This document shows positions 1 to 64,000 of a stretch of DNA of 64,000 nt, in pieces. The stretch is from contig JAUWNJ010000004.1 in assembly GCA_030612725.1 (NCBI GenBank), positions 1 through 64,000 of the forward strand, read 5' to 3'. Position 1 is the stretch's first letter, and every line of letters starts with the position of its first letter. Under the pieces are notes generated by a model. It was not told where the DNA came from, did not search any database, and saw nothing but the letters and a program-made list of their open reading frames with translations. Source of the DNA: Planctomycetales bacterium. Its GTDB lineage: Bacteria; Planctomycetota; Phycisphaerae; SM23-33. The position numbers and the translations under genes were made by a program.

Positions 1-281
1 GGGCCCGTTCGCCGCTATCTCACCGAGGACCACGCACAGGGACTCGGAGGCAGCGACACGAAATCCGCGGTGAACGCCACGCGCCAGCCAGCCGGTGACC
101 ATGGGAGGTCCGCGGGACAAAGGAACCCGCCATTCAGCGGAAGGATGTTCGGTATCTCCATCGTAGGGGCAGCACGGTGTGGATCGAATTGTAAAGAAAG
201 AGAGGGAGGGAAGAAAAAAATCCCCCGGCGGAGACCAGCCGACGCGGTCCCCAACCGTAGGATTCTATATACTAGCGGTAT
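1..281. other. window start, no gene recognised
   Basis: No convincing gene was found in these bases. Open frames exist on both strands but none shows a ribosome binding site, a recognisable domain or a partner in the neighbouring operon. The purine-rich run around 195-222 lies about 60 bases past the stop of the adjoining minus-strand gene. Confidence 0.4.
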
Positions 282-2333
282 CTACCAGCGATCGCGCCCG
301 CCGCCGCCGCCGCCGCCGCCGCCACCGCCGCCACCGCCGCCGCCTTTCTTTTTACGCCGGCGTTTTTCCTTCTGGAGGGCATCGACCAACTCTTCCAGGC
401 TCTTCTCGATCCCCTTCTGCACTGATTGCGTCAACGGACCTGCCTTTTTTCTCGCCAGCAGGTTCTGGACATTCGTCAGGTCTTCGCAGACCTCTTCGAG
501 CACCATCGGGAACACAGCGGTGGTTCCTTCGGCGCGAATCCTGGCGAGAGCGCCATCGACTTTCTTCGCCACTGCGCCCTCTCCGTCGGAAAGTTCAGCC
601 AATTTCAGTATTTGGGTTCTTTGGTATTTATCGCCGTCACGTTTCTCGTAAGTTTGACTTGTTACTTTCGTAAGTTCTTTCTGCCTGGCAAGGGCGTCCT
701 TGAGTATCTGCTCGATCTTGGCGAGCGTTTCCGCTTGTGCCGCCGCCTTGGCCTGTTCAATGGCGCGCTCGAGTTCTTCAGCCGCCTTTTTAAGATCCTC
801 TACGGCTTGACCCTGCTTCTCGCTGGAGGCGGAGGGATCACCCTGACTCATCTTACCGGCTGCTTGTTTCATTGCTCCGGCGGCTTTGGAGACTGATTTC
901 TGTCCGGGTGTCGGTTGACCGTTTTTGGAAGATTTTTTCATGTCCTGTGCTGTTCTACCGGCCTCTTTTGCGGTCGCTTTCTGCGACTCCGCTTGCCTCT
1001 TCTGGTCGGCGTTTTTAGCGGCCTGTTCGAGTTTTTTCGCTAATCTCTCAAGGCGTTCGGCTTCTTTTCGCATTTGCTCCAGAGCCTTTTTCTGCGAACC
1101 TGCTGCGGCCTTTTTGTTCTGCTCGGAGAGACTTTCGGAGGCCTTGCTCATACAACCGGAGGCTTTGTCGAGATTGCTCTTCGAGTCGGAATCGCTTTTG
1201 GAACCCATGCCGGCTTTTTTCTCGGCTGCTTTTACATCTTTTGACAATTCGGACGTATCACCGGCGAGTTTTTTCTGCTTCTTCGCCAGGGATGAGGACT
1301 TGCTCGAAGCGCCCAGTTTGTCGATGGCTTCGGTGAGTTTCTTTTCGGCGGCTTGCAGATCGGCGATCGCCTGTCTCTGGTGGGGGTCGGCGGCGCGGGC
1401 GTTTGTAGCGGCCAGTTTATTCGCGGCTTTGGACATTTCGCCGGATGCGTCGGAAGTGTTCCTGGCGGCACTCCGAGCGGCCTTGGCCGGCGCAGAATCG
1501 CCCCGGCTGATTTTATTCAACTTCTCGATTACCTTATCTGTCCGCTCCTTCAGCATCTTCTGTTTTTCAGAGGCAAGGAGCATCTTTCCCGGTGTAGCCT
1601 TGGTGTTCAGTTCGTTGAGGGCTTTCTCATCCTTTATCAGTTTGCGAATGTCCTTTCTTGCGTCGGAAAGTTCCTCGATTGTCTTATCGGCCGATGGAAG
1701 TTCCTTTGTGCTTTTCAGCGTTTTTTCCTGGCGTTTGATCAGTCCTTCGAGTCTTTTTCCGAGTTGTCTCATTTTCTGGGCGAGTTCTTTTCCCTTGGCA
1801 GCCAGATTGGCGTCTCGCTGATGCTTTTCTGCGCGATCCTTAAGGGCATTGACTTTATTGAGAAAGTTTTGCAACTCTTTGGCGCGTTTGTCTAATGCAT
1901 CGGCGCTCATCGGCGTGTTCTGGAGCGTCGCTAGCACCTTTTTGAGTTTTTCCACAACGCCGGCCTGTTCGGTACCGGCCAGGCTGATCAGACCCTTATT
2001 GAGGCTTGAGATGACCTTGTCCATGTCGTCGTCGATGAATGCTCGCTGGGCCTGATCGACCGCCTGCTTAATTGCACGGGCGGCTTCCGGTTCGCTTTCG
2101 GCCAGGTCGCCGGCCACTCTCAGCATCAACGCGGTCAATCCCTTGAATTGTTCCTTGAGGGACTGTTCCTTGTAGATCAACTCCGTATCGACTTTCTTTT
2201 TGACCTCATCGGTATCCGCCGGTTGGGCCGAAGCGATATTCAGTCCTTCTCCCCCCGCTGCGATAATCAACGACACTCCCAGCAATACTGTCGTTAATCC
2301 TGTAATTCGCTTTGTCTTTATTCTGTTTCTCAT
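282..2333 (-). CDS. exported coiled-coil protein with poly-glycine tail
   Basis: 683 aa. A basic start is followed by a hydrophobic stretch (about residues 13-28), which reads as a signal peptide or anchor. Nearly all the rest is helical, rich in Lys, Ala, Glu and Gln with heptad-like spacing, so a long coiled coil is expected. The C-terminus turns into a basic patch and then about 16 glycines encoded by a CCG/CCA microsatellite at 298-342. Its start overlaps the stop of the upstream gene (ATGA at 2330-2333), so it is translationally coupled as the last gene of the MoxR/VWA operon. No family was recognised; a periplasmic or cell-surface structural role is an inference from composition and context. 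Confidence 0.8.
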   Translation of the reverse strand: MRNRIKTKRITGLTTVLLGVSLIIAAGGEGLNIASAQPADTDEVKKKVDTELIYKEQSLKEQFKGLTALMLRVAGDLAESEPEAARAIKQAVDQAQRAFIDDDMDKVISSLNKGLISLAGTEQAGVVEKLKKVLATLQNTPMSADALDKRAKELQNFLNKVNALKDRAEKHQRDANLAAKGKELAQKMRQLGKRLEGLIKRQEKTLKSTKELPSADKTIEELSDARKDIRKLIKDEKALNELNTKATPGKMLLASEKQKMLKERTDKVIEKLNKISRGDSAPAKAARSAARNTSDASGEMSKAANKLAATNARAADPHQRQAIADLQAAEKKLTEAIDKLGASSKSSSLAKKQKKLAGDTSELSKDVKAAEKKAGMGSKSDSDSKSNLDKASGCMSKASESLSEQNKKAAAGSQKKALEQMRKEAERLERLAKKLEQAAKNADQKRQAESQKATAKEAGRTAQDMKKSSKNGQPTPGQKSVSKAAGAMKQAAGKMSQGDPSASSEKQGQAVEDLKKAAEELERAIEQAKAAAQAETLAKIEQILKDALARQKELTKVTSQTYEKRDGDKYQRTQILKLAELSDGEGAVAKKVDGALARIRAEGTTAVFPMVLEEVCEDLTNVQNLLARKKAGPLTQSVQKGIEKSLEELVDALQKEKRRRKKKGGGGGGGGGGGGGGGGRDRW
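298..347. repeat. CCG trinucleotide microsatellite
   Basis: A run of CCG units with a few CCA interruptions lies inside the 3' end of the coiled-coil gene and encodes its poly-glycine tail. Such tracts change length easily in replication and in assembly, so the exact glycine count should not be trusted. Confidence 0.9.
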
Positions 2334-4576
2334 TTTTCCTTCTCCGGTTTCTCCGGTGCGTCAAATACTGTTCCAGTCTCTTTTTCCGCCTTCTTGCGAA
2401 TTTCTTCGAGTATTCTCGTCCCTGCCTCAATTATCACTTTCAGGTGGTTTTCCAGTTCCTGACGCCTTATACCCTGTTGCATCTCTTCGAGTATCCTCTC
2501 CAATTCAGTATAAAACCCGTCAAGCGTCTTTGTGGCGCCGGCAGTAATTCGCCCTACAGTCGCCGCACCGGTTTCTTTAGACGCACGAGTCAGTTCTGCG
2601 CCGAGATTAATCATGGAATTTTTGGAAATTTCCAGAAGAGGCTGGATGATCTTCGCCGACAGGCGTTGTTTCTCCGCCTGCGAACCCACGCGATTGTAAT
2701 TCATTTCGTCGAGGACATCGCTGAGTTTCTGTGCTGCTGTGGCGCACTGTGCCGCTATCTGCCTCTGGGCCATACCGGCGACACTCAGCCCCCGTCGAAC
2801 CTCCGCGTCCAGACCCGTCGAAATAAGCCTGTCGCCGGTAGCGCGCACTTTGTCTTTTACCTGTCCCTGAAGCATGACGGTACCGATGAATTCCTGGCTG
2901 ATCTCCCTTTGAATGCGAACCAGTTCCGACATCAATTCCTGTTCTGATACGATTTTGAATGCCTGGACAAGGCTTTTGCTTGTATTGGGACCCCCGAATG
3001 ATTCCGGCATGGTATCGCGGACGACCGTATGTATGCGAACCAGTGAGCCGATCTTCAGTTTCATCGGTTCGAGGTCCAGTTCGTAAGTAACGCGGACTTC
3101 CCGGAGGAACGGCGCATCCGGTACGTTCGGGACGGCTATTTTCTTCATCGCCGAAGCCGGAGCCGTTGTCGTCTTTGAAGGCGTTACGACCGTTACGCAC
3201 ACGTCGAACCCCGCAACGCCGCAATCGTCTTGGCCCCGGATAATCAGCGGTATCAGCGCCTTGGCGGTAACGTCGGCCCGGACACCGGTGCGATTCATGC
3301 TCACCGAAGGTGGCCGGTCAAGGTCGATGCGTATGGCGTACGTCGCGCCGTGTTCGTTCGTTATCCCTTCGGTGTCGGTAAGTTCAAACTGCAATTTCAT
3401 AGAGGACTTTTTCGTGCGTTCCGGAAGATAAAAGTGTCCGGCGATCCCCTTCAGACCGGTCTTGACGTTTCGTTCGGACGTGTTACCGGCGCTGACAAGC
3501 CGTAAAGGCGTTTCAACTTCCTTACCGTCAAGCAGCAATCGTGCGCCGGCCAATGGTTTGTTGGCCCTACCCCACAGGGAAACGCGACTTCCCGGAGGAA
3601 CGGCCAGCACGCCTCGCTCAAACTCGATTAGACCCTGCGGACGATTCATGTAGGCCGGATAATCAATCGTGAACCTGACGTCCAGAAGTTCCGGTGGATC
3701 CACCACCTTTACATGGCAATCTCTGGTCCTGTCGTCATTTCCCGTTACGTAGAATTCAAACGGTTCCGCCACGTTACTGAAGTTTTTTACATAGATATTT
3801 CCGTCCGGGCCTGCGCCGGTTACATTTTCGCCCGTCGTGCCCAGTCCCGGAAAGTCCATGTGAAAAGTAACGTCCTTCGGTACGACATGATCGATATTGG
3901 CCTTGACCGTTATGTTCAGGCTTCTTCCGCGAATAACCCTGAAGAGTAACTTACCGTCCACTTCCCGTCCGCCCTCAATGCTCAGGTACGTTTCCTGAGG
4001 CCAGGCGATATCCGCAAAAAGGACGTTGCGCTGGAACCACAGGCTCATCACCTGCGAATAGCAGACGCTGTACAGCGCCAGAATGACCAGCGCCGCCGCC
4101 GGTATAGACATTCGTTTCCATGTTCGTTTCGATTCTACCGGTCCGTTCGCTTCCAGATTTTCCATCAATTCACCGGCCTGGTCCGCCACTTTTTTGATCA
4201 ATACTTCCGACGCGCCCAGGCGGGTCTGATCGTGGGCAGCGAACTGCAACGTGCTGATGAGACGGTCGTCGAGCGCGCCGTAATGGTTTTCCAGCACCAG
4301 CGCCAATTCTTCTTCGCCCATTGGAACGCGAAGCGGTCGCAGACCGAACCGCCACACGACGTATGCAATTCCACCAATCGCCAGAAGCACAATCAGCCCT
4401 CGTTGAGCGCGGTCCATGTGCAGTGCGTAGTCGATCCCCAGCGTCAGGAAAATCCCCGCCACCAGCGCCAGGACTATCCACACCAGGGCGTTACCGAAAA
4501 GATTCGCCCGAAGCGACCATTTCAGCGAATTCAACTTCGCGCGAATACCACCGGTTACAAGATCATCGAATACCAT
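2330..4576 (-). CDS. large membrane-anchored protein, DUF4175-like
   Basis: 748 aa from the ATG at 4576, preceded by a GAAGGGAAG-type ribosome binding site; a longer in-frame start at 4618 lies in a repeat array and was rejected. Two or three transmembrane helices lie in the N-terminal 170 residues (around residues 26-46, 55-75 and 150-170). A long extracytoplasmic region with beta-rich segments follows, then a helical C-terminal third ending in Lys and Glu. The layout resembles the DUF4175-type proteins seen in bacterial VWA/MoxR clusters. It sits between the large VWA protein and the coiled-coil protein and overlaps the latter by 4 bases, so it probably belongs to the same envelope complex. 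Confidence 0.75.
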   Translation of the reverse strand: MVFDDLVTGGIRAKLNSLKWSLRANLFGNALVWIVLALVAGIFLTLGIDYALHMDRAQRGLIVLLAIGGIAYVVWRFGLRPLRVPMGEEELALVLENHYGALDDRLISTLQFAAHDQTRLGASEVLIKKVADQAGELMENLEANGPVESKRTWKRMSIPAAALVILALYSVCYSQVMSLWFQRNVLFADIAWPQETYLSIEGGREVDGKLLFRVIRGRSLNITVKANIDHVVPKDVTFHMDFPGLGTTGENVTGAGPDGNIYVKNFSNVAEPFEFYVTGNDDRTRDCHVKVVDPPELLDVRFTIDYPAYMNRPQGLIEFERGVLAVPPGSRVSLWGRANKPLAGARLLLDGKEVETPLRLVSAGNTSERNVKTGLKGIAGHFYLPERTKKSSMKLQFELTDTEGITNEHGATYAIRIDLDRPPSVSMNRTGVRADVTAKALIPLIIRGQDDCGVAGFDVCVTVVTPSKTTTAPASAMKKIAVPNVPDAPFLREVRVTYELDLEPMKLKIGSLVRIHTVVRDTMPESFGGPNTSKSLVQAFKIVSEQELMSELVRIQREISQEFIGTVMLQGQVKDKVRATGDRLISTGLDAEVRRGLSVAGMAQRQIAAQCATAAQKLSDVLDEMNYNRVGSQAEKQRLSAKIIQPLLEISKNSMINLGAELTRASKETGAATVGRITAGATKTLDGFYTELERILEEMQQGIRRQELENHLKVIIEAGTRILEEIRKKAEKETGTVFDAPEKPEKEK

Positions 4577-4594
4577 CAACTTCCCTTCAATTTC

Positions 4595-4621
4595 CAATTG
4601 GCAATTGCCAATTGCCAATTG
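4595..4621. repeat. heptamer array (CAATTGC)n
   Basis: Three to four copies of a 7-bp unit (CAATTGC/CAATTGG) lie between the stop codon of the VWA/GATase-like gene (4622-4624) and the start of the DUF4175-like gene (4576). On the minus strand the array begins directly after the TAA stop. Confidence 0.85.
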
Positions 4622-7177
4622 TTAAGTCATATTGTTTTTCTTTCGCAGTATCCATTCAGCCGCCAGCAGCATCACAATCAATATGATTGCCAGCGGAACG
4701 TCCCAAAGTTCGTGGGGAACGTCATTGAAGACGGTCATCTTTCCGTGCGGAATCAACTTTGTCAGGCGGTCGCTTTCGTGGACCATCATAAAACGCTTAC
4801 CCGAAGCGATGCTCTTGAGTGTGGAAGGATCGGCTTCGGGATGGATGAATTCTTCCCTCGGGAGCGTTACGGTAATCGTTTTACCGGCCACTTCGTCCTT
4901 ATAGGACGGATCGTCCTTCATTGCCGTAAGTTCGAAAGTCCCGACTTCCTTAAGCGGTATAAGCGCTTCGTAGCGCCCGCTGATTTTTTTTCTGGCGTCG
5001 CGTATGAGTGTTATGGTCTGAACTGCACCGGTAGTGGTTTCGACCATGTCCACCCTGAACTCGTCTTTCGCCAGCGGTTTATAAGTGCGATCGTAGGCTT
5101 CGACCCTGATTTTCATCTCTTCGCCCACGGCGAAGCAGTCGGCGCCGGTGGTAATAATGATGCGTTTTTTCTGAAGTCGTCCCGCCGCCAGGAAGTCCAC
5201 CACGTTAGACCAGAACTTCTGGTAAAACATCCCGTCCTCGACAGCCTGCCATCTCCAGGTTTCGTCGGTCCCGAAGTACAGGGAACGCCCTTTACCGTAG
5301 TACTGCACGGCAATGAGCGGAGTTGGTTCGCCGTCGGAACCCGACATGCGATCGGTCGGGTCGCTGCTGACGGTCAATGCCGAGGCAAGAGGCTTCAGGG
5401 AAACAACCGGGTGCGTCCAGTACGCGCCCGGAAGAATTTCCCAGATGGACTCACTCTCCTCCGGGCGCCGTCCCCCCAGGCGTGTTGCAGGATGCTCAAG
5501 CCCCAATGCCGTCGGGGCCATACGCCATGCGGTCGGCTGACCGCTGATGATGCGATGGGCGATATCACCCGACCGCTGACCGAGAACCACAGGAAGCAAC
5601 GCCGAAAGCGGTTTGAATGGACCGCTACCGGTAAGAATCCTGTCGCTGTTCTTGTTGGAGGCGATGTAGCACAACCCGCCATGATGGTCTGAAACAAAAC
5701 TCTCCAGCATACCCACAAACTGCCCGTCAAAACCGTCCTTCGTATAGGCGGGGTCGTAGAGAATTACAGTGTCGTAATTGAACAGTTCCTTGCGGGTGCG
5801 AGGTAGTTGCTTGAGTCTCATCTTCTCGCTGGAGGCTTCCTGGTTGAATTTCGCCTCGGCGTCCTGCTGCCAGATGCTGAAGGCGTATCGGTCCGGGTTG
5901 TGATGGAGAAAAGCACGTAAACGCTGAAACTCCCATCCCGCGTCCCCGCTGACAAAGAGAATCTTTATCTTCTCTTCGGAGACCCGTATCTTCGTCGTGG
6001 CTGCGTTATCTTCATCGGAAAACTCGCCGGCAAGAGGTTTGACCTCCACCTTGTAGAAAAATTCGCCCAGTTTGTTGGCCTTGGGCACTACCAGCGTTAC
6101 TTCCTGCGCTTCGCTACGGGTCGAACCGGCAGCCCCGGAAAGAGTTACCTGCTCGGTTATGCCCGTATCGGTCCAGTCTTCTTTGGTTACAAGTCTGCGG
6201 AGCAGGTGTATTTTCACGTCCAGACCGGCACAATTGCGATTGGACATATATGCTTTCATCTCGATTGCCGAACCTTTGCGGACTTCGGCAGGGGCCTGCA
6301 AACGCACCATCGCTATATTCTGAGGCGGAACCGGATCGCCCACGCTGACGCCAAAGACGGGGATTCCGCGCTGGCGAACATAATCACGAGCGGCATTGAG
6401 GCGATTACCGGATTCGCTCCCTGTGGTTGGCTGACCGTCGCTGATCATGACGATCCCTGCCACTCGCCGACCCTCAAGGCGGTCTGTAACGTCGCGCAAA
6501 GCGGCTGCGAGATTCGTTTCGTACCCACTGGCGGAAAGACTCCCGAGGGCGGCGATTATCTGCTCTTGCGCCTCGGTCTGACGTTCAGTATCATCCCCCG
6601 CCACTTTAATTTGTCCGATCTGGAGAGCGTACTTGGCCTCATTTGTATCGCCGCCCGGCTGGGACGTGGAAAACCGCACCAGCACCAGCGGATGGTCCTT
6701 CGCCAACTCGGCCAGCGGGCCGCCCTGGCGGGTGAGTATCCGACGGACAATTTCCGTGCGGTTCAGTGAGGCCAATTCATCCTGACTGACGCCGAGTTTC
6801 TCTGCCAGGTCGTTGCGAAGCGATGCGTCGGCGTAACGGTCCTTCAGCGACATCGACAGGCTGTCATCGACAAGCACGACAACGGTGGAATAAAGGTCTT
6901 TTTTGTATCGCAGGGTCAGTCCGGGCTGAAACAGCAAGGCGAAGATGAGCACGATCACCGTTATACGAATTGCGGCAATGGTCATCTTGGTGCGACGGCG
7001 CGTATCGCCTTCCCGCAGGTAGCAGGCTATTGTCAAAACTACCAAAGCCGCAAACACGACGAACAACCCCAGGATAACCCAGTTGTTGTACTCAGCGGCG
7101 AAATTCGGCGACCAACTATCAGCGCCGGCGAGTTTCCCGCTCTTCAACTGCAACAGCCATTCAAGAAATCGTTTCAT
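4622..7177 (-). CDS. VWA domain membrane protein with GATase-like domain
   Basis: 851 aa. Two N-terminal transmembrane helices (about residues 33-52 and 66-86) are followed by a von Willebrand A domain whose metal site motif DDSLS fits the DxSxS MIDAS pattern. A second folded region contains FVSGDAGWEFQ and a long segment typical of class I glutamine amidotransferase-like folds. One transmembrane helix lies just before the basic C-terminus. This architecture is well known in Planctomycetota beside MoxR and DUF58 genes. Known family role: VWA proteins act with MoxR AAA ATPases as metal-dependent adaptors. What this complex assembles is unknown. Confidence 0.85.
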   Translation of the reverse strand: MKRFLEWLLQLKSGKLAGADSWSPNFAAEYNNWVILGLFVVFAALVVLTIACYLREGDTRRRTKMTIAAIRITVIVLIFALLFQPGLTLRYKKDLYSTVVVLVDDSLSMSLKDRYADASLRNDLAEKLGVSQDELASLNRTEIVRRILTRQGGPLAELAKDHPLVLVRFSTSQPGGDTNEAKYALQIGQIKVAGDDTERQTEAQEQIIAALGSLSASGYETNLAAALRDVTDRLEGRRVAGIVMISDGQPTTGSESGNRLNAARDYVRQRGIPVFGVSVGDPVPPQNIAMVRLQAPAEVRKGSAIEMKAYMSNRNCAGLDVKIHLLRRLVTKEDWTDTGITEQVTLSGAAGSTRSEAQEVTLVVPKANKLGEFFYKVEVKPLAGEFSDEDNAATTKIRVSEEKIKILFVSGDAGWEFQRLRAFLHHNPDRYAFSIWQQDAEAKFNQEASSEKMRLKQLPRTRKELFNYDTVILYDPAYTKDGFDGQFVGMLESFVSDHHGGLCYIASNKNSDRILTGSGPFKPLSALLPVVLGQRSGDIAHRIISGQPTAWRMAPTALGLEHPATRLGGRRPEESESIWEILPGAYWTHPVVSLKPLASALTVSSDPTDRMSGSDGEPTPLIAVQYYGKGRSLYFGTDETWRWQAVEDGMFYQKFWSNVVDFLAAGRLQKKRIIITTGADCFAVGEEMKIRVEAYDRTYKPLAKDEFRVDMVETTTGAVQTITLIRDARKKISGRYEALIPLKEVGTFELTAMKDDPSYKDEVAGKTITVTLPREEFIHPEADPSTLKSIASGKRFMMVHESDRLTKLIPHGKMTVFNDVPHELWDVPLAIILIVMLLAAEWILRKKNNMT

Positions 7178-7192
7178 AATTTGTCCCGGTAA

Positions 7193-7275
7193 TTAGCAAT
7201 CAGCAGTCAGCAATCAGCGTTCAGCAATTGGTAATTCGTTTTTTTCTAGTCCCTAGTCCCAAGTCCCTGGTCCCT
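7193..7275. repeat. two heptamer arrays between VWA genes
   Basis: One array is built on CAATCAG/CAGTCAG/CAATCAG units (7195-7231) and a second on AGTCCCT/AAGTCCC units (7247-7275). On the minus strand the second array reads TAGGGAC repeats, and the TAG stop codon of the BatA-type gene (7274-7276) lies inside it. Confidence 0.85.
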
Positions 7276-9538
7276 ATCTTTTATAATGTCCGAACCGTTG
7301 TCCGAGGAAGACTTCCGCAGCCAGGATAAGCAGCATAACCGCCAGCGCCGCTTTCCAGTATTCCTGCCCCTTTGCCGCGGTGGCCGATTCGGCATCGGCG
7401 GTGGTGAGGCAATTGTGATAGTCAAAATCCATGGGTATCTGCCCACGCAATTGCTTCTCTGTGATTCTTTCCAAACGTCCTTCAATCGGGTCCGTGTTCC
7501 TGGCAAAGAGCACGGTCTTTTCTTCATCCCCCAGGCTCATATTCAGTTGATATATCCCCATGTGTCGCGGGTTCTTATATGTGATGATTCGACGGGTATC
7601 GAGCCTCTGACCCTCCAGCGTAATCACAGCCTGGACGGGGAATGCGGGCGTCTTCAGCGTCGCCTTCGCCGCCATCATCCCGGCAGTAACCGTGTAATCA
7701 ATCTGCCGGGACACCGTGGCGGTAAATTCACGCCCCGCCCGACGTGACAGGTGCTCGATCATGTCGTTGATGAATGAAAGGTACGTCAGGTCCTTAGGCC
7801 AATCGGTCCATTCCTTGTCGGCAGAGGTGCAAATCATCATAATCTCGCCCCGACCATAAGACCTCGCCACGATTGCCGGGGTGTGCTGCGACGTGGTATC
7901 GGTGTTGTCGAATCTCGCCAGGATACGCACCGCGCCGACCTCGGCAGAAGCCTCAGGCAGACCGGACTGCATAATCGGCGTATAAGCGTAAAAACGCACC
8001 AGTCTCGTGAACTCACTTCGCTCGCCCTGGAACGTCCGCATAACAGATTCATTGGCGATGCTGCGCGGATTGAAGCGGACGAATTTCTTTTTCTTGCGGG
8101 CATCACCGGCAGGAGCGTCGATTTGTATCGGGCACAGGCCTTTTCCACGGTCGTAGAACGGGCCGTTATAGAAGGTTGGATTGACGCGGTCGCCTGTGAA
8201 TATCGCAAGTCCGCCCCCGCTGCGAACGTACTTGCTCAGCGCGTTCAGTTGCCCGTAGCCGCTGGTGCCGTCAAGTCCGACCGACAGAGGGAACTCGCCG
8301 ACGTTGGCAAGAATTACAACGTCGTACGCATTGAAGTTCACTTCCGCCAGGTGATCGACGGAGATTACATCGGGCCTGTTGCCGTAATGCCCGTCGCCGG
8401 TCGGGTCCATCGCAAAAGCAAGGAAGAAAGATTCGCCGTTGACCGGCGAACTGAGGTCCGGTTCGCCGTCAACGATAAGCACTTTTCTGGCATCGCGGAC
8501 ATCCAGCGCCAGGTAAGCGGTGTTATCCCCGGCAAGATTGTCGGCGGGGAGATGCGCCTCGATAACCGCGGGTCCGGCACTGGAAAAAGTATAGGCGATA
8601 TGTGCCGATTCGGTCTGACCCGGATCAATTGATTTGATCGTTCGCGCGGGGAGGGCTACTTCCGGCGAGTCCTGCGACCGGACGACAAACTTCACCGTAA
8701 CATTTTCCGCTCGCTCCGTACCGTTGTTTCGCACACGCAATTGCACCTTAATCGGCACCGACGCAATGGCCAATTTGTCCAGCATCTGAATATCGACAAC
8801 CGTCAGGTTCCCTGCCGCGGCTGCGCCGTAGTTCATCAGCACTAATTCAACGTCCGCATCGGCGAGGCTTCTGAACTCTCTGCGAGCGTCTTCTATCATG
8901 CCGCCCGACGAGTAATCGTGCCGCCGGAAGTCGCTGAGTATGTAAAGACGCTTCCCGGTCTTGGTTTCCTTGAACATCTCCACCGCCGTCTCGATGGCAC
9001 GGTGCAGTTGCGTTGTCGTATCGGACGGCTTGAGCGACTTGACTTTTCCGATAAGAGTTTCAGGATCGGACAGGAAACCCAACGGAAAAAGCGCCTCCGA
9101 CTCTTCCGGCCTGCCGGTAAGCAACACCGCGACTTTATCGGTGGGCGGAACGTCTTCGAGCATGTCGGCCAGGTCGCTGGCCGCTTTGGCCACAGCGGTG
9201 GTGTCGGCCACCTTCTGTCCCATCGAAATGCTGTCGTCGAGGATGAATATATGTGTCATCTGCGCCTTGCTGCTGATCGGGATGACCTGCGTCGGCGAAC
9301 AGCCGATAAACCGTCCGACCGCCAGCGCCAGCAGGAAAATCGCCAGGCAACGCAGCGCAAGAAGGATCAGTTCTTCGATGCGGACACGACGACGGTTCTT
9401 TCGGACCGACTCCAGCAGGAACTTCATCGCCGCCCAGTCGAGAACCTTGAACCGACGACGGTTCAGCAGGTGAATTATGATGGGTACGGACGCTGCCGCC
9501 GCACCACCCCAAAATAAAGCCGGATGTATAAATGGCAT
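7274..9538 (-). CDS. BatA-type VWA domain protein
   Basis: 754 aa. The N-terminus (PALFWGGAAAASVPIIIHLL, then RRRFKVLDWAAMKFL) is the BatA/aerotolerance regulator N-terminal domain, followed by a second helix near residues 60-80. A VWA domain with the DDSIS metal motif follows at about residue 101, then a long extracytoplasmic region with a GATase-like segment, and a C-terminal transmembrane helix before a basic end. The start is supported by GAGGT upstream. It lies between DUF58 and the second VWA gene, the usual order of MoxR operons. Role by family: membrane-bound adaptor or sensor for the MoxR ATPase. Confidence 0.87.
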   Translation of the reverse strand: MPFIHPALFWGGAAAASVPIIIHLLNRRRFKVLDWAAMKFLLESVRKNRRRVRIEELILLALRCLAIFLLALAVGRFIGCSPTQVIPISSKAQMTHIFILDDSISMGQKVADTTAVAKAASDLADMLEDVPPTDKVAVLLTGRPEESEALFPLGFLSDPETLIGKVKSLKPSDTTTQLHRAIETAVEMFKETKTGKRLYILSDFRRHDYSSGGMIEDARREFRSLADADVELVLMNYGAAAAGNLTVVDIQMLDKLAIASVPIKVQLRVRNNGTERAENVTVKFVVRSQDSPEVALPARTIKSIDPGQTESAHIAYTFSSAGPAVIEAHLPADNLAGDNTAYLALDVRDARKVLIVDGEPDLSSPVNGESFFLAFAMDPTGDGHYGNRPDVISVDHLAEVNFNAYDVVILANVGEFPLSVGLDGTSGYGQLNALSKYVRSGGGLAIFTGDRVNPTFYNGPFYDRGKGLCPIQIDAPAGDARKKKKFVRFNPRSIANESVMRTFQGERSEFTRLVRFYAYTPIMQSGLPEASAEVGAVRILARFDNTDTTSQHTPAIVARSYGRGEIMMICTSADKEWTDWPKDLTYLSFINDMIEHLSRRAGREFTATVSRQIDYTVTAGMMAAKATLKTPAFPVQAVITLEGQRLDTRRIITYKNPRHMGIYQLNMSLGDEEKTVLFARNTDPIEGRLERITEKQLRGQIPMDFDYHNCLTTADAESATAAKGQEYWKAALAVMLLILAAEVFLGQRFGHYKR

Positions 9539-9575
9539 ATGTTACCTCGTAACCAATCTGTCAGAGAGACCCAAC

Positions 9576-9728
9576 GGCATTCGGCATTGGGCATCAGGCA
9601 TTGGTGGCACTGAGTTTCTGAAGATTTTTTCCTGTTTGATTCCACGATTCAATAAAATACCGGAACTATGAATACCGGATGCGCAGCAACCCTCGACGAC
9701 CAATGCCAAATGCCGAATGCCGAATGCC
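9576..9728. repeat. GGCATTC heptamer arrays in inverted orientation
   Basis: An array of GGCATTC/GGCATTG units (9576-9604) faces a complementary array of GAATGCC units (9700-9728) across about 95 bases. The two form a long imperfect inverted repeat. On the minus strand the right array begins 5 bases after the stop of the DUF58 gene. The rest of the 194-base spacer shows no gene. Confidence 0.85.
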
Positions 9729-9732
9729 ACAC

Positions 9733-10665
9733 TCATCTCTTCGCCCCGGTTTTTCGTCCAGCCGCCGCCCTTGCCGCCAAAAAGGCCAACAACGCCGCAT
9801 CCAAATGGTCCGCCGTCGAAATCAACTTGTAATCTATCTGGGCGGCAATGCAGCGACGCTTGACCTCCCCGCAGAACTTCTGCAATGCCTCAAGGTATCC
9901 TTCTCGCAAAACCCTCGGCTCGACGGTAAGACGCCCCGTGTTCTCCAGGCCTCGGAACATCGTGTTACCCTGGAAGGGAAACTCCAACTCGTCCTGATCC
10001 ATCACGTGCAGCACCATCACTTCGTGGCTTCGATGGCGGAAATGCTGCAGGCCTCGAATAAGCCCGTCGATATCGACGAACAAATCGCTGACCAGGCAGA
10101 CCATTCCGCGACGGGCGATCTTTTCGGCCAGGTTGTGGCAGATATGCTCGATCGACGTCTTTGCCTTCAGTTCCGACACGTCCAGTGCGTGGACAAAGCC
10201 CTTAATCTGGTTCGGATTGGACGAGTGGGGTATATATGACCGCAGGTCTTCGTCGAAGGTCGCCAGCGCGACGGAATCCTGCTGGCCCAGCAGAAGTTGC
10301 GCCAGCGACGCAGCCACGCACGCGGAATAGTGATACTTGCTCATCTGGTCGCGCCGGGCGTTTTCGCCGTAGCGCATCGACTCGCTGACATCGACCAGGA
10401 ACGTCGCGCGCAGGTTGGTCTCTTCCTCGTACTGCTTGATATAGAGACGGTCCGTCTTGCCGAGGACCTTCCAGTCGAGGTGTTTCAGGTCGTCGCCGGG
10501 GACATACTCGCGGTGCTCGGCGAACTCCACGCTGAAGCCCTTGAACGGACTCTTGTGCATCCCGGAGATGAAACCTTCCACCACCAGGCGCGCCTGCAAA
10601 TCAAGCCGGCGAATCTTGTTCAAAACCTTCGGATCGAGATATTTCTGTAATTCAGTCTTTGCCAT
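9733..10665 (-). CDS. DUF58 domain protein
   Basis: 310 aa. It carries the DUF58 signature GDDLKHLDWKVLGKTDRLYI around residues 77-96 and a VWA-like strand with DVSES (about residue 112). Cytoplasmic, with no transmembrane segment. DUF58 proteins are near-constant partners of MoxR ATPases and VWA membrane proteins, and all are present here in order. The start is preceded by AAAGAG at a suitable distance. Molecular function is not established for the family; adaptor between the ATPase and the membrane proteins is the usual view. Confidence 0.92.
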   Translation of the reverse strand: MAKTELQKYLDPKVLNKIRRLDLQARLVVEGFISGMHKSPFKGFSVEFAEHREYVPGDDLKHLDWKVLGKTDRLYIKQYEEETNLRATFLVDVSESMRYGENARRDQMSKYHYSACVAASLAQLLLGQQDSVALATFDEDLRSYIPHSSNPNQIKGFVHALDVSELKAKTSIEHICHNLAEKIARRGMVCLVSDLFVDIDGLIRGLQHFRHRSHEVMVLHVMDQDELEFPFQGNTMFRGLENTGRLTVEPRVLREGYLEALQKFCGEVKRRCIAAQIDYKLISTADHLDAALLAFLAARAAAGRKTGAKR

Positions 10666-10679
10666 AGTTAACTCTTTAA

Positions 10680-11645
10680 TCAGTGAACCGGTGTACCTTT
10701 TAGTCTCCTCGCCGCCGGTGCGGTTTGAGGCAATGGTGAAGGATCGCCGGAAACCGGTATGAACTTTTGATTCGCTCCGATCCGCCCAAGAAGTGGGGCA
10801 TCGGAAGGAGCGATTCTATCAGGCGGATAAACGCTAAAATCGAAGGCCTTGTGCATACATCTGGCCTTGAATGTCAACATTCGCTTGTCACCACCGAGTA
10901 TTCCGCTCACCTTTATGTCGGTCCGACCGCCGACGTTTACAGGGAGATTGATTTCGACGGTATCCTTACCCGGCACGGTTACAATCAGTTTCCTGAAAAA
11001 CTCTGCGAGAAATGGATGGGCATGGCGAAAGTGAATTGCAACCTTCATCCCATCTTCAAATTCATAAAGCGGACACGCCACCCATGGAACGTCTTCTTGC
11101 TTCCATTCCTCGGCATCCCAGAATATGACTACTGCCAGATAAAGTGACGCGACCTCATTCTTGGAAAGTTCGCTAAATGGTTTCTCTGAATCACCGCGAT
11201 GCTGCTCATACTCACGGGTCAGCCGCTCCATACGATCCTTGGGAATGGCTGCATATGCCTTCTCCGAGTCAAAGCCACGTGAACGGAAAATCCCGGCAAG
11301 TTCCAGGACTTGTTTATGATGCCAAGGTGTTTTGAAGGCGCGCTCAACAGGCTTTGTTTGTGCGTCTTCTTTTCGCTCTGGAACAGATTTTTTCGTAACA
11401 GTGGATTTCTGTTTGCTAACAGATTCATGGTTACGGGAATCGCTCTCTGCTTTCCTGCACCCGGCAACCAAAAGCGTAAACAGTACCAACATCAGCGACA
11501 GTTTCGCCCCTACGGGGCTGGAAAGTTGAGGGAGCGGTCCCGTGTCCCAGGGCTTACGCCCTGGGCTACAATTCTTTCGCCCCCTGCGGGGGCTGGTGGG
11601 TTCGGCCACCTCTAATTCAAGATGTCTATCGGGTTGGTTGGTCAT
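10680..11645 (-). CDS. putative lipoprotein, N-terminus overlaps a repeat element
   Basis: 321 aa from the ATG at 11645, or 270 aa from the ATG at 11492. Residues 52-63 (MLVLFTLLVAGC) form a lipobox-like hydrophobic stretch, then a Ser/Lys/Thr-rich linker and a folded domain of about 200 residues that I do not recognise. The first 50 residues are encoded by three hairpin repeats (11506-11593), so either the gene has taken a repeat in as its start or the original start was replaced and translation begins near 11492. It lies between DUF58 and MoxR in the operon, suggesting a lipoprotein partner of this complex. Confidence 0.65.
   Translation of the reverse strand: MTNQPDRHLELEVAEPTSPRRGRKNCSPGRKPWDTGPLPQLSSPVGAKLSLMLVLFTLLVAGCRKAESDSRNHESVSKQKSTVTKKSVPERKEDAQTKPVERAFKTPWHHKQVLELAGIFRSRGFDSEKAYAAIPKDRMERLTREYEQHRGDSEKPFSELSKNEVASLYLAVVIFWDAEEWKQEDVPWVACPLYEFEDGMKVAIHFRHAHPFLAEFFRKLIVTVPGKDTVEINLPVNVGGRTDIKVSGILGGDKRMLTFKARCMHKAFDFSVYPPDRIAPSDAPLLGRIGANQKFIPVSGDPSPLPQTAPAARRLKGTPVH
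11506..11593. repeat. triple-hairpin REP-like repeat
   Basis: Three palindromes in a row: GCCCCTACGGGGC (11506-11518), CCCAGGGC-TTAC-GCCCTGGG (11546-11565) and a GCCCC-CTGC-GGGGC type hairpin (about 11579-11593). I recall very similar units scattered through many planctomycete genomes, but could not search. The repeat lies inside the N-terminal codons of the lipoprotein gene. Confidence 0.8.
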
Positions 11646-11669
11646 TTTTTCTAACGACTCGCCGTCATG

Positions 11670-11745
11670 CGTCGTCGTACCGATAAAACGTCGTCGTACC
11701 GACGACGGCTAAACGGACTACTGGATACCGACTACTGACTACTAC
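11670..11745. repeat. CGTCGTCGTACCG repeat and TAGTCAG heptamers
   Basis: Two copies of a CGTCGTCGTACCGA unit (about 11676-11705) are followed by heptamers that read TAGTCAG/TAGTCGG on the minus strand (11718-11744). The TAG stop of the MoxR gene (11742-11744) is the first unit of that array. Confidence 0.75.
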
Positions 11746-12800
11746 TTTTTCAGCACGCCGGCGGTGTCGGGGCTTCCGGCTATTGCGCCTTCCTTGGCTG
11801 GGATCGCGTCGATCATCATGTCGATAATCTTGTCGGTCGTGAATCCTTCTGCATCGGCGTTGAAGTTGGTGATAATCCGATGTCGAAGAACCGGTTTGGC
11901 GACGGCCTGGATGTCCTCTGTGGAAACGTGGAACCGGCCATGCAGCACGGCTCGGACCTTTCCGCCGAAGATAAGGAACTGGCACGCCCTCGGACCCGCG
12001 CCCCAGGAGACGTAATCGGTGATGAATCCCGGAACGTTGCCTTCATGGACGCGTGTCGCCCGTACCAGGCGCATCGCGTATTGGATCACGTGGTCAGCCA
12101 CCGGGACGCTGCGGATGGTGTGCTGAATCTCAAGAATGGCCGGCCCGTCGAGGACGGGGGTCAGTTCGATGTCCTCAATCGCCGTCGTCAGACGAACGAT
12201 GTTGAACTCCTCTTCCCACGCGGGATAATCGACGAAAATCTTGAACATGAACCTGTCCTGCTGGGCCTCGGGAAGGGGGTAGGTTCCTTCCTGCTCGATT
12301 GGGTTCTGCGTCGCCAGCACGAAGAACGGGTCTTTCATCGGCATGCGCTTTCCGCCGACGGAGGTCTGCCGCTCCTGCATGGCTTCGAGAAGCGCTGCCT
12401 GAGTTTTCGGCGGGGTACGGTTAATCTCGTCGGCCAGGACGATGTTCGCGAATATCGGACCTTCGAGGAACTTGAAATCGCGCGTACCCGTTGCGCGGTC
12501 TTCCTGGATGACCTCGGTGCCGGTGATGTCCGACGGCATCAGGTCGGGCGTGAACTGGATTCGGTTGAAGTCCAGTTTCAGGCACCTGGCCAGCGAGGAG
12601 ACCATCAGCGTCTTTGCCAGACCCGGAACACCTTCGAGGATGGCGTGTCCTCGCGCAAAGATGCACATCATCAATTCTTCCAGTACCTGTTCCTGACCGA
12701 CAATGGCCTTGGCCATTTCCGCCCGAATGGCCTTGTAGGCATTGGTAAGCCGCTCCACCGCGGCCAAGTCGTCCTGATTCATCTGCTTCTGTTCTACCAC
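11742..12800 (-). CDS. MoxR family AAA+ ATPase
   Basis: 352 aa from a GTG at 12800 that has AAGGAG six bases upstream. An ATG at 12782 is a weaker choice and a much longer frame to 12959 would run into the upstream gene. Walker A is GVPGLAKT, Walker [10 protein letters not shown], sensor 1 [18 protein letters not shown], and the C-terminal lid domain is present. MoxR ATPases work as chaperone-like remodelling enzymes with VWA proteins; the downstream DUF58 and two VWA genes are its expected partners. Cytoplasmic. Confidence 0.93.
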
Positions 12801-12828
12801 ATCTTGCTCCTTAATTTTCTGTTTTAAA

Positions 12829-12854
12829 ATCCGTGTAATCTGTGTAATCCGTGG
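12829..12854. repeat. ATCCGTGTAATCTGTG repeat
   Basis: A tandem of ATCCGTGTA / ATCTGTGTA / ATCCGTGG units lies in the spacer just after the stop of the squalene-cyclase-like gene (12856-12858, minus strand). It is another short-unit array placed against a gene 3' end. Confidence 0.7.
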
Positions 12855-12855
12855 A

Positions 12856-13977
12856 CTATCTTTGACAAACCGGAAGGTATCCGTAAGGTAATTGGAGGAT
12901 AACCGTAGCAATGGCCGTTCCGTAGGTCGTACCGACGCTGTCGCCCATCCACGAACCATCGACGTTCTGAAGCCTCATAAGTCGGTCCCGAATCTGGGGG
13001 TAGTAGTTTTCCCAATCGGCTCCGCCGCGTTGATACATTGCTTGTGCGTAGTAAAAATGTGTGTAGTAGTAATGTCCGCCGGAGCGGTTGACGCCTACGG
13101 TTCTTTTGCAGTACTTGACCAGTTGTTCGACCATTTCGGCCTCTTTTCCGAGTCCGCCGGAGCGCCGGTCATAGACGCCGGCGGCATAGAAGCAGGTAAT
13201 GGCAGCGGCCGATATTGGCGGGCGTGAAGAACCCCGACTTCGCGCGGAGTAGCAAATCCCCCCATCAGCGTTCTGGCAGAGTTTCAGGTATTTCACCGCG
13301 CGGGTAATTGTACTGGCAGGAACTTTGATTCCGACGTTTCGGCATGCCCGCAGCGCCTGGAGTTGCGTAACCGTTACCGAACCTTCGTCGGAGTTCTGCG
13401 TAGGCGTGTAAATCCACCCGCCCTTGGTCGATTGCGACTTGGCCGTCAAGGCCACTGCCTTGTCCAGGACCACGCGAATCCGCTTACTCAAATCCTTGTT
13501 CAGGTCCATCCCGTAGCACTGGGCAAGAAAGAGCATTGAGAACCCGTGCCCGTACATGCTCCTGCCCTCGCCGCTCGGAGCGCAGATAAGCCCGCCCTTA
13601 CCGGATGATTCCGCTAGGCGAAGGATGTACATCATCGCCTTCTTGACCTGCTTGTAGTACGGACCCGTCTCAGGCGTGGAACCTGATGACATCAGGCCCA
13701 ACCCCGCAAGCGAGGTCATCACCGACGGATAATTGTAGTATCCGTACCCGCTGTACCAACTACCGTCGGACCGCTGGGTTCTTTTGAGGTACTCAAGCCC
13801 CTTGTCAATGGCCTTGATGGTCTCCGTGGTCATCATTCTCGGTAGCATCCGGCTTGGAGCGGCGGCTATTGCACGAGATGGGTGCGGACCCGACAAACTC
13901 CCGCGATCACCCCATGGCGCCATCACCAGTACCGGAACTACCGCCAGTATCAAAATGTTTCTTTTCAGTCGTCGCAT
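12856..13977 (-). CDS. exported prenyltransferase/squalene-cyclase-repeat protein
   Basis: 373 aa from the ATG at 13977 with AAAGGGA upstream; a frame to 14022 exists but lacks such support. A signal peptide (RRLKRN then a hydrophobic run) is followed by an alpha/alpha barrel made of repeats of the [37 protein letters not shown] and GGICYSARS kind, which belong to the prenyltransferase/squalene oxidase repeat family. Exported members are common in Planctomycetota and usually lack evident cyclase catalytic motifs; I see no DxDD or DCTAE-type catalytic motif. Function unknown. It precedes MoxR in the operon. Confidence 0.82.
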
Positions 13978-14019
13978 ATTTATCCCTTTGGGGGCCTCTT
14001 TCCCATGGCACGGGCGTCT

Positions 14020-14043
14020 CACGTAGTGATGCTACGCATCGCC
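14020..14043. repeat. dispersed repeat CACGTAGTGATGCTACGCAT
   Basis: The same motif occurs at 20424-20447 (CATTGCC ending instead of CATCGCC), and a partial inverse copy (GTGTCACTACGTGA) lies at 43040-43054. It contains an inner palindrome (GTAGTGATGCTAC-like) and lies upstream of one gene and downstream of others. Confidence 0.75.
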
Positions 14044-14070
14044 CGCGCTACAAGGCCTTTTTTACCATTA

Positions 14071-17000
14071 TTATTGGTTTCTGTACACCTCTAATCCGTT
14101 GTGTGTCTCCACCACAAGTCGGCCCGGCGTTATCGCCGGAGACGACTGCAGTGCGCTCCGAGAGTATCGCTGGGCACGATTGATACTATTGGCATCGGGC
14201 AGCGTGAGTTTCTGAACAAGCTTTCCCTTGGTGGTTTCGATTATCATCGCTACGGGAGAGCTCCTGTAACCCTGTTCCTTGAGCAATGTGCAAAGATGAT
14301 TTCTGCCTATTTGAAGAGGCATAATGAATGTGCGTGTCGGTCGTGCAGGATTAGCCCGGAGGTCCATTGACCACAACATTTTGGCCGACGTCAGTTCGAA
14401 TGCGTTCAAGGTTGACGCTATGCCTGCTGATATGCGTCCGGTTACCGGTAAGTGTCGCGAGTGGGTTTGCGTGTCTGTTATGACATAGAGGCGATTTCCG
14501 ACAATCACCGCCCCATTCGGCGTGGAAGATTTACACTGGAAGGTTCGCACGATTCGCCCGTTATCCGTCAGGCTTCGCAACTCGACCACATTGCTGCCGG
14601 CAACGGGTGAGACTATCACGTGCGTATCGGTAGCGCCTATAATCGCGTGCCCCGGCTGCATGTCAATAGACCAGACAGACCTGTCCATTCCCAGGATAGG
14701 CTCGATGAGTCGAAGCGATTTCCCGTCGCAGATTAATATCAATCCTTCCGGCGTCAGGTGCGCCTGACCGGTCCGGCTCAGCGCAATGCTTCCCAGCAAT
14801 TTCCCCGTGGACATATCAAACGCGACAGTCTGTTTTGTATTCCCCCGATTATGACTAACCAGGAGAATCCCGTCGGTTTTCGAGGACTCCTCTCCGGACG
14901 TAATCTGCGGCGGAGCCGACCAGTTAGCCCGTTTGGGAGATACCCGGGTTCTCCAGGTTTCTTTACCGTTGTGCATGTCCAGCACAATAATTTCCCCATC
15001 GTACGTCTGGACTACCAGCCGATTCCCATCCATCGTCATGGAGTGAAGCCTGGACACTATTTTTTCACTGCTGCTTTGACGCCACAGGACCTTCCCTGTT
15101 TTTGCGTCCGCGCCGACAATTCCTCCCAGGTGGAACGCCACTACGAGCACCGTTGAATCGTCGGTCAAACCGGCTCGGAGTACATAAGGCGTGTTCGTGC
15201 GAAATATATTACGTGTATCCATTACCGTAGCGGTTTTCCACTGAATCGCTTCTTCGAATGTCGCAGCGGCTGGGTTGAACCTTGCGATCCGCCCGCCGAT
15301 AAGCAGGAACAGACTCTCGTCGCAACGCACAGGCTGACCGTCACCCCCTCGGAGAATCAGCGTGGCTTCCGACTTCGGACCTCTGAATATCTGCTTCAGC
15401 GGCGTGGTAATCGGTCCGGGCAGATTCGTCGCTATCGTTCGTGGCGGAGGAAGTTGCGCCGTCAGACGCTTGAGAATATCACCGGTCTGACCTGAAACGT
15501 CCGCAAAAGAAACCCTTGCATCCGGTGATAACTCTTCCAACCCTCGCAACCCAAGCCACATCAGCCTCGGACTCACCCGCTGATAAATCATCGCCATACC
15601 CAGTTCGGCAGAAGCATTCAGCCCGCCATCGGGATAGTCTCGTATGAGTCGATTGAGGTTCCCGCCCGCCAGGGACAGCGGTTTTCGGTCGGTTGGACTC
15701 TTTAATCGCAATGCCTGTCGGTAGCGTGATTCCGCCGCTCGCAGCAACGCCAACGGCGCTGACGTGCTGTAGCGATAAGTGTCGGCGACACGCACCATCG
15801 CATCGGCATCGTCGGAAGCGACCGCGTCAGTCAAAGCCGATGCCGCCTTCGCGTCAAAAACGCTGTAGCATTCACGTCCGTGACTGGAAATCAGGTCCTT
15901 TATCATCCGATTCCCAAGTTCGTATCCGACGAAGCGTTTGGTATCGACGGTGTCGCGGACGAAGCCGTCGGCGTCGGCTCCGATCTGAACGTCCGCCAGA
16001 TCGACTTTGGGATATTTCTCCGTAACTTCCTGAGCCAGTTCCGCCGCTCGGGCAACGGCTCCGTTTTTATTGTAATACTTCGCCAGCCTCATCAGCATCT
16101 CACCCCGACTGCGATCGCTGTAGGCGTATTTATAGGCCTTGTTGTACAAATCGAGCATCACCGATGAGTTTGACGCCTTGTGGTCAGCCAGGGAGATATA
16201 CGTCCTGTAGAGCATCTGGCTGGTCTTGGACAGGAGAACGTTGTTGCCTCTCTCTTCAGCGGCCTGTCGCGTTTTCAACAGGTCCGCCAGGGCTATTCTG
16301 GGATGACCGGCGCTGAATGCGTTCACCGCCCGACGATAAAGCAGGTCCGGGATTTTTTCAGGCGGAACCTTCTTTATCCGGTCGGTAAGGTCCGTATGTG
16401 TGTCCTCGAAGGCGAAATACGCCGACAGTCCGGCGGCATTGGACGCTATCATCTTCCCATCGACGCAGATAAGGTTGCCCAGTATCGAGCCGGGATCCAC
16501 CAGCGGGGGACGGGAAATGTTGAAGTCGGTCAAAGATACTCGAATGATCTCGCCTCGGCCTGACGCCAGAATCGCGTCGGTCGTTACCGCTGGGCGACCA
16601 TGGACGCCGCTGAGTTCTTCTGCCTTCCAGATGTCATGTCCGTTCACAGCATCAACTACAATCATCCCCTCACCCGACAGGAGTAATCGCGAACCATCGA
16701 CGGCGGTCAGGTCCCGCTGCTTGCGACGATCAACGCTCCAGTCCAATCGTCCCGTATCCGTCTGCAATGCCAGCAGATTTCTACAATCGGCGGGAAGGCA
16801 GATCGCCCTTCCCCTGGTAACTACGATGGGATTCGGCGGGACAGACAGGCCCGAAGTGCGCTGGTACTGATAGGCCCAGAGGGATCGTCCCGTATCGGTG
16901 TCAAATGCCGCAATAACTCCGGCGTTGGTAACGACGAAGACCTTTCCGCCCGATACCGCCGGCGGACTGGTCCGGTCCCGCTGATTGTTCTGGTACCTGC

Positions 17001-18642
17001 CGTACCGCGAGGTCTGTATAGGCGTCTGCGCGATCATCGTCTCCCACAGAAGTCGCCCGTTTTCGGCGTTCAGACATACGAGGTAATGGGATTGTGTGTA
17101 CTCGACAATGGCGTACAATCGTCCTGCAACATAAGTCGGGGCGGTCAGGAATTTCGCTCCGCGAATCAAGGCGCTGTCGCCTTCGCCGCCGCCTATCTGC
17201 CAGAGCATCCGTCCCTGATTGGAAATCGAAAACGCCGTGAGAACAGAGGTGTCCGCGGACTGCTGAGGCGACGATCCTCCCCAACCCATGTGGAACCGAT
17301 ACACCCGCTGCTGCGGGAACCCGCCAATAGCGAAAACCCGCCCACCACCGGCTGTTACCGTCCATAAACCGCAATCTTCCATTCTCATGCTGGAGGAACT
17401 ACCGTAGTACACTCCCCTGTTTCCGGAGGGCTTCTTGTGGAACAAAGGAAAAACAATCGTCTCCCAGAGTGTCTCGCCCGTCGGAAGATTGATCGCTACG
17501 ACGCCCCTGACGGCACGGTACAGCACCGTCTTACCGACGACAATCGGGTGAATCATTGCCGGAACGACCGTCTCTAGATTCTTGTTGCCGACGCGTCGGG
17601 TAAAGATTACCCGTCCTTCGCGCAGTAACACTTTTGTCGGCGGCTGCGGGGTGCGACGAGGTTGGTTGGAGAAAAAACTCGATATGGTGTTGATGTTCGG
17701 GTTGCTGCCGACATTTCCGTCGAGCGTACTCCATCGCGGGTTAAGCACAGGTCTGGCCGGACTCATCACAGCCACTGAATCGGGCGCACCGGCAAGGCAA
17801 GGCCAACCTTCCTTATAATGTGCCTCGTCCAGCGGAAGGGATTTCGCCAGCATCCGTTGCGTAAATTCAACGACATTTTCGTCCTTGCCTCCGAAGGCGG
17901 CAACGGCCTTGGGATGCCGCTTGACCAGCAGGTCTAATATGTTCGATGCGTATTTGGATTCACCGGCGAAGTGATGCGCCACGGCAATTTTCGCCAGCAA
18001 CACCGCTTCGTCCTTCGGCTCCGGCTTGGAACCATCCCGCCCATTGACCGAAACAACCCTTCGGAAGCAGCGAGCTGCTTGTGAAAACTCGCCACGGTCG
18101 AACAGTACCGCGCCAAGCACCTCAAGGGCGCGCGAACCGTAACTCGTGTACATGTAGCGATCTATGACGCTGCGCAAAGCGACCTCATCAAGACGATCCG
18201 CCGCGGCGTGAAACAACACCTCCGCGCGAGCATCATATAAACCTCGATAGAGTTTCATCCCTTCGGGAGGAATCCGACCTATCTCGGCACGAACGCGAAC
18301 AGATAAAGAAACGAACCTGCGGGGGTCGTTGGTGAATACGAAGCATTGCTCGGAGCGGTTCAGAAGGGCCTGGAGTATATCAATCGCGTTGGCATAATCT
18401 TTCGAGGCGATCATTTCGCGAGCGCGGTAGATGTATCCGCTCATCTCGTCATCGACGTTGACCAGCGGGAGAATTGACGATTTCGTCGCCGACGCATTCG
18501 TCGTCGGTATTTCAGGCCTGTCAAGGATAATCTGGACCCGACCGACCGCGATATTCTGACCACGCGCAACCGGCGCAGGGACAAGCCACATAGCGGCAGT
18601 CCAAGCGAAAAATATCACGAATCTCTTACTATTCGGGTTCAC
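14071..18642 (-). CDS. exported PQQ-repeat beta-propeller/TPR protein
   Basis: 1523 aa. The start codon is GTG at 18642 with GGAG five bases upstream. A signal peptide (to about residue 29) is followed by a helical TPR-like region (about 50-260), a first propeller with PQQ-type repeats (GETLWET, GRLLWET, GRSLWAY, GRLDWSV), a second helical block (about 740-1000), and a second propeller (GKVLWRQ, GKETWRT, AKMLWSM). Such repeats form an eight-bladed propeller; binding of PQQ is not implied. The protein is probably periplasmic. Large proteins of this build are typical of Planctomycetota; function unknown. Confidence 0.85.
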   Translation of the reverse strand: MNPNSKRFVIFFAWTAAMWLVPAPVARGQNIAVGRVQIILDRPEIPTTNASATKSSILPLVNVDDEMSGYIYRAREMIASKDYANAIDILQALLNRSEQCFVFTNDPRRFVSLSVRVRAEIGRIPPEGMKLYRGLYDARAEVLFHAAADRLDEVALRSVIDRYMYTSYGSRALEVLGAVLFDRGEFSQAARCFRRVVSVNGRDGSKPEPKDEAVLLAKIAVAHHFAGESKYASNILDLLVKRHPKAVAAFGGKDENVVEFTQRMLAKSLPLDEAHYKEGWPCLAGAPDSVAVMSPARPVLNPRWSTLDGNVGSNPNINTISSFFSNQPRRTPQPPTKVLLREGRVIFTRRVGNKNLETVVPAMIHPIVVGKTVLYRAVRGVVAINLPTGETLWETIVFPLFHKKPSGNRGVYYGSSSSMRMEDCGLWTVTAGGGRVFAIGGFPQQRVYRFHMGWGGSSPQQSADTSVLTAFSISNQGRMLWQIGGGEGDSALIRGAKFLTAPTYVAGRLYAIVEYTQSHYLVCLNAENGRLLWETMIAQTPIQTSRYGRYQNNQRDRTSPPAVSGGKVFVVTNAGVIAAFDTDTGRSLWAYQYQRTSGLSVPPNPIVVTRGRAICLPADCRNLLALQTDTGRLDWSVDRRKQRDLTAVDGSRLLLSGEGMIVVDAVNGHDIWKAEELSGVHGRPAVTTDAILASGRGEIIRVSLTDFNISRPPLVDPGSILGNLICVDGKMIASNAAGLSAYFAFEDTHTDLTDRIKKVPPEKIPDLLYRRAVNAFSAGHPRIALADLLKTRQAAEERGNNVLLSKTSQMLYRTYISLADHKASNSSVMLDLYNKAYKYAYSDRSRGEMLMRLAKYYNKNGAVARAAELAQEVTEKYPKVDLADVQIGADADGFVRDTVDTKRFVGYELGNRMIKDLISSHGRECYSVFDAKAASALTDAVASDDADAMVRVADTYRYSTSAPLALLRAAESRYRQALRLKSPTDRKPLSLAGGNLNRLIRDYPDGGLNASAELGMAMIYQRVSPRLMWLGLRGLEELSPDARVSFADVSGQTGDILKRLTAQLPPPRTIATNLPGPITTPLKQIFRGPKSEATLILRGGDGQPVRCDESLFLLIGGRIARFNPAAATFEEAIQWKTATVMDTRNIFRTNTPYVLRAGLTDDSTVLVVAFHLGGIVGADAKTGKVLWRQSSSEKIVSRLHSMTMDGNRLVVQTYDGEIIVLDMHNGKETWRTRVSPKRANWSAPPQITSGEESSKTDGILLVSHNRGNTKQTVAFDMSTGKLLGSIALSRTGQAHLTPEGLILICDGKSLRLIEPILGMDRSVWSIDMQPGHAIIGATDTHVIVSPVAGSNVVELRSLTDNGRIVRTFQCKSSTPNGAVIVGNRLYVITDTQTHSRHLPVTGRISAGIASTLNAFELTSAKMLWSMDLRANPARPTRTFIMPLQIGRNHLCTLLKEQGYRSSPVAMIIETTKGKLVQKLTLPDANSINRAQRYSRSALQSSPAITPGRLVVETHNGLEVYRNQ

Positions 18643-18874
18643 TTTACTCCGTATTCCCGGAAAAACTTACCCCTTGCCGCGCCAAACACTTCTGCCCGAC
18701 AGCGCTGAAGATAAAACAACTCGGCCCTGAATGCCTACCACGCCGATTCTACACAATGCACGGGCAAATTTCAGAACAATTTCCACCCTTTAGTCGTATC
18801 AAACCCGAAAAAGTTCCCGATGTTTCAAAAAAAAATACCCGAAAAATTTCAGGGTTGACCGACTCGCGACCAAA
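18643..18874. other. intergenic spacer, probable promoter region
   Basis: 232 bases between two minus-strand genes. It is more AT-rich than the flanking genes and probably carries the promoter of the PQQ-propeller gene, but I could not place -35 and -10 boxes with confidence. No repeat array is present here. Confidence 0.4.
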
Positions 18875-20212
18875 TTATTTCCGTCGGGGATTTTTGTGGA
18901 AGATTCGCGACTTGAGGTTACCCCAGAATCCGACGACACCAAGTTGACCGGCCAAGGCGCGTATCTGCTGATCCGACGGCGAAAGCGTAATGGCCTTGGA
19001 TACGTAACGCCGGGCGCGGGGAATTTGACCCTTCTGAAGGTGGGCCTGGGCGAGATTGTACAGGGCCAGGGGATAATCAGGCTGTAACTTCAACGCCCTG
19101 CGACAGTGGCAGATACCATTGTCCAACTCGTTCATCAACAGGTAACTCACTGCCAGACTGTGTTCGGCGTGAGGATTTTCAGGCTGGAGGGTAACCAGTT
19201 TCCGCAGGACGGTGTTTGCCTGTTTTGTCTTCTGTGCTTCCATCAGCAGTTGCGCCAGTCCCAGAAGCGTTGACGGGTCGTCTTCGGCGTGTCTCAATTC
19301 AGCCAGTAGGTGCATACCGGCGGATTTCGTGCGTCCCATTCGCAGAAGCGTCTCGCCGAGCGCCTGATGCGCCCCGTGATATCGCCGGTCAATTTTTATG
19401 ACCAGTCGAAACTGCTCCTCCGCCGCGTAAAACCGCCCCTGTCTCAGCGCCACCATCCCCAGCCCGAAATGAGCGACGGGATGGTCGGGGACCTGCTCCA
19501 GTACTCGGCGGAACTTTTCGCCGGCCTCATCAAAGCGTCCCATCTCCGTCAGCATTTCGCCGAAGTCAAGCAGCACCTCCACGCTCCCGGGAGCATCGGA
19601 CAGTTCGGCGAGGTAACTGCCCCTTGCCTTCTCAAGATCGCCCATCGCCCAGCAGGTTTCGGCTATACGTGCATGGACGTGCATATGGTCGGGGTCAAGT
19701 TCCAGGACCTGCTCCAGGCAGGCGATTGCGCGACGGAACTCGCCGCGTTCGTACAAACTGGCGGATATATTGTACAGACAAAGCGGGCAGAACGGTTCGA
19801 CCTGGCGGGCGAGGTAGAACATAAGTTCCGCCTGTTCGTGCTCGCCCATTTCAGTGTAGAGGACGATGCGGTTGCAGTAGGACGGCTCGAACGCGGGATT
19901 GACCTGCTCGATCCGCTCGAAACACTCCAGGGACTCGGCGTAATGTCCCAGATGCGTCAGGTCCACGCCGAGGGCGTTAAGGATTTCCACGTCGTCGGGT
20001 TCAATCGCCAATGCCCGGCGGTAAGCGACGACGGCATCGTCGAAATCGGCCATTACATCGAAGGTCAAACCGAGGTCGAAATGCCAGGAGGCGTTGTAGG
20101 GATTGATTTCGATGGCGCAGCGGAATTCCTTCACCGCCTTTTCAAACCGGCCCGAGAGGTATAACTGTCCGGCACGCTCGGCATGCCATTCTGCTTTGGC
20201 CCAATCATTCAT
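18875..20212 (-). CDS. tetratricopeptide repeat protein
   Basis: 445 aa made almost wholly of about twelve 34-residue TPR units (for example GRFEKAVKEFRCAIEINPYN and ADFDDAVVAYRRALAIEPDD). No signal peptide or transmembrane segment, so cytoplasmic. TPR arrays bind partner proteins; the partner cannot be told from context. The C-terminus ends in a basic tail. The spacer before the next gene upstream holds heptamer and octamer arrays. Confidence 0.88.
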   Translation of the reverse strand: MNDWAKAEWHAERAGQLYLSGRFEKAVKEFRCAIEINPYNASWHFDLGLTFDVMADFDDAVVAYRRALAIEPDDVEILNALGVDLTHLGHYAESLECFERIEQVNPAFEPSYCNRIVLYTEMGEHEQAELMFYLARQVEPFCPLCLYNISASLYERGEFRRAIACLEQVLELDPDHMHVHARIAETCWAMGDLEKARGSYLAELSDAPGSVEVLLDFGEMLTEMGRFDEAGEKFRRVLEQVPDHPVAHFGLGMVALRQGRFYAAEEQFRLVIKIDRRYHGAHQALGETLLRMGRTKSAGMHLLAELRHAEDDPSTLLGLAQLLMEAQKTKQANTVLRKLVTLQPENPHAEHSLAVSYLLMNELDNGICHCRRALKLQPDYPLALYNLAQAHLQKGQIPRARRYVSKAITLSPSDQQIRALAGQLGVVGFWGNLKSRIFHKNPRRK

Positions 20213-20333
20213 GTGCGCCTACCACCTAACCGTAACCGCAGACCTGCGAAGCCCCGCTTAATCTATCACTGTTGTTATTCTACGCCCCACAGGGCCTCGC
20301 GACAAGCCCTACACCCCCTTTACGACGTAAATT

Positions 20334-20383
20334 GTTGACTGGTTGATTGGTTGACTGGTTCACTGGTTCATTGGTTGATTGGT
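20334..20383. repeat. octamer array (GGTTGATT)n
   Basis: Six or so units of GGTTGATT/GGTTGACT/GGTTCACT in tandem. The reverse complement AACCAATC/AACCAGTC appears in longer arrays at 42645-42684 and 43062-43146. Confidence 0.9.
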
Positions 20384-20423
20384 AAATCAGTTCATCCGTT
20401 TCAGGTTCCGTTTTTTCTGCTTT

Positions 20424-20479
20424 CACGTAGTGATGCTACGCATTGCCTAATCCCAAGTCCCTAGTCCCTAGTCCCTACT
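20424..20479. repeat. dispersed repeat plus (AGTCCCT)n heptamers
   Basis: A copy of the CACGTAGTGATGCTACGCAT repeat (20424-20447) is followed by AAGTCCC/TAGTCCC heptamers (20453-20479). On the minus strand the heptamers encode the last four residues (GTRD) and the TAG stop of the DUF3160 gene. Confidence 0.88.
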
Positions 20480-22989
20480 GTAAACGTTTTCGCCCAATCG
20501 GGAAGTTTCGGTGCTTTTGTTCGCAGTATCTTCTTCCACGCTTCGTCTGTCAAGCGGTCGGACATCGGATGCTTGAACTCGTAATGGCTCAGCACAGGCC
20601 CGACGCCCGCGACCAGCCCGCCGTCAGGCATCGGATAAACCACCACCATCGTGTGCAGATAGCCCGTGCCCTCCTCCAGCACGCGCCGCGTGTTGCCGTC
20701 GGTGTGAACGTCGGCGACGATTGTCGTCTCCAGGCCGTCGGATTTCACGCCGGCGACGACCGACTTCAACCGCGAACCGAAAGAGCGAATGAAAGCGTAA
20801 TCTTCCTTTGTAAGTTTTTTATTCGCCAGTTCAGCCTGTGAAATTTTCAGCAGACGGGCGACGATTTTTTCAAGAGAAACGAGTCGGCTGCGGGATTGCT
20901 TGTCCAGCACCTTGAAATCGTCCAGGCCGGCGATCGTCATTCGCGTCAGCGCCAGCAGTCTCGCGTAGAACTCCGGCACCGGCTCGACGTAGCCCTCGAC
21001 CATCTTAGGCCGGGGCGGCATGCTCCCGGCCCGCGTCGTGTACGACTGCTTGGCGTAAAGTATCGTATCGTGCCGCAACTGCGACCAACTCGCCAAAGCC
21101 GCCGATAGTTGCTTGTCCCGCCAGGCCGGTGTCTGCATAAACGTCGGATAACCGGCAGGATACTCCTTGAGCAGGGCCTTGAGCGAATAAAGCCACGACC
21201 AGTACATATTGCGGTTCCAACCGGCCTGGTCTATCTCGCCGAATTGCTTCTGCAACTTCGCAAGCGTTTCGTCGTAGCGTGCGTATTGGTCGTCGCCGAG
21301 TTTTTTTGTCCAGTGTCTCGCCCGCTTCGAGCCGAGCACGGTCATAACGTCCAGCCCGCGCGGGAAACCGCGAATAGGCCCACCGTCGCTCATGACCCAT
21401 GTAAAAGGCTTATTTTCACCGCCCCGGTACGGCCCGACGGTCGGATAGACCATCTTGCCCATCATATATGAATCGGGGATATACCGCTGGCCCATCAGAC
21501 GCATTCCCTGCGTCAGGCCCAACGCCTTGGCGAGCGTAGCCTCATCGGCGATGCCCGCCGGTGGGCCTACCAGGTCGCCCAGACCACTGTAAATCTCCGG
21601 CTTGCGCAACTGGGCAAGGGCCTTGCGATACTCGAAGAATTTCTTGGCATCCGTCAGCGACGATGCCTTTACCGCCGCCCCCATGGTGCTGCGAATCGCG
21701 CTGCGATACTCATACGGCGTCAGGTCGTCGGCAAAGCCCACGTAGTAGGCAGTTACCGAATAAAGCCGGTCCCAAACCTCCGCCAACGTGCGACCATCGG
21801 AGAGTTTGCTCTCCATCATCCCGGCCAGCATCGCGGCTGCCAATGTCTGCCTGCGTGCTTCTTTGACAGAGACCACCGCCTTGAGCCATTTACCTTCGGT
21901 GTCTTTGGTCTTTCCCCGGATAATGAACGTCATTCGCCCGTACCACATCAGGGCCTTGAAGTATTGCTTGAGTTTCTTGCTGCGTGTGTAGTGCCCGCGC
22001 GGGACGTACTGGGAATAGTCTTCCTTATATACGAACAGCGGACTTTCATCGAAGCCCTTATGCGCGGCGATCAGTTCCAGTTCGGCCCGAACTTCCTTGT
22101 CCACAATCTTCGGAATAAGGTCGCCGGGGTCCGTCTTAACCGGATGGACCTTAATGTACTTTTCCAGAAGGTAGATCATGCCCGACCTCGGAGCGGCTTT
22201 ATTCAGCCGACGGCGCGACTGATGGTCTTTCTTGCTCTCCTGCTCCAGCACCTTGAGGAGTTCGCGGTACTTCTCCTCGAACTTCATGGACTGGCGCCAG
22301 GTCGGCTCTTTTGCTTTTGGCCAGGACTGCACTTCCTTCAGCGCCTCGACCGCCTCTGCGCCAAAGTCCGTCTGCGAAAGCACCACCACCGGCACGGTGG
22401 CGTAACCGACCAGCAATCTCGCGGCCTCTTTCAATTCGCCGTTAGTAGATTTATACAACTTCAACGCTTCAGCCTGAATGGCCTTGCTTATCAGCGTCGC
22501 GTCGTTGAAGAATTCGCGTTCCTCGATGGCTTTGAGCGTCTCGTCGAACTGGATGTGATAAAGGTGCAGCAGCGAGTCGGAGGTAATGAATATCGGCAGC
22601 CCGCGCTGTTTGACGGACTTGTAGAAACCGGCTACGTCGTCGCTCCGCCCGCCGGCGATTGCGGCGAAACCGCTAGCGGTTAGTGCGGCGTTGAACTTAC
22701 CCTTAACTTCCTTGTCTGCACGAGGTCGGCCGGCCAATCTGCGAAGTTCGTACATTTTCCCGACGAAGTCCGCGTTGGTCAGTTTCGAGATGTCCAGAGG
22801 CAGTTTGTACTGCGGGGCGTTGGGTTTGACATCAACAGCCACCGGCTTGTAATACTGCGCCATTCGTGCCGGCAAATCATCGCAGCCGGGGAGTTTCTTC
22901 GCCGAACCGATCATTTGGTCCTCCGCTCGCAGTGGGCCGATACCAAAAAGAATAACGCACGCCAAAAGCAATCCTGTAATTCGTTTCAT
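20461..22989 (-). CDS. exported DUF3160 domain protein
   Basis: 842 aa from the ATG at 22989, which has AAGGAG at a good distance; a longer frame to 23088 was rejected. Signal peptide MKRITGLLLACVILFGIGPL, then one long domain matching my memory of DUF3160 (segments such as FYKSVKQRGLPIFITSDSLL and YAKQSYTTR). The family is of unknown function and is exported. The final residues GTRD come from a heptamer repeat array, so the native C-terminus may have been altered by repeat growth. Confidence 0.82.
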   Translation of the reverse strand: MKRITGLLLACVILFGIGPLRAEDQMIGSAKKLPGCDDLPARMAQYYKPVAVDVKPNAPQYKLPLDISKLTNADFVGKMYELRRLAGRPRADKEVKGKFNAALTASGFAAIAGGRSDDVAGFYKSVKQRGLPIFITSDSLLHLYHIQFDETLKAIEEREFFNDATLISKAIQAEALKLYKSTNGELKEAARLLVGYATVPVVVLSQTDFGAEAVEALKEVQSWPKAKEPTWRQSMKFEEKYRELLKVLEQESKKDHQSRRRLNKAAPRSGMIYLLEKYIKVHPVKTDPGDLIPKIVDKEVRAELELIAAHKGFDESPLFVYKEDYSQYVPRGHYTRSKKLKQYFKALMWYGRMTFIIRGKTKDTEGKWLKAVVSVKEARRQTLAAAMLAGMMESKLSDGRTLAEVWDRLYSVTAYYVGFADDLTPYEYRSAIRSTMGAAVKASSLTDAKKFFEYRKALAQLRKPEIYSGLGDLVGPPAGIADEATLAKALGLTQGMRLMGQRYIPDSYMMGKMVYPTVGPYRGGENKPFTWVMSDGGPIRGFPRGLDVMTVLGSKRARHWTKKLGDDQYARYDETLAKLQKQFGEIDQAGWNRNMYWSWLYSLKALLKEYPAGYPTFMQTPAWRDKQLSAALASWSQLRHDTILYAKQSYTTRAGSMPPRPKMVEGYVEPVPEFYARLLALTRMTIAGLDDFKVLDKQSRSRLVSLEKIVARLLKISQAELANKKLTKEDYAFIRSFGSRLKSVVAGVKSDGLETTIVADVHTDGNTRRVLEEGTGYLHTMVVVYPMPDGGLVAGVGPVLSHYEFKHPMSDRLTDEAWKKILRTKAPKLPDWAKTFTVGTRD

Positions 22990-23084
22990 TTCTACGCTCC
23001 TTATCTGTGGATACACCAACACCCTTTGCAGCATTAGACGCAGGTTGCAGGAAAAAGATTCCGTGAAAAAGTTTTTTTCTTCCC

Positions 23085-23861
23085 TCATGCAATTTCCGCT
23101 TCGGCGATTTGCCGGGCGTATGCCGTGGGCGGTTCAGCTTTCGCCGATACCGCCACCGTAACTTGCGATGCCCCGGCGGCGAGGAGCGTGCGGGCGGCTT
23201 CGTTGGCCGTCGCGCCGGTGGTTAGCACGTCGTCTATAAGCAATATGTGTGCGCCGCGAACAGCGGCTGGTGAGGTAACGGCAAACGCGCCGCGAACGTT
23301 GCTCGCTCGCTTCGAAGCCGGCAGGCGAACCTGAGGCGGAGTGTTGCGAACGCGAATCAACTCATCACCCAACGGAATCCCAAGCCTGTCCGAAACGCCG
23401 TCGGTCAAAACGGCTGAATGGTTCCACCCGCGTCCAAGTCGGCGAAGCCAGTGCATCGGAACAGGCAAAATCAGGTCGATCGAGGCTACGTCGCAATGAG
23501 CGCCGACGGCTTCGGCCAACAGATTGCTGACGTATCGGGCGATATTGGACGCTCGGCGATACTTCATCCGAATTATCGCCTGACGCAGTGGAGCGGCATA
23601 GGGGCTGACGCGGATAAGTTGCCTGAACCTCGGCATCGTGGACGGACATTCGAAGCATCCGTCCTCGTCGGCATGAATCCCCGACCCGACCGTTACGCCG
23701 CAACGGGGGCAATATCGCAAGGCTGCAAGGGACAGCAACTCCCGGCTGCAATTTGCGCAAAACCCCTCGCGCACCTCATGGCCGCAACCACACCCCACAC
23801 ACACCTTGGGTAAGAGGAGATGGAAAACAGAACGGAAAATGTCGGGGATGAAGGGTAGCAT
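23085..23861 (-). CDS. comF: ComF family phosphoribosyltransferase-like protein
   Basis: 258 aa. The N-terminal double zinc ribbon has CVGCGCG, CANC and CPRCG, with a further Cys near residue 70. The C-terminal phosphoribosyltransferase fold carries the PRPP-binding motif ILLIDDVLTTGATANEA (about residue 210). Family role: ComF is needed for DNA uptake in transformable bacteria, probably in handling ssDNA after import; activity as an enzyme is not proven. The length is usual. The short upstream spacer leads into a hairpin at 23900-23996. Confidence 0.92.
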   Translation of the reverse strand: MLPFIPDIFRSVFHLLLPKVCVGCGCGHEVREGFCANCSRELLSLAALRYCPRCGVTVGSGIHADEDGCFECPSTMPRFRQLIRVSPYAAPLRQAIIRMKYRRASNIARYVSNLLAEAVGAHCDVASIDLILPVPMHWLRRLGRGWNHSAVLTDGVSDRLGIPLGDELIRVRNTPPQVRLPASKRASNVRGAFAVTSPAAVRGAHILLIDDVLTTGATANEAARTLLAAGASQVTVAVSAKAEPPTAYARQIAEAEIA

Positions 23862-23899
23862 AGTGTCTGATTGTCTGATTGTTCCGACGCATCGGTCTG

Positions 23900-23996
23900 T
23901 GTCAAGGTTTTAGGCCTGAAGGCTGGAGGCTGGAGACTTTAGATTGCAGCCTACATACAGCCTACAGTCTAAAGCCTACAGCCTAAAACCTTGACA
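23900..23996. repeat. long hairpin with 16-bp perfect arms
   Basis: Arms TGTCAAGGTTTTAGGC (23900-23915) and GCCTAAAACCTTGACA (23981-23996) pair perfectly. An inner stem pairs CTTTAGATTG (23937-23946) with CAGTCTAAAG (23965-23974). Between them lie GGCTGGA and AGCCTAC short repeats. It lies in the divergent region between comF and the lipid-transport genes, and may be a mobile hairpin element rather than a terminator (no T tract). Confidence 0.85.
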
Positions 23997-24043
23997 GGGC
24001 CTGTCGGGCAACTAGACTTTCGCATTGGAGATAATGTAGAACG

Positions 24044-24175
24044 ATGACAAGCGAGAGTGAACGGCAGTCGATTCACGAAGGAATCGCCCGCCTGTGGTTC
24101 GCTATTCGAAGCCTGACCGACGGGGACTACGAACCCGTCGTCGCGGATGTCGCACGGAAAGTGGAGCAAGCGTGA
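24044..24175 (+). CDS. 43-aa ORF coupled to LptF-like gene
   Basis: A short ORF of 43 codons (MTSESERQSI start, KVEQA end) whose TGA stop overlaps the GTG start of the next gene (GTGA, 24172-24175). The sequence is acidic and amphipathic with no Cys and no membrane segment. The exact coupling argues that it is translated. GGAG lies about 16 bases upstream, so initiation may be weak. Function unknown; a leader peptide controlling the permease gene is possible. Confidence 0.55.
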   Translation: MTSESERQSIHEGIARLWFAIRSLTDGDYEPVVADVARKVEQA

Positions 24176-25836
24176 GTACACTCAAAGCCTATCTTGGCAA
24201 AGACCTCGCCAAGGCCACTACAATGGCGACCGTGGCGATTACGCTGGTGATAACGGTCTTCGCCGTAATCGAACCGTTGCGCAGAGAGGGAATGAGCGGA
24301 ATCCAGGCGCTGAAATTCTTCGGATATATCATGCCGGTGATGTTCTCGCTGACGCTTCCGATTGCGGCATTGTTCGCCGCCACCATCGTCTATGGGCGCT
24401 TCAGCAGGGATAACGAACTGATGGCCTGTCGGGCCAGTGGAATCCCCGCTCTTTCACTACTGGTGCCGGCAATCTGGTTAGGGATAATCGTCTCGGTAGT
24501 TACGCTGATTCTTGGTCTTTACGTCGCGCCGAGGTTGCTGTTCGCCTCGGAAGGCTCAATAAAGAAGAACCTCCAGCAGATGGTTTATTACCGTCTCAAG
24601 AAGAAGCGATATTTTGATTTTTCCAAGCGGATTTTTCACGCCGACCGGGTTAATCCGGACGACAAATGGATCGAAGGCGTGGTGGGCGTGGATTACTCCG
24701 ACCCGAACGACGTCAAGTGCATGGTAGCGCCCAGCGCCGAACTTGAATTCATTGAGCGTAACGGTAAGACGTTCGTGCAATTTTACCCGACCAATCCCAC
24801 CATCCTGCGCCAAAGCGGGGGGGACATCGGTACCGCCGATGCGCTTCGGCTTCGTCGCGGAGACCTGCCGAGCATGAAAGACAAGCCCAAGTTCTACGAC
24901 TGGACCAGGCTTCGCCGGACGTTGACGAATCCCGAAATCTGTCCCACCGTGAATGCGCAAATCATCAAGATTAAACACCGAATGAGCATCCAGAACTTTT
25001 ACAAGGATGTTATCAGTCGAATCAAAAAAGACGGTAAATACGAGCCGCTTCGGGAGTTCATTCCTTCCGGCGTTGAAGCCGAAAGCGAACGAATCGTGAT
25101 TGAGGCGTCCCATGCGTCTCTGTACAAAGGCGCTGAAGTCCGTCTGCAAACCTCGACGCCGCTAAGCACTTCGACTGAACCTTCGACGCCTTCGTTTCAG
25201 CGCGATGCCGTTCTTGTCAGCCAGTACAGCGGAAAGACGCTCAAGCGTCAATTGTGGGCCAAAAGCGTATATATCCGGGGCGACTGGGACGAAATACGCT
25301 CGGTAATACTGGCTACGGTGGTGTTGAATGACGTAACGATACTGGCCGGGAGTCAGCAGGTTGAAAACGCTCTCCATCGCCGGCGGGATGAAATAGGCTC
25401 CCTGGCCGTTCCAGAGGAAATCGTCGCTCGAAGCGAGCAGATTGATCCGGGAGACCTGTTGAAAAACGCGACCGATTACACTGATTCGCCACAGGTTCTC
25501 AAGATGATCAAAGACGTTCATGGCTCTATGATCCCCAGGCTTAAAAGTAAAATATACGCTGAGATGCACCAGCGTCTTGCCTACGGTATCAGTTGTCTTT
25601 TGATGGTGATGCTGGGGGCTGCACTGGGTCTGCTTTTCAGGGGCGGCGAAGCGCTGGTGGCGTTTGCAATCAGCGCCGGACCGGCATCTGCTGTGATTGT
25701 AATGATGCTGATGGGTAAGCAGCTTATCGCAAATCCGGGCGTACCGGAAGCCTACGGTATCATTGTTATCTGGGGCGGAATCGCAGCAATGATAGGAGCA
25801 ACCGCCTATATCTACGCCGTTACAATGAGACGGTAA
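24172..25836 (+). CDS. LptF/LptG-family permease (first)
   Basis: 554 aa from the GTG at 24172, chosen because it overlaps the preceding stop. Three N-terminal transmembrane helices (about residues 18-38, 48-75, 99-126), a long periplasmic region (about 130-460) and three C-terminal helices match the LptF/LptG (YjgP/YjgQ) permease layout. Known role: with LptB the pair extracts lipopolysaccharide from the inner membrane and sends it to the Lpt bridge. The second permease follows after 179 bases. The periplasmic domain is longer than in enterobacterial LptF. Confidence 0.85.
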   Translation: MSTLKAYLGKDLAKATTMATVAITLVITVFAVIEPLRREGMSGIQALKFFGYIMPVMFSLTLPIAALFAATIVYGRFSRDNELMACRASGIPALSLLVPAIWLGIIVSVVTLILGLYVAPRLLFASEGSIKKNLQQMVYYRLKKKRYFDFSKRIFHADRVNPDDKWIEGVVGVDYSDPNDVKCMVAPSAELEFIERNGKTFVQFYPTNPTILRQSGGDIGTADALRLRRGDLPSMKDKPKFYDWTRLRRTLTNPEICPTVNAQIIKIKHRMSIQNFYKDVISRIKKDGKYEPLREFIPSGVEAESERIVIEASHASLYKGAEVRLQTSTPLSTSTEPSTPSFQRDAVLVSQYSGKTLKRQLWAKSVYIRGDWDEIRSVILATVVLNDVTILAGSQQVENALHRRRDEIGSLAVPEEIVARSEQIDPGDLLKNATDYTDSPQVLKMIKDVHGSMIPRLKSKIYAEMHQRLAYGISCLLMVMLGAALGLLFRGGEALVAFAISAGPASAVIVMMLMGKQLIANPGVPEAYGIIVIWGGIAAMIGATAYIYAVTMRR

Positions 25837-25884
25837 GAAAAAGCGGCCAGTGGAAGAAACAAACTAAAAGGATTTCAAAAAACA

Positions 25885-25990
25885 GATTACGCGACACAGA
25901 GACGCAGAGGGACAGAGATATAAAAAAAACAGATTGCTCTTTTTCTTTTCTCTGAATCTCTGCGTCTCTGTGTCTCTGTGTCGCATAATC
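25885..25990. repeat. inverted repeat of CTCTGCGTCTCTGTG type
   Basis: Left arm 25885-25910 (GATTACGCGACACAGAGACG and on) pairs with the right arm 25956-25990 (CTCTGCGTCTCTGTG ... TCGCATAATC); the right arm carries one extra copy of the octamer TCTCTGTG. Heptamers of CTGATTG type follow (25991-26010). Confidence 0.8.
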
Positions 25991-26015
25991 CTGCTGATTG
26001 CTGATTGCTAAATAA

Positions 26016-27446
26016 ATGAAAACGCTCGACAAATACATCATCAGAAACCTCATCACCAGCGTGGTGTTGTGCCTGGCGGCGATAATGCTTCTGCGCGTAG
26101 CCGCCGACCTGTTCTTTAACATGGATGAGTTCGCCGAGAGCAGTGGTAGTGAAAAAAACTTCGGTATGATTATCGCCGAGATAGCCCATTATTACTTCTA
26201 TCAGTCGTTTGCTTACTTCCGCCAGTTAGGCGGCGTGATTATCGTAGTCGCTGCGGCATTTACGCTCTGGCGAATGAATCATACAAACGAACTGACGGCA
26301 GTGCTCGCCAGCGGTGTGAGCCTGAACCGCGTCCTGCTCCCCGTCGTAATCTGCTCAATGGCGCTGAACCTGCTGATTGTCGTCGATTCGGAACTGCTGA
26401 TCCCACCGGTAAAACATAAACTGATACGAAAACGCGACAACGTTACAGGAACCGAATCCTTCAAAGTCCGTGTGGTCGTCGATGAAAAAAAAAGCGCCTG
26501 GTACTCCGGCAGGTTTGACCCCGTCCAGAGTCGGCTTGACAAACCGATAATCATCCTGCGCAACAAACAACTTGCGTACCTGGGACATATCGCCGGACTG
26601 ACTGCGGTCTATGACGCATCGGCGGGCGGATGGGTTTTTACTCCCGCCGTACCTGTGAGTTCGAAGAAAAAGGGGGGGGAAGAAAAAGTACACGCCGTAA
26701 TGCATATCAAAAACTTCAAAGCCCGGGCCGCACCGAACACCGAAGCCATCTACACACACCTCGACCCCGAAAAAATTATCGTAAAAGCACGAAAAGACCC
26801 AAAAAACAAGAACGTGAACTGGCGAAGGGCAACGGCCATTCAGGGAATCGAAATCGAAGACCAAACCACCGGACTGACCATTCTCGCCGGACAACTGGAC
26901 CTGAAAGTCATCGAAGGTAAAGTTACCGGAACTGCCCTTCGGGACGCCTCTTTCATCTACAAACGCGCCGACGGTGAAGAACTGGCGAGGTTTCAGACCA
27001 TCGGAGCAACTTACGATCACAGAGAACACAGATGGGTGCTCACCGACGGAGCACTTGTGTATTCGTCCGACCTGGACCCGGATGAACTGTCGTTGAGGCA
27101 ATCAGGCGATTGGCTGGAGTACATGTCAACAGCCGAACTGACCAGGCTTCTGCGACTCCAGAGAGAATCGCTATCCGACCCCGAAGGGGCAATGCTCGCC
27201 AGATATACACGGTTCGCCGATTTCTTCAACAACATCATCCTGCTTCTGGTTACTATCCCGTTCATCCTCTCGCGCGAGCGGAACATCAAAGTCTCGGCCG
27301 GCCTTGCGCTTCTGATGGGAGGCGGAACATTCACCTTCATCTACCTGTCCCGTTATCTGGGTTTCAGTCCGATAGTGGCCGCCTGGCTACCGATAATCAT
27401 CATAGGACCCATCAGCGCCGTCTTGGTCGATTCGATAAAAACGTGA
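26016..27446 (+). CDS. LptF/LptG-family permease (second)
   Basis: 476 aa with the same arrangement as the preceding gene: N-terminal helices (about residues 15-32, 59-80, 102-124), a periplasmic middle, and three C-terminal helices from about residue 394 on, ending near the C-terminus. It forms the expected heterodimer partner for lipopolysaccharide export. No ribosome binding site is visible: CTGATTG heptamers end just six bases before the ATG, which may have displaced it. Confidence 0.85.
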   Translation: MKTLDKYIIRNLITSVVLCLAAIMLLRVAADLFFNMDEFAESSGSEKNFGMIIAEIAHYYFYQSFAYFRQLGGVIIVVAAAFTLWRMNHTNELTAVLASGVSLNRVLLPVVICSMALNLLIVVDSELLIPPVKHKLIRKRDNVTGTESFKVRVVVDEKKSAWYSGRFDPVQSRLDKPIIILRNKQLAYLGHIAGLTAVYDASAGGWVFTPAVPVSSKKKGGEEKVHAVMHIKNFKARAAPNTEAIYTHLDPEKIIVKARKDPKNKNVNWRRATAIQGIEIEDQTTGLTILAGQLDLKVIEGKVTGTALRDASFIYKRADGEELARFQTIGATYDHREHRWVLTDGALVYSSDLDPDELSLRQSGDWLEYMSTAELTRLLRLQRESLSDPEGAMLARYTRFADFFNNIILLLVTIPFILSRERNIKVSAGLALLMGGGTFTFIYLSRYLGFSPIVAAWLPIIIIGPISAVLVDSIKT

Positions 27447-27526
27447 TTATGATGCGAAAACGATAACGCAATGGGAAGAACTAACAGCGGGAGTGTGATT
27501 GGGGACGTCGTGACCACATCACCCGC

Positions 27527-27554
27527 TTGTAATACGCCGTCGGCGTGTTATAAT
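27527..27554 (+). promoter_or_regulatory. promoter with palindromic operator for TA pair
   Basis: A -35-like TTGTAA (27527-27532) and a perfect -10 TATAAT (27549-27554) are 16 bases apart. The spacer contains the perfect palindrome ACGCCG-T-CGGCGT (27534-27546). An operator between the promoter boxes is the usual design for autoregulated toxin-antitoxin operons, so the AbrB-type antitoxin (or its complex with the toxin) is the likely ligand. The distance to the ATG at 27590 gives a short leader. Confidence 0.65.
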
Positions 27555-27589
27555 ATGGTTAGAACAATCTACGTTTTTGGAGATTTGTC

Positions 27590-27814
27590 ATGCTGAAGTC
27601 ATTGACCAAAGTGGGCAACAGCCACGCGATTTTACTGGACAAGGTGATTATGGACCTTCTCGGAATCGACGCCGACAGCCGGGTTAATCTGACAGTGAAC
27701 GGCGGTTCTCTCGTTATAACGCCTGTCGAGCCTGTGGCGGACAATGCGAAGTTTGAAGCAGCCTCCGAACGGGCAGAGAAGAAATTCGACAAACTCCTGA
27801 CCCGGTTGGCCTGA
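27590..27814 (+). CDS. AbrB/MazE-type antitoxin
   Basis: 74 aa. The N-terminal SpoVT-AbrB fold is visible in KSLTKVGNSHAILLDK and LGIDADSRVNLTVNGGSLVI; the C-terminal 25 residues are charged and likely unstructured, the part that wraps a toxin. GGAG lies 8 bases before the start. It precedes a Fic/Doc toxin by 3 bases. Antitoxins of this fold bind the operator as dimers, and a palindrome lies in the promoter. Confidence 0.85.
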   Translation: MLKSLTKVGNSHAILLDKVIMDLLGIDADSRVNLTVNGGSLVITPVEPVADNAKFEAASERAEKKFDKLLTRLA

Positions 27815-27817
27815 TCC

Positions 27818-28216
27818 GTGGAAGAGAAAGAGTACATATTTCTGACCGCAGAACAGGTAATTGCTCTGAATCTCCGCGCCATCCGGAAGGACGGCGGAGT
27901 TCACAGCCTCCTGAATCGCAACCTGTTGTTGTCAGCGACGGCCATGCCGAGAGTAACTTTCGACGGACGATACCTGCACGAGTCGGTCGCAGCCATGGCC
28001 GGAGCGTACCTGTTCCACATCTGCCAGGCACATGCCTTTTGTGATGGGAACAAACGAACGGCGGTTCTCGCCGCCGTGGTCTTTCTGAATCTCAACGCCT
28101 ACGGCATCGAAGTCGTCGACGATGAGTTCGAAGAACTTGTTCTGGGCGTCGCTGGCCACACTATCAACAAAGACCATGTGATGGAATTCTTCGAAAAACA
28201 TGTTCTGTCGAAGTAG
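27818..28216 (+). CDS. Fic/Doc family toxin
   Basis: 132 aa, GTG start at 27818. The Fic motif HAFCDGNKR (HxFxDGNKR) lies near residue 70, intact for catalysis. The length fits the Doc (death-on-curing) type, which phosphorylates elongation factor Tu in the P1 system; other Fic proteins AMPylate targets. Paired with the AbrB-type gene as a type II toxin-antitoxin module, 3 bases apart. Confidence 0.9.
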   Translation: MEEKEYIFLTAEQVIALNLRAIRKDGGVHSLLNRNLLLSATAMPRVTFDGRYLHESVAAMAGAYLFHICQAHAFCDGNKRTAVLAAVVFLNLNAYGIEVVDDEFEELVLGVAGHTINKDHVMEFFEKHVLSK

Positions 28217-28289
28217 GCCTGCGGCATGGTCGGAAGTTTTTTCCCCGCTCCCCGACTACTGTTACGTTGAGTAATCATGGACAAAAACG

Positions 28290-30209
28290 ATGTCGCTGAT
28301 AATTGCTGAAAACATCACCCATGCCTTTGGAACGCATGAGGTTATAAAAAACGCCACCTTCCGAATAAGCGAATCCAATCGCGTCGGACTGGTCGGTCCC
28401 AACGGCGAGGGGAAAACCACGCTGCTGCGGGTTATCGGCGGGCAAACCGAGGCGACTATCGGCAAAGTACATCGCAGTCAGGGTTTGCGAATCGGATACC
28501 TGCCCCAGGACCCTCCCGCCGGTCAGGACAAAACGATCCACGAAGCGATGCTCGACGTATTCTCCGACCTCCGCCACATGGAGCAGCAGTTGCACGACCT
28601 CGCCGGACAAATGGAGCACGGCGGGACGGACCAGGCTGACTTGATGAAGCAGTACGACGGGATACAGTCCAAATTCGATGCCCTCGGCGGGCACGACTAT
28701 CACAGGCGAATCGAACAGGTACTGACCGGTCTGGCCTTCGGGCCTGAGATGTGGGGTCGCACACTCTCGGCCCTCAGCGGCGGCGAGCGAACCCGGGCAT
28801 ACATGGCGGGCCTGCTGCTGAGGGAACCAGACGTCCTGATGCTCGACGAACCGACCAATCACCTCGACCTGGATTCGGTCGAATGGTTGGAATCCTGGCT
28901 TGGATCGTTCCGTGGGGCATTGATAGTCGTCTCGCACGACCGGTATTTCCTCGACAGCGTAACGACCGAGACGTGGGAAATCGCCTTCGGTAGCTTGGAG
29001 ACTTTTCGAGGCTCGTACAGCAAGTATCTGCCCCAGCGCGACGAGCGATACACCGAACGCATGCGCCAGTGGGAGGCCCAGCAGGAATACATCGCCAAGA
29101 CCGAGGACTACATCGCCCGCAACATTTCCGGACAGCGTGGCAAGGAGGCCAGAGGTCGGCGCACGCGGCTTGAGCGATTCATGCGGGATGAAGCCATCGC
29201 CAGACCACAGGAGCATCGGACCATCAGTGTATCACTCCAGGCTGGGCGCAGAACGGGCGATCTAGTCTTCCGGGCATCCGACCTTACCGTCGGATACGAC
29301 AAGCCGCTGCTGGAAATCGAAACTCTGGACGTTAATCGAGGCCAGCGTATCGCCATCCTTGGGGCCAACGGTATCGGTAAAACCGCCCTTCTGCGAACGC
29401 TGATGAGCGAGATAGAACCGTTGGCGGGGTCCGTTCGAGGCGGCTCCAACGTCAAGATCGGATACCTGCCACAGACACACGAGCGGCTCGACCCGAACGA
29501 TACCGCCCTGAAGGCCGTCATGTCAGCCGAACCGGGTTGTACGCCGGAGAAGGCCCGATCCGCACTCGGAAGGGTGCTTCTGGGTCAGGACGAATCGCTC
29601 AAACGGATCGACGAACTCAGCGGCGGTCAGCGGAGCCGAGTCGTACTGGCGCGGCTGATGGTGCAGAACCCAAACGTCCTGATGCTCGACGAACCGACCA
29701 ACCACCTGGACATCCCCTCCACCGAAATCATGCAGGATGTGCTGCAAAACTTCGACGGGGCGGTCGTCTTCGTCAGCCACGACCGATACCTCGTTCAGGC
29801 GGTGGCGACGCATATCTGGGTAATCGACGCAGGCATGGTTCGATGCATCATCGGTGGATGGGACGCGTTCTCGACGTGGCGGAACAAACGTCGCAAAACC
29901 GGCGACGGGAAAACCGGAAGCAAGAACGCCGACAAATCAAAACAGGACCGCAAGGCCGAATACCGCAACAATCGTAAACTTACCAACCTGATGCAGCGCC
30001 TCAAACGTCGCCATGAGGAACTCGAAGCGGAAATTGGGGTCGTCGAAGGCGAAATTGCCAAACTCAACGACGAAATTTCCGCTGCCAGCGAATCCGGCGA
30101 CACCGAACGCGTCGGACAACTATCCAAAGAATACCCAGCCAGAGAAACAAAACTCGAATCACTCTGGAACGAATGGGAACACATCGGCGAAGAACTGGGT
30201 AAACAGTAG
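28290..30209 (+). CDS. ABC-F family ATPase
   Basis: 639 aa with two ABC domains: Walker A GPNGEGKTT and GANGIGKTA, signature motifs LSGGERTR and LSGGQRSR, and two copies of LMLDEPTNHLDL/LMLDEPTNHLDI. The linker between the domains is charged, and a C-terminal coiled coil (about 555-639) resembles that of Uup. ABC-F proteins act at the ribosome as translation factors or protect against antibiotics; no transmembrane part. The second Walker A has Ala where Thr/Ser is usual after KT. No strong ribosome binding site is seen. Confidence 0.9.
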   Translation: MSLIIAENITHAFGTHEVIKNATFRISESNRVGLVGPNGEGKTTLLRVIGGQTEATIGKVHRSQGLRIGYLPQDPPAGQDKTIHEAMLDVFSDLRHMEQQLHDLAGQMEHGGTDQADLMKQYDGIQSKFDALGGHDYHRRIEQVLTGLAFGPEMWGRTLSALSGGERTRAYMAGLLLREPDVLMLDEPTNHLDLDSVEWLESWLGSFRGALIVVSHDRYFLDSVTTETWEIAFGSLETFRGSYSKYLPQRDERYTERMRQWEAQQEYIAKTEDYIARNISGQRGKEARGRRTRLERFMRDEAIARPQEHRTISVSLQAGRRTGDLVFRASDLTVGYDKPLLEIETLDVNRGQRIAILGANGIGKTALLRTLMSEIEPLAGSVRGGSNVKIGYLPQTHERLDPNDTALKAVMSAEPGCTPEKARSALGRVLLGQDESLKRIDELSGGQRSRVVLARLMVQNPNVLMLDEPTNHLDIPSTEIMQDVLQNFDGAVVFVSHDRYLVQAVATHIWVIDAGMVRCIIGGWDAFSTWRNKRRKTGDGKTGSKNADKSKQDRKAEYRNNRKLTNLMQRLKRRHEELEAEIGVVEGEIAKLNDEISAASESGDTERVGQLSKEYPARETKLESLWNEWEHIGEELGKQ

Positions 30210-30226
30210 TCGCAGGCGTAGTAGGC

Positions 30227-30289
30227 GTAGGCTGGGACGAAGTCCCACCTTCAACCTCATAAAAAAGGTGGGACTTCGTCCCAGCCTAC
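30227..30289. terminator. 25-bp perfect hairpin after ABC-F gene
   Basis: Arms of 25 bases (GTAGGCTGGGACGAAGTCCC and on, 30227-30251; complement 30265-30289) pair perfectly round a 13-base loop that ends in an A run. It lies 18 bases past the ABC-F stop and could act as a terminator, yet there is no T tract after the second arm, and the perfect arms look more like a mobile hairpin element. Confidence 0.6.
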
Positions 30290-30326
30290 ACGCTCTATTA
30301 TGGTATCTGTCCCCTTAATTCCAAGG

Positions 30327-30403
30327 GTGCCGTGGTCGCGGCGTTTGCGACCACGTTAACGTTCGTGCATCTGCGTGGCCGCAAACGCAGCGGCCACGGC
30401 ACC
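30327..30403. repeat. imperfect inverted repeat GTGCCGTGG...CCACGGCAC
   Basis: Left arm 30327-30355 and right arm 30374-30402 pair over about 29 bases with a few mismatches (for example GCGTTTGCG with CGCAAACGC). It lies in the leader of the membrane/TPR gene; the rest of the 240-base spacer shows no gene. Confidence 0.75.
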
Positions 30404-30449
30404 AGGTTGCGCTCTTGCTCCTAATGTAATCTCAAAGTACATTCATGCC

Positions 30450-33056
30450 ATGAAGCGCATCGGGCAATATACCATCATCGCGGCGCTGGTCGGACTGGCC
30501 GGGGTGGTCGCGTGCAACAAGGTGCGTAATTTCGACACCTTCTGGCACCTCAAGAGCGGACAATGGATGCTCAAAAATCTCCGCGTCCTCGACCACGACC
30601 CCTTCACCGCTACCGATTCGCCGGATCAAAAGCCCGGCAAATGGGTCAACGTCCACTGGGGATTTCAGGCAATCGTCGCCGTCGTTCATCACATCGGCGG
30701 CTTCGGCGGACTGGTCATCCTGAAGATGATCGTTTTCGCCGGTACGATAGCGGTCTTTGCGTTTTGGCTGCGGAAGCGATGCGGCCCCGCGCTGCTGATA
30801 TTCGTCGCTATCGCCGTCATTATCGGCGTCGAGGAGCGCGTCCGCGTCAGGCCTGAGATATTCACCTTCCTGTTTTTCATAACGACGCTGGTAATCGTCG
30901 AATCCGTCCGTCGTGGCGGTTCGCTGAAGCGTCTGTGGTGGCTGGTTCCGATTAACATCCTCTGGGTCAATATGCACGGCCTGTTCATCATAGGCGTCGC
31001 CGCCACGTGGGCAGCGGTAATCGGCGCTCTCATCGACCGGGCACTCCGGCGCGACACCGCCGGTGCGCTGGCGACGGGAAAAGCCATTTTACCGATTATC
31101 GTCGCAACGGCAGCGTGCTTCATAAGCCCCTGGCCTATAGATGCCGCCCTGCACCCGCTGCTCCTGCGAACGCGAGTTACCGGCGAGCAGGCAATGTACA
31201 CCTTCGGGGTCTCGGAGTTCCGCCCCACCTACAGTGCCGACATCTTCACAAGCGTCCCGATGGTCACGGCTCTGATCCTGGCACTGGCGGCGCTGGAGGC
31301 GATGCGGGCACGCCGAAAATCCCTCCCGACAGGACACATCCTCTGGTACCTCGGATTCGGCGTATTAGGCCTAATGGCAGTGAGGAACGTACCCTTATTC
31401 TGCATCCCCGCCGGTTTCCTGCTGGCGATCCACGGCGGGGATTGGCTACACGAACTTACCCGGCGTCGGCGGGTCCTGGCGAAGATGGGAAAATTCGCCA
31501 CTGTAATAATGTCATGCCTTCTGGCGACAACAGCAGCGGGCTATGCAACAGAAACCGTTTATCGTTGGCAGCATAGGCCGGCGTGTCGCTTCGGGCTGGG
31601 GCTGGTCGATGGACTGCACCACGTCGAAATGGCAAAGTGGCTTGGAGAGTCCGAACTGTCCGGGGACGTCCTGATGCTCGATTTCGGCGACGGCGGGACG
31701 TTCATCTACTACAGTTACCCCCGCCGGCGGGTCTGGATGGATGGTCGGCTTGAAGTCCACCCGCCAGAGAAACTCAAGAGGCTCCAGCAGATCGGCAGGA
31801 ACCTGCTTTCGCCGACATGGGCTACCGACCCGCACCAGACCCCCCTTCCGCCGACGGTACGCTTCATCGTCGTTCGCTCCGACGCGACACGGCACATCGA
31901 AGCGATGAATAACTCCATGCGGTTCAGGCCGGTCTATATCGGACGGGTGGGCGTCTGCTTCGCCAGAATTCCCATGCCGGGAGAAAAGAACATCTCCGGC
32001 CTGCTAAAATGGCACAACGAAGAAAAACTCCCCCCCGTCAACACCGAGCAGTTCGACAAGCAGCTTCGGCCACATCGAGCAGGTGGATTACTTCCCTACG
32101 CCGAAACTACCCGGCCATGGTATCGCCGGAACGTCCCGCCCGCCCATTGGAACATGGGAGTTACATTCTTCAACCTGGAGATGGACAACCTTGCCGTCCG
32201 CTACCTGACCGTAGCCGAAAGACTCAGGCTTCAAGAGCCTGTATCCCGCTTGGGGCTGTTGGCTGAAGCGCACCGACGGGCGGGGGGACGTTACCACGTC
32301 GAGCCGGAAAGAAATCTTCCCATCGACCCCAACCTCGCCCGCTCGCTGGCGCTGCTGGGGCGTATTGACCTGGCCGACCTTGAGGATAAACAAGTCCGCA
32401 AGTACGCCATGGTGCGGGTAAAGGCAATGGTGCAGTCCCGCCAGATGGACGCTGCCGACCAAGCCATGAGCGAATACCTGGAAAACTTCCCGATCCCGAA
32501 ACGATGGCGTCCGAAACAATCGGACCTGAATCTTCGCGATTCGATTCATCTCGCCTGCCGGTCAGCCGAAGTGGCTGTAAGTCGGTTCCCCTCCGACCTC
32601 AAACCGGGCATGAAGGCATTGCTGCTGCTGCGAAGGGATATAGGGCTTATCAATCGCGCTATCGGTGAACTTCAATCAGCCGGCGAAAACCTTCCCCGTC
32701 AGGGAAAGCTTCTCCTCGGCGACCTGTACCTCCGCAAAGGTCTTACCGAAAAGGCTGCGAAGGTGTACGAATCGGTTGAAAATCAGGAAAAATGGGATGT
32801 GCGGATGCGTCTGGGGTTGCGTGAATGGGTGGCCGGCGATTTCACCGCCGCCGAAGACCTGCTGCTTTCCGCCACCCGCGCCGCGCCGCCCCAGCCCGAA
32901 CCGGTGATATACCTGGCCCTGCTCTACGAACAATCAGGCAGATACAAAGACGCTATCGAACTGCTGGATGAATACATCCTGCCCCTGGACGCCTCACCCG
33001 ACGACCAGGCAGTCAGACTCATCAGGCGAATCGAGTCGCGCCTGAAGATGCGATGA
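30450..33056 (+). CDS. polytopic membrane protein with TPR C-terminus
   Basis: 868 aa from the ATG at 30450; a frame opening at 30375 lies in a repeat and was rejected. About nine or ten transmembrane helices fill the first 390 residues, with a motif NFDTFWHLKSGQWML early on that recalls the FWH/WWHL-G-W segment of bacterial glycosyltransferase-like membrane proteins. The C-terminal 400 residues are soluble and helical with TPR-like units (GKLLLGDLYLRKGLTEKAAK). A role in polymer or glycolipid synthesis is only a guess. A degraded copy of its last 18 codons lies at 33828-33890. Confidence 0.75.
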   Translation: MKRIGQYTIIAALVGLAGVVACNKVRNFDTFWHLKSGQWMLKNLRVLDHDPFTATDSPDQKPGKWVNVHWGFQAIVAVVHHIGGFGGLVILKMIVFAGTIAVFAFWLRKRCGPALLIFVAIAVIIGVEERVRVRPEIFTFLFFITTLVIVESVRRGGSLKRLWWLVPINILWVNMHGLFIIGVAATWAAVIGALIDRALRRDTAGALATGKAILPIIVATAACFISPWPIDAALHPLLLRTRVTGEQAMYTFGVSEFRPTYSADIFTSVPMVTALILALAALEAMRARRKSLPTGHILWYLGFGVLGLMAVRNVPLFCIPAGFLLAIHGGDWLHELTRRRRVLAKMGKFATVIMSCLLATTAAGYATETVYRWQHRPACRFGLGLVDGLHHVEMAKWLGESELSGDVLMLDFGDGGTFIYYSYPRRRVWMDGRLEVHPPEKLKRLQQIGRNLLSPTWATDPHQTPLPPTVRFIVVRSDATRHIEAMNNSMRFRPVYIGRVGVCFARIPMPGEKNISGLLKWHNEEKLPPVNTEQFDKQLRPHRAGGLLPYAETTRPWYRRNVPPAHWNMGVTFFNLEMDNLAVRYLTVAERLRLQEPVSRLGLLAEAHRRAGGRYHVEPERNLPIDPNLARSLALLGRIDLADLEDKQVRKYAMVRVKAMVQSRQMDAADQAMSEYLENFPIPKRWRPKQSDLNLRDSIHLACRSAEVAVSRFPSDLKPGMKALLLLRRDIGLINRAIGELQSAGENLPRQGKLLLGDLYLRKGLTEKAAKVYESVENQEKWDVRMRLGLREWVAGDFTAAEDLLLSATRAAPPQPEPVIYLALLYEQSGRYKDAIELLDEYILPLDASPDDQAVRLIRRIESRLKMR

Positions 33057-33129
33057 TTTAAGGTAAAACAAGAGAATATCACTATTACCCAGGCAAGACG
33101 AATAACAACGGTAAAAAGGAGAAAGGTAA

Positions 33130-33783
33130 ATGGCCCATAAGGGATGTGCGATCTGCGGTGTGAACGCTTGTGGAAAGGGCGACCTTGAGGCAGCGCCCGA
33201 TTTTTGCCCCATGCGCAGCGGCAAAGAGGCGTTGGACCGCGCGCGGGAGACCTACGCCGAACCGGAGGTTAACCGACAAATGGTTGTCGCCGCAGCGGTT
33301 GAGAAACTTGGCTACAGGGTCTGGCCCAGGGTTCGTGAAGTCATCGAATTCGCCAAGTCCGCCGGAATAAAGCGCATCGGGGTCGCATTCTGCGTCGGGC
33401 TGCGGCAAGAGGCGCGTTCCCTTGTCGAGATTCTTGACAGTCACGGCTTTGAGGTCGAGAGCGTCGTCTGTTGCGTAGGCGGGTTTGACAAGGCGAGCCT
33501 CGGCATCGCCCCGGAGCACCGGTTCAGTGCGGAGGGCTTCGAAGCGGCATGCAATCCGGTCGGCCAGGCGATGTTGTTGAATGCGGCGGGAACCGAACTG
33601 AACGTCGCCGTGGGGCTTTGTGTCGGCCACGATGCACTGTTCTACCGATTCTCCCATGCGCCCGTAACGACGCTTGTAGCCAAGGACCGGGTTACCTGCC
33701 ACAACCCCGCCGGGCCACTACTGAATAGTTACTGGCGAGGAAGTCTCAAGGCCGACGCCGGCGGTACCGACCCGGAAGCATAA
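33130..33783 (+). CDS. DUF1847 metal-binding-like protein
   Basis: 217 aa, with GGAGAAAGG before the ATG. Cysteines at the N-terminus (CAICGVNAC, then FCPM) and others (FCVG, VVCCVGG, LCVGHDALF, TCHNPAG) match the DUF1847 family, a small group of probable metal-binding proteins of unknown role found in anaerobes and MAGs. Cytoplasmic. It stands alone between the membrane/TPR gene and the accessory island. Confidence 0.85.
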   Translation: MAHKGCAICGVNACGKGDLEAAPDFCPMRSGKEALDRARETYAEPEVNRQMVVAAAVEKLGYRVWPRVREVIEFAKSAGIKRIGVAFCVGLRQEARSLVEILDSHGFEVESVVCCVGGFDKASLGIAPEHRFSAEGFEAACNPVGQAMLLNAAGTELNVAVGLCVGHDALFYRFSHAPVTTLVAKDRVTCHNPAGPLLNSYWRGSLKADAGGTDPEA

Positions 33784-33796
33784 AGGACGCTGGATA

Positions 33797-33922
33797 GGAA
33801 ATATGGAATAACGTCCCCATATTTCAGGCCAACAGCCAGACCGTCAGACTCATCAGACAAATCAATGCTCGCTTGAAAATGAGGGGATAAGGAAAAGGGC
33901 AATTAAGTGCTCCCTCCCCGTA
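33797..33922. repeat. left composite inverted-repeat end of accessory island
   Basis: Two motifs: GGAAATATGGAATAACGTCC with CCCATATTTC (33797-33825), and GCAATTAAGTGCTCCCTCCC then CGTA (33899-33922). Both recur inverted, in mirrored order, at 35542-35565 and 35591-35614. They bracket a 1.8-kb stretch with two accessory genes. Confidence 0.75.
33828..33890 (+). pseudogene. remnant of the C-terminus of a membrane/TPR paralogue
   Basis: Twenty codons plus a TAA translate to QTVRLIRQINARLKMRG at the end, matching QAVRLIRRIESRLKMR, the end of the protein that stops at 33056. The remnant has no start and no upstream coding match, so it is a broken tail of a related gene. It lies between the two repeat motifs at the left end of the island. 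Confidence 0.75.
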
Positions 33923-34026
33923 ACCCCCATAACCCACTGCGTATGAGAAAACCGTAGCGTCCTCGCCCTAAATTAACGGTTTCAAGTCTTGCATCAAGAT
34001 TAACTACAGGTAACAATTCATCCACC

Positions 34027-34653
34027 ATGAGGTCTTACAAGAAGATAACGCTTTGGGAAAACCGTCGGGCAGTAAAGGACTTGAAAGATTACAAAGACCT
34101 TGTGATTACCTATTTCAATAATATTCGGCGTAGTCCGTTGGCGGATGTTGTTCAAAACAACAAGTCCATCCGCGCACGGTCAAGAATCAATCAGGCACGG
34201 ACAAGAATTTCAGATATTTTCATAATGGCTGGTGTTAACCCAATCATCCTGTGCACGCCCCCTCCGGCAATAGGTGGAGCGACCAGCAGGATAGACCTGG
34301 TGACAAATGTTTTTATGATGCATCAGCATCATATCGAACCTCAGGCGCTAATCGATATGCTGGAGGTAGCGATCGGTAAGTACAACGACGACTACCCCAA
34401 AGCCAAGTTCAGAACGTTTACCCCTTTCTTTTGGGTTGGCTTGCTTTTAAATTTCGTCGCTTCATTGCCTTTCATGTTTCTCGGTAAGATGGGCCTCGAT
34501 CAGGTTCGTATTGAGTCCAGTCTCATTGGTCGATTATTGAAGGGAGTATTCTGGTTGGCTACCTTTCTCGCGGCGGTTCTTTCGATCCTACATTTGCTGG
34601 GTTTTCTTGAAGTAGTTAAGCGGGTGATTGGCTTACCTACCAGCACGCAGTGA
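34027..34653 (+). CDS. membrane protein of accessory island, unknown
   Basis: 208 aa, no family recognised. The N-terminal 130 residues are soluble and basic; two transmembrane segments lie at about residues 137-157 and 175-198. Low-GC codon use relative to neighbours suggests transfer. It is followed after 93 bases by a HEPN protein. A soluble sensor joined to a two-helix membrane part would fit a membrane effector, but this is only inference. No clear ribosome binding site. Confidence 0.6.
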   Translation: MRSYKKITLWENRRAVKDLKDYKDLVITYFNNIRRSPLADVVQNNKSIRARSRINQARTRISDIFIMAGVNPIILCTPPPAIGGATSRIDLVTNVFMMHQHHIEPQALIDMLEVAIGKYNDDYPKAKFRTFTPFFWVGLLLNFVASLPFMFLGKMGLDQVRIESSLIGRLLKGVFWLATFLAAVLSILHLLGFLEVVKRVIGLPTSTQ

Positions 34654-34700
34654 TAGCGACCAGCAAATCCTTCAGACGTCCCCGGAGCCTGTCGCGGCGG
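34654..34700 (-). pseudogene. remnant of a HigA-like antitoxin gene
   Basis: Read on the minus strand, the bases translate to RDRLRGRLKDLLVA, matching RDKLRGRLKNEVVVHMA, the end of the HigA-type antitoxin at 35634-35930. The DNA is also close over about 25 bases (CGTCCCCGGAG shared). No other part of the gene remains here. Confidence 0.65.
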
Positions 34701-34746
34701 GTGGCCGGATTGAAACAACAGAAGACCATGGAAGAAAAATATTGGG

Positions 34747-35517
34747 ATGCCAGCGCTCGAGAAATATAGCATAGTTGGCCAAGCTCCTGGTGTTGAGCCT
34801 TATACCGTGTGCGCATACAACGGCACAGACTTGTCTAACGTCCTCGGCATCAGCCAGGCCGATAGCATGCCCCAAGGCAACTATGGCTGGATGCAGTCGT
34901 GCGGGGAGGTCCGTGTCAGAATTCCTGGTGGAACACAAACAGCCTATGCGGACTTCCGGCCTAACGACGCAAAAGCGGAATTGAGCAAGGTGCCGACGAA
35001 GGACTCGCAACAACAGTGTACGGAGCTCCCCCCTGGTGTGCTTGACGAGAAAGCCCTGGCTCGTATGAAATACCTGAGGCTTTCTCGATTGCCGCCTTTG
35101 CTTATAGAGATCGGCCCTTATTGCAACCTACTAAAAGAGGCCAGAGACGTGTTCGTAGACGGCCACTTCTATGCTTGCGTCGCAATGTGTGGCATCTCGT
35201 TTGAGAGATTCCAACGGGATAAGGCCAAGCCGTATGGCGCTACCCGGAAACATAAGGTCTGGCAGGTCAGGGAAATATTGTGCAATAACAAGGTCCTTCA
35301 GCCGAAGACGCTCGCACTGTGTGAGAAAATGGCTGACTTGCGGAACGATTACGTTCATGGACATGGGCTGAAGCCCGAGAAAGACGCTCTGAAAGCCCTC
35401 GGATGGTTGCGCCGGTTCATCGGCAACGAAACGGATCTGATGCAGGATTACGTTATCGTGGACGGGATGCTTCATCGGAAACAGAGGAAATCGCCACAAG
35501 CGAACAAGCCCCTTTAG
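34747..35517 (+). CDS. HEPN/DUF4145-like domain protein
   Basis: 256 aa. The C-terminal half is helical and resembles HEPN/DUF4145 domains: LLKEARDVFVDGHFYACVAM followed by LRNDYVHGHG, where RNDYVH fits the Rx4H-type motif of HEPN ribonucleases. The first 110 residues form a separate domain with Cys but no known motif. HEPN proteins are often toxins or defence effectors that cut RNA. It sits inside an island framed by inverted repeats, next to a membrane protein of unknown role. Confidence 0.65.
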   Translation: MPALEKYSIVGQAPGVEPYTVCAYNGTDLSNVLGISQADSMPQGNYGWMQSCGEVRVRIPGGTQTAYADFRPNDAKAELSKVPTKDSQQQCTELPPGVLDEKALARMKYLRLSRLPPLLIEIGPYCNLLKEARDVFVDGHFYACVAMCGISFERFQRDKAKPYGATRKHKVWQVREILCNNKVLQPKTLALCEKMADLRNDYVHGHGLKPEKDALKALGWLRRFIGNETDLMQDYVIVDGMLHRKQRKSPQANKPL

Positions 35518-35541
35518 GGGCGGCACAGGGAATACGGGGAA

Positions 35542-35614
35542 TACGGGGACGGAGCACTTAATTGAGATGCAGGGATACGTGGAAGGGAAAATACGGGGCA
35601 TTATTCCATATTTC
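35542..35614. repeat. right composite inverted-repeat end of accessory island
   Basis: TACGGGGACGGAGCACTTAA then TTGA (35542-35565) and ATACGGGGCATTATTCCATA then TTTC (35591-35614) are the inverse of the motifs at 33899-33922 and 33797-33825. Confidence 0.75.
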
Positions 35615-35633
35615 AGCGGGTCGGTCTGGCTAA

Positions 35634-35930
35634 CTACGCCATGTGGACGACCACTTCGTTCTTCAAACGTCCCCGGAGTTTGTCTCGGGCGCGTTCCAGT
35701 TCGTAGTATGCCTGGGCATTAACCCAGAACTGCGCGGACATTCGAAAATATCGGCCCAGGCGCAGCGCGGTGTCGGCTGATACGCCCGACCTGCCCTTGA
35801 CTATCTGATTAATCCGCGTGGGCTGAACACTGATGTCCCTGGCTAGGCGATACTGACTGATCCCCATCGGTTTAAGAAACTCCTCCATCAAAATCTCGCC
35901 CGGATGCATTGGTTCGATTCGCCTGGACAT
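35634..35930 (-). CDS. higA: HigA-type XRE antitoxin, orphan
   Basis: 98 aa from the ATG at 35930 (MSRRIEPMHPGEILMEEFL); a start at 35954 adds eight residues. The helix-turn-helix is GISQYRLARDISVQPTRINQIV, and RFWVNAQ-like text (SAQFWVNAQAYYELERARD) is typical of the HigA/VapI family. HigB toxin genes normally lie directly upstream of such antitoxins; upstream here is only a long hairpin, so the antitoxin appears orphaned. A broken copy of its 3' end lies at 34654-34700. Confidence 0.88.
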   Translation of the reverse strand: MSRRIEPMHPGEILMEEFLKPMGISQYRLARDISVQPTRINQIVKGRSGVSADTALRLGRYFRMSAQFWVNAQAYYELERARDKLRGRLKNEVVVHMA

Positions 35931-35980
35931 AGCAACACCTTCACTCTCTGGCACTTCGCAACAGACAAATTAATGAATAT

Positions 35981-36093
35981 GGGTGGCACCTTCAAGCGCA
36001 GCGCAACGAAGTGAAGCGGAGATTGTGGGTGCTCTATACCTTGTCAGGCCAGCACCCACAACCTCCACTTCGTTCCGGTTGAAGGTGCCACCC
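35981..36093. repeat. long inverted repeat, arms about 45 bp
   Basis: The left arm (35981-36033) starts GGGTGGCACCTTCAA and ends TTGTGGGTGCT; the right arm (36051-36093) starts AGCACCCACAA and ends TTGAAGGTGCCACCC. A few bases are unpaired in the middle. It occupies the place where a HigB gene would be expected upstream of higA. Confidence 0.85.
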
Positions 36094-36215
36094 GTTACAG
36101 GTTACAGAATACCGTAATGGTTTCGGTTCACCAAAATTTTAACGCATCCGGGCGGGATTGTGGTATTAAACATTGCGGCAGGGATTTCTATAATGTCGAG
36201 TGAAAGGAAAAGGCT

Positions 36216-37625
36216 ATGAGATTGATTCTGCTAACAGCGATATCGACGTTATCGGTGGCGGTCGCCCTGCATGGTGCAAACCCCGCCGAAAAAGTGGCCA
36301 CGACCACAACAGCGCCGGGTTCCGGTGAGCACAGTCGAACCGCGACAGAATCATCCCTGCGCTACACCGACCGGCTCGTCGGTTTTTCGCTCTGCCCACC
36401 GGCTGACACCGAGCGTATCATGCAAACCTCGGCCCGACGACTCGTCGGATGGACGCGAAGGGACGAACAAACCAAAGCCGTCCGATGGTCGCTGGAAGTC
36501 CTGCGAACAAAGCACAAGCCGACGAAACTGTCCCTTTCCGAATACGCCAAAACCGTCACGGCAGAACTGTCCCGAACCAGCAATTTCAAGGTCAAGTCCA
36601 CCCGGACTTCCATCGTCGCGGGAAAACCGGCGATACACTTCAGCGGGACATGGAGCGGCGCGTTCGAATTGTGGCGACGACAAACGTGGGTAAGAATAAA
36701 ACCGGGCGAACATATCGTCCTGAACATCAGCGGCGACCCGAATGGGAAGGACGAAATGGACGCCGTTATGACGAAAGTCCTCGCCAGCCTGAAGTTATTC
36801 GACCCGAAAATCGCCGCAGCCGAATACAAAAAAAACCTCACACGAGGCGCGTCAGCACTGAAAAAACTCTCCATCAGGAAACTCCAAACGATCATCAACA
36901 AAAAGCCCTTCTACTTCACGATAAAACTGAAGGGCAAAATCATCGGCTTTGTCAAACTGACCGAATCGATAACCAAACGCTCGGACGCGCAAGGACTGAA
37001 CGTCGTCAGCAGCGGCGCGCTGATTCTTCCCGACACTCCCGCGCAACTGACCTGGAAGGAACTGTTCACCACGCCGGATCGGACTTTCGAGCAGTGGAAA
37101 CAGGTGTCCGTCCAGGGCAAAGGGAAAACCGCAGCAAGAGAAATCCAGGAGGCCATCAGGAAAGACAACTGGATGCTGGTGCAACTACACCGTTCAGGCC
37201 GCCCCAAACGCAATTGGAAACAGGAACTGCCGAAGACCCTTCAGACGGCATATCTCCCCGAAGCCTTAAGCACCCTTCTACCAAGATTACTGGACCGCTC
37301 AAAACCCGGAGCATACGCCTTCGCCGTGTACAACCCGGACAAAAACGACTTCGACATGCGGACCGTACAGGTCGTCAAAACCGAAACCATCCGCATAGGC
37401 TCAAGGAACGTCAAAGCCACCCGCATGACGGACCAGATGTCCAGGCAATCGCCGATCGTGAATCTGTGGGTGGACGAAAAAGGCCTGCTCTTGCGAATGC
37501 AGATGCCCGGCGGGCTGGTAATGGAACGAGCGGACCGAAGAACAATCGCCGTGAAATTCGCAGCGGAACTCGCCGAACTGGATAAACTCAAAAAGTTAAA
37601 AGGACAACGCAATGCCGGAAAATAA
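36216..37625 (+). CDS. exported protein of unknown function
   Basis: 469 aa with AAAGGA before the ATG. A signal peptide (MRLILLTAISTLSVAVALHG) is followed by a mixed alpha/beta chain with no domain I know. It ends rich in Lys and Leu. The gene overlaps trxB by 14 bases, so the two are coupled. A secreted planctomycete-specific protein is the best description. Confidence 0.8.
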   Translation: MRLILLTAISTLSVAVALHGANPAEKVATTTTAPGSGEHSRTATESSLRYTDRLVGFSLCPPADTERIMQTSARRLVGWTRRDEQTKAVRWSLEVLRTKHKPTKLSLSEYAKTVTAELSRTSNFKVKSTRTSIVAGKPAIHFSGTWSGAFELWRRQTWVRIKPGEHIVLNISGDPNGKDEMDAVMTKVLASLKLFDPKIAAAEYKKNLTRGASALKKLSIRKLQTIINKKPFYFTIKLKGKIIGFVKLTESITKRSDAQGLNVVSSGALILPDTPAQLTWKELFTTPDRTFEQWKQVSVQGKGKTAAREIQEAIRKDNWMLVQLHRSGRPKRNWKQELPKTLQTAYLPEALSTLLPRLLDRSKPGAYAFAVYNPDKNDFDMRTVQVVKTETIRIGSRNVKATRMTDQMSRQSPIVNLWVDEKGLLLRMQMPGGLVMERADRRTIAVKFAAELAELDKLKKLKGQRNAGK

Positions 37626-38625
37626 AATCCACGACGTAATTATCATCGGTGCGGGTCCCGCGGGACTCTCCGCCGCTCTTTACACCACGCGAGACCGATA
37701 CGACACGCTCATACTCGACAAGTCAGGACTCCCCGGCGGGCAAATCCTGCTGACAGAACGGGTCGAAAACTATCCCGGTTACGAAGTCGTCGGCGGGTTT
37801 GACCTCATCGAACAAATGGTCAAACAGGTGCAAAACTTCGGCGTCTCCGTAACGGCAGGGGCGGAAGTAACAACCCTGCGCCGACGGGACGACGGCGTTC
37901 TCGAAGTCGAAATCAACGGCGGAGAAAAAACCCATCTGGGCAAGACCGTCATCCTCTGCCCCGGAAGCGATTACCGTTCACTCGGCGTCCCCGGCGAGAC
38001 GGAAATGCGACAGGCGACGCGAGTCTCATACTGCGCGACCTGCGACGGAGCCTTCTACCGCGACAAGCACATCCTGACTGTCGGCGGAGGAAACACTGCC
38101 GTCGAAGACACCATATACCTGGCAGAAAGGTTCACGAAAAAAACCACGCTCATCCACCGCCGAACCGAATTCCGCGCTCAAAAAATCCTTGTCGAGGAAC
38201 TGTACGAAAAGGCCGGCGAGCACAACATCGACATCAAACTGCCTTACGTGATAGACCGGATCGTCGGCGACGAGGCCGGTAACGACATCGACCACGTCGT
38301 GATAAAGAACGTCGAAACAGGCGAAACCGAAGACCTTAAGGTCGATGGCGTTTTCATCTTCGCCGGAATGGTTCCCAACACGAATTGGCTTACCGGTGCG
38401 GTGGACCTGGACGATGCCGGGTATATCAGGTGCAACTGCCAGACGCTTCAGACCTCGCTTCCGGGCGTGTACGTCGCCGGCGACTGCCGGGCGGGAGCGG
38501 CAATGCAACTGACAACCGCCTGTGCCGACGGCGTGGTGGCGGCCATGATGCTCAAGCAGTACTTCCGCGACCCGTCCGCCTGGAAGGCAGAAACCGCCGT
38601 AGGCCTCGGCGGCGCGGGGTGGTAA
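37612..38625 (+). CDS. trxB: thioredoxin-disulfide reductase
   Basis: 337 aa. FAD-binding GAGPAGLSAALY at the start, the redox-active CATC (in SYCATCDGAFY) near residue 145, NADPH-binding GGGNTAVEDT, and a C-terminal FAD contact near GVYVAGDCR. This flavoenzyme passes electrons from NADPH to thioredoxin in the cytoplasm. Length and motifs are normal. Confidence 0.95.
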   Translation: MPENKIHDVIIIGAGPAGLSAALYTTRDRYDTLILDKSGLPGGQILLTERVENYPGYEVVGGFDLIEQMVKQVQNFGVSVTAGAEVTTLRRRDDGVLEVEINGGEKTHLGKTVILCPGSDYRSLGVPGETEMRQATRVSYCATCDGAFYRDKHILTVGGGNTAVEDTIYLAERFTKKTTLIHRRTEFRAQKILVEELYEKAGEHNIDIKLPYVIDRIVGDEAGNDIDHVVIKNVETGETEDLKVDGVFIFAGMVPNTNWLTGAVDLDDAGYIRCNCQTLQTSLPGVYVAGDCRAGAAMQLTTACADGVVAAMMLKQYFRDPSAWKAETAVGLGGAGW

Positions 38626-38631
38626 ACACCA

Positions 38632-39483
38632 TTGGCAACCGGAAAATATAAACTCCTGGCCGTCGATATCGACGGGACGCTGCTGAATCATGGCGTGATG
38701 GACGATGCCGACGTTGCGGCGATTCGAACCGCAGCCGAAGCCGGTATTATCGTATGTCTTTGCACCGGCAGGAGTTGGCCCGAAACCAGGGATATATGGG
38801 AAGGCCTGAAACTTCCCGCGACCCACGCGCCGGTCATCTGCGCCGGTGGCGCGATTATCGTCGAACCGGACACCGGGCGAACACTCTATAGCCGGACATT
38901 CGACAAAACCACCGCACAGGAACTAACCCGGCAGATGCAGCAGATGGGCTATCCCGTCATGGCTTTGGTCGATGCCTGGCGGGAAGGATTCGACTATTTC
39001 CTCGTCGGACGATACGACGACAACCCGCTCTATCAGAAATTCCTCAACGCAATGCCTCGGCGGATTCGGGATGTTGATCGACTTGATGGCGACGACTACC
39101 CCCGGCCGCTGCGAATCAGCGCCCTGGAAGAACCCGGCTCAGGCCGACCCGCAGTCGAAACGCTCAAGCAACATTTCGCCGGGCGGATTGAGATTCAGGA
39201 CATCTACCTCTCGCACCGCGACGTGGACATTATCGAGGCCTTCTCTGCGGGGACCGATAAATTCACTGCCTTGAAGTACGTCGGGCAGGGTTATCGAATC
39301 GCCCCGTCGGCGATGGCAGCCATCGGCGACGACAATAACGATCTGGCGATGCTTCGGGGTGCGGGGCTGAGCGGAACGCCGGCAGACGCGCCGGACGAAC
39401 TTCGCCGAACGGCGACGATGGTCCTTTCGCCGCGCGGTTCATGCCCCGTAGCCGAATTCGTCGCCGCTGTGCTTAAGGGTTAA
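38632..39483 (+). CDS. Cof-type HAD family hydrolase
   Basis: 283 aa, TTG start at 38632, six bases after trxB. HAD motif I is AVDIDGTLLN, motif IV IAAIGDDNNDLAML, and the lysine of motif III is in FTALKYV. The C2-type cap between about residues 80 and 190 marks the Cof/phosphatase subfamily, which dephosphorylates sugar phosphates or cofactors. Substrate cannot be told. Confidence 0.9.
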   Translation: MATGKYKLLAVDIDGTLLNHGVMDDADVAAIRTAAEAGIIVCLCTGRSWPETRDIWEGLKLPATHAPVICAGGAIIVEPDTGRTLYSRTFDKTTAQELTRQMQQMGYPVMALVDAWREGFDYFLVGRYDDNPLYQKFLNAMPRRIRDVDRLDGDDYPRPLRISALEEPGSGRPAVETLKQHFAGRIEIQDIYLSHRDVDIIEAFSAGTDKFTALKYVGQGYRIAPSAMAAIGDDNNDLAMLRGAGLSGTPADAPDELRRTATMVLSPRGSCPVAEFVAAVLKG

Positions 39484-39533
39484 CATCGGACGTAGAAACG
39501 GAACCAAACGGAACCATTGGGAACGAAAGGCGA

Positions 39534-40913
39534 ATGACGGACCTTTTCAAGTCATCTGAAGATGAAGCAATTGCCCGCAACGCACCGTTGGCTGTGCGGA
39601 TGAGGCCTATGACCATCGACGAGATCGTCGGGCAGGACGAATTTCTGGGTCAAGGCAAACTACTCCGGCGGATGCTGTCGGCGGGGCGGCTTACAAGCCT
39701 GATTTTCCATGGCCCGCCGGGGACGGGAAAGACCACGCTGGCCTACGTCATCGCCCGGCAAAGCGATTGCTCCTTTCACGGCCTGGACGCTGCGAGCACG
39801 TCGGTCTCGCAAGTCCGCGAAATCTCAAAGCAGGCGCGGGCGATGCTGGCATCGTCTGAAAAACGGACCGTCGTGTTCATCGACGAACTGCACCGCTTCA
39901 ACCGCGCCCAGCAGGACGTCCTGCTCAAGGACGTCGAAAGCGGAGTGATTATCCTTATCGGAGCCACCACCGAAAACCCGTTTTTCGTCATAAACTCACC
40001 GCTTTTGAGCCGATCTACGATCTTCCGCTTCAACACGCTTACCGAAGCAGACATTATCGACCTGTGCCGACGCGCGCTGACCGACAAGGAGCGAGGCCTG
40101 GGGAAATATCCCGTCCGAGCCGATGACGACGCATTGGCACACATCGCCAAAATTTCCGACGGCGACGCTCGCCGGGCGCTGACGGCTTTGGAAATCGGCG
40201 TGCTCAGCCAATCCGAACGCGCCGGCGACAGCGAAATCGTCTTTGACCTGCACACTGCACAGGAATCCATCCAGCAAAAGGTCATTCGATACGACCGGGC
40301 AGGGGATGAGCATTACGACGCCGCAAGCGCGCTGATAAAGTCCATGCGTGGCAGCGACCCGGACGCGACCGTCTATTGGCTCGCCAAAATGATCATCGCC
40401 GGTGAAGACCCGCGCTTCATCGCCCGCCGGATAGCGATCCTCGCCAGCGAGGACATCGGAAACGCCGACCCACGCGCGATTTCAGTCGCAGCCGCCGCCT
40501 TCGAAATAACCGAACGTATCGGACTGCCGGAATGCCAACTCACGCTCGCACAGGCTGCGATATATATGGCCTGCGCGCCGAAATCAAACGCGTCGGCAAT
40601 GGCGATATGGACGGCAATGTCCGACGTGAAGGAAAACCGCACTATCCCCGTTCCCTACCATCTCCGCAACGCGCCGCATCCGAAGATGAAGGAACTCTAC
40701 GGCCACTCGGAAGGCTACCAGTACAGCCACAAATACAAAGGGGGCATCAGCCCGGACCAGGACTACCTCGGCGTGGATAAAAGTTATTACACCCCGACCG
40801 ACCGAGGCTACGAGAAGCACATCACCGCCTACCTCGAATGGGCAAGAAAACTGCGAGAAGAAGCAAAAAATCCAGGAAATCTCCATAAATCTGAAGGGCA
40901 TGACAATGAATAA
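39534..40913 (+). CDS. rarA: replication-associated recombination protein A
   Basis: 459 aa. AAA+ motifs: Walker A GPPGTGKTT, Walker B FIDELHRFNRAQQD, sensor GATTENPFFV, then the MgsA_C tetramer domain (CPKSN-like ACAPKSNASAMAIW). RarA (MgsA) acts at stalled replication forks and is related to clamp-loader ATPases. Its last codons overlap the start of the next gene by 14 bases. Confidence 0.95.
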   Translation: MTDLFKSSEDEAIARNAPLAVRMRPMTIDEIVGQDEFLGQGKLLRRMLSAGRLTSLIFHGPPGTGKTTLAYVIARQSDCSFHGLDAASTSVSQVREISKQARAMLASSEKRTVVFIDELHRFNRAQQDVLLKDVESGVIILIGATTENPFFVINSPLLSRSTIFRFNTLTEADIIDLCRRALTDKERGLGKYPVRADDDALAHIAKISDGDARRALTALEIGVLSQSERAGDSEIVFDLHTAQESIQQKVIRYDRAGDEHYDAASALIKSMRGSDPDATVYWLAKMIIAGEDPRFIARRIAILASEDIGNADPRAISVAAAAFEITERIGLPECQLTLAQAAIYMACAPKSNASAMAIWTAMSDVKENRTIPVPYHLRNAPHPKMKELYGHSEGYQYSHKYKGGISPDQDYLGVDKSYYTPTDRGYEKHITAYLEWARKLREEAKNPGNLHKSEGHDNE

Positions 40914-41424
40914 GAATGAATTTGACGAGATGGAACGAGACGTGATCACCGTTCTCGATGATGTCGCCGCACGACGAGAAGAGTTGTCATCGGATGGTGA
41001 TTGGACCACGCAGATAAAGAACGGTCTGATGGAGTGTGGGCATCGCTATGAGGGTTTTAGCACTTATGCATCCAGTTGCGAAAACAGCGATGGTGGCGAA
41101 TGGCTTTATGACGTCTGCTGGCTAAAAATGGAGAATAAGCATGTACGGAGGGTTCCTTTGATCCTTGAGTCAGAATGGGACATGAGTTTAAAGGGCTTAA
41201 TGGACGACTTCCCAAAGTTGGTGGTCGGAAGGGCGGAACATCGGGTCATGATTTTTCAAGCCAAGAACAAAGTCAAGATGCGTGAGGCCCTGCGAGAATT
41301 CCACAACGAAATCGAAGGTAATCCCATGACGCTTATGGGGGATAGGTATCTGTTTGCGTGCTGGGACATAAGCAAGAAGGAGTTTATCTACAGGTCCCAC
41401 GTTGCTCGATTTGACCAGGAATGA
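40900..41424 (+). CDS. unknown protein, possible nuclease-like fold
   Basis: 174 aa, start at 40900 (or ATG at 40906), overlapping the end of rarA. The pattern GEWLYDVCWL ... PLILESEWDMSL ... DDFPKLVVGRAEHRVMIF resembles a family of small proteins with conserved Asp and Glu residues spaced as in PD-(D/E)XK nuclease folds. This is only a resemblance by eye. No transmembrane segment or Cys cluster. It may ride in the rarA operon or be an accessory gene. Confidence 0.6.
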   Translation: MTMNKNEFDEMERDVITVLDDVAARREELSSDGDWTTQIKNGLMECGHRYEGFSTYASSCENSDGGEWLYDVCWLKMENKHVRRVPLILESEWDMSLKGLMDDFPKLVVGRAEHRVMIFQAKNKVKMREALREFHNEIEGNPMTLMGDRYLFACWDISKKEFIYRSHVARFDQE

Positions 41425-41555
41425 ATCCCGCTGACCAGTTGCCCCGTCCTACTACTACGTAACGAGGTAAAACCAGACAATCAGAACACTTTGTAGTGCT
41501 TGAAACAAACGCCGGATTTGACTAATAATATGCGGAATAGAAGGAAAGTTTCGAC

Positions 41556-41795
41556 ATGGAAGAAACGCTTGAACAGGAACTTTGCACATACGAGGCCCAC
41601 AAGGCTGAACTGCTTAGCAAAGCCAGCGGAAAGTTCGCGATTATCAAAGGTGAAGAAGTCTGCGATGTGTTCGACACGAGAAACGATGCCGTTTGTCAGG
41701 GATACGGACGCTTTGGGAATGTCCCTTTTCTCGTAAATGAAATTCTCGAAGTCGAAATTCCACAGAACTTCACTTCCGCTCTTCTAGGGGTCTAA
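41556..41795 (+). CDS. small DUF5678-like protein
   Basis: 79 aa. The text GKFAIIKGEEVCDVFDTRNDAVCQGYGRFG, then PFLVNEI, matches a common family of small proteins of unknown function (DUF5678-like). These often occur beside accessory or TA-type genes. Its stop is directly followed by the ATG of the broken methyltransferase. Confidence 0.75.
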   Translation: MEETLEQELCTYEAHKAELLSKASGKFAIIKGEEVCDVFDTRNDAVCQGYGRFGNVPFLVNEILEVEIPQNFTSALLGV

Positions 41796-42334
41796 ATGCC
41801 GACTGTAATGGATAAGCCAAAACCTAATCTCGGCTTTAAACTTATGTCTTTGGTCTTTGGAATTCGTGATTTCTTTTCGCCGCGAATGAATGTCTTGAAA
41901 GAGGTGGGGATAAAAGAGGGCTTTTGCGTGCTCGATTACGGCTGCGGACCCGGCGGCTACATAATCGGCATTGCGGAACTGGTGGGCAAATCGGGAAAAG
42001 TCTATGCCCTGGACATCCATCCGCTCGCAGTCCAGAGCGTTCAGACCATCGCCTCAAAAAAGCGACTGACGAACGTGGAGGCCATTTGTTCCGACTGCAA
42101 AACCGGCCTGCGCCGGCCGGCAGCATAGACGTGGCTCTGTTATACGATACCTTTCACGCCTTGAGCGCCCCGCAGGAGGTCCTGGAAGAGTTACATCGAA
42201 TATTGAAACCCGATGGAATCCTGTCGGTCAGCGACCACCACATGACCGAAGATGAAATAGTGTCCAGAATAACCGATGCAGGATTGTTCAGGCTGTCGGG
42301 AAAAGGCAAGCGAACACATACCTTCTTGAAATAG
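41796..42334 (+). pseudogene. class I SAM methyltransferase, frameshifted
   Basis: The first 106 codons or so give a Rossmann methyltransferase start with motif I VLDYGCGPGG and a later ALDIHP; the frame then closes at 42126-42128. The C-terminal half (SIDVALLYDTFHAL to the end, 42334) continues in another frame. Removing the two bases CG at 42111-42112 joins the halves as GLPAGSIDVALL, the expected sequence. So the gene carries a 2-bp insertion, real or from sequencing. The small C-terminal part ends near 42334. Confidence 0.82.
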
Positions 42335-42702
42335 CCTGTACCTGTAACGGTGGGGGGGTACATTCAAGTTCATGGGGGCAGGCCACCTTGACCGCGCTGC
42401 GTTCACGTTTGCGCGCGCAAACACGAACGTAAAAATCGGGGGAACGAAAAATTCCAAAAAAACTTTTCCTAAGGCCACCAAGGACTTATGGCGTCGCTAT
42501 CCGTTTTGTGTTCGCGTTTGCGCGCGCAAACGCGAACGCAAAAGTTAATACGGAGAGAATAGGGACTAGGGACTAGGGACTTGGGACTTGGGACTTGGGA
42601 CTAGGGAACAGAAAAACAGATGAACAAAAGAAAAGAAAAACAGATGAACCAATCAACCAATCAACCAGCCGACCAGTCAACCGATTTTTTTAGGAGAAGA
42701 TT
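42335..42702. other. repeat-rich spacer with palindromes
   Basis: 368 bases without a gene. It contains an imperfect palindrome at 42400-42429, a near-perfect 40-bp palindrome at 42504-42543, TAGGGAC/TTGGGAC heptamers (42561-42607) and AACCAATC octamers (42645-42684). A ribosome binding site for the next gene is at its end. Confidence 0.85.
42504..42543. repeat. 40-bp palindrome GTTCGCGTTTGCGC|GCGCAAACGCGAAC
   Basis: The core 42510-42537 is a perfect 28-bp palindrome, extended to 40 bp with one G-T type mismatch. A related copy with one more mismatch pair lies at 42400-42429 about 80 bases upstream. The centre alternates G and C. Confidence 0.9.
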
Positions 42703-43002
42703 ATGGCAAGTTGGAAATTTCTTTATGAACTTCTACACAATGAAAACATGAGCGCGCACGAAATAGTGAACACCATCAATGTCAAGCCGTCTCGCCTGCG
42801 ACAAATGCTGCTTTCCAAGCGTCTTGCCGCCAGGCTGGCGTCTATCAAAACCGTTGCCGACAAAAAGGCAGGACGAACCGTTGTTTCGAATGTCGTACCG
42901 GCAATACACAAAATGTCCGAACTGATAGACTCGCAACGCCCCGAAACCGCACGGAAAGCATGCCTCGATATGCTCGAGGTGGCTTCAAAGAATAGGGACT
43001 AG
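42703..43002 (+). CDS. small protein with helix-turn-helix-like start
   Basis: 99 aa. AGGAGA lies seven bases before the ATG. The N-terminal 45 residues (SAHEIVNTINVKPSRLRQML) look like a small helix-turn-helix, then a helical C-terminal part. No family recognised. Its last codons and TAG stop are built from the heptamer TAGGGAC array that follows. Confidence 0.65.
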   Translation: MASWKFLYELLHNENMSAHEIVNTINVKPSRLRQMLLSKRLAARLASIKTVADKKAGRTVVSNVVPAIHKMSELIDSQRPETARKACLDMLEVASKNRD

Positions 43003-43494
43003 GGACTAGAAGATAGGGCGTAGGGCGTAGGGAACACGAAGTGTCACTACGTGAAAACAGATGAACCAATCAACCAATGAACCAGTCAACCAGTCAACCA
43101 ATCAACCAATCAACCAGTCAACCAGTCAACCAGTCAACCAGTCAACGGATTAACCGGAATACCGGAATACCGAGGAATCCGCAATCCACAATTCTCAATC
43201 CGCAATGGTGCTCTGGGCCGTTTAGGCAAGATAGGCAATGGCGGTTTTTTTAAAATGGGCGTAAAAATGACACTAAAATACGCAAATCTATGCACACCAG
43301 GGAGTTATGAATTTTGCAATTTTTCCCAATTGTTCCCAATTGTTCCCAATCGGGCCGAATCGTTCCCAATTGTTCCCAATTGTTCCGAATCGTTCCGAAT
43401 CGTTCCGAATTGTTCCGTTTCGTTCCACAAATGTTCCCCCACGTTAGTAAATCAAAGCCGACGGATAGCTATCCGTCGGTTTGGGGGCGGAGGT
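43003..43494. repeat. spacer of tandem repeats (7, 8 and 10 bp units)
   Basis: 492 bases with no gene. From left: TAGGGAC/TAGGGCG heptamers (about 42993-43033), a partial copy of the CACGTAGTGA repeat (about 43040-43054), AACCAGTC/AACCAATC octamers (43062-43146), CCGGAATA-like and AATCCGCA units (43150-43205), then a decamer array TTCCCAATTG/TTCCGAATCG (43321-43435). The array ends shortly before the lspA stop. Confidence 0.9.
43321..43435. repeat. decamer tandem repeat TTCCCAATTG
   Basis: About eleven units with a strict 10-bp period: TTCCCAATTG, TTCCCAATCG, GGCCGAATCG, TTCCGAATCG, TTCCGAATTG, TTCCGTTTCG. The last units degrade. The period equals one turn of DNA and there are no spacers. 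Confidence 0.92.
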
Positions 43495-44097
43495 CTAATT
43501 TCCTCGGCGGTGGCGGATCGTGTCGCGGATCGATTCGACCAGGATCAAACCCACGCCGACGACCAGAAGAATGTCGGCGACATTGAACGTAGGCCAATGG
43601 AACCAGTTGATGTGAACTTCGATAAAGTCGCGGACCTGCCCGACGCGGGGGGCCAGGTCGCCGGGGAAGGTTACCTTGCTGAAGAGTCTGTCGTATGCGT
43701 TTCCCATGGCTCCGGCGAGGACCATCGCCAGTGCGATATGCAGCAGCCTCTGCCGGCGGGTCGATGTCGCGAAAAGCACTATGACCGCCACGACCGCCAG
43801 CGCCGTCGCTGCCAGGACAGACCATGGAGGCGCGCGAATCCCGAAGACAATTCCCGGATTGGTCGAGAGGTTGAATTTCAGCACACCGTCAACGACCGTG
43901 ACCGACTGGTTCGGCTTGTTTATCAGCGCGTCGAAGGCGTAATGTTTGCTGATAAGGTCGGCGGTTATGCAGGCCGCTACGATTACGATAAAAACGATTA
44001 TCGCCGAGGCGGATTTACCGGCGGGAGATTTTGCCTCGTGAGGCCGTTCGGCTTTGCTCACGACAGGCCTTTCGGTTTTGCTGTGCGCTTTGGTCAA
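43495..44097 (-). CDS. lspA: signal peptidase II (prolipoprotein signal peptidase)
   Basis: 200 aa with four transmembrane helices. The catalytic aspartates are in GNAYDRLF and FNVADILL, and the N-x-G pattern appears as STNPGIVFG. Function: cleaves the signal peptide before the lipid-modified cysteine of lipoproteins. The start is uncertain: TTG at 44097 is the longest, a GTG lies a few codons in; the first 30 residues are a charged cytoplasmic tail. It follows the DksA-like gene by 27 bases on the same strand. Confidence 0.92.
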   Translation of the reverse strand: MTKAHSKTERPVVSKAERPHEAKSPAGKSASAIIVFIVIVAACITADLISKHYAFDALINKPNQSVTVVDGVLKFNLSTNPGIVFGIRAPPWSVLAATALAVVAVIVLFATSTRRQRLLHIALAMVLAGAMGNAYDRLFSKVTFPGDLAPRVGQVRDFIEVHINWFHWPTFNVADILLVVGVGLILVESIRDTIRHRRGN

Positions 44098-44124
44098 GAG
44101 TGGGATATCCCTGCTGCGACGGAT

Positions 44125-44742
44125 TTATTTTTCTTCGGGGACGGTTTCGTTGGGCTCCTTGACCTGTCCCTCTTCGATCATTTGGGCGAATTCGACCGTG
44201 TATTTCGCCCACGGCTTGGCGCGAAGCCTGGCAATGGGGATGCGCTGACCGGTCCCCAGGCAGATGCCGTAGGTTCCGGATTCGATCCTTTGCATTGCCC
44301 GATTTATTTCCTGCAGCAGCGATTGTTCACTTTCGATCAGTCCGAGGGTGAATTCGTGCTCGAAATTGTCCGTACCGATGTCGGCCATATGGGTCGGCAT
44401 ACTGGAGAGGTTTCCGCCGTTCTGATTGTTGGCGGAGTGTTCCTCCATCCCGTTCACGTCGCCCAACAGCGTCCTGCGCTTCTGAAGAAGAATCTCGCGA
44501 AATTCATCAAGGTGTTTTTTGTCGAGCGGGCGTTTCTTTACCGTTGTAGTTTTGGTCTTCTTATCAGACCCGGCAGCCTCGGCCTTTTGCGTTGCCTTTT
44601 TCGTGGTTTTTCGCGCAGTTTTTTTGGTTGCCTTGGTTGCCTTGGTTGCCTTGGTTGCGGGCTTGCTGGTTTGTCCGCGTTTCTTTCCGTGGCTGGTGGT
44701 TGCCTTTTGCCGCCCGGTAGAGGTTTTTTTGGTTTTTACCAC
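44125..44742 (-). CDS. DksA/TraR-like protein with histone-like tail
   Basis: 205 aa from the GTG at 44742, preceded by AAGGA at 8 bases; an ATG at 44778 is the alternative. Residues 1-80 are a Lys/Thr/Ala-rich tail with KATKATKATKK repeats like histone H1. The C-terminal part has the DksA coiled coil and a zinc-finger region reading YGICLGTGQRIPIARLRAKP, with a single Cys instead of four, so zinc binding is lost. Family role: RNA polymerase secondary-channel regulators. Such forms occur in Planctomycetota. Confidence 0.82.
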   Translation of the reverse strand: MVKTKKTSTGRQKATTSHGKKRGQTSKPATKATKATKATKKTARKTTKKATQKAEAAGSDKKTKTTTVKKRPLDKKHLDEFREILLQKRRTLLGDVNGMEEHSANNQNGGNLSSMPTHMADIGTDNFEHEFTLGLIESEQSLLQEINRAMQRIESGTYGICLGTGQRIPIARLRAKPWAKYTVEFAQMIEEGQVKEPNETVPEEK

Positions 44743-44974
44743 GCTGATGTTCCTTCTAAATCCGATTCGTTTGTCCATTCATCCTGCCTGTTGGCGGATG
44801 AACCTGTAGTCGCGAGTTTCCCCAACTGGATGTTGATGCCTCTATCATGTCTCGAAAGCCCACGGCATAGCCCGGTGAATATACCCCTCTTTGGAGTTGA
44901 TGTCAAGTACTTGACTTTCTGGGCCGATGGGATATATTACGCCTTGCCCTGCGTATGCGTGGCAGAGTTATTAT

Positions 44975-45047
44975 TCCCCGATAGCTCAATTGGTAGAGCG
45001 AGCGGCTGTTAACCGCTAGGTTGTAGGTTCGAGTCCTACTCGGGGAG
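44975..45047 (+). tRNA. tRNA-Asn (anticodon GTT)
   Basis: 73 bases with a 7-bp acceptor stem (TCCCCGA with TCGGGGA), a D arm GCTC-AATTGGTA-GAGC, an anticodon stem AGCGG/CCGCT with loop CTGTTAA (anticodon GTT), and a T arm GTAGG-TTCGAGT-CCTAC. Discriminator base is G; CCA is not encoded. It stands at the left border of the accessory block. Confidence 0.96.
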
Positions 45048-45091
45048 GTCAATAAAAAACCGCTAACTTCAGCGGCCTTGCGGTTCACGCC

Positions 45092-45121
45092 AAAGCCCGG
45101 CAGCGAGAGCGCCCGGGCTTT
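45092..45121 (+). terminator. hairpin AAAGCCCGG...CCGGGCTTT
   Basis: Perfect 9-bp stem (45092-45100 with 45113-45121) around a 12-base loop, 45 bases after the tRNA. The 3' arm ends in CTTT but no long T tract follows. It probably ends the tRNA transcript. Confidence 0.7.
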
Positions 45122-45483
45122 CGTCGTATCTGCGTGCGGCCAAAGGCTTACGGCCATTCCCGCCTGCCCCGCCGCGCTCTCTGGTTCGCATTGTTTCGTT
45201 CGGGGTGCGATTGCAACCGTGGGGGTTACGTTCGCTGCCCGAACGAATCGGCCTCAAACTCTCGCGCTCTCTGTTTAACACACCCCGTCGGGTTAACGCG
45301 GCGTTGCGTTCGGGGGCCTCTGAAAACTTGGCGGAAATTGCCGGCGCGATCTTGTCAACATTTTCGTTCTTGCCGAGGAGCATCCGATGGATACTACGGC
45401 GGTGGGCCGTCTCGGTCAGCGGGGGATCGACGCAGACATCGAGACGGGCTGAGGACGGGCAGAGAAAATGCTGTTGCGTCCTC

Positions 45484-45542
45484 TTGACGGCAAGCCGCGC
45501 ATGTGCTATGTAGCCTGCTATAAGAAGTTCCAAGGGCTGGAA
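45484..45542 (+). promoter_or_regulatory. promoter and inverted-repeat operator for XRE/ABC cluster
   Basis: A -35-like TTGACG (45484-45489) is 17 bases from TATGTA (45507-45512). Downstream, TTCCA-AGGGC-TGGAA (45528-45542) forms a 5-5-5 inverted repeat near the expected transcript start, a likely site for the XRE regulator encoded at 45577. Both are inferred from sequence alone. Confidence 0.5.
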
Positions 45543-45576
45543 TCACCATAGGATAGTCCGTGCGGGAGCGTGTGAT

Positions 45577-45801
45577 TTGAGCAATCGAATGAGTATCGGC
45601 AAGATGATCAGGGAGCTGCGAACCGCCATGGGCCTCACGCAGGAACAGTTTGCAGCCAAGGTTGGTGTGACGTTCTCAACGGTCAACCGCTGGGAAAACG
45701 GGCGAGGCAGGCCATCGCCCTTGGCTCTGCGTCGCATCGAAGAGATGCAAGCAAAATTTCGTGTGAAGTGCAAGATGCGAATACGAGGAGAAAGCGCATG
45801 A
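45577..45801 (+). CDS. XRE family transcriptional regulator
   Basis: 74 aa, TTG start at 45577 with GGGAG eight bases before it; an ATG at 45589 is possible. The helix-turn-helix GLTQEQFAAKVGVTFSTVNR is canonical, followed by WENGRGRPSPLALRRIEEM. The stop overlaps the ATG of the substrate-binding protein (ATGA, 45798-45801), so the regulator is coupled to the transporter. It likely controls the whole cluster through the inverted repeat at 45528-45542. Confidence 0.87.
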   Translation: MSNRMSIGKMIRELRTAMGLTQEQFAAKVGVTFSTVNRWENGRGRPSPLALRRIEEMQAKFRVKCKMRIRGESA

Positions 45802-46787
45802 GCAAGAAAACAATATGGGCAATCGTCGTAGCAGTCGTATGTATTGGGGTTGGTGTCTTTCTGTACGTGCGTAGCCAAGGCGATACCGGAAAGGTACGGA
45901 TAGGGATTACGCAGATCGCCACCCATCCTGGAATCGATGCGATTCGCCAAGGCTTTCTTGATGAGATGGCGCGGCTTGGCCACAAGAATGGCGTGGACGT
46001 CATCTACGACCAGACCAACGCTCAGGGCGACATGCCGACTGCCCAGAGCATCGCACAAAAGTACGTCCAGGACAAATGCGACCTCATCTTCGCTATAAGC
46101 ACCCCTTCGAGCCAAGCGGTAGCCAAAGCCATTAAAGGCACGGATATCCCTCTAGTCTTTGGAGCCGTTACAGATCCGGTTTCCGCAGGCCTCGTTGACA
46201 GTATGGACAAACCCGGGGGTAACATCACAGGTACCAGTGATCAATGGCCTGTAGATGCGCAGTTCGATCTCCTCCTGAAGCTCGTTCCTTCTGTGAAGAA
46301 GATCGGTCTCGTGTACAATCCCGGCGAGACGAACTCAGAAGCCAATGTTAAGGTAGTCGAGAGTGTCTGCAAAACCAGATCGCTGAAACTACTCAAAGTC
46401 CCTGTCGCCAGCACGAATGAAGTGCACGCTGCTGCCCAGTCTCTCGTGGGGAGATGCGATGCCTTCTACGTTCCCGCCGACAATACTGTGATCGCCGCCA
46501 TGGGAGCCATCGTGAAAGTATCCGAGCAGAACAAGATTCCGCTGCTGCCGGGTGTCTCCTCGAACGTGCAGCAAGGTGGCTTCGGCACAATCGGCCCTGA
46601 CTACTACGACGTAGGCGTGCAGTCGGCACGACTGGCCGATCAAGTCCTCAAAGGCTTGAAGGCAGGTACCATACCGGTCGCCGTAGCAGAACGGTTCGAG
46701 TACTTCTTCAACAAGCGCTCGGCGAAGGCCACCGGCGTAACGATCCCTGATGAGTTACTCAAAAAGGCTGCGAAAGTATACGAATGA
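45798..46787 (+). CDS. TrpX-type ABC substrate-binding protein
   Basis: 329 aa from the ATG at 45798, with GAGGAG upstream. An N-terminal hydrophobic helix (residues 5-22) is a signal or anchor; no lipobox Cys. The body (KVRIGITQIATHPGIDAIRQ, then ISTPSSQAVAKAIKGTDIPL and FGAVTDPVSAGLV) is the ABC_sub_bind family, whose known members take tryptophan (TrpX) or related aromatic compounds. Stop overlaps the permease start by 4 bases. Substrate here is unknown; a modified peptide is not excluded. Confidence 0.87.
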   Translation: MSKKTIWAIVVAVVCIGVGVFLYVRSQGDTGKVRIGITQIATHPGIDAIRQGFLDEMARLGHKNGVDVIYDQTNAQGDMPTAQSIAQKYVQDKCDLIFAISTPSSQAVAKAIKGTDIPLVFGAVTDPVSAGLVDSMDKPGGNITGTSDQWPVDAQFDLLLKLVPSVKKIGLVYNPGETNSEANVKVVESVCKTRSLKLLKVPVASTNEVHAAAQSLVGRCDAFYVPADNTVIAAMGAIVKVSEQNKIPLLPGVSSNVQQGGFGTIGPDYYDVGVQSARLADQVLKGLKAGTIPVAVAERFEYFFNKRSAKATGVTIPDELLKKAAKVYE

Positions 46788-47752
46788 CAATTCCAGGCAT
46801 TTTGGACACCGCTTGCCAGCAGGGTTTTCTGTACGCGATTGCCGTATTCGGCATCGTGATTACTCTGCGCATGTTGAACTGGCCTGACTTGACGGTCGAA
46901 GGCAGTTTCACTCTCGGGGCGGCTGTCCTCGCCATTACCCTCAAAAATGGATACTCGCCTTGGCTGGCGATGCTGTTGTCCGCGATGGCGGGTTTTGCCG
47001 CCGGAACAGCCACCTTTGCCCTGAACAGGAAGCTGGGCATCAGCAAGATACTGTCGGGAATTCTGGTGATGTTGATTCTCTACTCCGTGAACCTCCGCAT
47101 CATGGGACGGGCCAATATCTCGCTCCTGCGGATTCCCACGCTCTTCAGCGCATTTGACAGCAGTGGGATCGGCGACCCTGTTCGGCTTGCTGTATTCCTC
47201 GCAATCGCGGTGGCCTTCCTGCTCGGCCTGTGCTACCTGATGGCTACGCGCATTGGTCTTTTCCTTCGGGCGACAGGTGATAACGAATTCATGGTCCAAA
47301 GCCATGGTGTCAATACCAGCCTGCTGTTTCTCATCGGCCTCGGCATGAGCAATGCGCTGGTTGCTGTCTCCGGGGCGCTGGTTGCTCAGAATCAGGGCTT
47401 TGCCGACATCGGCATGGGAACCGGCATGATTATCACTGGCATCGCCGCCCTGATTATCGGCGAGACACTCTTCTCGGGGTTGGTGTCGCTGAAGAAGGCA
47501 TTTGTCCGCAGGTCCCCGGACAAGGAGTTCGCCCGCACTAAGGGTATTCATCTACTTCCATGGCAGTCGTTTGGAGAACTCTCTGCAGCGCTACTTGGTG
47601 CTTTCCTATACTTCCTGATTATTGCGATCTGCCTTCGTGTCGGGCTGGCACCGACCGATTTGAGATTGGCTACTGGTATTCTCGTCATTCTCGGCATCGC
47701 TTTCCGCCTCAAGGGCCCGACGGTGGAAACGTATATGAGAGGGAAGCTATGA
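46784..47752 (+). CDS. ABC transporter permease, TrpY-type
   Basis: 322 aa with about eight to nine transmembrane helices. The segments LNWPDLTVEGSFTLGAAVLA and ALVAVSGALVAQNQGFADIG are characteristic of permeases of the branched-chain/TrpY type (COG4120). It is coupled on both sides by ATGA overlaps (46784-46787 and 47749-47752). It forms the membrane pore with the ATPase at 47749. Confidence 0.9.
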   Translation: MTIPGILDTACQQGFLYAIAVFGIVITLRMLNWPDLTVEGSFTLGAAVLAITLKNGYSPWLAMLLSAMAGFAAGTATFALNRKLGISKILSGILVMLILYSVNLRIMGRANISLLRIPTLFSAFDSSGIGDPVRLAVFLAIAVAFLLGLCYLMATRIGLFLRATGDNEFMVQSHGVNTSLLFLIGLGMSNALVAVSGALVAQNQGFADIGMGTGMIITGIAALIIGETLFSGLVSLKKAFVRRSPDKEFARTKGIHLLPWQSFGELSAALLGAFLYFLIIAICLRVGLAPTDLRLATGILVILGIAFRLKGPTVETYMRGKL

Positions 47753-48450
47753 GTGAAGCCCCTGTCATCGAACTCTGTGACGTAACGGTCGTCTTCAACG
47801 AGGGGACGCCGAACGAAGTCGTTGCTCTTAACAGCATCTCGCTGTCCTTCGCCAAGGGCGAGACGGTTATGATAACTGGCGGAAATGGCAGTGGAAAAAC
47901 CACCTTGCTCAGGGCAATCGCCGGCACAGCACCTTTGAAGCGCGGCAGTGTGCACCTCTGTGGCCGAGATGTGACGAAGTGGGCACCCCATCGACGTGCG
48001 AGATTCATGAGTTACGTCTATCAGGATGCGACGCTCGGCACGTGTCCGAATCTGACCGTATATGAGAACCTCCGCCTGGCCACTCGCCAGCCCTGGTGGT
48101 CGCTCGCACCGCAGGCCCTGAGCATCTCCGCAAGCCAACTGGACCTCCTGGAGAAGACTGGCCTGCCCCTAGCCGCCAAGGCAGCAGCCCCTGTCAGCGT
48201 GCTCTCCGGCGGCCAGCGCCAGGCATTGTCGTTGGTCCTCGCATACAGCCAGAAACAGCCCATCGTGTTGCTCGATGAGTTCACTTCGGCCTTGGATGAA
48301 TCCGTCGAGGCGAACATGATGCGGTTCCTCCGAACTACCACAGAGGAGAACTCGCACACTACACTTGCAGTGACACATTCGCCGGAGGCTATATCTGAAA
48401 TAGCTAGCAGGCGTGTGCATCTGAATATGGGGAGAGTACGCAATGACTAA
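47749..48450 (+). CDS. ABC transporter ATP-binding protein, TrpZ-type
   Basis: 233 aa from the ATG at 47749, chosen because it overlaps the permease stop; a frame reaching back to 47560 was rejected. Walker A GGNGSGKTT, signature LSGGQRQAL, Walker B IVLLDEFTSALDE and the H-loop TLAVTHSPE are all intact. It powers the TrpY-type permease. Its stop is overlapped by the next small ORF. Confidence 0.92.
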   Translation: MSEAPVIELCDVTVVFNEGTPNEVVALNSISLSFAKGETVMITGGNGSGKTTLLRAIAGTAPLKRGSVHLCGRDVTKWAPHRRARFMSYVYQDATLGTCPNLTVYENLRLATRQPWWSLAPQALSISASQLDLLEKTGLPLAAKAAAPVSVLSGGQRQALSLVLAYSQKQPIVLLDEFTSALDESVEANMMRFLRTTTEENSHTTLAVTHSPEAISEIASRRVHLNMGRVRND

Positions 48451-48589
48451 CTTTTACTGGGAGTCTCCCGCAAAGACAACTCCTCTTGTTTCCCAAGGAT
48501 ATGTATTGTTTCTCAAATTGTCACATGGCTCGTATTGGTGCCCAGTAGACATGGCAGGGGCAGGGAAGGATGTGCTAACATGCCGGTAG
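48443..48589 (+). CDS. 48-aa ORF inside the cluster
   Basis: 48 codons (MTNFYWESPAKTTPLV at the start) with GGGGAGAG seven bases before the ATG. It overlaps the end of the ATPase gene by 8 bases and the start of the next gene by 10, so it fills the gap exactly. It contains three aromatic-rich patches and two Cys. No family recognised. It could be a third small peptide of the system or a coupling ORF. Confidence 0.5.
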   Translation: MTNFYWESPAKTTPLVSQGYVLFLKLSHGSYWCPVDMAGAGKDVLTCR

Positions 48590-49545
48590 CCAAGATTAAG
48601 CACTGGGGGCGCAAGGCCCTTCGTAGGATCGTCCCATACTTGGATCTGCTCGGATATGTAGTGATCGGGGTTGTGCTGGGTATTATTATCAACCTGTTGC
48701 AGGTGCCTTTCAAAGAGAAGCCAGCTGACTGGAAAGCTGTATTTAATATCGTCGCAAATCCTCCCGCACTCGTAGTATGTATTCTCACGACGATTGTCGG
48801 CTTAATGCATCAATTGCGGAAAGAGTCAGAAGAGAGATGGCGGAAATATTTTAAGGGGGCTGAGGTTGTGATTCAGCTAATACCTAAGATGAAGCCCCTA
48901 AACAAAGTTGCGATTGAAGTGGCACAAGGCATCTTTCTGCGAAATTCTGGTATCACAGGAGATAATGCATCACGACTCTATGCTATCGATTGGAATACCC
49001 CCGACTACTGGCTAAGAAACGACATGCTGGGGTATCTGGCCGCTCAGGCCCAGTGGCAAACAAAAGGCAATGGTCTAAGAGAAGTGCACCGACTGTTTAT
49101 CTGGGACAGAATTGATAACATTGGGGAGAAGATACTTGGAATTCACTGTCTTATGGGATTCCATACTTACGTGGCTCTAAGGAAGAGCATTGACATTGCA
49201 GGGAACGTAGAAAGGGATTTGATGCGTGATGTGCTATACTGGGACGGCACTGCAGAAGCCACACCGATAATTGTTCAGGATGTGGCAGCACATCTCCCCG
49301 GAGGCCGAATGGTTGGGTACGAATCACCTCTTACTGTCCAGGATCGGGCTGCGCTGGAGGATGATAATGACTCCAGCGAAATAACCGAATGTATGCGAGG
49401 AATTGACGTAGGCAGGATGCTATCCTATCACAAGGTCATGCAGAGATTGATGCAATCGTGTTGTCATTTTGAAGGCAACTATTTTTCTAAACCAGCGCAC
49501 AGCATTACCACTTTTCACACCAGACTTCAAAATCTGCGATCCTAA
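48580..49545 (+). CDS. two-TM protein of unknown function in RiPP-like cluster
   Basis: 321 aa from the ATG at 48580 (GGAAGGA nine bases upstream). Two transmembrane helices lie at about residues 22-42 and 57-78, then a 240-residue soluble domain, probably cytoplasmic, with Trp and His residues (IDWNTPDYWLRN, HCLMGFHTYV). No domain recognised. Its place between the transporter and the small peptides suggests a role in the same system, such as immunity, sensing or export, but this is only position. Confidence 0.72.
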   Translation: MPVAKIKHWGRKALRRIVPYLDLLGYVVIGVVLGIIINLLQVPFKEKPADWKAVFNIVANPPALVVCILTTIVGLMHQLRKESEERWRKYFKGAEVVIQLIPKMKPLNKVAIEVAQGIFLRNSGITGDNASRLYAIDWNTPDYWLRNDMLGYLAAQAQWQTKGNGLREVHRLFIWDRIDNIGEKILGIHCLMGFHTYVALRKSIDIAGNVERDLMRDVLYWDGTAEATPIIVQDVAAHLPGGRMVGYESPLTVQDRAALEDDNDSSEITECMRGIDVGRMLSYHKVMQRLMQSCCHFEGNYFSKPAHSITTFHTRLQNLRS

Positions 49546-49568
49546 AGATATAGAGAAAGGAAGAGGCT

Positions 49569-49751
49569 ATGAAATACAGACAAGGCACTGTTCTTAAACA
49601 TGCGAGGAATCCACAAGTGCCAGTAACAGCCAACTTCGCACCTCCGCCTGTACACGAAGGCGGTTATCTCAAATCGCACTACAAAGTACCACCGCATGAT
49701 ACTTGCGATGTGTACACAAAGGAGAATTTATGGAATATGCAAAAAGCGTAG
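49569..49751 (+). CDS. candidate RiPP precursor A
   Basis: 60 aa, with GGAAGAGG at a good distance before the ATG. Residues 18-27 are PVTANFAPPP, shared exactly with the next ORF. The N-terminus (MKYRQGTVLKHARNPQV) is basic and could be a leader; the C-terminal part (VHEGGYLKSHYKVPPHDTC) has Tyr, His and one Cys. It overlaps the next ORF by 22 bases. Short length, strong ribosome binding site, twin copy and the PqqD-radical SAM gene downstream all support a precursor peptide. Confidence 0.72.
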   Translation: MKYRQGTVLKHARNPQVPVTANFAPPPVHEGGYLKSHYKVPPHDTCDVYTKENLWNMQKA

Positions 49752-49891
49752 CCGTGAAGACCAACAGCAAGGATGCTCCAGTAACCGCAAACTTTGCGCC
49801 ACCGCCTTCGGATGGGAAGAAGAGCCGCAATCCAGACAAGGTACGGCCCAATAAGCAAACCGAGCCGGCAAAGCATGACGAGAATAAATAG
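49730..49891 (+). CDS. candidate RiPP precursor B
   Basis: 53 aa from the ATG at 49730, with AGGAG eight bases upstream. PVTANFAPPP is at residues 16-25, then a charged tail (SDGKKSRNPDKVRPNKQTEP). The ten shared codons differ from those of peptide A at five positions, all silent, so the peptide sequence is under selection. The 3' end overlaps the start of the radical SAM gene by 17 bases. No homologue recognised. Confidence 0.72.
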   Translation: MEYAKSVAVKTNSKDAPVTANFAPPPSDGKKSRNPDKVRPNKQTEPAKHDENK

Positions 49892-51494
49892 CAATGGTTC
49901 GCGTCCTAAACGGTTGTCCGACATGTGGCGTGTCGATCCACGGGATGGCTCCACAGCCATCCTGTCAGACGCAAGTGTTTCTTTGGAGAGGTTCCAGCTG
50001 GACGAGGTCGGAAGTTTCATATGGCGGCTTTGCGACGGAACGAGAACTATTGGTGAGATTGCCAAGGAGGTCGCTGCGGCGTGTGACGGCCCAACGCCAC
50101 CACACGAGACAATTGTCAACGACACCATACGGCTTCTTCAATCCCTTCGAAACGATGGTCTCATCGCCTGGGACGGTGATCGGTGTGTGGATGTGCTTCT
50201 CGTCGTTCCACCATGCCCATCTGTGTACTCCAAGGATGCTATCAAGACTCCTGAGTATTCAGCACCACCCCTAGGCCTTTGCTACATTGCCGCTGCCCTC
50301 CGCAAACACGGCTACACTGTAGCCATTCTGGACTTACACCAGCAAGCTGGAAAACCGGAAGATGTCGTTGAGGAGTGTCGGCGAAGGCGTCCGGCCATGG
50401 TGGGTATCACGGCCACCACGCCATCCTACCCGAATGCAGAGCGTGTCGCTCGATTCGTCAAAGCATGGGATAAATCCGTCGTGACGTTTATTGGCGGGCC
50501 ACATCCTACGGGATTGCCAGAACAATGTACTCTTTCCAATGCAATTGATTATGTCTGCATTGGAGAGGGCGAGCAGACCACACCTGAATTGGCGGATGCT
50601 GTTCTGCGCAACGGTGGCGATGTCACTGGTGTTCCGGGGCTGGCCTTCGAGTCGGATGGACAGGTAGTCTTCACTGGGCAACGTGATCGCCTTTCGGGAC
50701 TCGATGTACTTCCCTTTCCAGCCCGTGAACTGGTGGACTTGGACAATTACTCGCAGAAAGGTTCCATCGTCAGCTCTCGCGGATGTCCGATTGGATGCGA
50801 TTTCTGTTCCTGTGCTGCCATCGCCGGAAATACGTACAGGACTCATGGTATTCCATATGTAATCAGTGAGATTGAGCACATGATGAAACAGCATGACTGT
50901 CGCTTCTTCGACTTTCATGACGATACCTTCAACCTACACTCAAACCGAGTCTTCGAGTTCTGCTCGGAGTTACAGAAGCGCGAACTCGATATTGAATGGG
51001 GCTGCTTCTGCCGAGCAGCCCAGATGACGCCCGAAATGGCACAGGCCATGGTGGCCGCTGGTTGCAAGGTCATCCAGTATGGCGTTGAGGCTGGCAATGA
51101 TCGAATGCTTCAGGCTGTAGGCAAGAAGACATCTGTACAGCAAGTCGAGAACGCAGTTCAAGCCGCTGTAGCTGCTGGCATTGAACAGGTTGTATGCGGC
51201 TTCATCATCGGCCATGCTGAAGACACTGAGGAGAGCGTTCATGACACCATCAACCTTGGATTGCGTCTAAGCGAACTCGGAGCGACGCGTCTGACACTGA
51301 GCCTCCTTACTCCCTATCCGGGAACCCCGGTGTATGCAGAGCGGGAAGAAAGGGGCATCACGCTCTTAACCGACGACTGGGAGCAGTACACGTTTTCGCA
51401 CGTTGTCATCGAAACTAAACACCTGAATCGGCAGCAACTGCGGGAGCTTTACTTTGAAGGGGTCAGCAAATTCCTCAATGCTTCAGTGCGTTAG
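49875..51494 (+). CDS. PqqD/RRE - B12-binding radical SAM protein
   Basis: 539 aa from the ATG at 49875, which overlaps precursor B; the ribosome binding site is weak, so coupling is likely. Residues about 18-102 form a PqqD-like domain (SVSLERFQLDEVGSFIWRL, then GTRTIGEIAKEV), the RiPP recognition element that binds leader peptides. Residues about 107-240 are a cobalamin-binding Rossmann domain (PPLGLCYIAAALRKHGY, GGPHPTGLPEQC). The radical SAM core has C304, C308 and C311 in GCPIGCDFC. B12 radical SAM enzymes often methylate unreactive carbons. The expected substrates are the two adjacent peptides. Confidence 0.88.
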   Translation: MTRINSNGSRPKRLSDMWRVDPRDGSTAILSDASVSLERFQLDEVGSFIWRLCDGTRTIGEIAKEVAAACDGPTPPHETIVNDTIRLLQSLRNDGLIAWDGDRCVDVLLVVPPCPSVYSKDAIKTPEYSAPPLGLCYIAAALRKHGYTVAILDLHQQAGKPEDVVEECRRRRPAMVGITATTPSYPNAERVARFVKAWDKSVVTFIGGPHPTGLPEQCTLSNAIDYVCIGEGEQTTPELADAVLRNGGDVTGVPGLAFESDGQVVFTGQRDRLSGLDVLPFPARELVDLDNYSQKGSIVSSRGCPIGCDFCSCAAIAGNTYRTHGIPYVISEIEHMMKQHDCRFFDFHDDTFNLHSNRVFEFCSELQKRELDIEWGCFCRAAQMTPEMAQAMVAAGCKVIQYGVEAGNDRMLQAVGKKTSVQQVENAVQAAVAAGIEQVVCGFIIGHAEDTEESVHDTINLGLRLSELGATRLTLSLLTPYPGTPVYAEREERGITLLTDDWEQYTFSHVVIETKHLNRQQLRELYFEGVSKFLNASVR

Positions 51495-51520
51495 CTGTAG
51501 AACAGTCATTGCTAGGTTAA

Positions 51521-51658
51521 GCTGACACATACCTCCAGCAACTGTTGAAGACATACGCAGAAACGCCCGTAGATGTTGTTTCCGTAACGGTGGCGGACAA
51601 AATGGGGTTGGTCGTTCCACCCATAAGGCAGTTCATCCTCGCCAGCGGCCTGGGGTAA
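51521..51658 (+). pseudogene. possible gene remnant, 44 codons
   Basis: An open stretch ending in TAA translates to a protein-like sequence (DTYLQQLLKTYAETPVDVVS, later PPIRQFILASGLG) but has no start codon and follows a stop two codons earlier. It may be the tail of a gene cut by insertion. Family not recognised. Confidence 0.35.
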
Positions 51659-51683
51659 GAAGTTCTAGCCGAACAGCAAACCC

Positions 51684-51703
51684 TTGACTTATTTGTAAGT
51701 CAA
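51684..51703. repeat. inverted repeat TTGACTTA-TTTG-TAAGTCAA
   Basis: A perfect 8-4-8 inverted repeat in an AT-richer spot, about 180 bases before the small ORF that opens the recombinase block. It could be an operator or part of an attachment site. Confidence 0.7.
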
Positions 51704-51828
51704 AAGCAGTCCTATTCTTCACGAACCTCTCTTTTACCCGACAGATTTCCCTCTAACCCGTAGGTTAACAGGTGGGGAGGAACCGTCGCGGGACAGTTCT
51801 TCTGCCCGAACCCTCACCAGACGGCTCG

Positions 51829-51879
51829 CCGGTCCCGAAGGGAAGGTCGCCGTGGGTGGCATTCTCACGAGGAGATGTC
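51829..51879 (+). promoter_or_regulatory. leader element 1, copy A
   Basis: CCGGTCCCGAAGGGAAGGT, then GTGGGTG after 4 bases, then CACGAGGAGA just before the ATG at 51880. The same three blocks occur in order at 58452-58578 ahead of the sigma-like gene. The last block includes the ribosome binding site. Probably a shared regulatory leader of the element. Confidence 0.6.
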
Positions 51880-52077
51880 ATGCACGCGACCATTGACCCG
51901 GCGGAGATGACGGATGAGCAGCGAACGTCTGAAGTGGCTGCCATCTTGGCGGCGGGGTTCCTGCGGCACAGGCGACAAAAACTGCCGGAACTCGCCCCAA
52001 ATAGCCCAATTGGGCGGGACATGCCGACGGATTCCGGCCCGGAAAAATCTCTCAAAAACTTTCAGGAATTGCCTTGA
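51880..52077 (+). CDS. small protein ahead of recombinase, unknown
   Basis: 65 aa from the ATG at 51880 with GAGGAGA upstream. Text such as MTDEQRTSEVAAILAAGFLR and PNSPIGRDMPTDSGPEKSL is of a type I have seen ahead of DUF2924 and recombinase genes in planctomycete elements. No domain known. A longer frame to 51772 would run through the leader element and was rejected. Confidence 0.65.
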   Translation: MHATIDPAEMTDEQRTSEVAAILAAGFLRHRRQKLPELAPNSPIGRDMPTDSGPEKSLKNFQELP

Positions 52078-52150
52078 GGGTCCGCGCGGGCTTCTCCCTC
52101 ATGTGCCTGCTGGTTAACGACTTACGAGAATCAGAGATAGGAGATTTCGC

Positions 52151-52642
52151 ATGGACATAGCACGGGAAATTGCGGCCTTGAAGGACATGACGGTCGCACA
52201 ACTTCAGGAGCGGTACGCCGAGGTTTTCGGCGAGCCGACCCGCTCCCGGCACAAGGAGTTCATCTGGAAGCGGATCGTCTGGCGGCTTCAGGCACAGGCC
52301 GAAGGCGACCTGTCCGAGCGGGCCCGACGCCGGGCCGAAGAACTGGCGAACGACACCGATCTTCGCCTGAAACCCCCGAGGCAGCGCCCTGCTACCAAAG
52401 CAGCGGAGGGCCGCACGGCGACCGGGACCATCTCCGCACCGACCGACGAGCGCCTGCCCATGCCGAGCACGGTCCTGACGCGGCAGTACAAGGGCCGGAA
52501 GATTTGCGTGATGGTCCTCGACAACGGCTTTGAGTACAACGGCGAAGTCTATCGCAGCCTCTCGGCCGTGGCGCGGGCCGTGACCGGCGCGCACTGGAAC
52601 GGGTATCATTTCTTCGGCCTCAAGAGGAACGGTGGCCAATGA
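52151..52642 (+). CDS. DUF2924 domain protein
   Basis: 163 aa with AGGAG ahead of the ATG. The order LQERYAEVFGEPTRSRHKEF, IWRL-like WRLQAQAEG, then LTRQYKGRKICVMVLDNGFE and YRSLSAVARAVTGAHWNGYH matches DUF2924, a family nearly always found next to serine recombinases in phage-like elements. Its stop overlaps the recombinase start (ATGA, 52639-52642). Likely a DNA-binding helper of recombination; not proven. Confidence 0.9.
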   Translation: MDIAREIAALKDMTVAQLQERYAEVFGEPTRSRHKEFIWKRIVWRLQAQAEGDLSERARRRAEELANDTDLRLKPPRQRPATKAAEGRTATGTISAPTDERLPMPSTVLTRQYKGRKICVMVLDNGFEYNGEVYRSLSAVARAVTGAHWNGYHFFGLKRNGGQ

Positions 52643-54207
52643 AACAAAAGACCGACAACCCGAAGGCGACGGCCCCGACAGTCCGCTGTGCGATCTACAC
52701 GCGTAAGAGCACTGAAGAGGGCTTGGAACAGGAGTTCAACTCGCTCGACGCCCAGCGCGAGGCTGGCGAAGCATACATCGCCAGCCAGAAGTCCGCAGGA
52801 TGGGTGTGCCTGCCGGACCAATACGACGACGGTGGGTTTACCGGCGGCAACATGGACCGTCCCGCATTCCAGCGACTGATGAACGACGCGGCGGCGGGCA
52901 AAATCGACTGCGTGGTGGTCTATAAGGTGGATCGGTTCTCCCGAAGCCTGCTGGACTTTACCAGGGTCATGGCCAGATTGGAGGAGTCCGGCGTTACCTT
53001 CGTCTCGGTTACGCAACAATTCAACACGACCACATCGATGGGCCGGCTGACGCTGAACATCCTGCTGTCGTTCGCCCAGTTCGAGCGGGAGATTATCTCG
53101 GAGCGAACGCGCGATAAGATTGCCGCCGCCCGTCGCAAGGGCAAGTGGATCGGCGGCCGACCAATCCTCGGCTACGACATCGTGCCCACCGGCCGCAAGG
53201 TAACCGTCAATGAAGACGAGGCCTCCCGCGTGCGGGAGATATTCGGCCTGTACCTTGAACACCAGTCGCTGCTGGCCGTGGTTGCCGAACTGGACCGCCG
53301 CGGCTGGCGGACGAAGGAGTGGGTTACGCGGAAAGGCAAGACCTCCGGCGGCAGGCCGTTCGACAAGACCAACCTGTACCGGCTGCTCAGCAACATCGCC
53401 TACATCGGCAAGATTCGGTACAAGGACGAGGTCCACGAGGGCGAGCACGCCGGCATCGTCGATCCGGACGTTTGGCGTCGCGTGCAGGACCTGCTTCGCC
53501 GCAACGGCCGCACGGGCGGCAAAGACGTGCGGAATAAGTACGGGGCGATGCTCAAGGGCCTGCTGCGGTGCGAGCCGTGCGGCTGCGGGATGGCCCATAC
53601 CTACACGAGCAAGGGCGGCAAGCGGTACAGGTACTACGTCTGCCTGAATGCCCAGAAACGCGGCTGGCACACCTGCCCCAGCAAGGCGATTCCCGCCGGC
53701 GAGGTTGAGCGGTTTGTCGTAGACCGCATCCGCTGCGTCGGTGCCGATGCGGGCCTGGTGGCCGAGTCCCTGCAACACGCCCGCCAGCAGAGCACCGAGT
53801 CGATCCGCAAACTCCAGGAGGAACGGCAATCGCTGCACCGCGAGTTGAAGCGGCACAACGCCGAGGTCCGCCGGCTGATCGCCGGAACCGGCAGCGAAAT
53901 GACGACCGCCAGGCTCGCCGACCTTCAGGAGCGCATCCGATTGGCCGAGCGGCGGGCCACGCAGGTGCGGGAGGAGATCATCGCGCTGGAGCGGACGCTT
54001 GTGGACGAGCGGGAACTGGCCCGGGCGTTTTCGCTGTTCGACCCGGTGTGGGATTCGCTTTCGCCGCGCGAGCAGGCACGCGTCATCCATCTGCTGGTCG
54101 AACGGGTCGGCTACGACGGCGAGAAGGGAACGGTGTCCGTGACCTTCCGGCCAAGCGGCATCAAGGCGTTGGCGCAGGAAGTCGCACGTAACGGAAAGGA
54201 GACATGA
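52639..54207 (+). CDS. large serine recombinase
   Basis: 522 aa. Resolvase domain with catalytic Ser24 (YTRKSTEEG) and the active-site arginine region VVYKVDRFSRS, then the Recombinase domain, a zinc ribbon (LRCEPCGCGM, then YVCLNAQKRGWHTCPSK) and a C-terminal coiled coil. Large serine integrases move elements between attB and attP in one direction unless helped by a directionality factor. Coupled to the DUF2924 gene before it and to the small gene after it. It is the probable integrase of the accessory block. Confidence 0.95.
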   Translation: MKQKTDNPKATAPTVRCAIYTRKSTEEGLEQEFNSLDAQREAGEAYIASQKSAGWVCLPDQYDDGGFTGGNMDRPAFQRLMNDAAAGKIDCVVVYKVDRFSRSLLDFTRVMARLEESGVTFVSVTQQFNTTTSMGRLTLNILLSFAQFEREIISERTRDKIAAARRKGKWIGGRPILGYDIVPTGRKVTVNEDEASRVREIFGLYLEHQSLLAVVAELDRRGWRTKEWVTRKGKTSGGRPFDKTNLYRLLSNIAYIGKIRYKDEVHEGEHAGIVDPDVWRRVQDLLRRNGRTGGKDVRNKYGAMLKGLLRCEPCGCGMAHTYTSKGGKRYRYYVCLNAQKRGWHTCPSKAIPAGEVERFVVDRIRCVGADAGLVAESLQHARQQSTESIRKLQEERQSLHRELKRHNAEVRRLIAGTGSEMTTARLADLQERIRLAERRATQVREEIIALERTLVDERELARAFSLFDPVWDSLSPREQARVIHLLVERVGYDGEKGTVSVTFRPSGIKALAQEVARNGKET

Positions 54208-54620
54208 TCGTGGAAGGCGATTCCGGACTGACCATCGAGTGTAAGGTGAAGTTCACGACGCTTCGGCGAGGCCGCAAACGCATGGCCCGCGACGAAGATA
54301 AAGTCAAGTCGCCTGTAGGCGAAGGCTCTGTACCCCGACTCTCGCGGCTGATGGCGCTGGCGCTGAGGTTCGAGAAACTGGTACAGAATGGCCACATGGC
54401 CAGTTATGCCGACCTTGCCCGTCTCGGCTACATTACCCGCGCCCGCATGACGCAGATCACGAACCTGCTGCTACTCGCTCCGGACATCCAGGAAGACATC
54501 CTCTTTCTGCCCTGCACCACGACCGGCCGCGACCCCATCTGCGAACGCCATGTCCGCATCATCACCGCCGTCCCAGACTGGCGCAAGCAGCGGCGGCTGT
54601 GGCACGAGCTTATAGTCTGA
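54204..54620 (+). CDS. small protein coupled to recombinase, probable HTH
   Basis: 138 aa, ATG overlapping the recombinase stop (54204-54207). The middle (HMASYADLARLGYITRARMT) looks like a helix-turn-helix. Proteins of this kind follow recombinase genes in planctomycete and proteobacterial elements. It could act as a directionality factor, an inference from position only. Confidence 0.7.
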   Translation: MIVEGDSGLTIECKVKFTTLRRGRKRMARDEDKVKSPVGEGSVPRLSRLMALALRFEKLVQNGHMASYADLARLGYITRARMTQITNLLLLAPDIQEDILFLPCTTTGRDPICERHVRIITAVPDWRKQRRLWHELIV

Positions 54621-54770
54621 CCCGAATTCAATCATCCGACTCATCACTTGCTCTCTTTGTAATCCGTCGTCACCGCCGAGGTATCGCGCACATGGTTCTT
54701 TCATACATCACATTGCGTGGGTATCATAGATGTTCATTCGCGCAGTAAAATTGCATTGGGAGAACAGGTC

Positions 54771-55322
54771 ATGGGCGAAACAACAGATTTCAGAACTGAT
54801 TACTTCATCCAAACTAGGCGCGAGATCGATACCGAGAAGCACTCACGCGATCAAATCCTCAACTTTGCCGTGGTTGTCTTAGGCGCTATAGCGTTCGCTA
54901 TATTTCGAAGCAGTGAGGCTAATGTGTTCCTGACAAAGCCCTTCGCTATCATTCCAGAGTGTTCCGCGCTCCTTATGATCAGCGCTCTATTCTGGGTAAG
55001 GCGCAAGAAACTGGAGCAGATTGCTGACCGCTGGTTTGTCCTGCATAATCTGGCCGAGGAACTGTTCGGAGAAGAACGCGCCAAGAGCCTGTTGGAAGGG
55101 ATGGTTTGCAAGCAGTTGACCAGACGGCGATATATCAAGAAGGACTTGTTCTTAAACTTCGCACTCTCGTCACCGATCTACACGCTTCTATTCATCCACT
55201 TGTCGGGATTCTGGACCGAGTCGATCTGGCAGGCGGTGGCATCACTAGCCGTCGTCGTGTTGCACGTTGTCCTGTCAGCATACATCCTGGGCCGTCGTTT
55301 TCGCAGGCCATCGCCGAGGTGA
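54771..55322 (+). CDS. four-TM protein, unknown
   Basis: 183 aa from the ATG at 54771. Helices at about residues 29-47, 60-76, 130-145 and 152-172 enclose a cytoplasmic middle rich in Arg, Lys and Glu. A SLATT-like arrangement (membrane effector with a helical soluble part) is possible but not proven. It is the first gene after the recombinase triad, with its own spacer, and so is probably cargo. Confidence 0.6.
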   Translation: MGETTDFRTDYFIQTRREIDTEKHSRDQILNFAVVVLGAIAFAIFRSSEANVFLTKPFAIIPECSALLMISALFWVRRKKLEQIADRWFVLHNLAEELFGEERAKSLLEGMVCKQLTRRRYIKKDLFLNFALSSPIYTLLFIHLSGFWTESIWQAVASLAVVVLHVVLSAYILGRRFRRPSPR

Positions 55323-55537
55323 GATAGAGGCGGTTACCGGATCGGCAAACGTCTTCGTCAACATCAGCCGGATTTGCGTTAGATATTGCTTCGCAATGAA
55401 TTACCAAATTAACCACCCCACCGAGACGCGTCTTGCATCTTGCCCCATGCATGGACAGACGGTATACTGGGTTGCGAACCGGTCTGGCAACAGGATTGCC
55501 GACCAAGAGACAAAGGTTCATGGAAGGACTATGTTCC

Positions 55538-56770
55538 ATGACAGATCGAGATTCCGACCCCGTTAAACGACAATTCTGGGAAAACGAGCTGGAAACGAGC
55601 ATTACGCGAGCCCTGCTCGATGCAGGTAATTCGGACTTCATGAGGGGCTGGGTCGCGTCCCGAACCGGCCGTCAGTTGGAGGTGCTCTGCCGAAATCTGA
55701 GGCTGGAGGGACTCAGTAAAGTTCGGGAGCGGAGAGCCGCCCTCGAAGGTTCTAACAGTCAGTTGGTCCCGTACTATCTTGTAGACCGATTTTCCTATCG
55801 CAAGGGCAAGTTTGCGGTTGCGGACCTCGCGGCCAGCGCCCTGACCGAAGACGTCCTCGATCTTTGCTGTGGCAAAGACGGTAGCCATGACACCAAAGCC
55901 CTCCTTTATGCACTGTATCATGCAAACCCGGACAATCTCCGAATGCTCTTTCATCTGGACAAGATTCATAAGTCGGGCTTTGCCAGGATGACGCTCAAGC
56001 AAAAGGTTCGCAGGCCTGAGAAAACGTTCGAGGAATTCCTTAAACGCAAGAAAGCGGTAGAAATCCTGGTGGCCTTTGACAGGGTCAAGCGGGACCGGCG
56101 TACCAGTCAGCTCAAGAACATCGTCCTTCACAATCACCATCACTTAGTATTCATTCGCCGGCCCGAACGCCCTCAGTACATACTGCGGGATGGCAATATT
56201 CAGCACGGTCACCGGGCGGAATGGATCATCCTGGACTTTGCAGACAACGCGCGGCGTGTGAACATCTCCTCTATAAGCGTCGATGTGCCCTTGGAAATTG
56301 CAAATGCTTTGGCATCGGCGTATTTAGGCAAGGATGTCGAGTATGAAAACGAGAGCCAGATTACCTACGCCAAGCAGATCGAACAGTTCCTCGATCAACT
56401 TAAGAATGGAACGTGCGAGGACCTGAGCCTGGCAGATCTCGAAGTCCACAGTTCACCGCTGGACGGGGTTGACTTGCGGTTGTCTCATGAAAACACGGAC
56501 GTGATGGTCAGGGCCATTGCCAGTATCGAGAGGGACCACGGCAGCCTTTCCTCGGACATTGAGCAGATCGAAAAGGTCAAGGTCGAGTACAACAACAAGC
56601 GGATTGATATCCGCTTCGAGAAGCAGGACACCGGCCCGGACGAGTTTATAGTGCGGTATTTCGACCACCGGTTAAACGCCTCTGCACGGAAACAATTCGA
56701 AGACTTCATGAGGGAGACACATGGTATCCCGATCCTGTCGACAGAGAAAAGGTACAAGCGTCGCTCCTGA
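55538..56770 (+). CDS. unknown protein, first gene of a two-gene module
   Basis: 410 aa from the ATG at 55538, which has GGAAGGA nine bases upstream; a frame from 55433 was rejected. The sequence is soluble and mixed alpha/beta; no known motif could be read. Charged stretches (FLKRKKAVEILVAFDRVKRD) and a short His cluster (NHHHL) stand out. It overlaps the next gene by 50 bases, so the two are made together. Position as cargo beside the recombinase suggests a defence, TA or regulatory role, but nothing in the sequence proves it. Confidence 0.68.
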   Translation: MTDRDSDPVKRQFWENELETSITRALLDAGNSDFMRGWVASRTGRQLEVLCRNLRLEGLSKVRERRAALEGSNSQLVPYYLVDRFSYRKGKFAVADLAASALTEDVLDLCCGKDGSHDTKALLYALYHANPDNLRMLFHLDKIHKSGFARMTLKQKVRRPEKTFEEFLKRKKAVEILVAFDRVKRDRRTSQLKNIVLHNHHHLVFIRRPERPQYILRDGNIQHGHRAEWIILDFADNARRVNISSISVDVPLEIANALASAYLGKDVEYENESQITYAKQIEQFLDQLKNGTCEDLSLADLEVHSSPLDGVDLRLSHENTDVMVRAIASIERDHGSLSSDIEQIEKVKVEYNNKRIDIRFEKQDTGPDEFIVRYFDHRLNASARKQFEDFMRETHGIPILSTEKRYKRRS

Positions 56771-57890
56771 ACATGCGGCGGTCCTATTGCGGGACGGATT
56801 CAAGACGTCCACTCCTTCAGTGGAACTCGTCAAGGCTGCGGAGGAGATTCGGGCCTGGGGGCTCATCAAATTCCGGATTCAGGAATACGTGGTCTGTTCC
56901 GAACCACGAGATAGGGACTTCCCGCCGAAGAACCGTCACTGCCGGGGACGGATATACCTGAACGACGGTCTTGATGAAGACGGGGATGACTTCCGTTGCC
57001 CGAAATGCGAACGCGTGGTCTTGCCCTATCGGTACCGGAAGATTCGTCACGAGGAGATTCAGGTACACGTCTGCCGGGACGGCATTATCTCCTATGTCCA
57101 TGACAGACTAAAGAAACTGAAGACAACCGTGCGAGACCTCGGCAACGGCGCGTTTCGTCTCGATGATTTCGGGCGCATGGGCATCGTCGTCTGTGTAATC
57201 GACTACTGCGACGACGAGAGTATCAATTCCCGTGACTGGGCCGCTGAAAATCCTGTCTGCTACATCACAGTGAACCCGCGTCTCTTTGAGGGACGATTCC
57301 TGAATGAGGACTGGATTTGCCGGGTGTCGCTTGTGGACCTGATCGCCGAACGGGTTGATCTTCGCAAAACGATTACGGAGATTGCCGATGCACCGGTGCC
57401 TCAGACCTTTAATAAGGTCTCTATTCCTGTCTGCGCCAAAGGTCATGTCCTGATTCAGCCTGTGGAAACCCCACATCCCGACCGGCTGTTCTTTGTCGAA
57501 CTGGATGAGAAGACTGTCCGCGTTAACGGAGAGATTGTCGTCAACCCACAAGCTGGACCTCGCCTCATGGTGTTTCGCATCCTGTGGGAACGTTTCCTGG
57601 AGGACATCGAGTCCGGCCTTCCCGCCAGCGAATTTCGCGCTGCAAATCTGCGAGAGTTACTGAATCTGATGGAGGAAGCCAGCAAGAGGTATGATGACGA
57701 GACGACGTTACGGAAAGTCATCAACAACCTGCAAGGCGACATCGAGAAAGCGGTGAAGCGAAAACTGGGACTGCCCATCGGTCGGGAAGATATCGTCCAG
57801 ACCTGCCGTATGACCAGCCAGACCGATGCAGACGGTGGTTACCGAATCAACCCGTTTTCCGTGGCCGTCCGGCCCGTCCAAGCCCGATAA
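56721..57890 (+). CDS. zinc-ribbon protein with winged-helix-like C-terminus
   Basis: 389 aa, with GAGGGAGA just before the ATG. A zinc ribbon near residues 60-110 has HC and CPKC pairs (KNRHCRG, FRCPKCER). The last 80 residues (TLRKVINNLQGDIEKAVKRK, then GGYRINPF) resemble the OmpR-type winged helix, whose wing ends in a GYRI/L motif. Together this suggests a DNA-binding regulator or sensor for the module with the preceding gene. The transcript ends at the terminator 57934-57965. Confidence 0.7.
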   Translation: MVSRSCRQRKGTSVAPEHAAVLLRDGFKTSTPSVELVKAAEEIRAWGLIKFRIQEYVVCSEPRDRDFPPKNRHCRGRIYLNDGLDEDGDDFRCPKCERVVLPYRYRKIRHEEIQVHVCRDGIISYVHDRLKKLKTTVRDLGNGAFRLDDFGRMGIVVCVIDYCDDESINSRDWAAENPVCYITVNPRLFEGRFLNEDWICRVSLVDLIAERVDLRKTITEIADAPVPQTFNKVSIPVCAKGHVLIQPVETPHPDRLFFVELDEKTVRVNGEIVVNPQAGPRLMVFRILWERFLEDIESGLPASEFRAANLRELLNLMEEASKRYDDETTLRKVINNLQGDIEKAVKRKLGLPIGREDIVQTCRMTSQTDADGGYRINPFSVAVRPVQAR

Positions 57891-57896
57891 TCTGAA

Positions 57897-58008
57897 ACCT
57901 GTCTCAACAATCTTCGACCTGTCTCCTGCCCGCCGGTCCGATGCCTGAAAATCGGGCCGTTTTTATTCCCGCTGACCTTCAACCTGTCTCTTCTATTTTT
58001 GACCTGTC
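57897..58008. promoter_or_regulatory. four ACCTGTC repeats, 20 bp apart in pairs
   Basis: ACCTGTCTC at 57897-57905, 57917-57925 and 57982-57990, and ACCTGTC at 58002-58008. Within each pair the spacing is exactly 20 bases (two helical turns), and the pairs flank the terminator. This looks like a binding site array for a dimeric or tandem DNA-binding protein. The winged-helix-like protein just upstream is a candidate. Confidence 0.72.
57934..57965 (+). terminator. intrinsic terminator of the two-gene module
   Basis: Stem CGGTCCGAT (57934-57942) with ATCGGGCCG (57951-57959), one G-T pair, loop of 8, then TTTTTATT. A standard Rho-independent terminator 44 bases past the stop. Confidence 0.85.
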
Positions 58009-58098
58009 CTGCAAACTCCCCGTCATTTGTTTGAGAATTGCTCCTGTGAAAGCGGTCGCGTGGATCGCACATAACCCCTTATTTCAAAGGAGCATGAG

Positions 58099-58419
58099 AT
58101 GAACAAGAAGACACTGTCGGAACCACGTAGGCGACTGGTCGAGTTGATGCAGACCTTGGACTTCGGAAGGATTCATGGTCTCGCCGTTCGGAACGGCGAG
58201 CCGGACTTCGGCCGGGGTTTCCGGGCCGTGCGAACGGTCAAGATGGCTGGCGATAACAGCCCAGGACCGGAAAACTACAGCGAGGATTTCGTCCTCAAGC
58301 ACGAGGTCATCAATTTACTCGAGCATTTCGACCGCCTCGGTGACGGCATTATGCGCCTCATCGAGGTCAAGCACGGCCTGCCGTTTATCATCGAGATTGA
58401 AGAAGATTATCAGGCGTAG
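58099..58419 (+). CDS. small protein of phage-like module, unknown
   Basis: 106 aa with AAAGGAG ahead of the ATG. Contains a conserved-looking middle (SEDFVLKHEVINLLEHFDRL) and an acidic C-terminus (IIEIEEDYQA). No family recognised. It opens the replication-type gene run. Confidence 0.7.
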   Translation: MNKKTLSEPRRRLVELMQTLDFGRIHGLAVRNGEPDFGRGFRAVRTVKMAGDNSPGPENYSEDFVLKHEVINLLEHFDRLGDGIMRLIEVKHGLPFIIEIEEDYQA

Positions 58420-58451
58420 GGCCTGAGTTAACCAGGACACAGCACAACTAA

Positions 58452-58583
58452 CCGGTCCCGAGGGGAAGGTGTTGTGGGTGTCGCCGCGAACCGGCGAACT
58501 CGCAACGCCTTCTCTTTTTGGCCCTACGCCCGCCCGGATTCCGTCGACACCCACGCGTCCTCCTCGGCCACGAGGAGACAGCA
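58452..58583 (+). promoter_or_regulatory. leader element 1, copy B
   Basis: CCGGTCCCGAGGGGAAGGT (58452-58470), GTGGGTG (58474-58480) and CACGAGGAGA (58569-58578) match in order the blocks at 51829-51875, with a longer gap before the last. It lies directly upstream of the sigma-like gene. Confidence 0.6.
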
Positions 58584-59159
58584 ATGAAGTTCAACGGAAT
58601 CGACGAGTACGCACGGAAATGCATCACCAACAAGGCCCGCCAACTTATCGGCAAATACGGCTTCACCGAATCAGACCGCGAGGATATCGAGCAGGAACTT
58701 GTTGTCGATCTGCTTCAGCGCCTGCCGAAGTTCGACCCGAGCCGGGCAAAACGTAACACATTCATCGTTAGGCTCATCGAACACAAGGTTGCTGACATCA
58801 TAGAGTACCGCAAGGCCGCCAAGCGGGATTACCGCAAGCGGCGCAATGGTGTAGACCTCGACCTGATCGACGGTGATGACTACCGGGTCAGGATGGGCAG
58901 AACTTCCCGGTCGGCACTGGAACTGGTCGATCTTGTCGCAGACCTGGAGGCTGCGGAGAAGAAACTACCCGAAAACCTTCGTGAGTTCAGCGACCGTCTG
59001 CGGACGGAGACGATCCTAGAGATTTCCCACGCGACGGGTATCCCCCGCACAACACTTTACGAATCAATCGAGAAACTCCGGCGGCACTTCGAGCAGGCCG
59101 GACTACGCGATTATTTACCTCACCGTCGCCGACACAATCGCAGGTCTACCGGTAGGTAA
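58584..59159 (+). CDS. sigma-70-like RNA polymerase factor
   Basis: 191 aa from the ATG at 58584, with GAGGAGA upstream. A region 2-like part (FDPSRAKRNTFIVRLIEHKV) and a region 4-like helix-turn-helix (ISHATGIPRTTLYESIEKL) give the ECF-like build. Phage elements use such factors to switch their own genes. The shared leader ahead of this gene and of the 65-aa gene may be a target. Confidence 0.78.
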   Translation: MKFNGIDEYARKCITNKARQLIGKYGFTESDREDIEQELVVDLLQRLPKFDPSRAKRNTFIVRLIEHKVADIIEYRKAAKRDYRKRRNGVDLDLIDGDDYRVRMGRTSRSALELVDLVADLEAAEKKLPENLREFSDRLRTETILEISHATGIPRTTLYESIEKLRRHFEQAGLRDYLPHRRRHNRRSTGR

Positions 59160-59186
59160 TAGGTGTGGGGGGATAGACGAACCGTC
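59152..59186 (+). promoter_or_regulatory. leader element 2, copy B
   Basis: GTAGGTAATAGGTGTGGGGG and a nearby ACCGTC match GTAGGTTAACAGGTGGGGAG and AACCGTC at 51760-51787 (copy A). It overlaps the stop of the sigma-like gene and leads to the ATG at 59199. Confidence 0.5.
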
Positions 59187-59198
59187 AGAGGAGATCAC

Positions 59199-59501
59199 AT
59201 GAAAAAGAGAATCGTCATTTTCAGATTCGCCGACGCAGTCCGGTTGAAGGACGCCGAGGAGTCGCTGCTGCTGGCACTTCTGGCCGCCGAAGGGCTGTAC
59301 GGCCGGTCGCGCGTCCGGCTTGAGACAGGCTACTTCATGGACCGGCGGAAACGGGCGTGCGCCATCAAAGCCTGCAACGAAGTTGGCCGTGACGTCGCCC
59401 GAATCTTCGCCGGATTCTGCGTCCGCGAGTTCGGCGAAGACGCCTTTGAGATTGAACGTGTCTGCGGCGCGTCCGCCGCCAGAAAGGAGAAGCATTCATG
59501 A
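59199..59501 (+). CDS. small protein of phage-like module, unknown
   Basis: 100 aa from the ATG at 59199 with GAGGAGA upstream. Mixed alpha/beta (RIVIFRFADAVRLKDAEESL), no known domain. Its stop overlaps the start of the ATPase gene (ATGA, 59498-59501). Confidence 0.75.
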   Translation: MKKRIVIFRFADAVRLKDAEESLLLALLAAEGLYGRSRVRLETGYFMDRRKRACAIKACNEVGRDVARIFAGFCVREFGEDAFEIERVCGASAARKEKHS

Positions 59502-60334
59502 CTACCGCAACAACTGCACGACGTTCTTCCTCCCCGCCCGTGCGGCGGGTCGCATTCGGGAGCATCGAACCGCAGGGCCACCGCATCGGCCTTTTCGGAC
59601 CCGGCGGCGTGGGGAAAACCACGCTGGCGGCCACAGCGCAGGGTCCAGTGGCATTCATCGACCTCGATGACAGTCTGCCGATCCTTACACCGTCGCTTGG
59701 CGACCTGGAAGTCCGCCGCGTGGCCGGTCTTTCCGGCTGGCAAGACATCCGCGACGCCCTGCATTCAGGCGGCTGGGACGACGTCCGCACCATCGTTATA
59801 GACTCGGCTACCAAGGCAGAGGAACTGGCGCTGGGATGGACACTCAAGAACGTCCCCCATGAGAAGGACGGCGTTGTCATCCGCCGAGTCGAAGATTACG
59901 GCTACGGAAAAGGTTATCAGCACCTCTACGAAACCTTCCTGGGAGTGCTCGGCGACCTGGACCTGCACGTCCGGGCCGGTCGGCACGTCATCCTTATTAT
60001 GCATGACTGCACGGCCACCGTGCCGAACCCAAAAGGCGAGGATTACATCCGCTGGGAACCACGGCTCCAGAATCCATCCAGCGGCAAGGCGTCAATACGC
60101 CTTCGGGTACGGGAGTGGCTCGATCACCTGCTGTTTGTCGGCTACGACGTTGAATGCTCGAAGCAGCACAACCGCAAGGCCCAGGGCCATGGTACGCGGA
60201 CCATTTATCCGCGGGAGATGCCCTGGTGCATGGCCAAGAGCCGCAGCCTCGCCGACCAGATTGAACTGGTCCAGTTCGACATGACCCTTTGGCAGCAATT
60301 GTTCACCCCAAACCCATCACAAGGAGATAACTGA
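59498..60334 (+). CDS. phage-type AAA ATPase (Sak4/RecA-like)
   Basis: 278 aa. Walker A GPGGVGKTT (about residue 33), then VAFIDLDDSLPILTP and a Walker B-like TIVIDSATKAEEL. The family (AAA_24/Sak4 type) handles single-stranded DNA annealing in phages with an SSB partner. The next gene starts at the stop (TGATG, 60332-60336) and is a likely partner. Confidence 0.88.
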   Translation: MTTATTARRSSSPPVRRVAFGSIEPQGHRIGLFGPGGVGKTTLAATAQGPVAFIDLDDSLPILTPSLGDLEVRRVAGLSGWQDIRDALHSGGWDDVRTIVIDSATKAEELALGWTLKNVPHEKDGVVIRRVEDYGYGKGYQHLYETFLGVLGDLDLHVRAGRHVILIMHDCTATVPNPKGEDYIRWEPRLQNPSSGKASIRLRVREWLDHLLFVGYDVECSKQHNRKAQGHGTRTIYPREMPWCMAKSRSLADQIELVQFDMTLWQQLFTPNPSQGDN

Positions 60335-61104
60335 TGATTCCCAACCGAGAAGGATTATTTAACGCGTACCCCGCCGATATCGGTATCGATGAAACCGGCC
60401 CCAATAACCTGACCACGTCCATTATAGGTTTCCGTCTGTATGAAGAACTCCAGCCGAGCGGCGAGTGGGCTGACTGCTCGGACGAAAACTTCCAGATTAC
60501 CGGCTATTTCTACCTGGAGAAGCGGGACGGCTCGCTTAACTCGATTACCATAGATTCGCTGAAGGCGGCACTGGGATGGGACGGGCGCGACCCGTTCTGG
60601 CTCCAGGAAACCGACCTGTCCGAACATCCCGTCCAGGTAAAACTCGCCTTCGAGCAGTACGACGGCAAAACCCGCCTGAAGGTTCAGTATCTCAACCCAT
60701 ACGGTTCGACGGGTGGTGGCGGTATCACCAAGGCCGACGAGTCGACCAAGACCGCCATCCGCAACCGAATCGGCTCGAAACTCCGCGCCCACAGCGGCCC
60801 GGCACAACCGGCGGCACCGAAACCCGCATCGCAGCCAAAACCTCCACCTGCAAAACCGAAGACGGCTCCCCCCGTTCCTCCAACGGCCCCGGAAGCGGAC
60901 CCTGCGCCGGAAGGCACGATGGACGAGGCGTGGACCGAGTTCACGAAGGCATGTGACGGCGAGAAATGGACGCAGGATGCCATCGAAAAGGAATGGTTCC
61001 GCGTTATCGCTGAACTTTTCCCCGGCAAGCAACCCGACGAACTTACCGCCGCCGAGTGGGCAACCATGCGCGACGAGGGGCCGGGAAAAATTATCCCGTT
61101 CTAA
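60334..61104 (+). CDS. probable ssDNA-binding partner, proline-rich
   Basis: 256 aa. The N-terminal 130 residues are beta-rich (TTSIIGFRLYEELQPSGEW, then ITGYFYLEKRDG) and could form an OB-like fold; then a Pro/Ala/Lys linker and a helical C-terminus. Its link to the Sak4-type ATPase suggests a single-stranded DNA-binding protein or a DUF669-like factor. No proof from motifs. Confidence 0.68.
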   Translation: MIPNREGLFNAYPADIGIDETGPNNLTTSIIGFRLYEELQPSGEWADCSDENFQITGYFYLEKRDGSLNSITIDSLKAALGWDGRDPFWLQETDLSEHPVQVKLAFEQYDGKTRLKVQYLNPYGSTGGGGITKADESTKTAIRNRIGSKLRAHSGPAQPAAPKPASQPKPPPAKPKTAPPVPPTAPEADPAPEGTMDEAWTEFTKACDGEKWTQDAIEKEWFRVIAELFPGKQPDELTAAEWATMRDEGPGKIIPF

Positions 61105-61117
61105 AGCGATTGATGAA

Positions 61118-61182
61118 GGCGGGGACGGGTGAATTCCGGGGCCCATTACCCCAGAACGCCGGTTCGATTCCGGCCCCCGCTC
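61118..61182 (+). other. tRNA-like sequence, truncated D arm
   Basis: 65 bases that fold as a tRNA with a full acceptor stem (GGCGGGG with CCCCGCT, one G-T pair) and a canonical T arm (GCCGG-TTCGATT-CCGGC). The anticodon arm is GGGG-CCCATTA-CCCC with CAT in the loop but C where U33 is usual. The D arm is only about 11 bases. It may be a decayed tRNA, a tRNA mimic or an attachment remnant. Confidence 0.5.
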
Positions 61183-61209
61183 ATGAGTGGTAATAGACCA
61201 GGAAAAAAC

Positions 61210-61404
61210 ATGCAACAGTCAATCATCAAGGACATTCGCCGAAGCAGTCAGAAACCCACGCCGGGCAAAGTGGTCACCGACAGCAGCCGTTTCCACGGTC
61301 ACGAGGCCCGGATGGCCTCGCATGTTCATCGTGTATGGAATCATCCCTGCGAGCGAGCGGACGGTATCAAATGCCCAGACTGCATTATGAGGAGGCGCAG
61401 ATGA
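61210..61404 (+). CDS. small zinc-binding-like protein
   Basis: 64 aa from the ATG at 61210 with AGGA before it; starts at 61183 or 61129 would extend into the tRNA-like sequence. Ends HPCERADGIKCPDC with a possible Cys cluster. Its stop overlaps the helicase start (ATGA). Confidence 0.65.
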   Translation: MQQSIIKDIRRSSQKPTPGKVVTDSSRFHGHEARMASHVHRVWNHPCERADGIKCPDCIMRRRR

Positions 61405-62942
61405 TAGCGACCGCTTCCCGCCTCCAACTCAGAGATTACCAACATCACGCTGTTGATGATGTCATCGCGACGCTCGATAACCGGCCTATCCTGGTCAGTC
61501 CAACCGGCAGCGGAAAGACGACAATGGCCACGGAAATCGTCGAGCGTCTTGGCGCCCCGACGTTGTGGCTGGCACATCGAAAGGAATTGATAGACCAGGC
61601 CGCCGAGCGCCTCGAAGCCCACGGTCTTCGGATCGGTATCGTAATGTCGGGCTATGCCAGCGATCCCGACGCCCAAGTCCAGGTAGCGTCAATCCAGACG
61701 CTCATCCGCCGTGACAAGCCGCATGCGAAACTCATTATCGTTGATGAATGTCACCACGCTGCAGCCGACACGTATCAGCGGGTTCTGGACGAGTACCCTG
61801 GCGCAGCCGTGGTCGGCCTGACGGCGACACCGTTCCGTCTGGATGGTCGGGGCCTGGGCGATCTATTCGGCGGACTGGTGGTTGCGGCCTGGGCGGACGA
61901 ACTCTGCGACTCCGGCTTTCTGCACAAGCCGAGGGTATGGGCCTCGAAGGCTCCCGACCTGCGGGGCATCCGCGTAGTGGCCGGCGATTACAGCCTCGGC
62001 GCACTGGCCGAGCGGTCCAACACAGCCGAACTGAACGCCGATATTATCCAGACCTGGCAAAAACACGCCGCCGGCAGGCGCACTGTCGCATTCGCTGTCG
62101 ATATTGCCCATTCGCGCGCAATTACTGAAGCGTTCTGCGAGGTGGGCGTCGCTGCAGAGCATCTGGATGGTAACACCTCACGGACTGAACGTGGGGAGAT
62201 TCTACACCGCCTGAGAACCGGCCAAACGCAGGTTGTCTCCAACTGCATGGTGCTGACTGAGGGCTGGGATTTACCGGCGCTGGAATGCGCTATCATCGCC
62301 CGCCCGACGGCCAGTCTGAACCTGCACCTTCAGATGATCGGGCGGGTAATGCGGGCCTGCGACGGTAAGGATGGCGCGATTGTCCTGGACCACGCTGGTA
62401 ACCACCACGTCCACGGTCTGGTGACCCACCGACTGAACTACACGCTGAGCGATGAGAAGGTCGGTTTTTCAGAACCGCTTGGTCTTCGAAGGTGCGGCAA
62501 CTGCGGTCTGTTGTTTGAGACCTCCGAGCCGTGCTGCCCGGAGTGCGGATGGGTTCCGGTTTCGACCGATTCTGGTCAACGCCGCCAATCTGCCGTTCAC
62601 GGGCAAGGCGAACTGACCGAATTTGACGATACGTCCTTCGAGTACCGCCGGGAGGTCTGGATTCAGATTGAGGCCCAGCGGATGGTTAGCGGATACAAAC
62701 CCGGCTGGAGTTACTACCGCTTCGAGGACCGTTTCGGCGTCAATCCCGTCGTCGTGGATGGCGAGTTGGTCAATCCATCCCACGCCACACTCGAACAGAA
62801 GCGAGGTTACTTTACCCAACTGGCATCCGTCGCCGCAGCGAAGGGATACAAATTCGGCTGGGCATCTTATCGCTTCAAAGACGTCTTTGGGCACTGGCCT
62901 CGCGGCTTCGTCGAGGAGGTACGGCGGGAGGTGGGCGCATGA
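61401..62942 (+). CDS. SF2 DEAD/DEAH-type helicase
   Basis: 513 aa from the ATG at 61401. Walker A VSPTGSGKTT, motif II IIVDECHH, motif III GLTATPF and motif VI MIGRVMRACDG. A zinc ribbon near residue 370 (CGNCGLLFETSEPCCPECG) and a repeated C-terminal part (YKPGWSYYRFEDRFGVNP, YKFGWASYRFKDVFGHWP) follow. Phage-type helicase for replication or recombination. Coupled to its neighbours. Confidence 0.92.
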   Translation: MIATASRLQLRDYQHHAVDDVIATLDNRPILVSPTGSGKTTMATEIVERLGAPTLWLAHRKELIDQAAERLEAHGLRIGIVMSGYASDPDAQVQVASIQTLIRRDKPHAKLIIVDECHHAAADTYQRVLDEYPGAAVVGLTATPFRLDGRGLGDLFGGLVVAAWADELCDSGFLHKPRVWASKAPDLRGIRVVAGDYSLGALAERSNTAELNADIIQTWQKHAAGRRTVAFAVDIAHSRAITEAFCEVGVAAEHLDGNTSRTERGEILHRLRTGQTQVVSNCMVLTEGWDLPALECAIIARPTASLNLHLQMIGRVMRACDGKDGAIVLDHAGNHHVHGLVTHRLNYTLSDEKVGFSEPLGLRRCGNCGLLFETSEPCCPECGWVPVSTDSGQRRQSAVHGQGELTEFDDTSFEYRREVWIQIEAQRMVSGYKPGWSYYRFEDRFGVNPVVVDGELVNPSHATLEQKRGYFTQLASVAAAKGYKFGWASYRFKDVFGHWPRGFVEEVRREVGA

Positions 62943-63103
62943 GGACCTGCCAGGCCTGTAATCGTGAATTCGTCAGGAAAAGGCACGACCCGATGGCCTG
63001 CCCCTACTGCGGATACAACAACGCACCAAGCGGGATGCCAAGATCGGCGGCGTCGCTGCGACGCATAAAGGCCGAACGACAAGAAGCGGAAAGGGACAGA
63101 TAA
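62939..63103 (+). CDS. 54-aa zinc ribbon protein
   Basis: 54 aa starting at the ATG overlapping the helicase stop (62939-62942). CxxC pairs in CQACN and CPYCG form a zinc ribbon, then a basic helical tail (RRIKAERQEAERDR). Role unknown; probably DNA- or protein-binding in the replication module. Confidence 0.72.
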   Translation: MRTCQACNREFVRKRHDPMACPYCGYNNAPSGMPRSAASLRRIKAERQEAERDR

Positions 63104-63110
63104 GCAGAGC

Positions 63111-63422
63111 GTGAGCGAAAAGCAGACACAGAATGAAATCCTCCGAATGTTCGGAACCACGCCCCGGTTGCGGCTCTGGAGGGCAAACGTCGGCGCAGTC
63201 CGCATCGGCAATCGTGTCGTCCGGTTCGGTATTCCCGGCCAAGCCGACTTGACGGGCATCCTGCCCAACGGGAAGCGTTTGGAGATTGAGGTCAAGTCGC
63301 CGACCGGGCGCCAGACACCGTCGCAGCGGGCCTTTGAGGCGATGATTGAGAAGTTTAACGGCGTGTACGTACTCGCGCGGAGCACCGACGACGTGCGGCG
63401 CGCCTTGGAGAAATACCTGTGA
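63111..63422 (+). CDS. VRR-NUC domain nuclease
   Basis: 103 aa, GTG start at 63111. GIPGQADLTGILPNGKRLEI then EVKSPTGRQTPSQRAF carries the Asp and ExK of the VRR-NUC type of PD-(D/E)XK nucleases. Phage members cut branched DNA. Stop overlaps the next start (GTGA). Confidence 0.88.
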   Translation: MSEKQTQNEILRMFGTTPRLRLWRANVGAVRIGNRVVRFGIPGQADLTGILPNGKRLEIEVKSPTGRQTPSQRAFEAMIEKFNGVYVLARSTDDVRRALEKYL

Positions 63423-63628
63423 CGGTTACGGAAGACCAGTTTACAGAGATCGAAAGCAAGTTCCGGGTCTGGTCGTTTGGAATTTACTACCACCGATCCT
63501 TCGCAAGCGAGCCGGACCTGACGTTGCGGTTCGCCAAGGCGCTGCTGGCATCGTTACGGCCCATAAGGGATCGAAAACCTCTTATCGAATGGCATCGCCA
63601 GCGATGCCGGAGGCGAGTAAAGAAATGA
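63419..63628 (+). CDS. small protein, unknown
   Basis: 69 aa, GTG start at 63419 overlapping the VRR-NUC stop. A basic, helical protein (RFAKALLASLRPIRD) with no known domain; its stop overlaps the primase start. Confidence 0.62.
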   Translation: MTVTEDQFTEIESKFRVWSFGIYYHRSFASEPDLTLRFAKALLASLRPIRDRKPLIEWHRQRCRRRVKK

Positions 63629-64000
63629 TTTCGGACAAAACAATACCATCGGAACTGCGCGGCTACGTGGAATATGGACACGGACTTGGCTGGTCGTTCA
63701 CACCTCTGAACGGCAAACGCCCGGTACTGACCGCTTGGCAGAAGCGCCCACGCGAAACGCTCGAAGAAGCGCTCGCCTGGGCGACAAAGGGTAACGTTGG
63801 CCTTCGGACCGGCCGGGCGAGCGGGATTGTCGTTATCGACGTGGACGAAGGAGGCGATATCTCCGGGTTGGGCCTGCATCCCACCGCAACAGTGAACACC
63901 GGCGGAAACGGGATTCATCTCTACTACCGATGCGATCAGCCACTAGGCAACTCCTCCGGCAGGCTCGGTCCACACATCGACGTGCGTGGCGATGGCGGTC
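63625..64000 (+). CDS. bifunctional primase-polymerase, N-terminal part
   Basis: Starts with the ATG at 63625, overlapping the preceding stop, and is open to the window edge (125 codons seen). The text VGLRTGRASGIVVIDVD, later GGNGIHLYYR and IDVRGDGG, matches the prim-pol domain, whose metal-binding Asp pair is in VIDVDEG. It makes primers for element replication. The rest is beyond the window. Confidence 0.88.
   Translation, partial: MISDKTIPSELRGYVEYGHGLGWSFTPLNGKRPVLTAWQKRPRETLEEALAWATKGNVGLRTGRASGIVVIDVDEGGDISGLGLHPTATVNTGGNGIHLYYRCDQPLGNSSGRLGPHIDVRGDGG

Follow-up and report, generated by a model that had tools for sequence, protein, structure and literature searches.

The question raised by this locus is whether two small ORFs sharing the decapeptide PVTANFAPPP encode substrates of the radical SAM enzyme whose gene lies immediately downstream. 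The window analysed is a stretch of 64,000 nt from a Planctomycetales bacterium (contig JAUWNJ010000004.1, positions 1–64,000). An earlier note had described a co-directional operon of nine mostly overlapping genes, and this was borne out: all of the parts are present on the plus strand at 45577–51494, and the Pfam domains agree (Table 1). Adjacent genes overlap by 4 nt at the regulator/binding protein, binding protein/permease and permease/ATPase junctions, by 8 nt between the ATPase gene and the 48-aa ORF, by 10 nt between that ORF and the membrane protein gene, by 22 nt between the two peptide genes, and by 17 nt between the second peptide gene and the enzyme gene, while the sole gap in the chain (23 nt) separates the membrane protein gene from peptide 1. 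Searches of Pfam and NCBIfam revealed no family above cut-off for either peptide, the 48-aa ORF or the membrane protein. A scan of the operon for known RNA families gave none except tRNA, and promoter and terminator scans stayed at chance level. An anti-phage defence identity was also considered for the operon and rejected, as defence models gave generic domain matches only.

Table 1. Features of the operon and its surroundings (positions are those of the window).
Feature	Position	Strand	Remarks
tRNA-Asn (gtt)	44974..45048	+	ARAGORN; likely insertion point of the operon-carrying element
Left flank segment, 274 nt	45045..45318		94% identical in congeneric genome G003
XRE-type regulator, 74 aa	45577..45801	+	TTG start, or ATG at 45589; HTH_3 59.1 bits
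ABC_sub_bind substrate-binding protein, membrane-anchored, TrpX-like	45798..46787	+	ABC_sub_bind (PF04392) 271.6 bits
ABC permease	46784..47752	+	BPD_transp_2 (PF02653) 76.9 bits
ABC ATPase	47749..48450	+	ABC_tran (PF00005) 94.8 bits
48-aa ORF	48443..48589	+	both neighbours overlapped
Orphan membrane protein, 321 aa	48580..49545	+	N-terminal pair of hydrophobic segments, then soluble part
Peptide 1, 60 aa	49569..49751	+	PVTANFAPPP = residues 18–27
Peptide 2, 53 aa	49730..49891	+	PVTANFAPPP = residues 17–26
PqqD–B12-binding–radical SAM fusion, 539 aa	49875..51494	+	CxxxCxxC intact; ATG at 49875
Right flank segment, 129 nt	51756..51884		95% identical in G003
Large serine recombinase / phage integrase	52639..54207	+	PHROG 95 'integrase', 426.8 bits; adjoins operon

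The two small ORFs encode the peptides MKYRQGTVLKHARNPQVPVTANFAPPPVHEGGYLKSHYKVPPHDTCDVYTKENLWNMQKA and MEYAKSVAVKTNSKDAPVTANFAPPPSDGKKSRNPDKVRPNKQTEPAKHDENK, and their starts are preceded by the ribosome-binding sites AAGGAAGAGG and AAAGGAG. Local alignment of the peptides gave a score of 68, compared with 23.5 ± 4.6 for shuffled sequences, and none of the 5000 shuffles reached this value. The N-terminal flanks are weakly alike (142 of 5000 shuffles were as good), the C-terminal tails are not alike (885 of 5000), and the tail of peptide 2 is hydrophilic and of low complexity. The codons of the two PVTANFAPPP copies differ five times (ACA/ACC, GCC/GCA, TTC/TTT, GCA/GCG and CCT/CCA), in each case synonymously; as a random substitution in them would be synonymous in about 29% of cases, this outcome has a probability of roughly 0.002. 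Thus, PVTANFAPPP is kept by selection at the protein level. Most simply, the copies diverged long ago while the decapeptide stayed fixed, as would be expected of a functional contact surface. The 48-aa ORF has no similarity to the two peptides. As the earlier note supposed, the peptide family is an unrecognised one, being absent from the family libraries and the literature searched. Both small ORFs are short, precursor-like genes adjoining a putative modifying enzyme, as in RiPP clusters, in which short precursors sit beside the enzyme (PMC7470986; PMC12710340).

In the fusion protein, a PqqD domain (PF05402; 48.5 bits, cut-off 23.4) is followed by B12-binding (PF02310; 101.6 bits) and Radical_SAM (PF04055; 77.8 bits) domains. 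By its Pfam score, the first of these is an RRE/PqqD-type domain as found in RiPP clusters, where such domains bind leader peptides (PMC7470986; PMC12710340), and it is the feature predicted to tie the enzyme to the peptides. Single-sequence structure prediction for the PqqD part gave a fold of moderate confidence (pLDDT 63), which had no significant match to structures in Foldseek. Apart from this domain, the genome gave a single PqqD match, a weak N-terminal one (24.9 bits) in a 728-aa protein (L089 4983–7169). Alignment with 20 B12-binding radical SAM relatives revealed that the three radical SAM cysteines and the other invariant residues are kept in the enzyme, and with a B12-binding domain and a CxxxCxxC radical SAM domain it belongs to the broad B12-binding radical SAM group. 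Its best NCBIfam scores, all below cut-off, are to BchE (170.8 bits), ApyD (NF050148; 156.2 against a cut-off of 750), PhpK (148.1) and HpnJ (144.7), while the rSAM_ocin_1 C-methyltransferase model (TIGR03975) gave 87.9 bits against a cut-off of 281.85. The best solved relative is AprD4, an apramycin enzyme; AprD4-type relatives keep the fold and leave cobalamin unused. Methylation of carbon, to which the earlier note had pointed, was not established, as the catalytic part falls within a broad BchE/HpnJ/AprD4-like group that takes in non-methylating enzymes. Since the enzyme scores below every named family cut-off and the nearest group is mixed, methylation is one option among several.

The transporter, with an ABC_sub_bind binding protein and a matching permease and ATPase, is of the TrpX type, although the binding protein scores 293.4 bits against the cut-off of 390 of the NCBIfam TrpX tryptophan equivalog. 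The closest solved relatives of the binding protein are CD0873, VC_1101 and SP1069 (structures 6hni, 3lkv and 3lft), the ligands of which are free tyrosine, phenylalanine and tryptophan, respectively (PMC6816091). The proposal that the transporter moves the product was thus not upheld, the operon transporter being a binding-protein-dependent importer with relatives of this kind. In the alignment, the specificity positions Glu263 and Tyr279 of CD0873 correspond to Val253 and Tyr269 in the operon protein (positions counted by hand). With valine, a partner for a hydroxyl group is lost, and the bulky tyrosine is still present, which suggests as ligand an amino acid that is Phe-like or otherwise hydrophobic. 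A homologue of the importer on a Variovorax plasmid lies beside hppD and a homogentisate dioxygenase gene. Within the class the importer is rare, being found in one other genome in 327 at E ≤ 1e-40. Domain searches of the operon recognised neither a peptidase nor an exporter; not all RiPP clusters carry them. The predicted structure of the membrane protein was unusable (pLDDT 39).

The search for relatives was extended to samples of the phylum (392 genomes) and of its class (327 genomes), and to larger collections. The genome itself has the two copies of PVTANFAPPP and no others, and the single additional match among the 392 phylum genomes is in a different frame of a GC-rich region. An exact scan of genome contigs of 84,980 species, which substituted relatives would escape, gave a single match; it was rejected, being antisense and out of frame inside a UDP-glucose-dehydrogenase-like gene. 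The matches outside the genome, in viral contigs and in G241 and JAEEML010000154 (L032), are out of frame, in unrelated frames or lacking the full motif. Overall, no plausible PVTANFAPPP gene product was found elsewhere in about 85,000 genomes, the 392 phylum genomes and the viral contigs. The top matches of the enzyme, among 60 relatives and the 392 phylum genomes, show about 30–37% identity and align from about residue 100, and no PqqD domain was seen in them when the open frames were inspected. The N-terminal half of the enzyme matched no PqqD-bearing protein in the 327 class genomes, and a second example of the three-domain layout was not found in the genomes searched. When the surroundings of six of the better matches to the enzyme were inspected by eye, neither a PqqD gene nor an importer nor a peptide with the motif was recognised. 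A match on a Rhizobium plasmid was set aside, as it belongs to a different radical SAM cluster. In 392 genomes the membrane protein matched only itself, and searches of plasmids and viral contigs gave no match to it. With no second copy found, the system is a good prediction from one case and does not demonstrate a new class.

The surroundings of the operon look like those of a mobile element. Similarity (82%) to the congeneric genome G002 stops at 45049, one base past the tRNA-Asn gene. The two flank segments recur in another congeneric genome, G003 (L073 9951–10224 and 1155–1283), in the same order and orientation and about 8.7 kb apart, and they may represent the ends of an exchangeable cassette. 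The G003 genes between them differ from the operon and read like hydrogenase/NADH-dehydrogenase subunits. Downstream of the operon (52151–64000), phage-like genes code for the integrase, a Sak4-like annealing protein and a phage-type helicase. The position between tRNA-Asn and the phage integrase is likely a cargo slot, and the recurrence of the flanks around other genes suggests, from two genomes, that the operon occupies an exchangeable cargo interval of the element. Past the window (L069–L070), a gene for a tape-measure-like protein and restriction-modification-like genes were observed. A 68-nt copy of 45067–45134 (93% identical) lies about 72.8 kb downstream (C36:117824–117890; G000, L071) and is possibly an attachment-site remnant. 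Positions 42500–43490 belong to a dispersed repeat family that also occurs in three congeneric genomes (about 70–98% identical); a 3-kb query holding this region gave 175 matches, its pieces matching many sites across the genome.

Based on these observations, the two small proteins are probably bound by the RRE-type PqqD domain and serve as substrates of the radical enzyme. Translation of the two peptides would be coupled to that of the enzyme, whose N-terminal PqqD domain would hold them through their shared N-terminal part containing PVTANFAPPP; the B12-binding/radical SAM part would then act on the peptides by a radical reaction. The decapeptide may be either the recognition strand bound by PqqD or the stretch that is modified: conservation of the N-terminal part next to variable tails fits a recognition role, and the identity of the decapeptide over all ten residues, the PPP among them, suits a modified core just as well. 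The importer would serve for the uptake of a free amino acid, Phe-like and aromatic or else hydrophobic, or of a product similar to such an amino acid, and not for export. For processing, release or sensing, the orphan membrane protein is the sole candidate. The idea that the peptides are substrates is supported by the PqqD domain fused to a radical SAM domain with an intact motif and by two related, constrained ORFs directly upstream, the layout expected of a RiPP-type cluster. On conservation of the peptides near related enzymes, by which the earlier note would have judged them, the searches gave neither a second copy of the motif nor another enzyme of this layout to compare. The single instance, the absence of PqqD from the enzyme relatives found, the lack of a recognisable protease or exporter, and the moderate PqqD fold all count against the explanation. 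As a testable prediction from a single instance, the reading of the locus as a probable RiPP-type operon for peptide modification, borne as cargo at the margin of an integrated, phage-like element, is sound.

Should the radical SAM enzyme instead use a small molecule, perhaps the imported amino acid, the PqqD domain would be vestigial or a protein contact, and the small ORFs accessory or regulatory. The families nearest to its catalytic half (BchE, HpnJ, PhpK and AprD4) are mostly small-molecule enzymes, and the free Tyr, Phe or Trp bound by the solved relatives of the importer, as well as Val253 and Tyr269, agree with such a role. This explanation is nevertheless unlikely, as it accounts neither for a fused PqqD domain well above cut-off nor for the constraint on two peptides encoded in overlap with the enzyme gene. 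The importer, together with the hydrophilic, low-complexity tail of peptide 2, would also suit peptides acting as a scaffold or accessory subunit held by PqqD, with the chemistry happening on an amino acid that is joined to them or positioned next to them; the domain search of the operon revealed no enzyme that attaches amino acids to peptides, and we regard this arrangement as very improbable.

Slightly less improbable than a scaffold, though still far from likely, is a regulatory role, in which ribosomes pausing over the APPP that closes the conserved block would control translation of the next gene. This ending is common to both ORFs, RAPP-like sequences stall ribosomes (PMC12992588), and in a predicted fold (z −1.87) CUCC, within the proline codons of the first ORF, pairs with GGAG, the ribosome-binding site of the second, but the corresponding fold ahead of the enzyme gene does not stand out (z 0.46). 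Moreover, known RAPP-type motifs begin with R and are C-terminal in small secreted or membrane proteins (PMC12992588), whereas here F replaces R, the motif lies mid-peptide, 26–33 codons before the stop, and no signal or membrane segment was seen by inspection; the PqqD domain would also be left unexplained. Least probable of all is that the ORFs are non-functional and the shared stretch a product of chance or DNA-level duplication. They are indeed short and without relatives elsewhere, but the exclusively synonymous differences, an alignment above all 5000 shuffles, the good ribosome-binding sites and the overlaps speak against it.

An operon in genome G519 (L088 316–5994, minus strand), the one other class genome with this importer type, has a comparable arrangement: genes for a binding protein, permease, ATPase and a membrane protein (P0010) with two hydrophobic segments are followed in order by a Cupin_8 gene (40.5 bits), an ORF of 72 aa, which is preceded by AAGGAAG and overlaps both neighbours, and a methyltransferase gene. 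It is possibly a separate peptide-modification cluster. The likeness, with other enzymes and another peptide, is suggestive, a lead and no proof of one family. The binding proteins of the two operons share 32% identity, and each is closer to plasmid homologues than to the other. Homology of P0010 to the membrane protein of the present operon (P0004) was undetectable (E 0.65), and similarity of the 72-aa peptide (P0012) to P0002 of the present operon was not significant. It is a rather doubtful extension that both operons belong to a family of mobile-element peptide systems, with a fixed front of importer and two-segment membrane protein, through which the product would be sensed or imported, and swappable modifying sets: the PqqD–B12–radical SAM enzyme with two PVTANFAPPP peptides here, and a Cupin_8 oxygenase, 72-aa peptide and methyltransferase in G519.

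If the peptides are indeed substrates, the cargo slot of this phage-like element would contain a precursor of an unclassified type together with a B12 radical SAM enzyme fused to an RRE, and peptide modification would be paired with amino-acid import; we know of no RiPP class with such a pairing. With one enzyme and two short peptides, the system is compact enough for its substrate and reaction to be tested directly.

Among known systems, RAPP-type arrest peptides resemble the operon in having a small ORF with an xAPP(P) motif upstream of a gene; the operon peptides differ from them in the residue at the R position, in the non-C-terminal location of the motif and in carrying no localisation signal, and fall outside that type. 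RRE (PqqD-like)-dependent RiPP clusters with radical SAM enzymes likewise have short peptide genes beside a PqqD-fused radical SAM enzyme. Compared with these, the operon has a precursor of no identifiable class, no recognised protease or exporter, an enzyme of the B12-binding type and a predicted modification. ApyD and rSAM_ocin_1 share the B12-binding and radical SAM core and are associated with small peptides, while the operon enzyme, in a comparison of the enzymes themselves, bears an N-terminal PqqD domain and scores far below their cut-offs. Enzymes of the BchE/HpnJ/PhpK/AprD4 type are the best matches of the catalytic half, from which the operon enzyme is distinguished by sub-threshold scores, the extra PqqD domain and the linked peptide genes. 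The TrpX, CD0873 and VC_1101 importers agree with that of the operon in the families and the order of their three components (binding protein, permease, ATPase), but the operon importer has Val/Tyr at the specificity positions, in place of Glu/Tyr, Ala/Tyr or Ala/Gln, and sits together with peptides and a radical enzyme.
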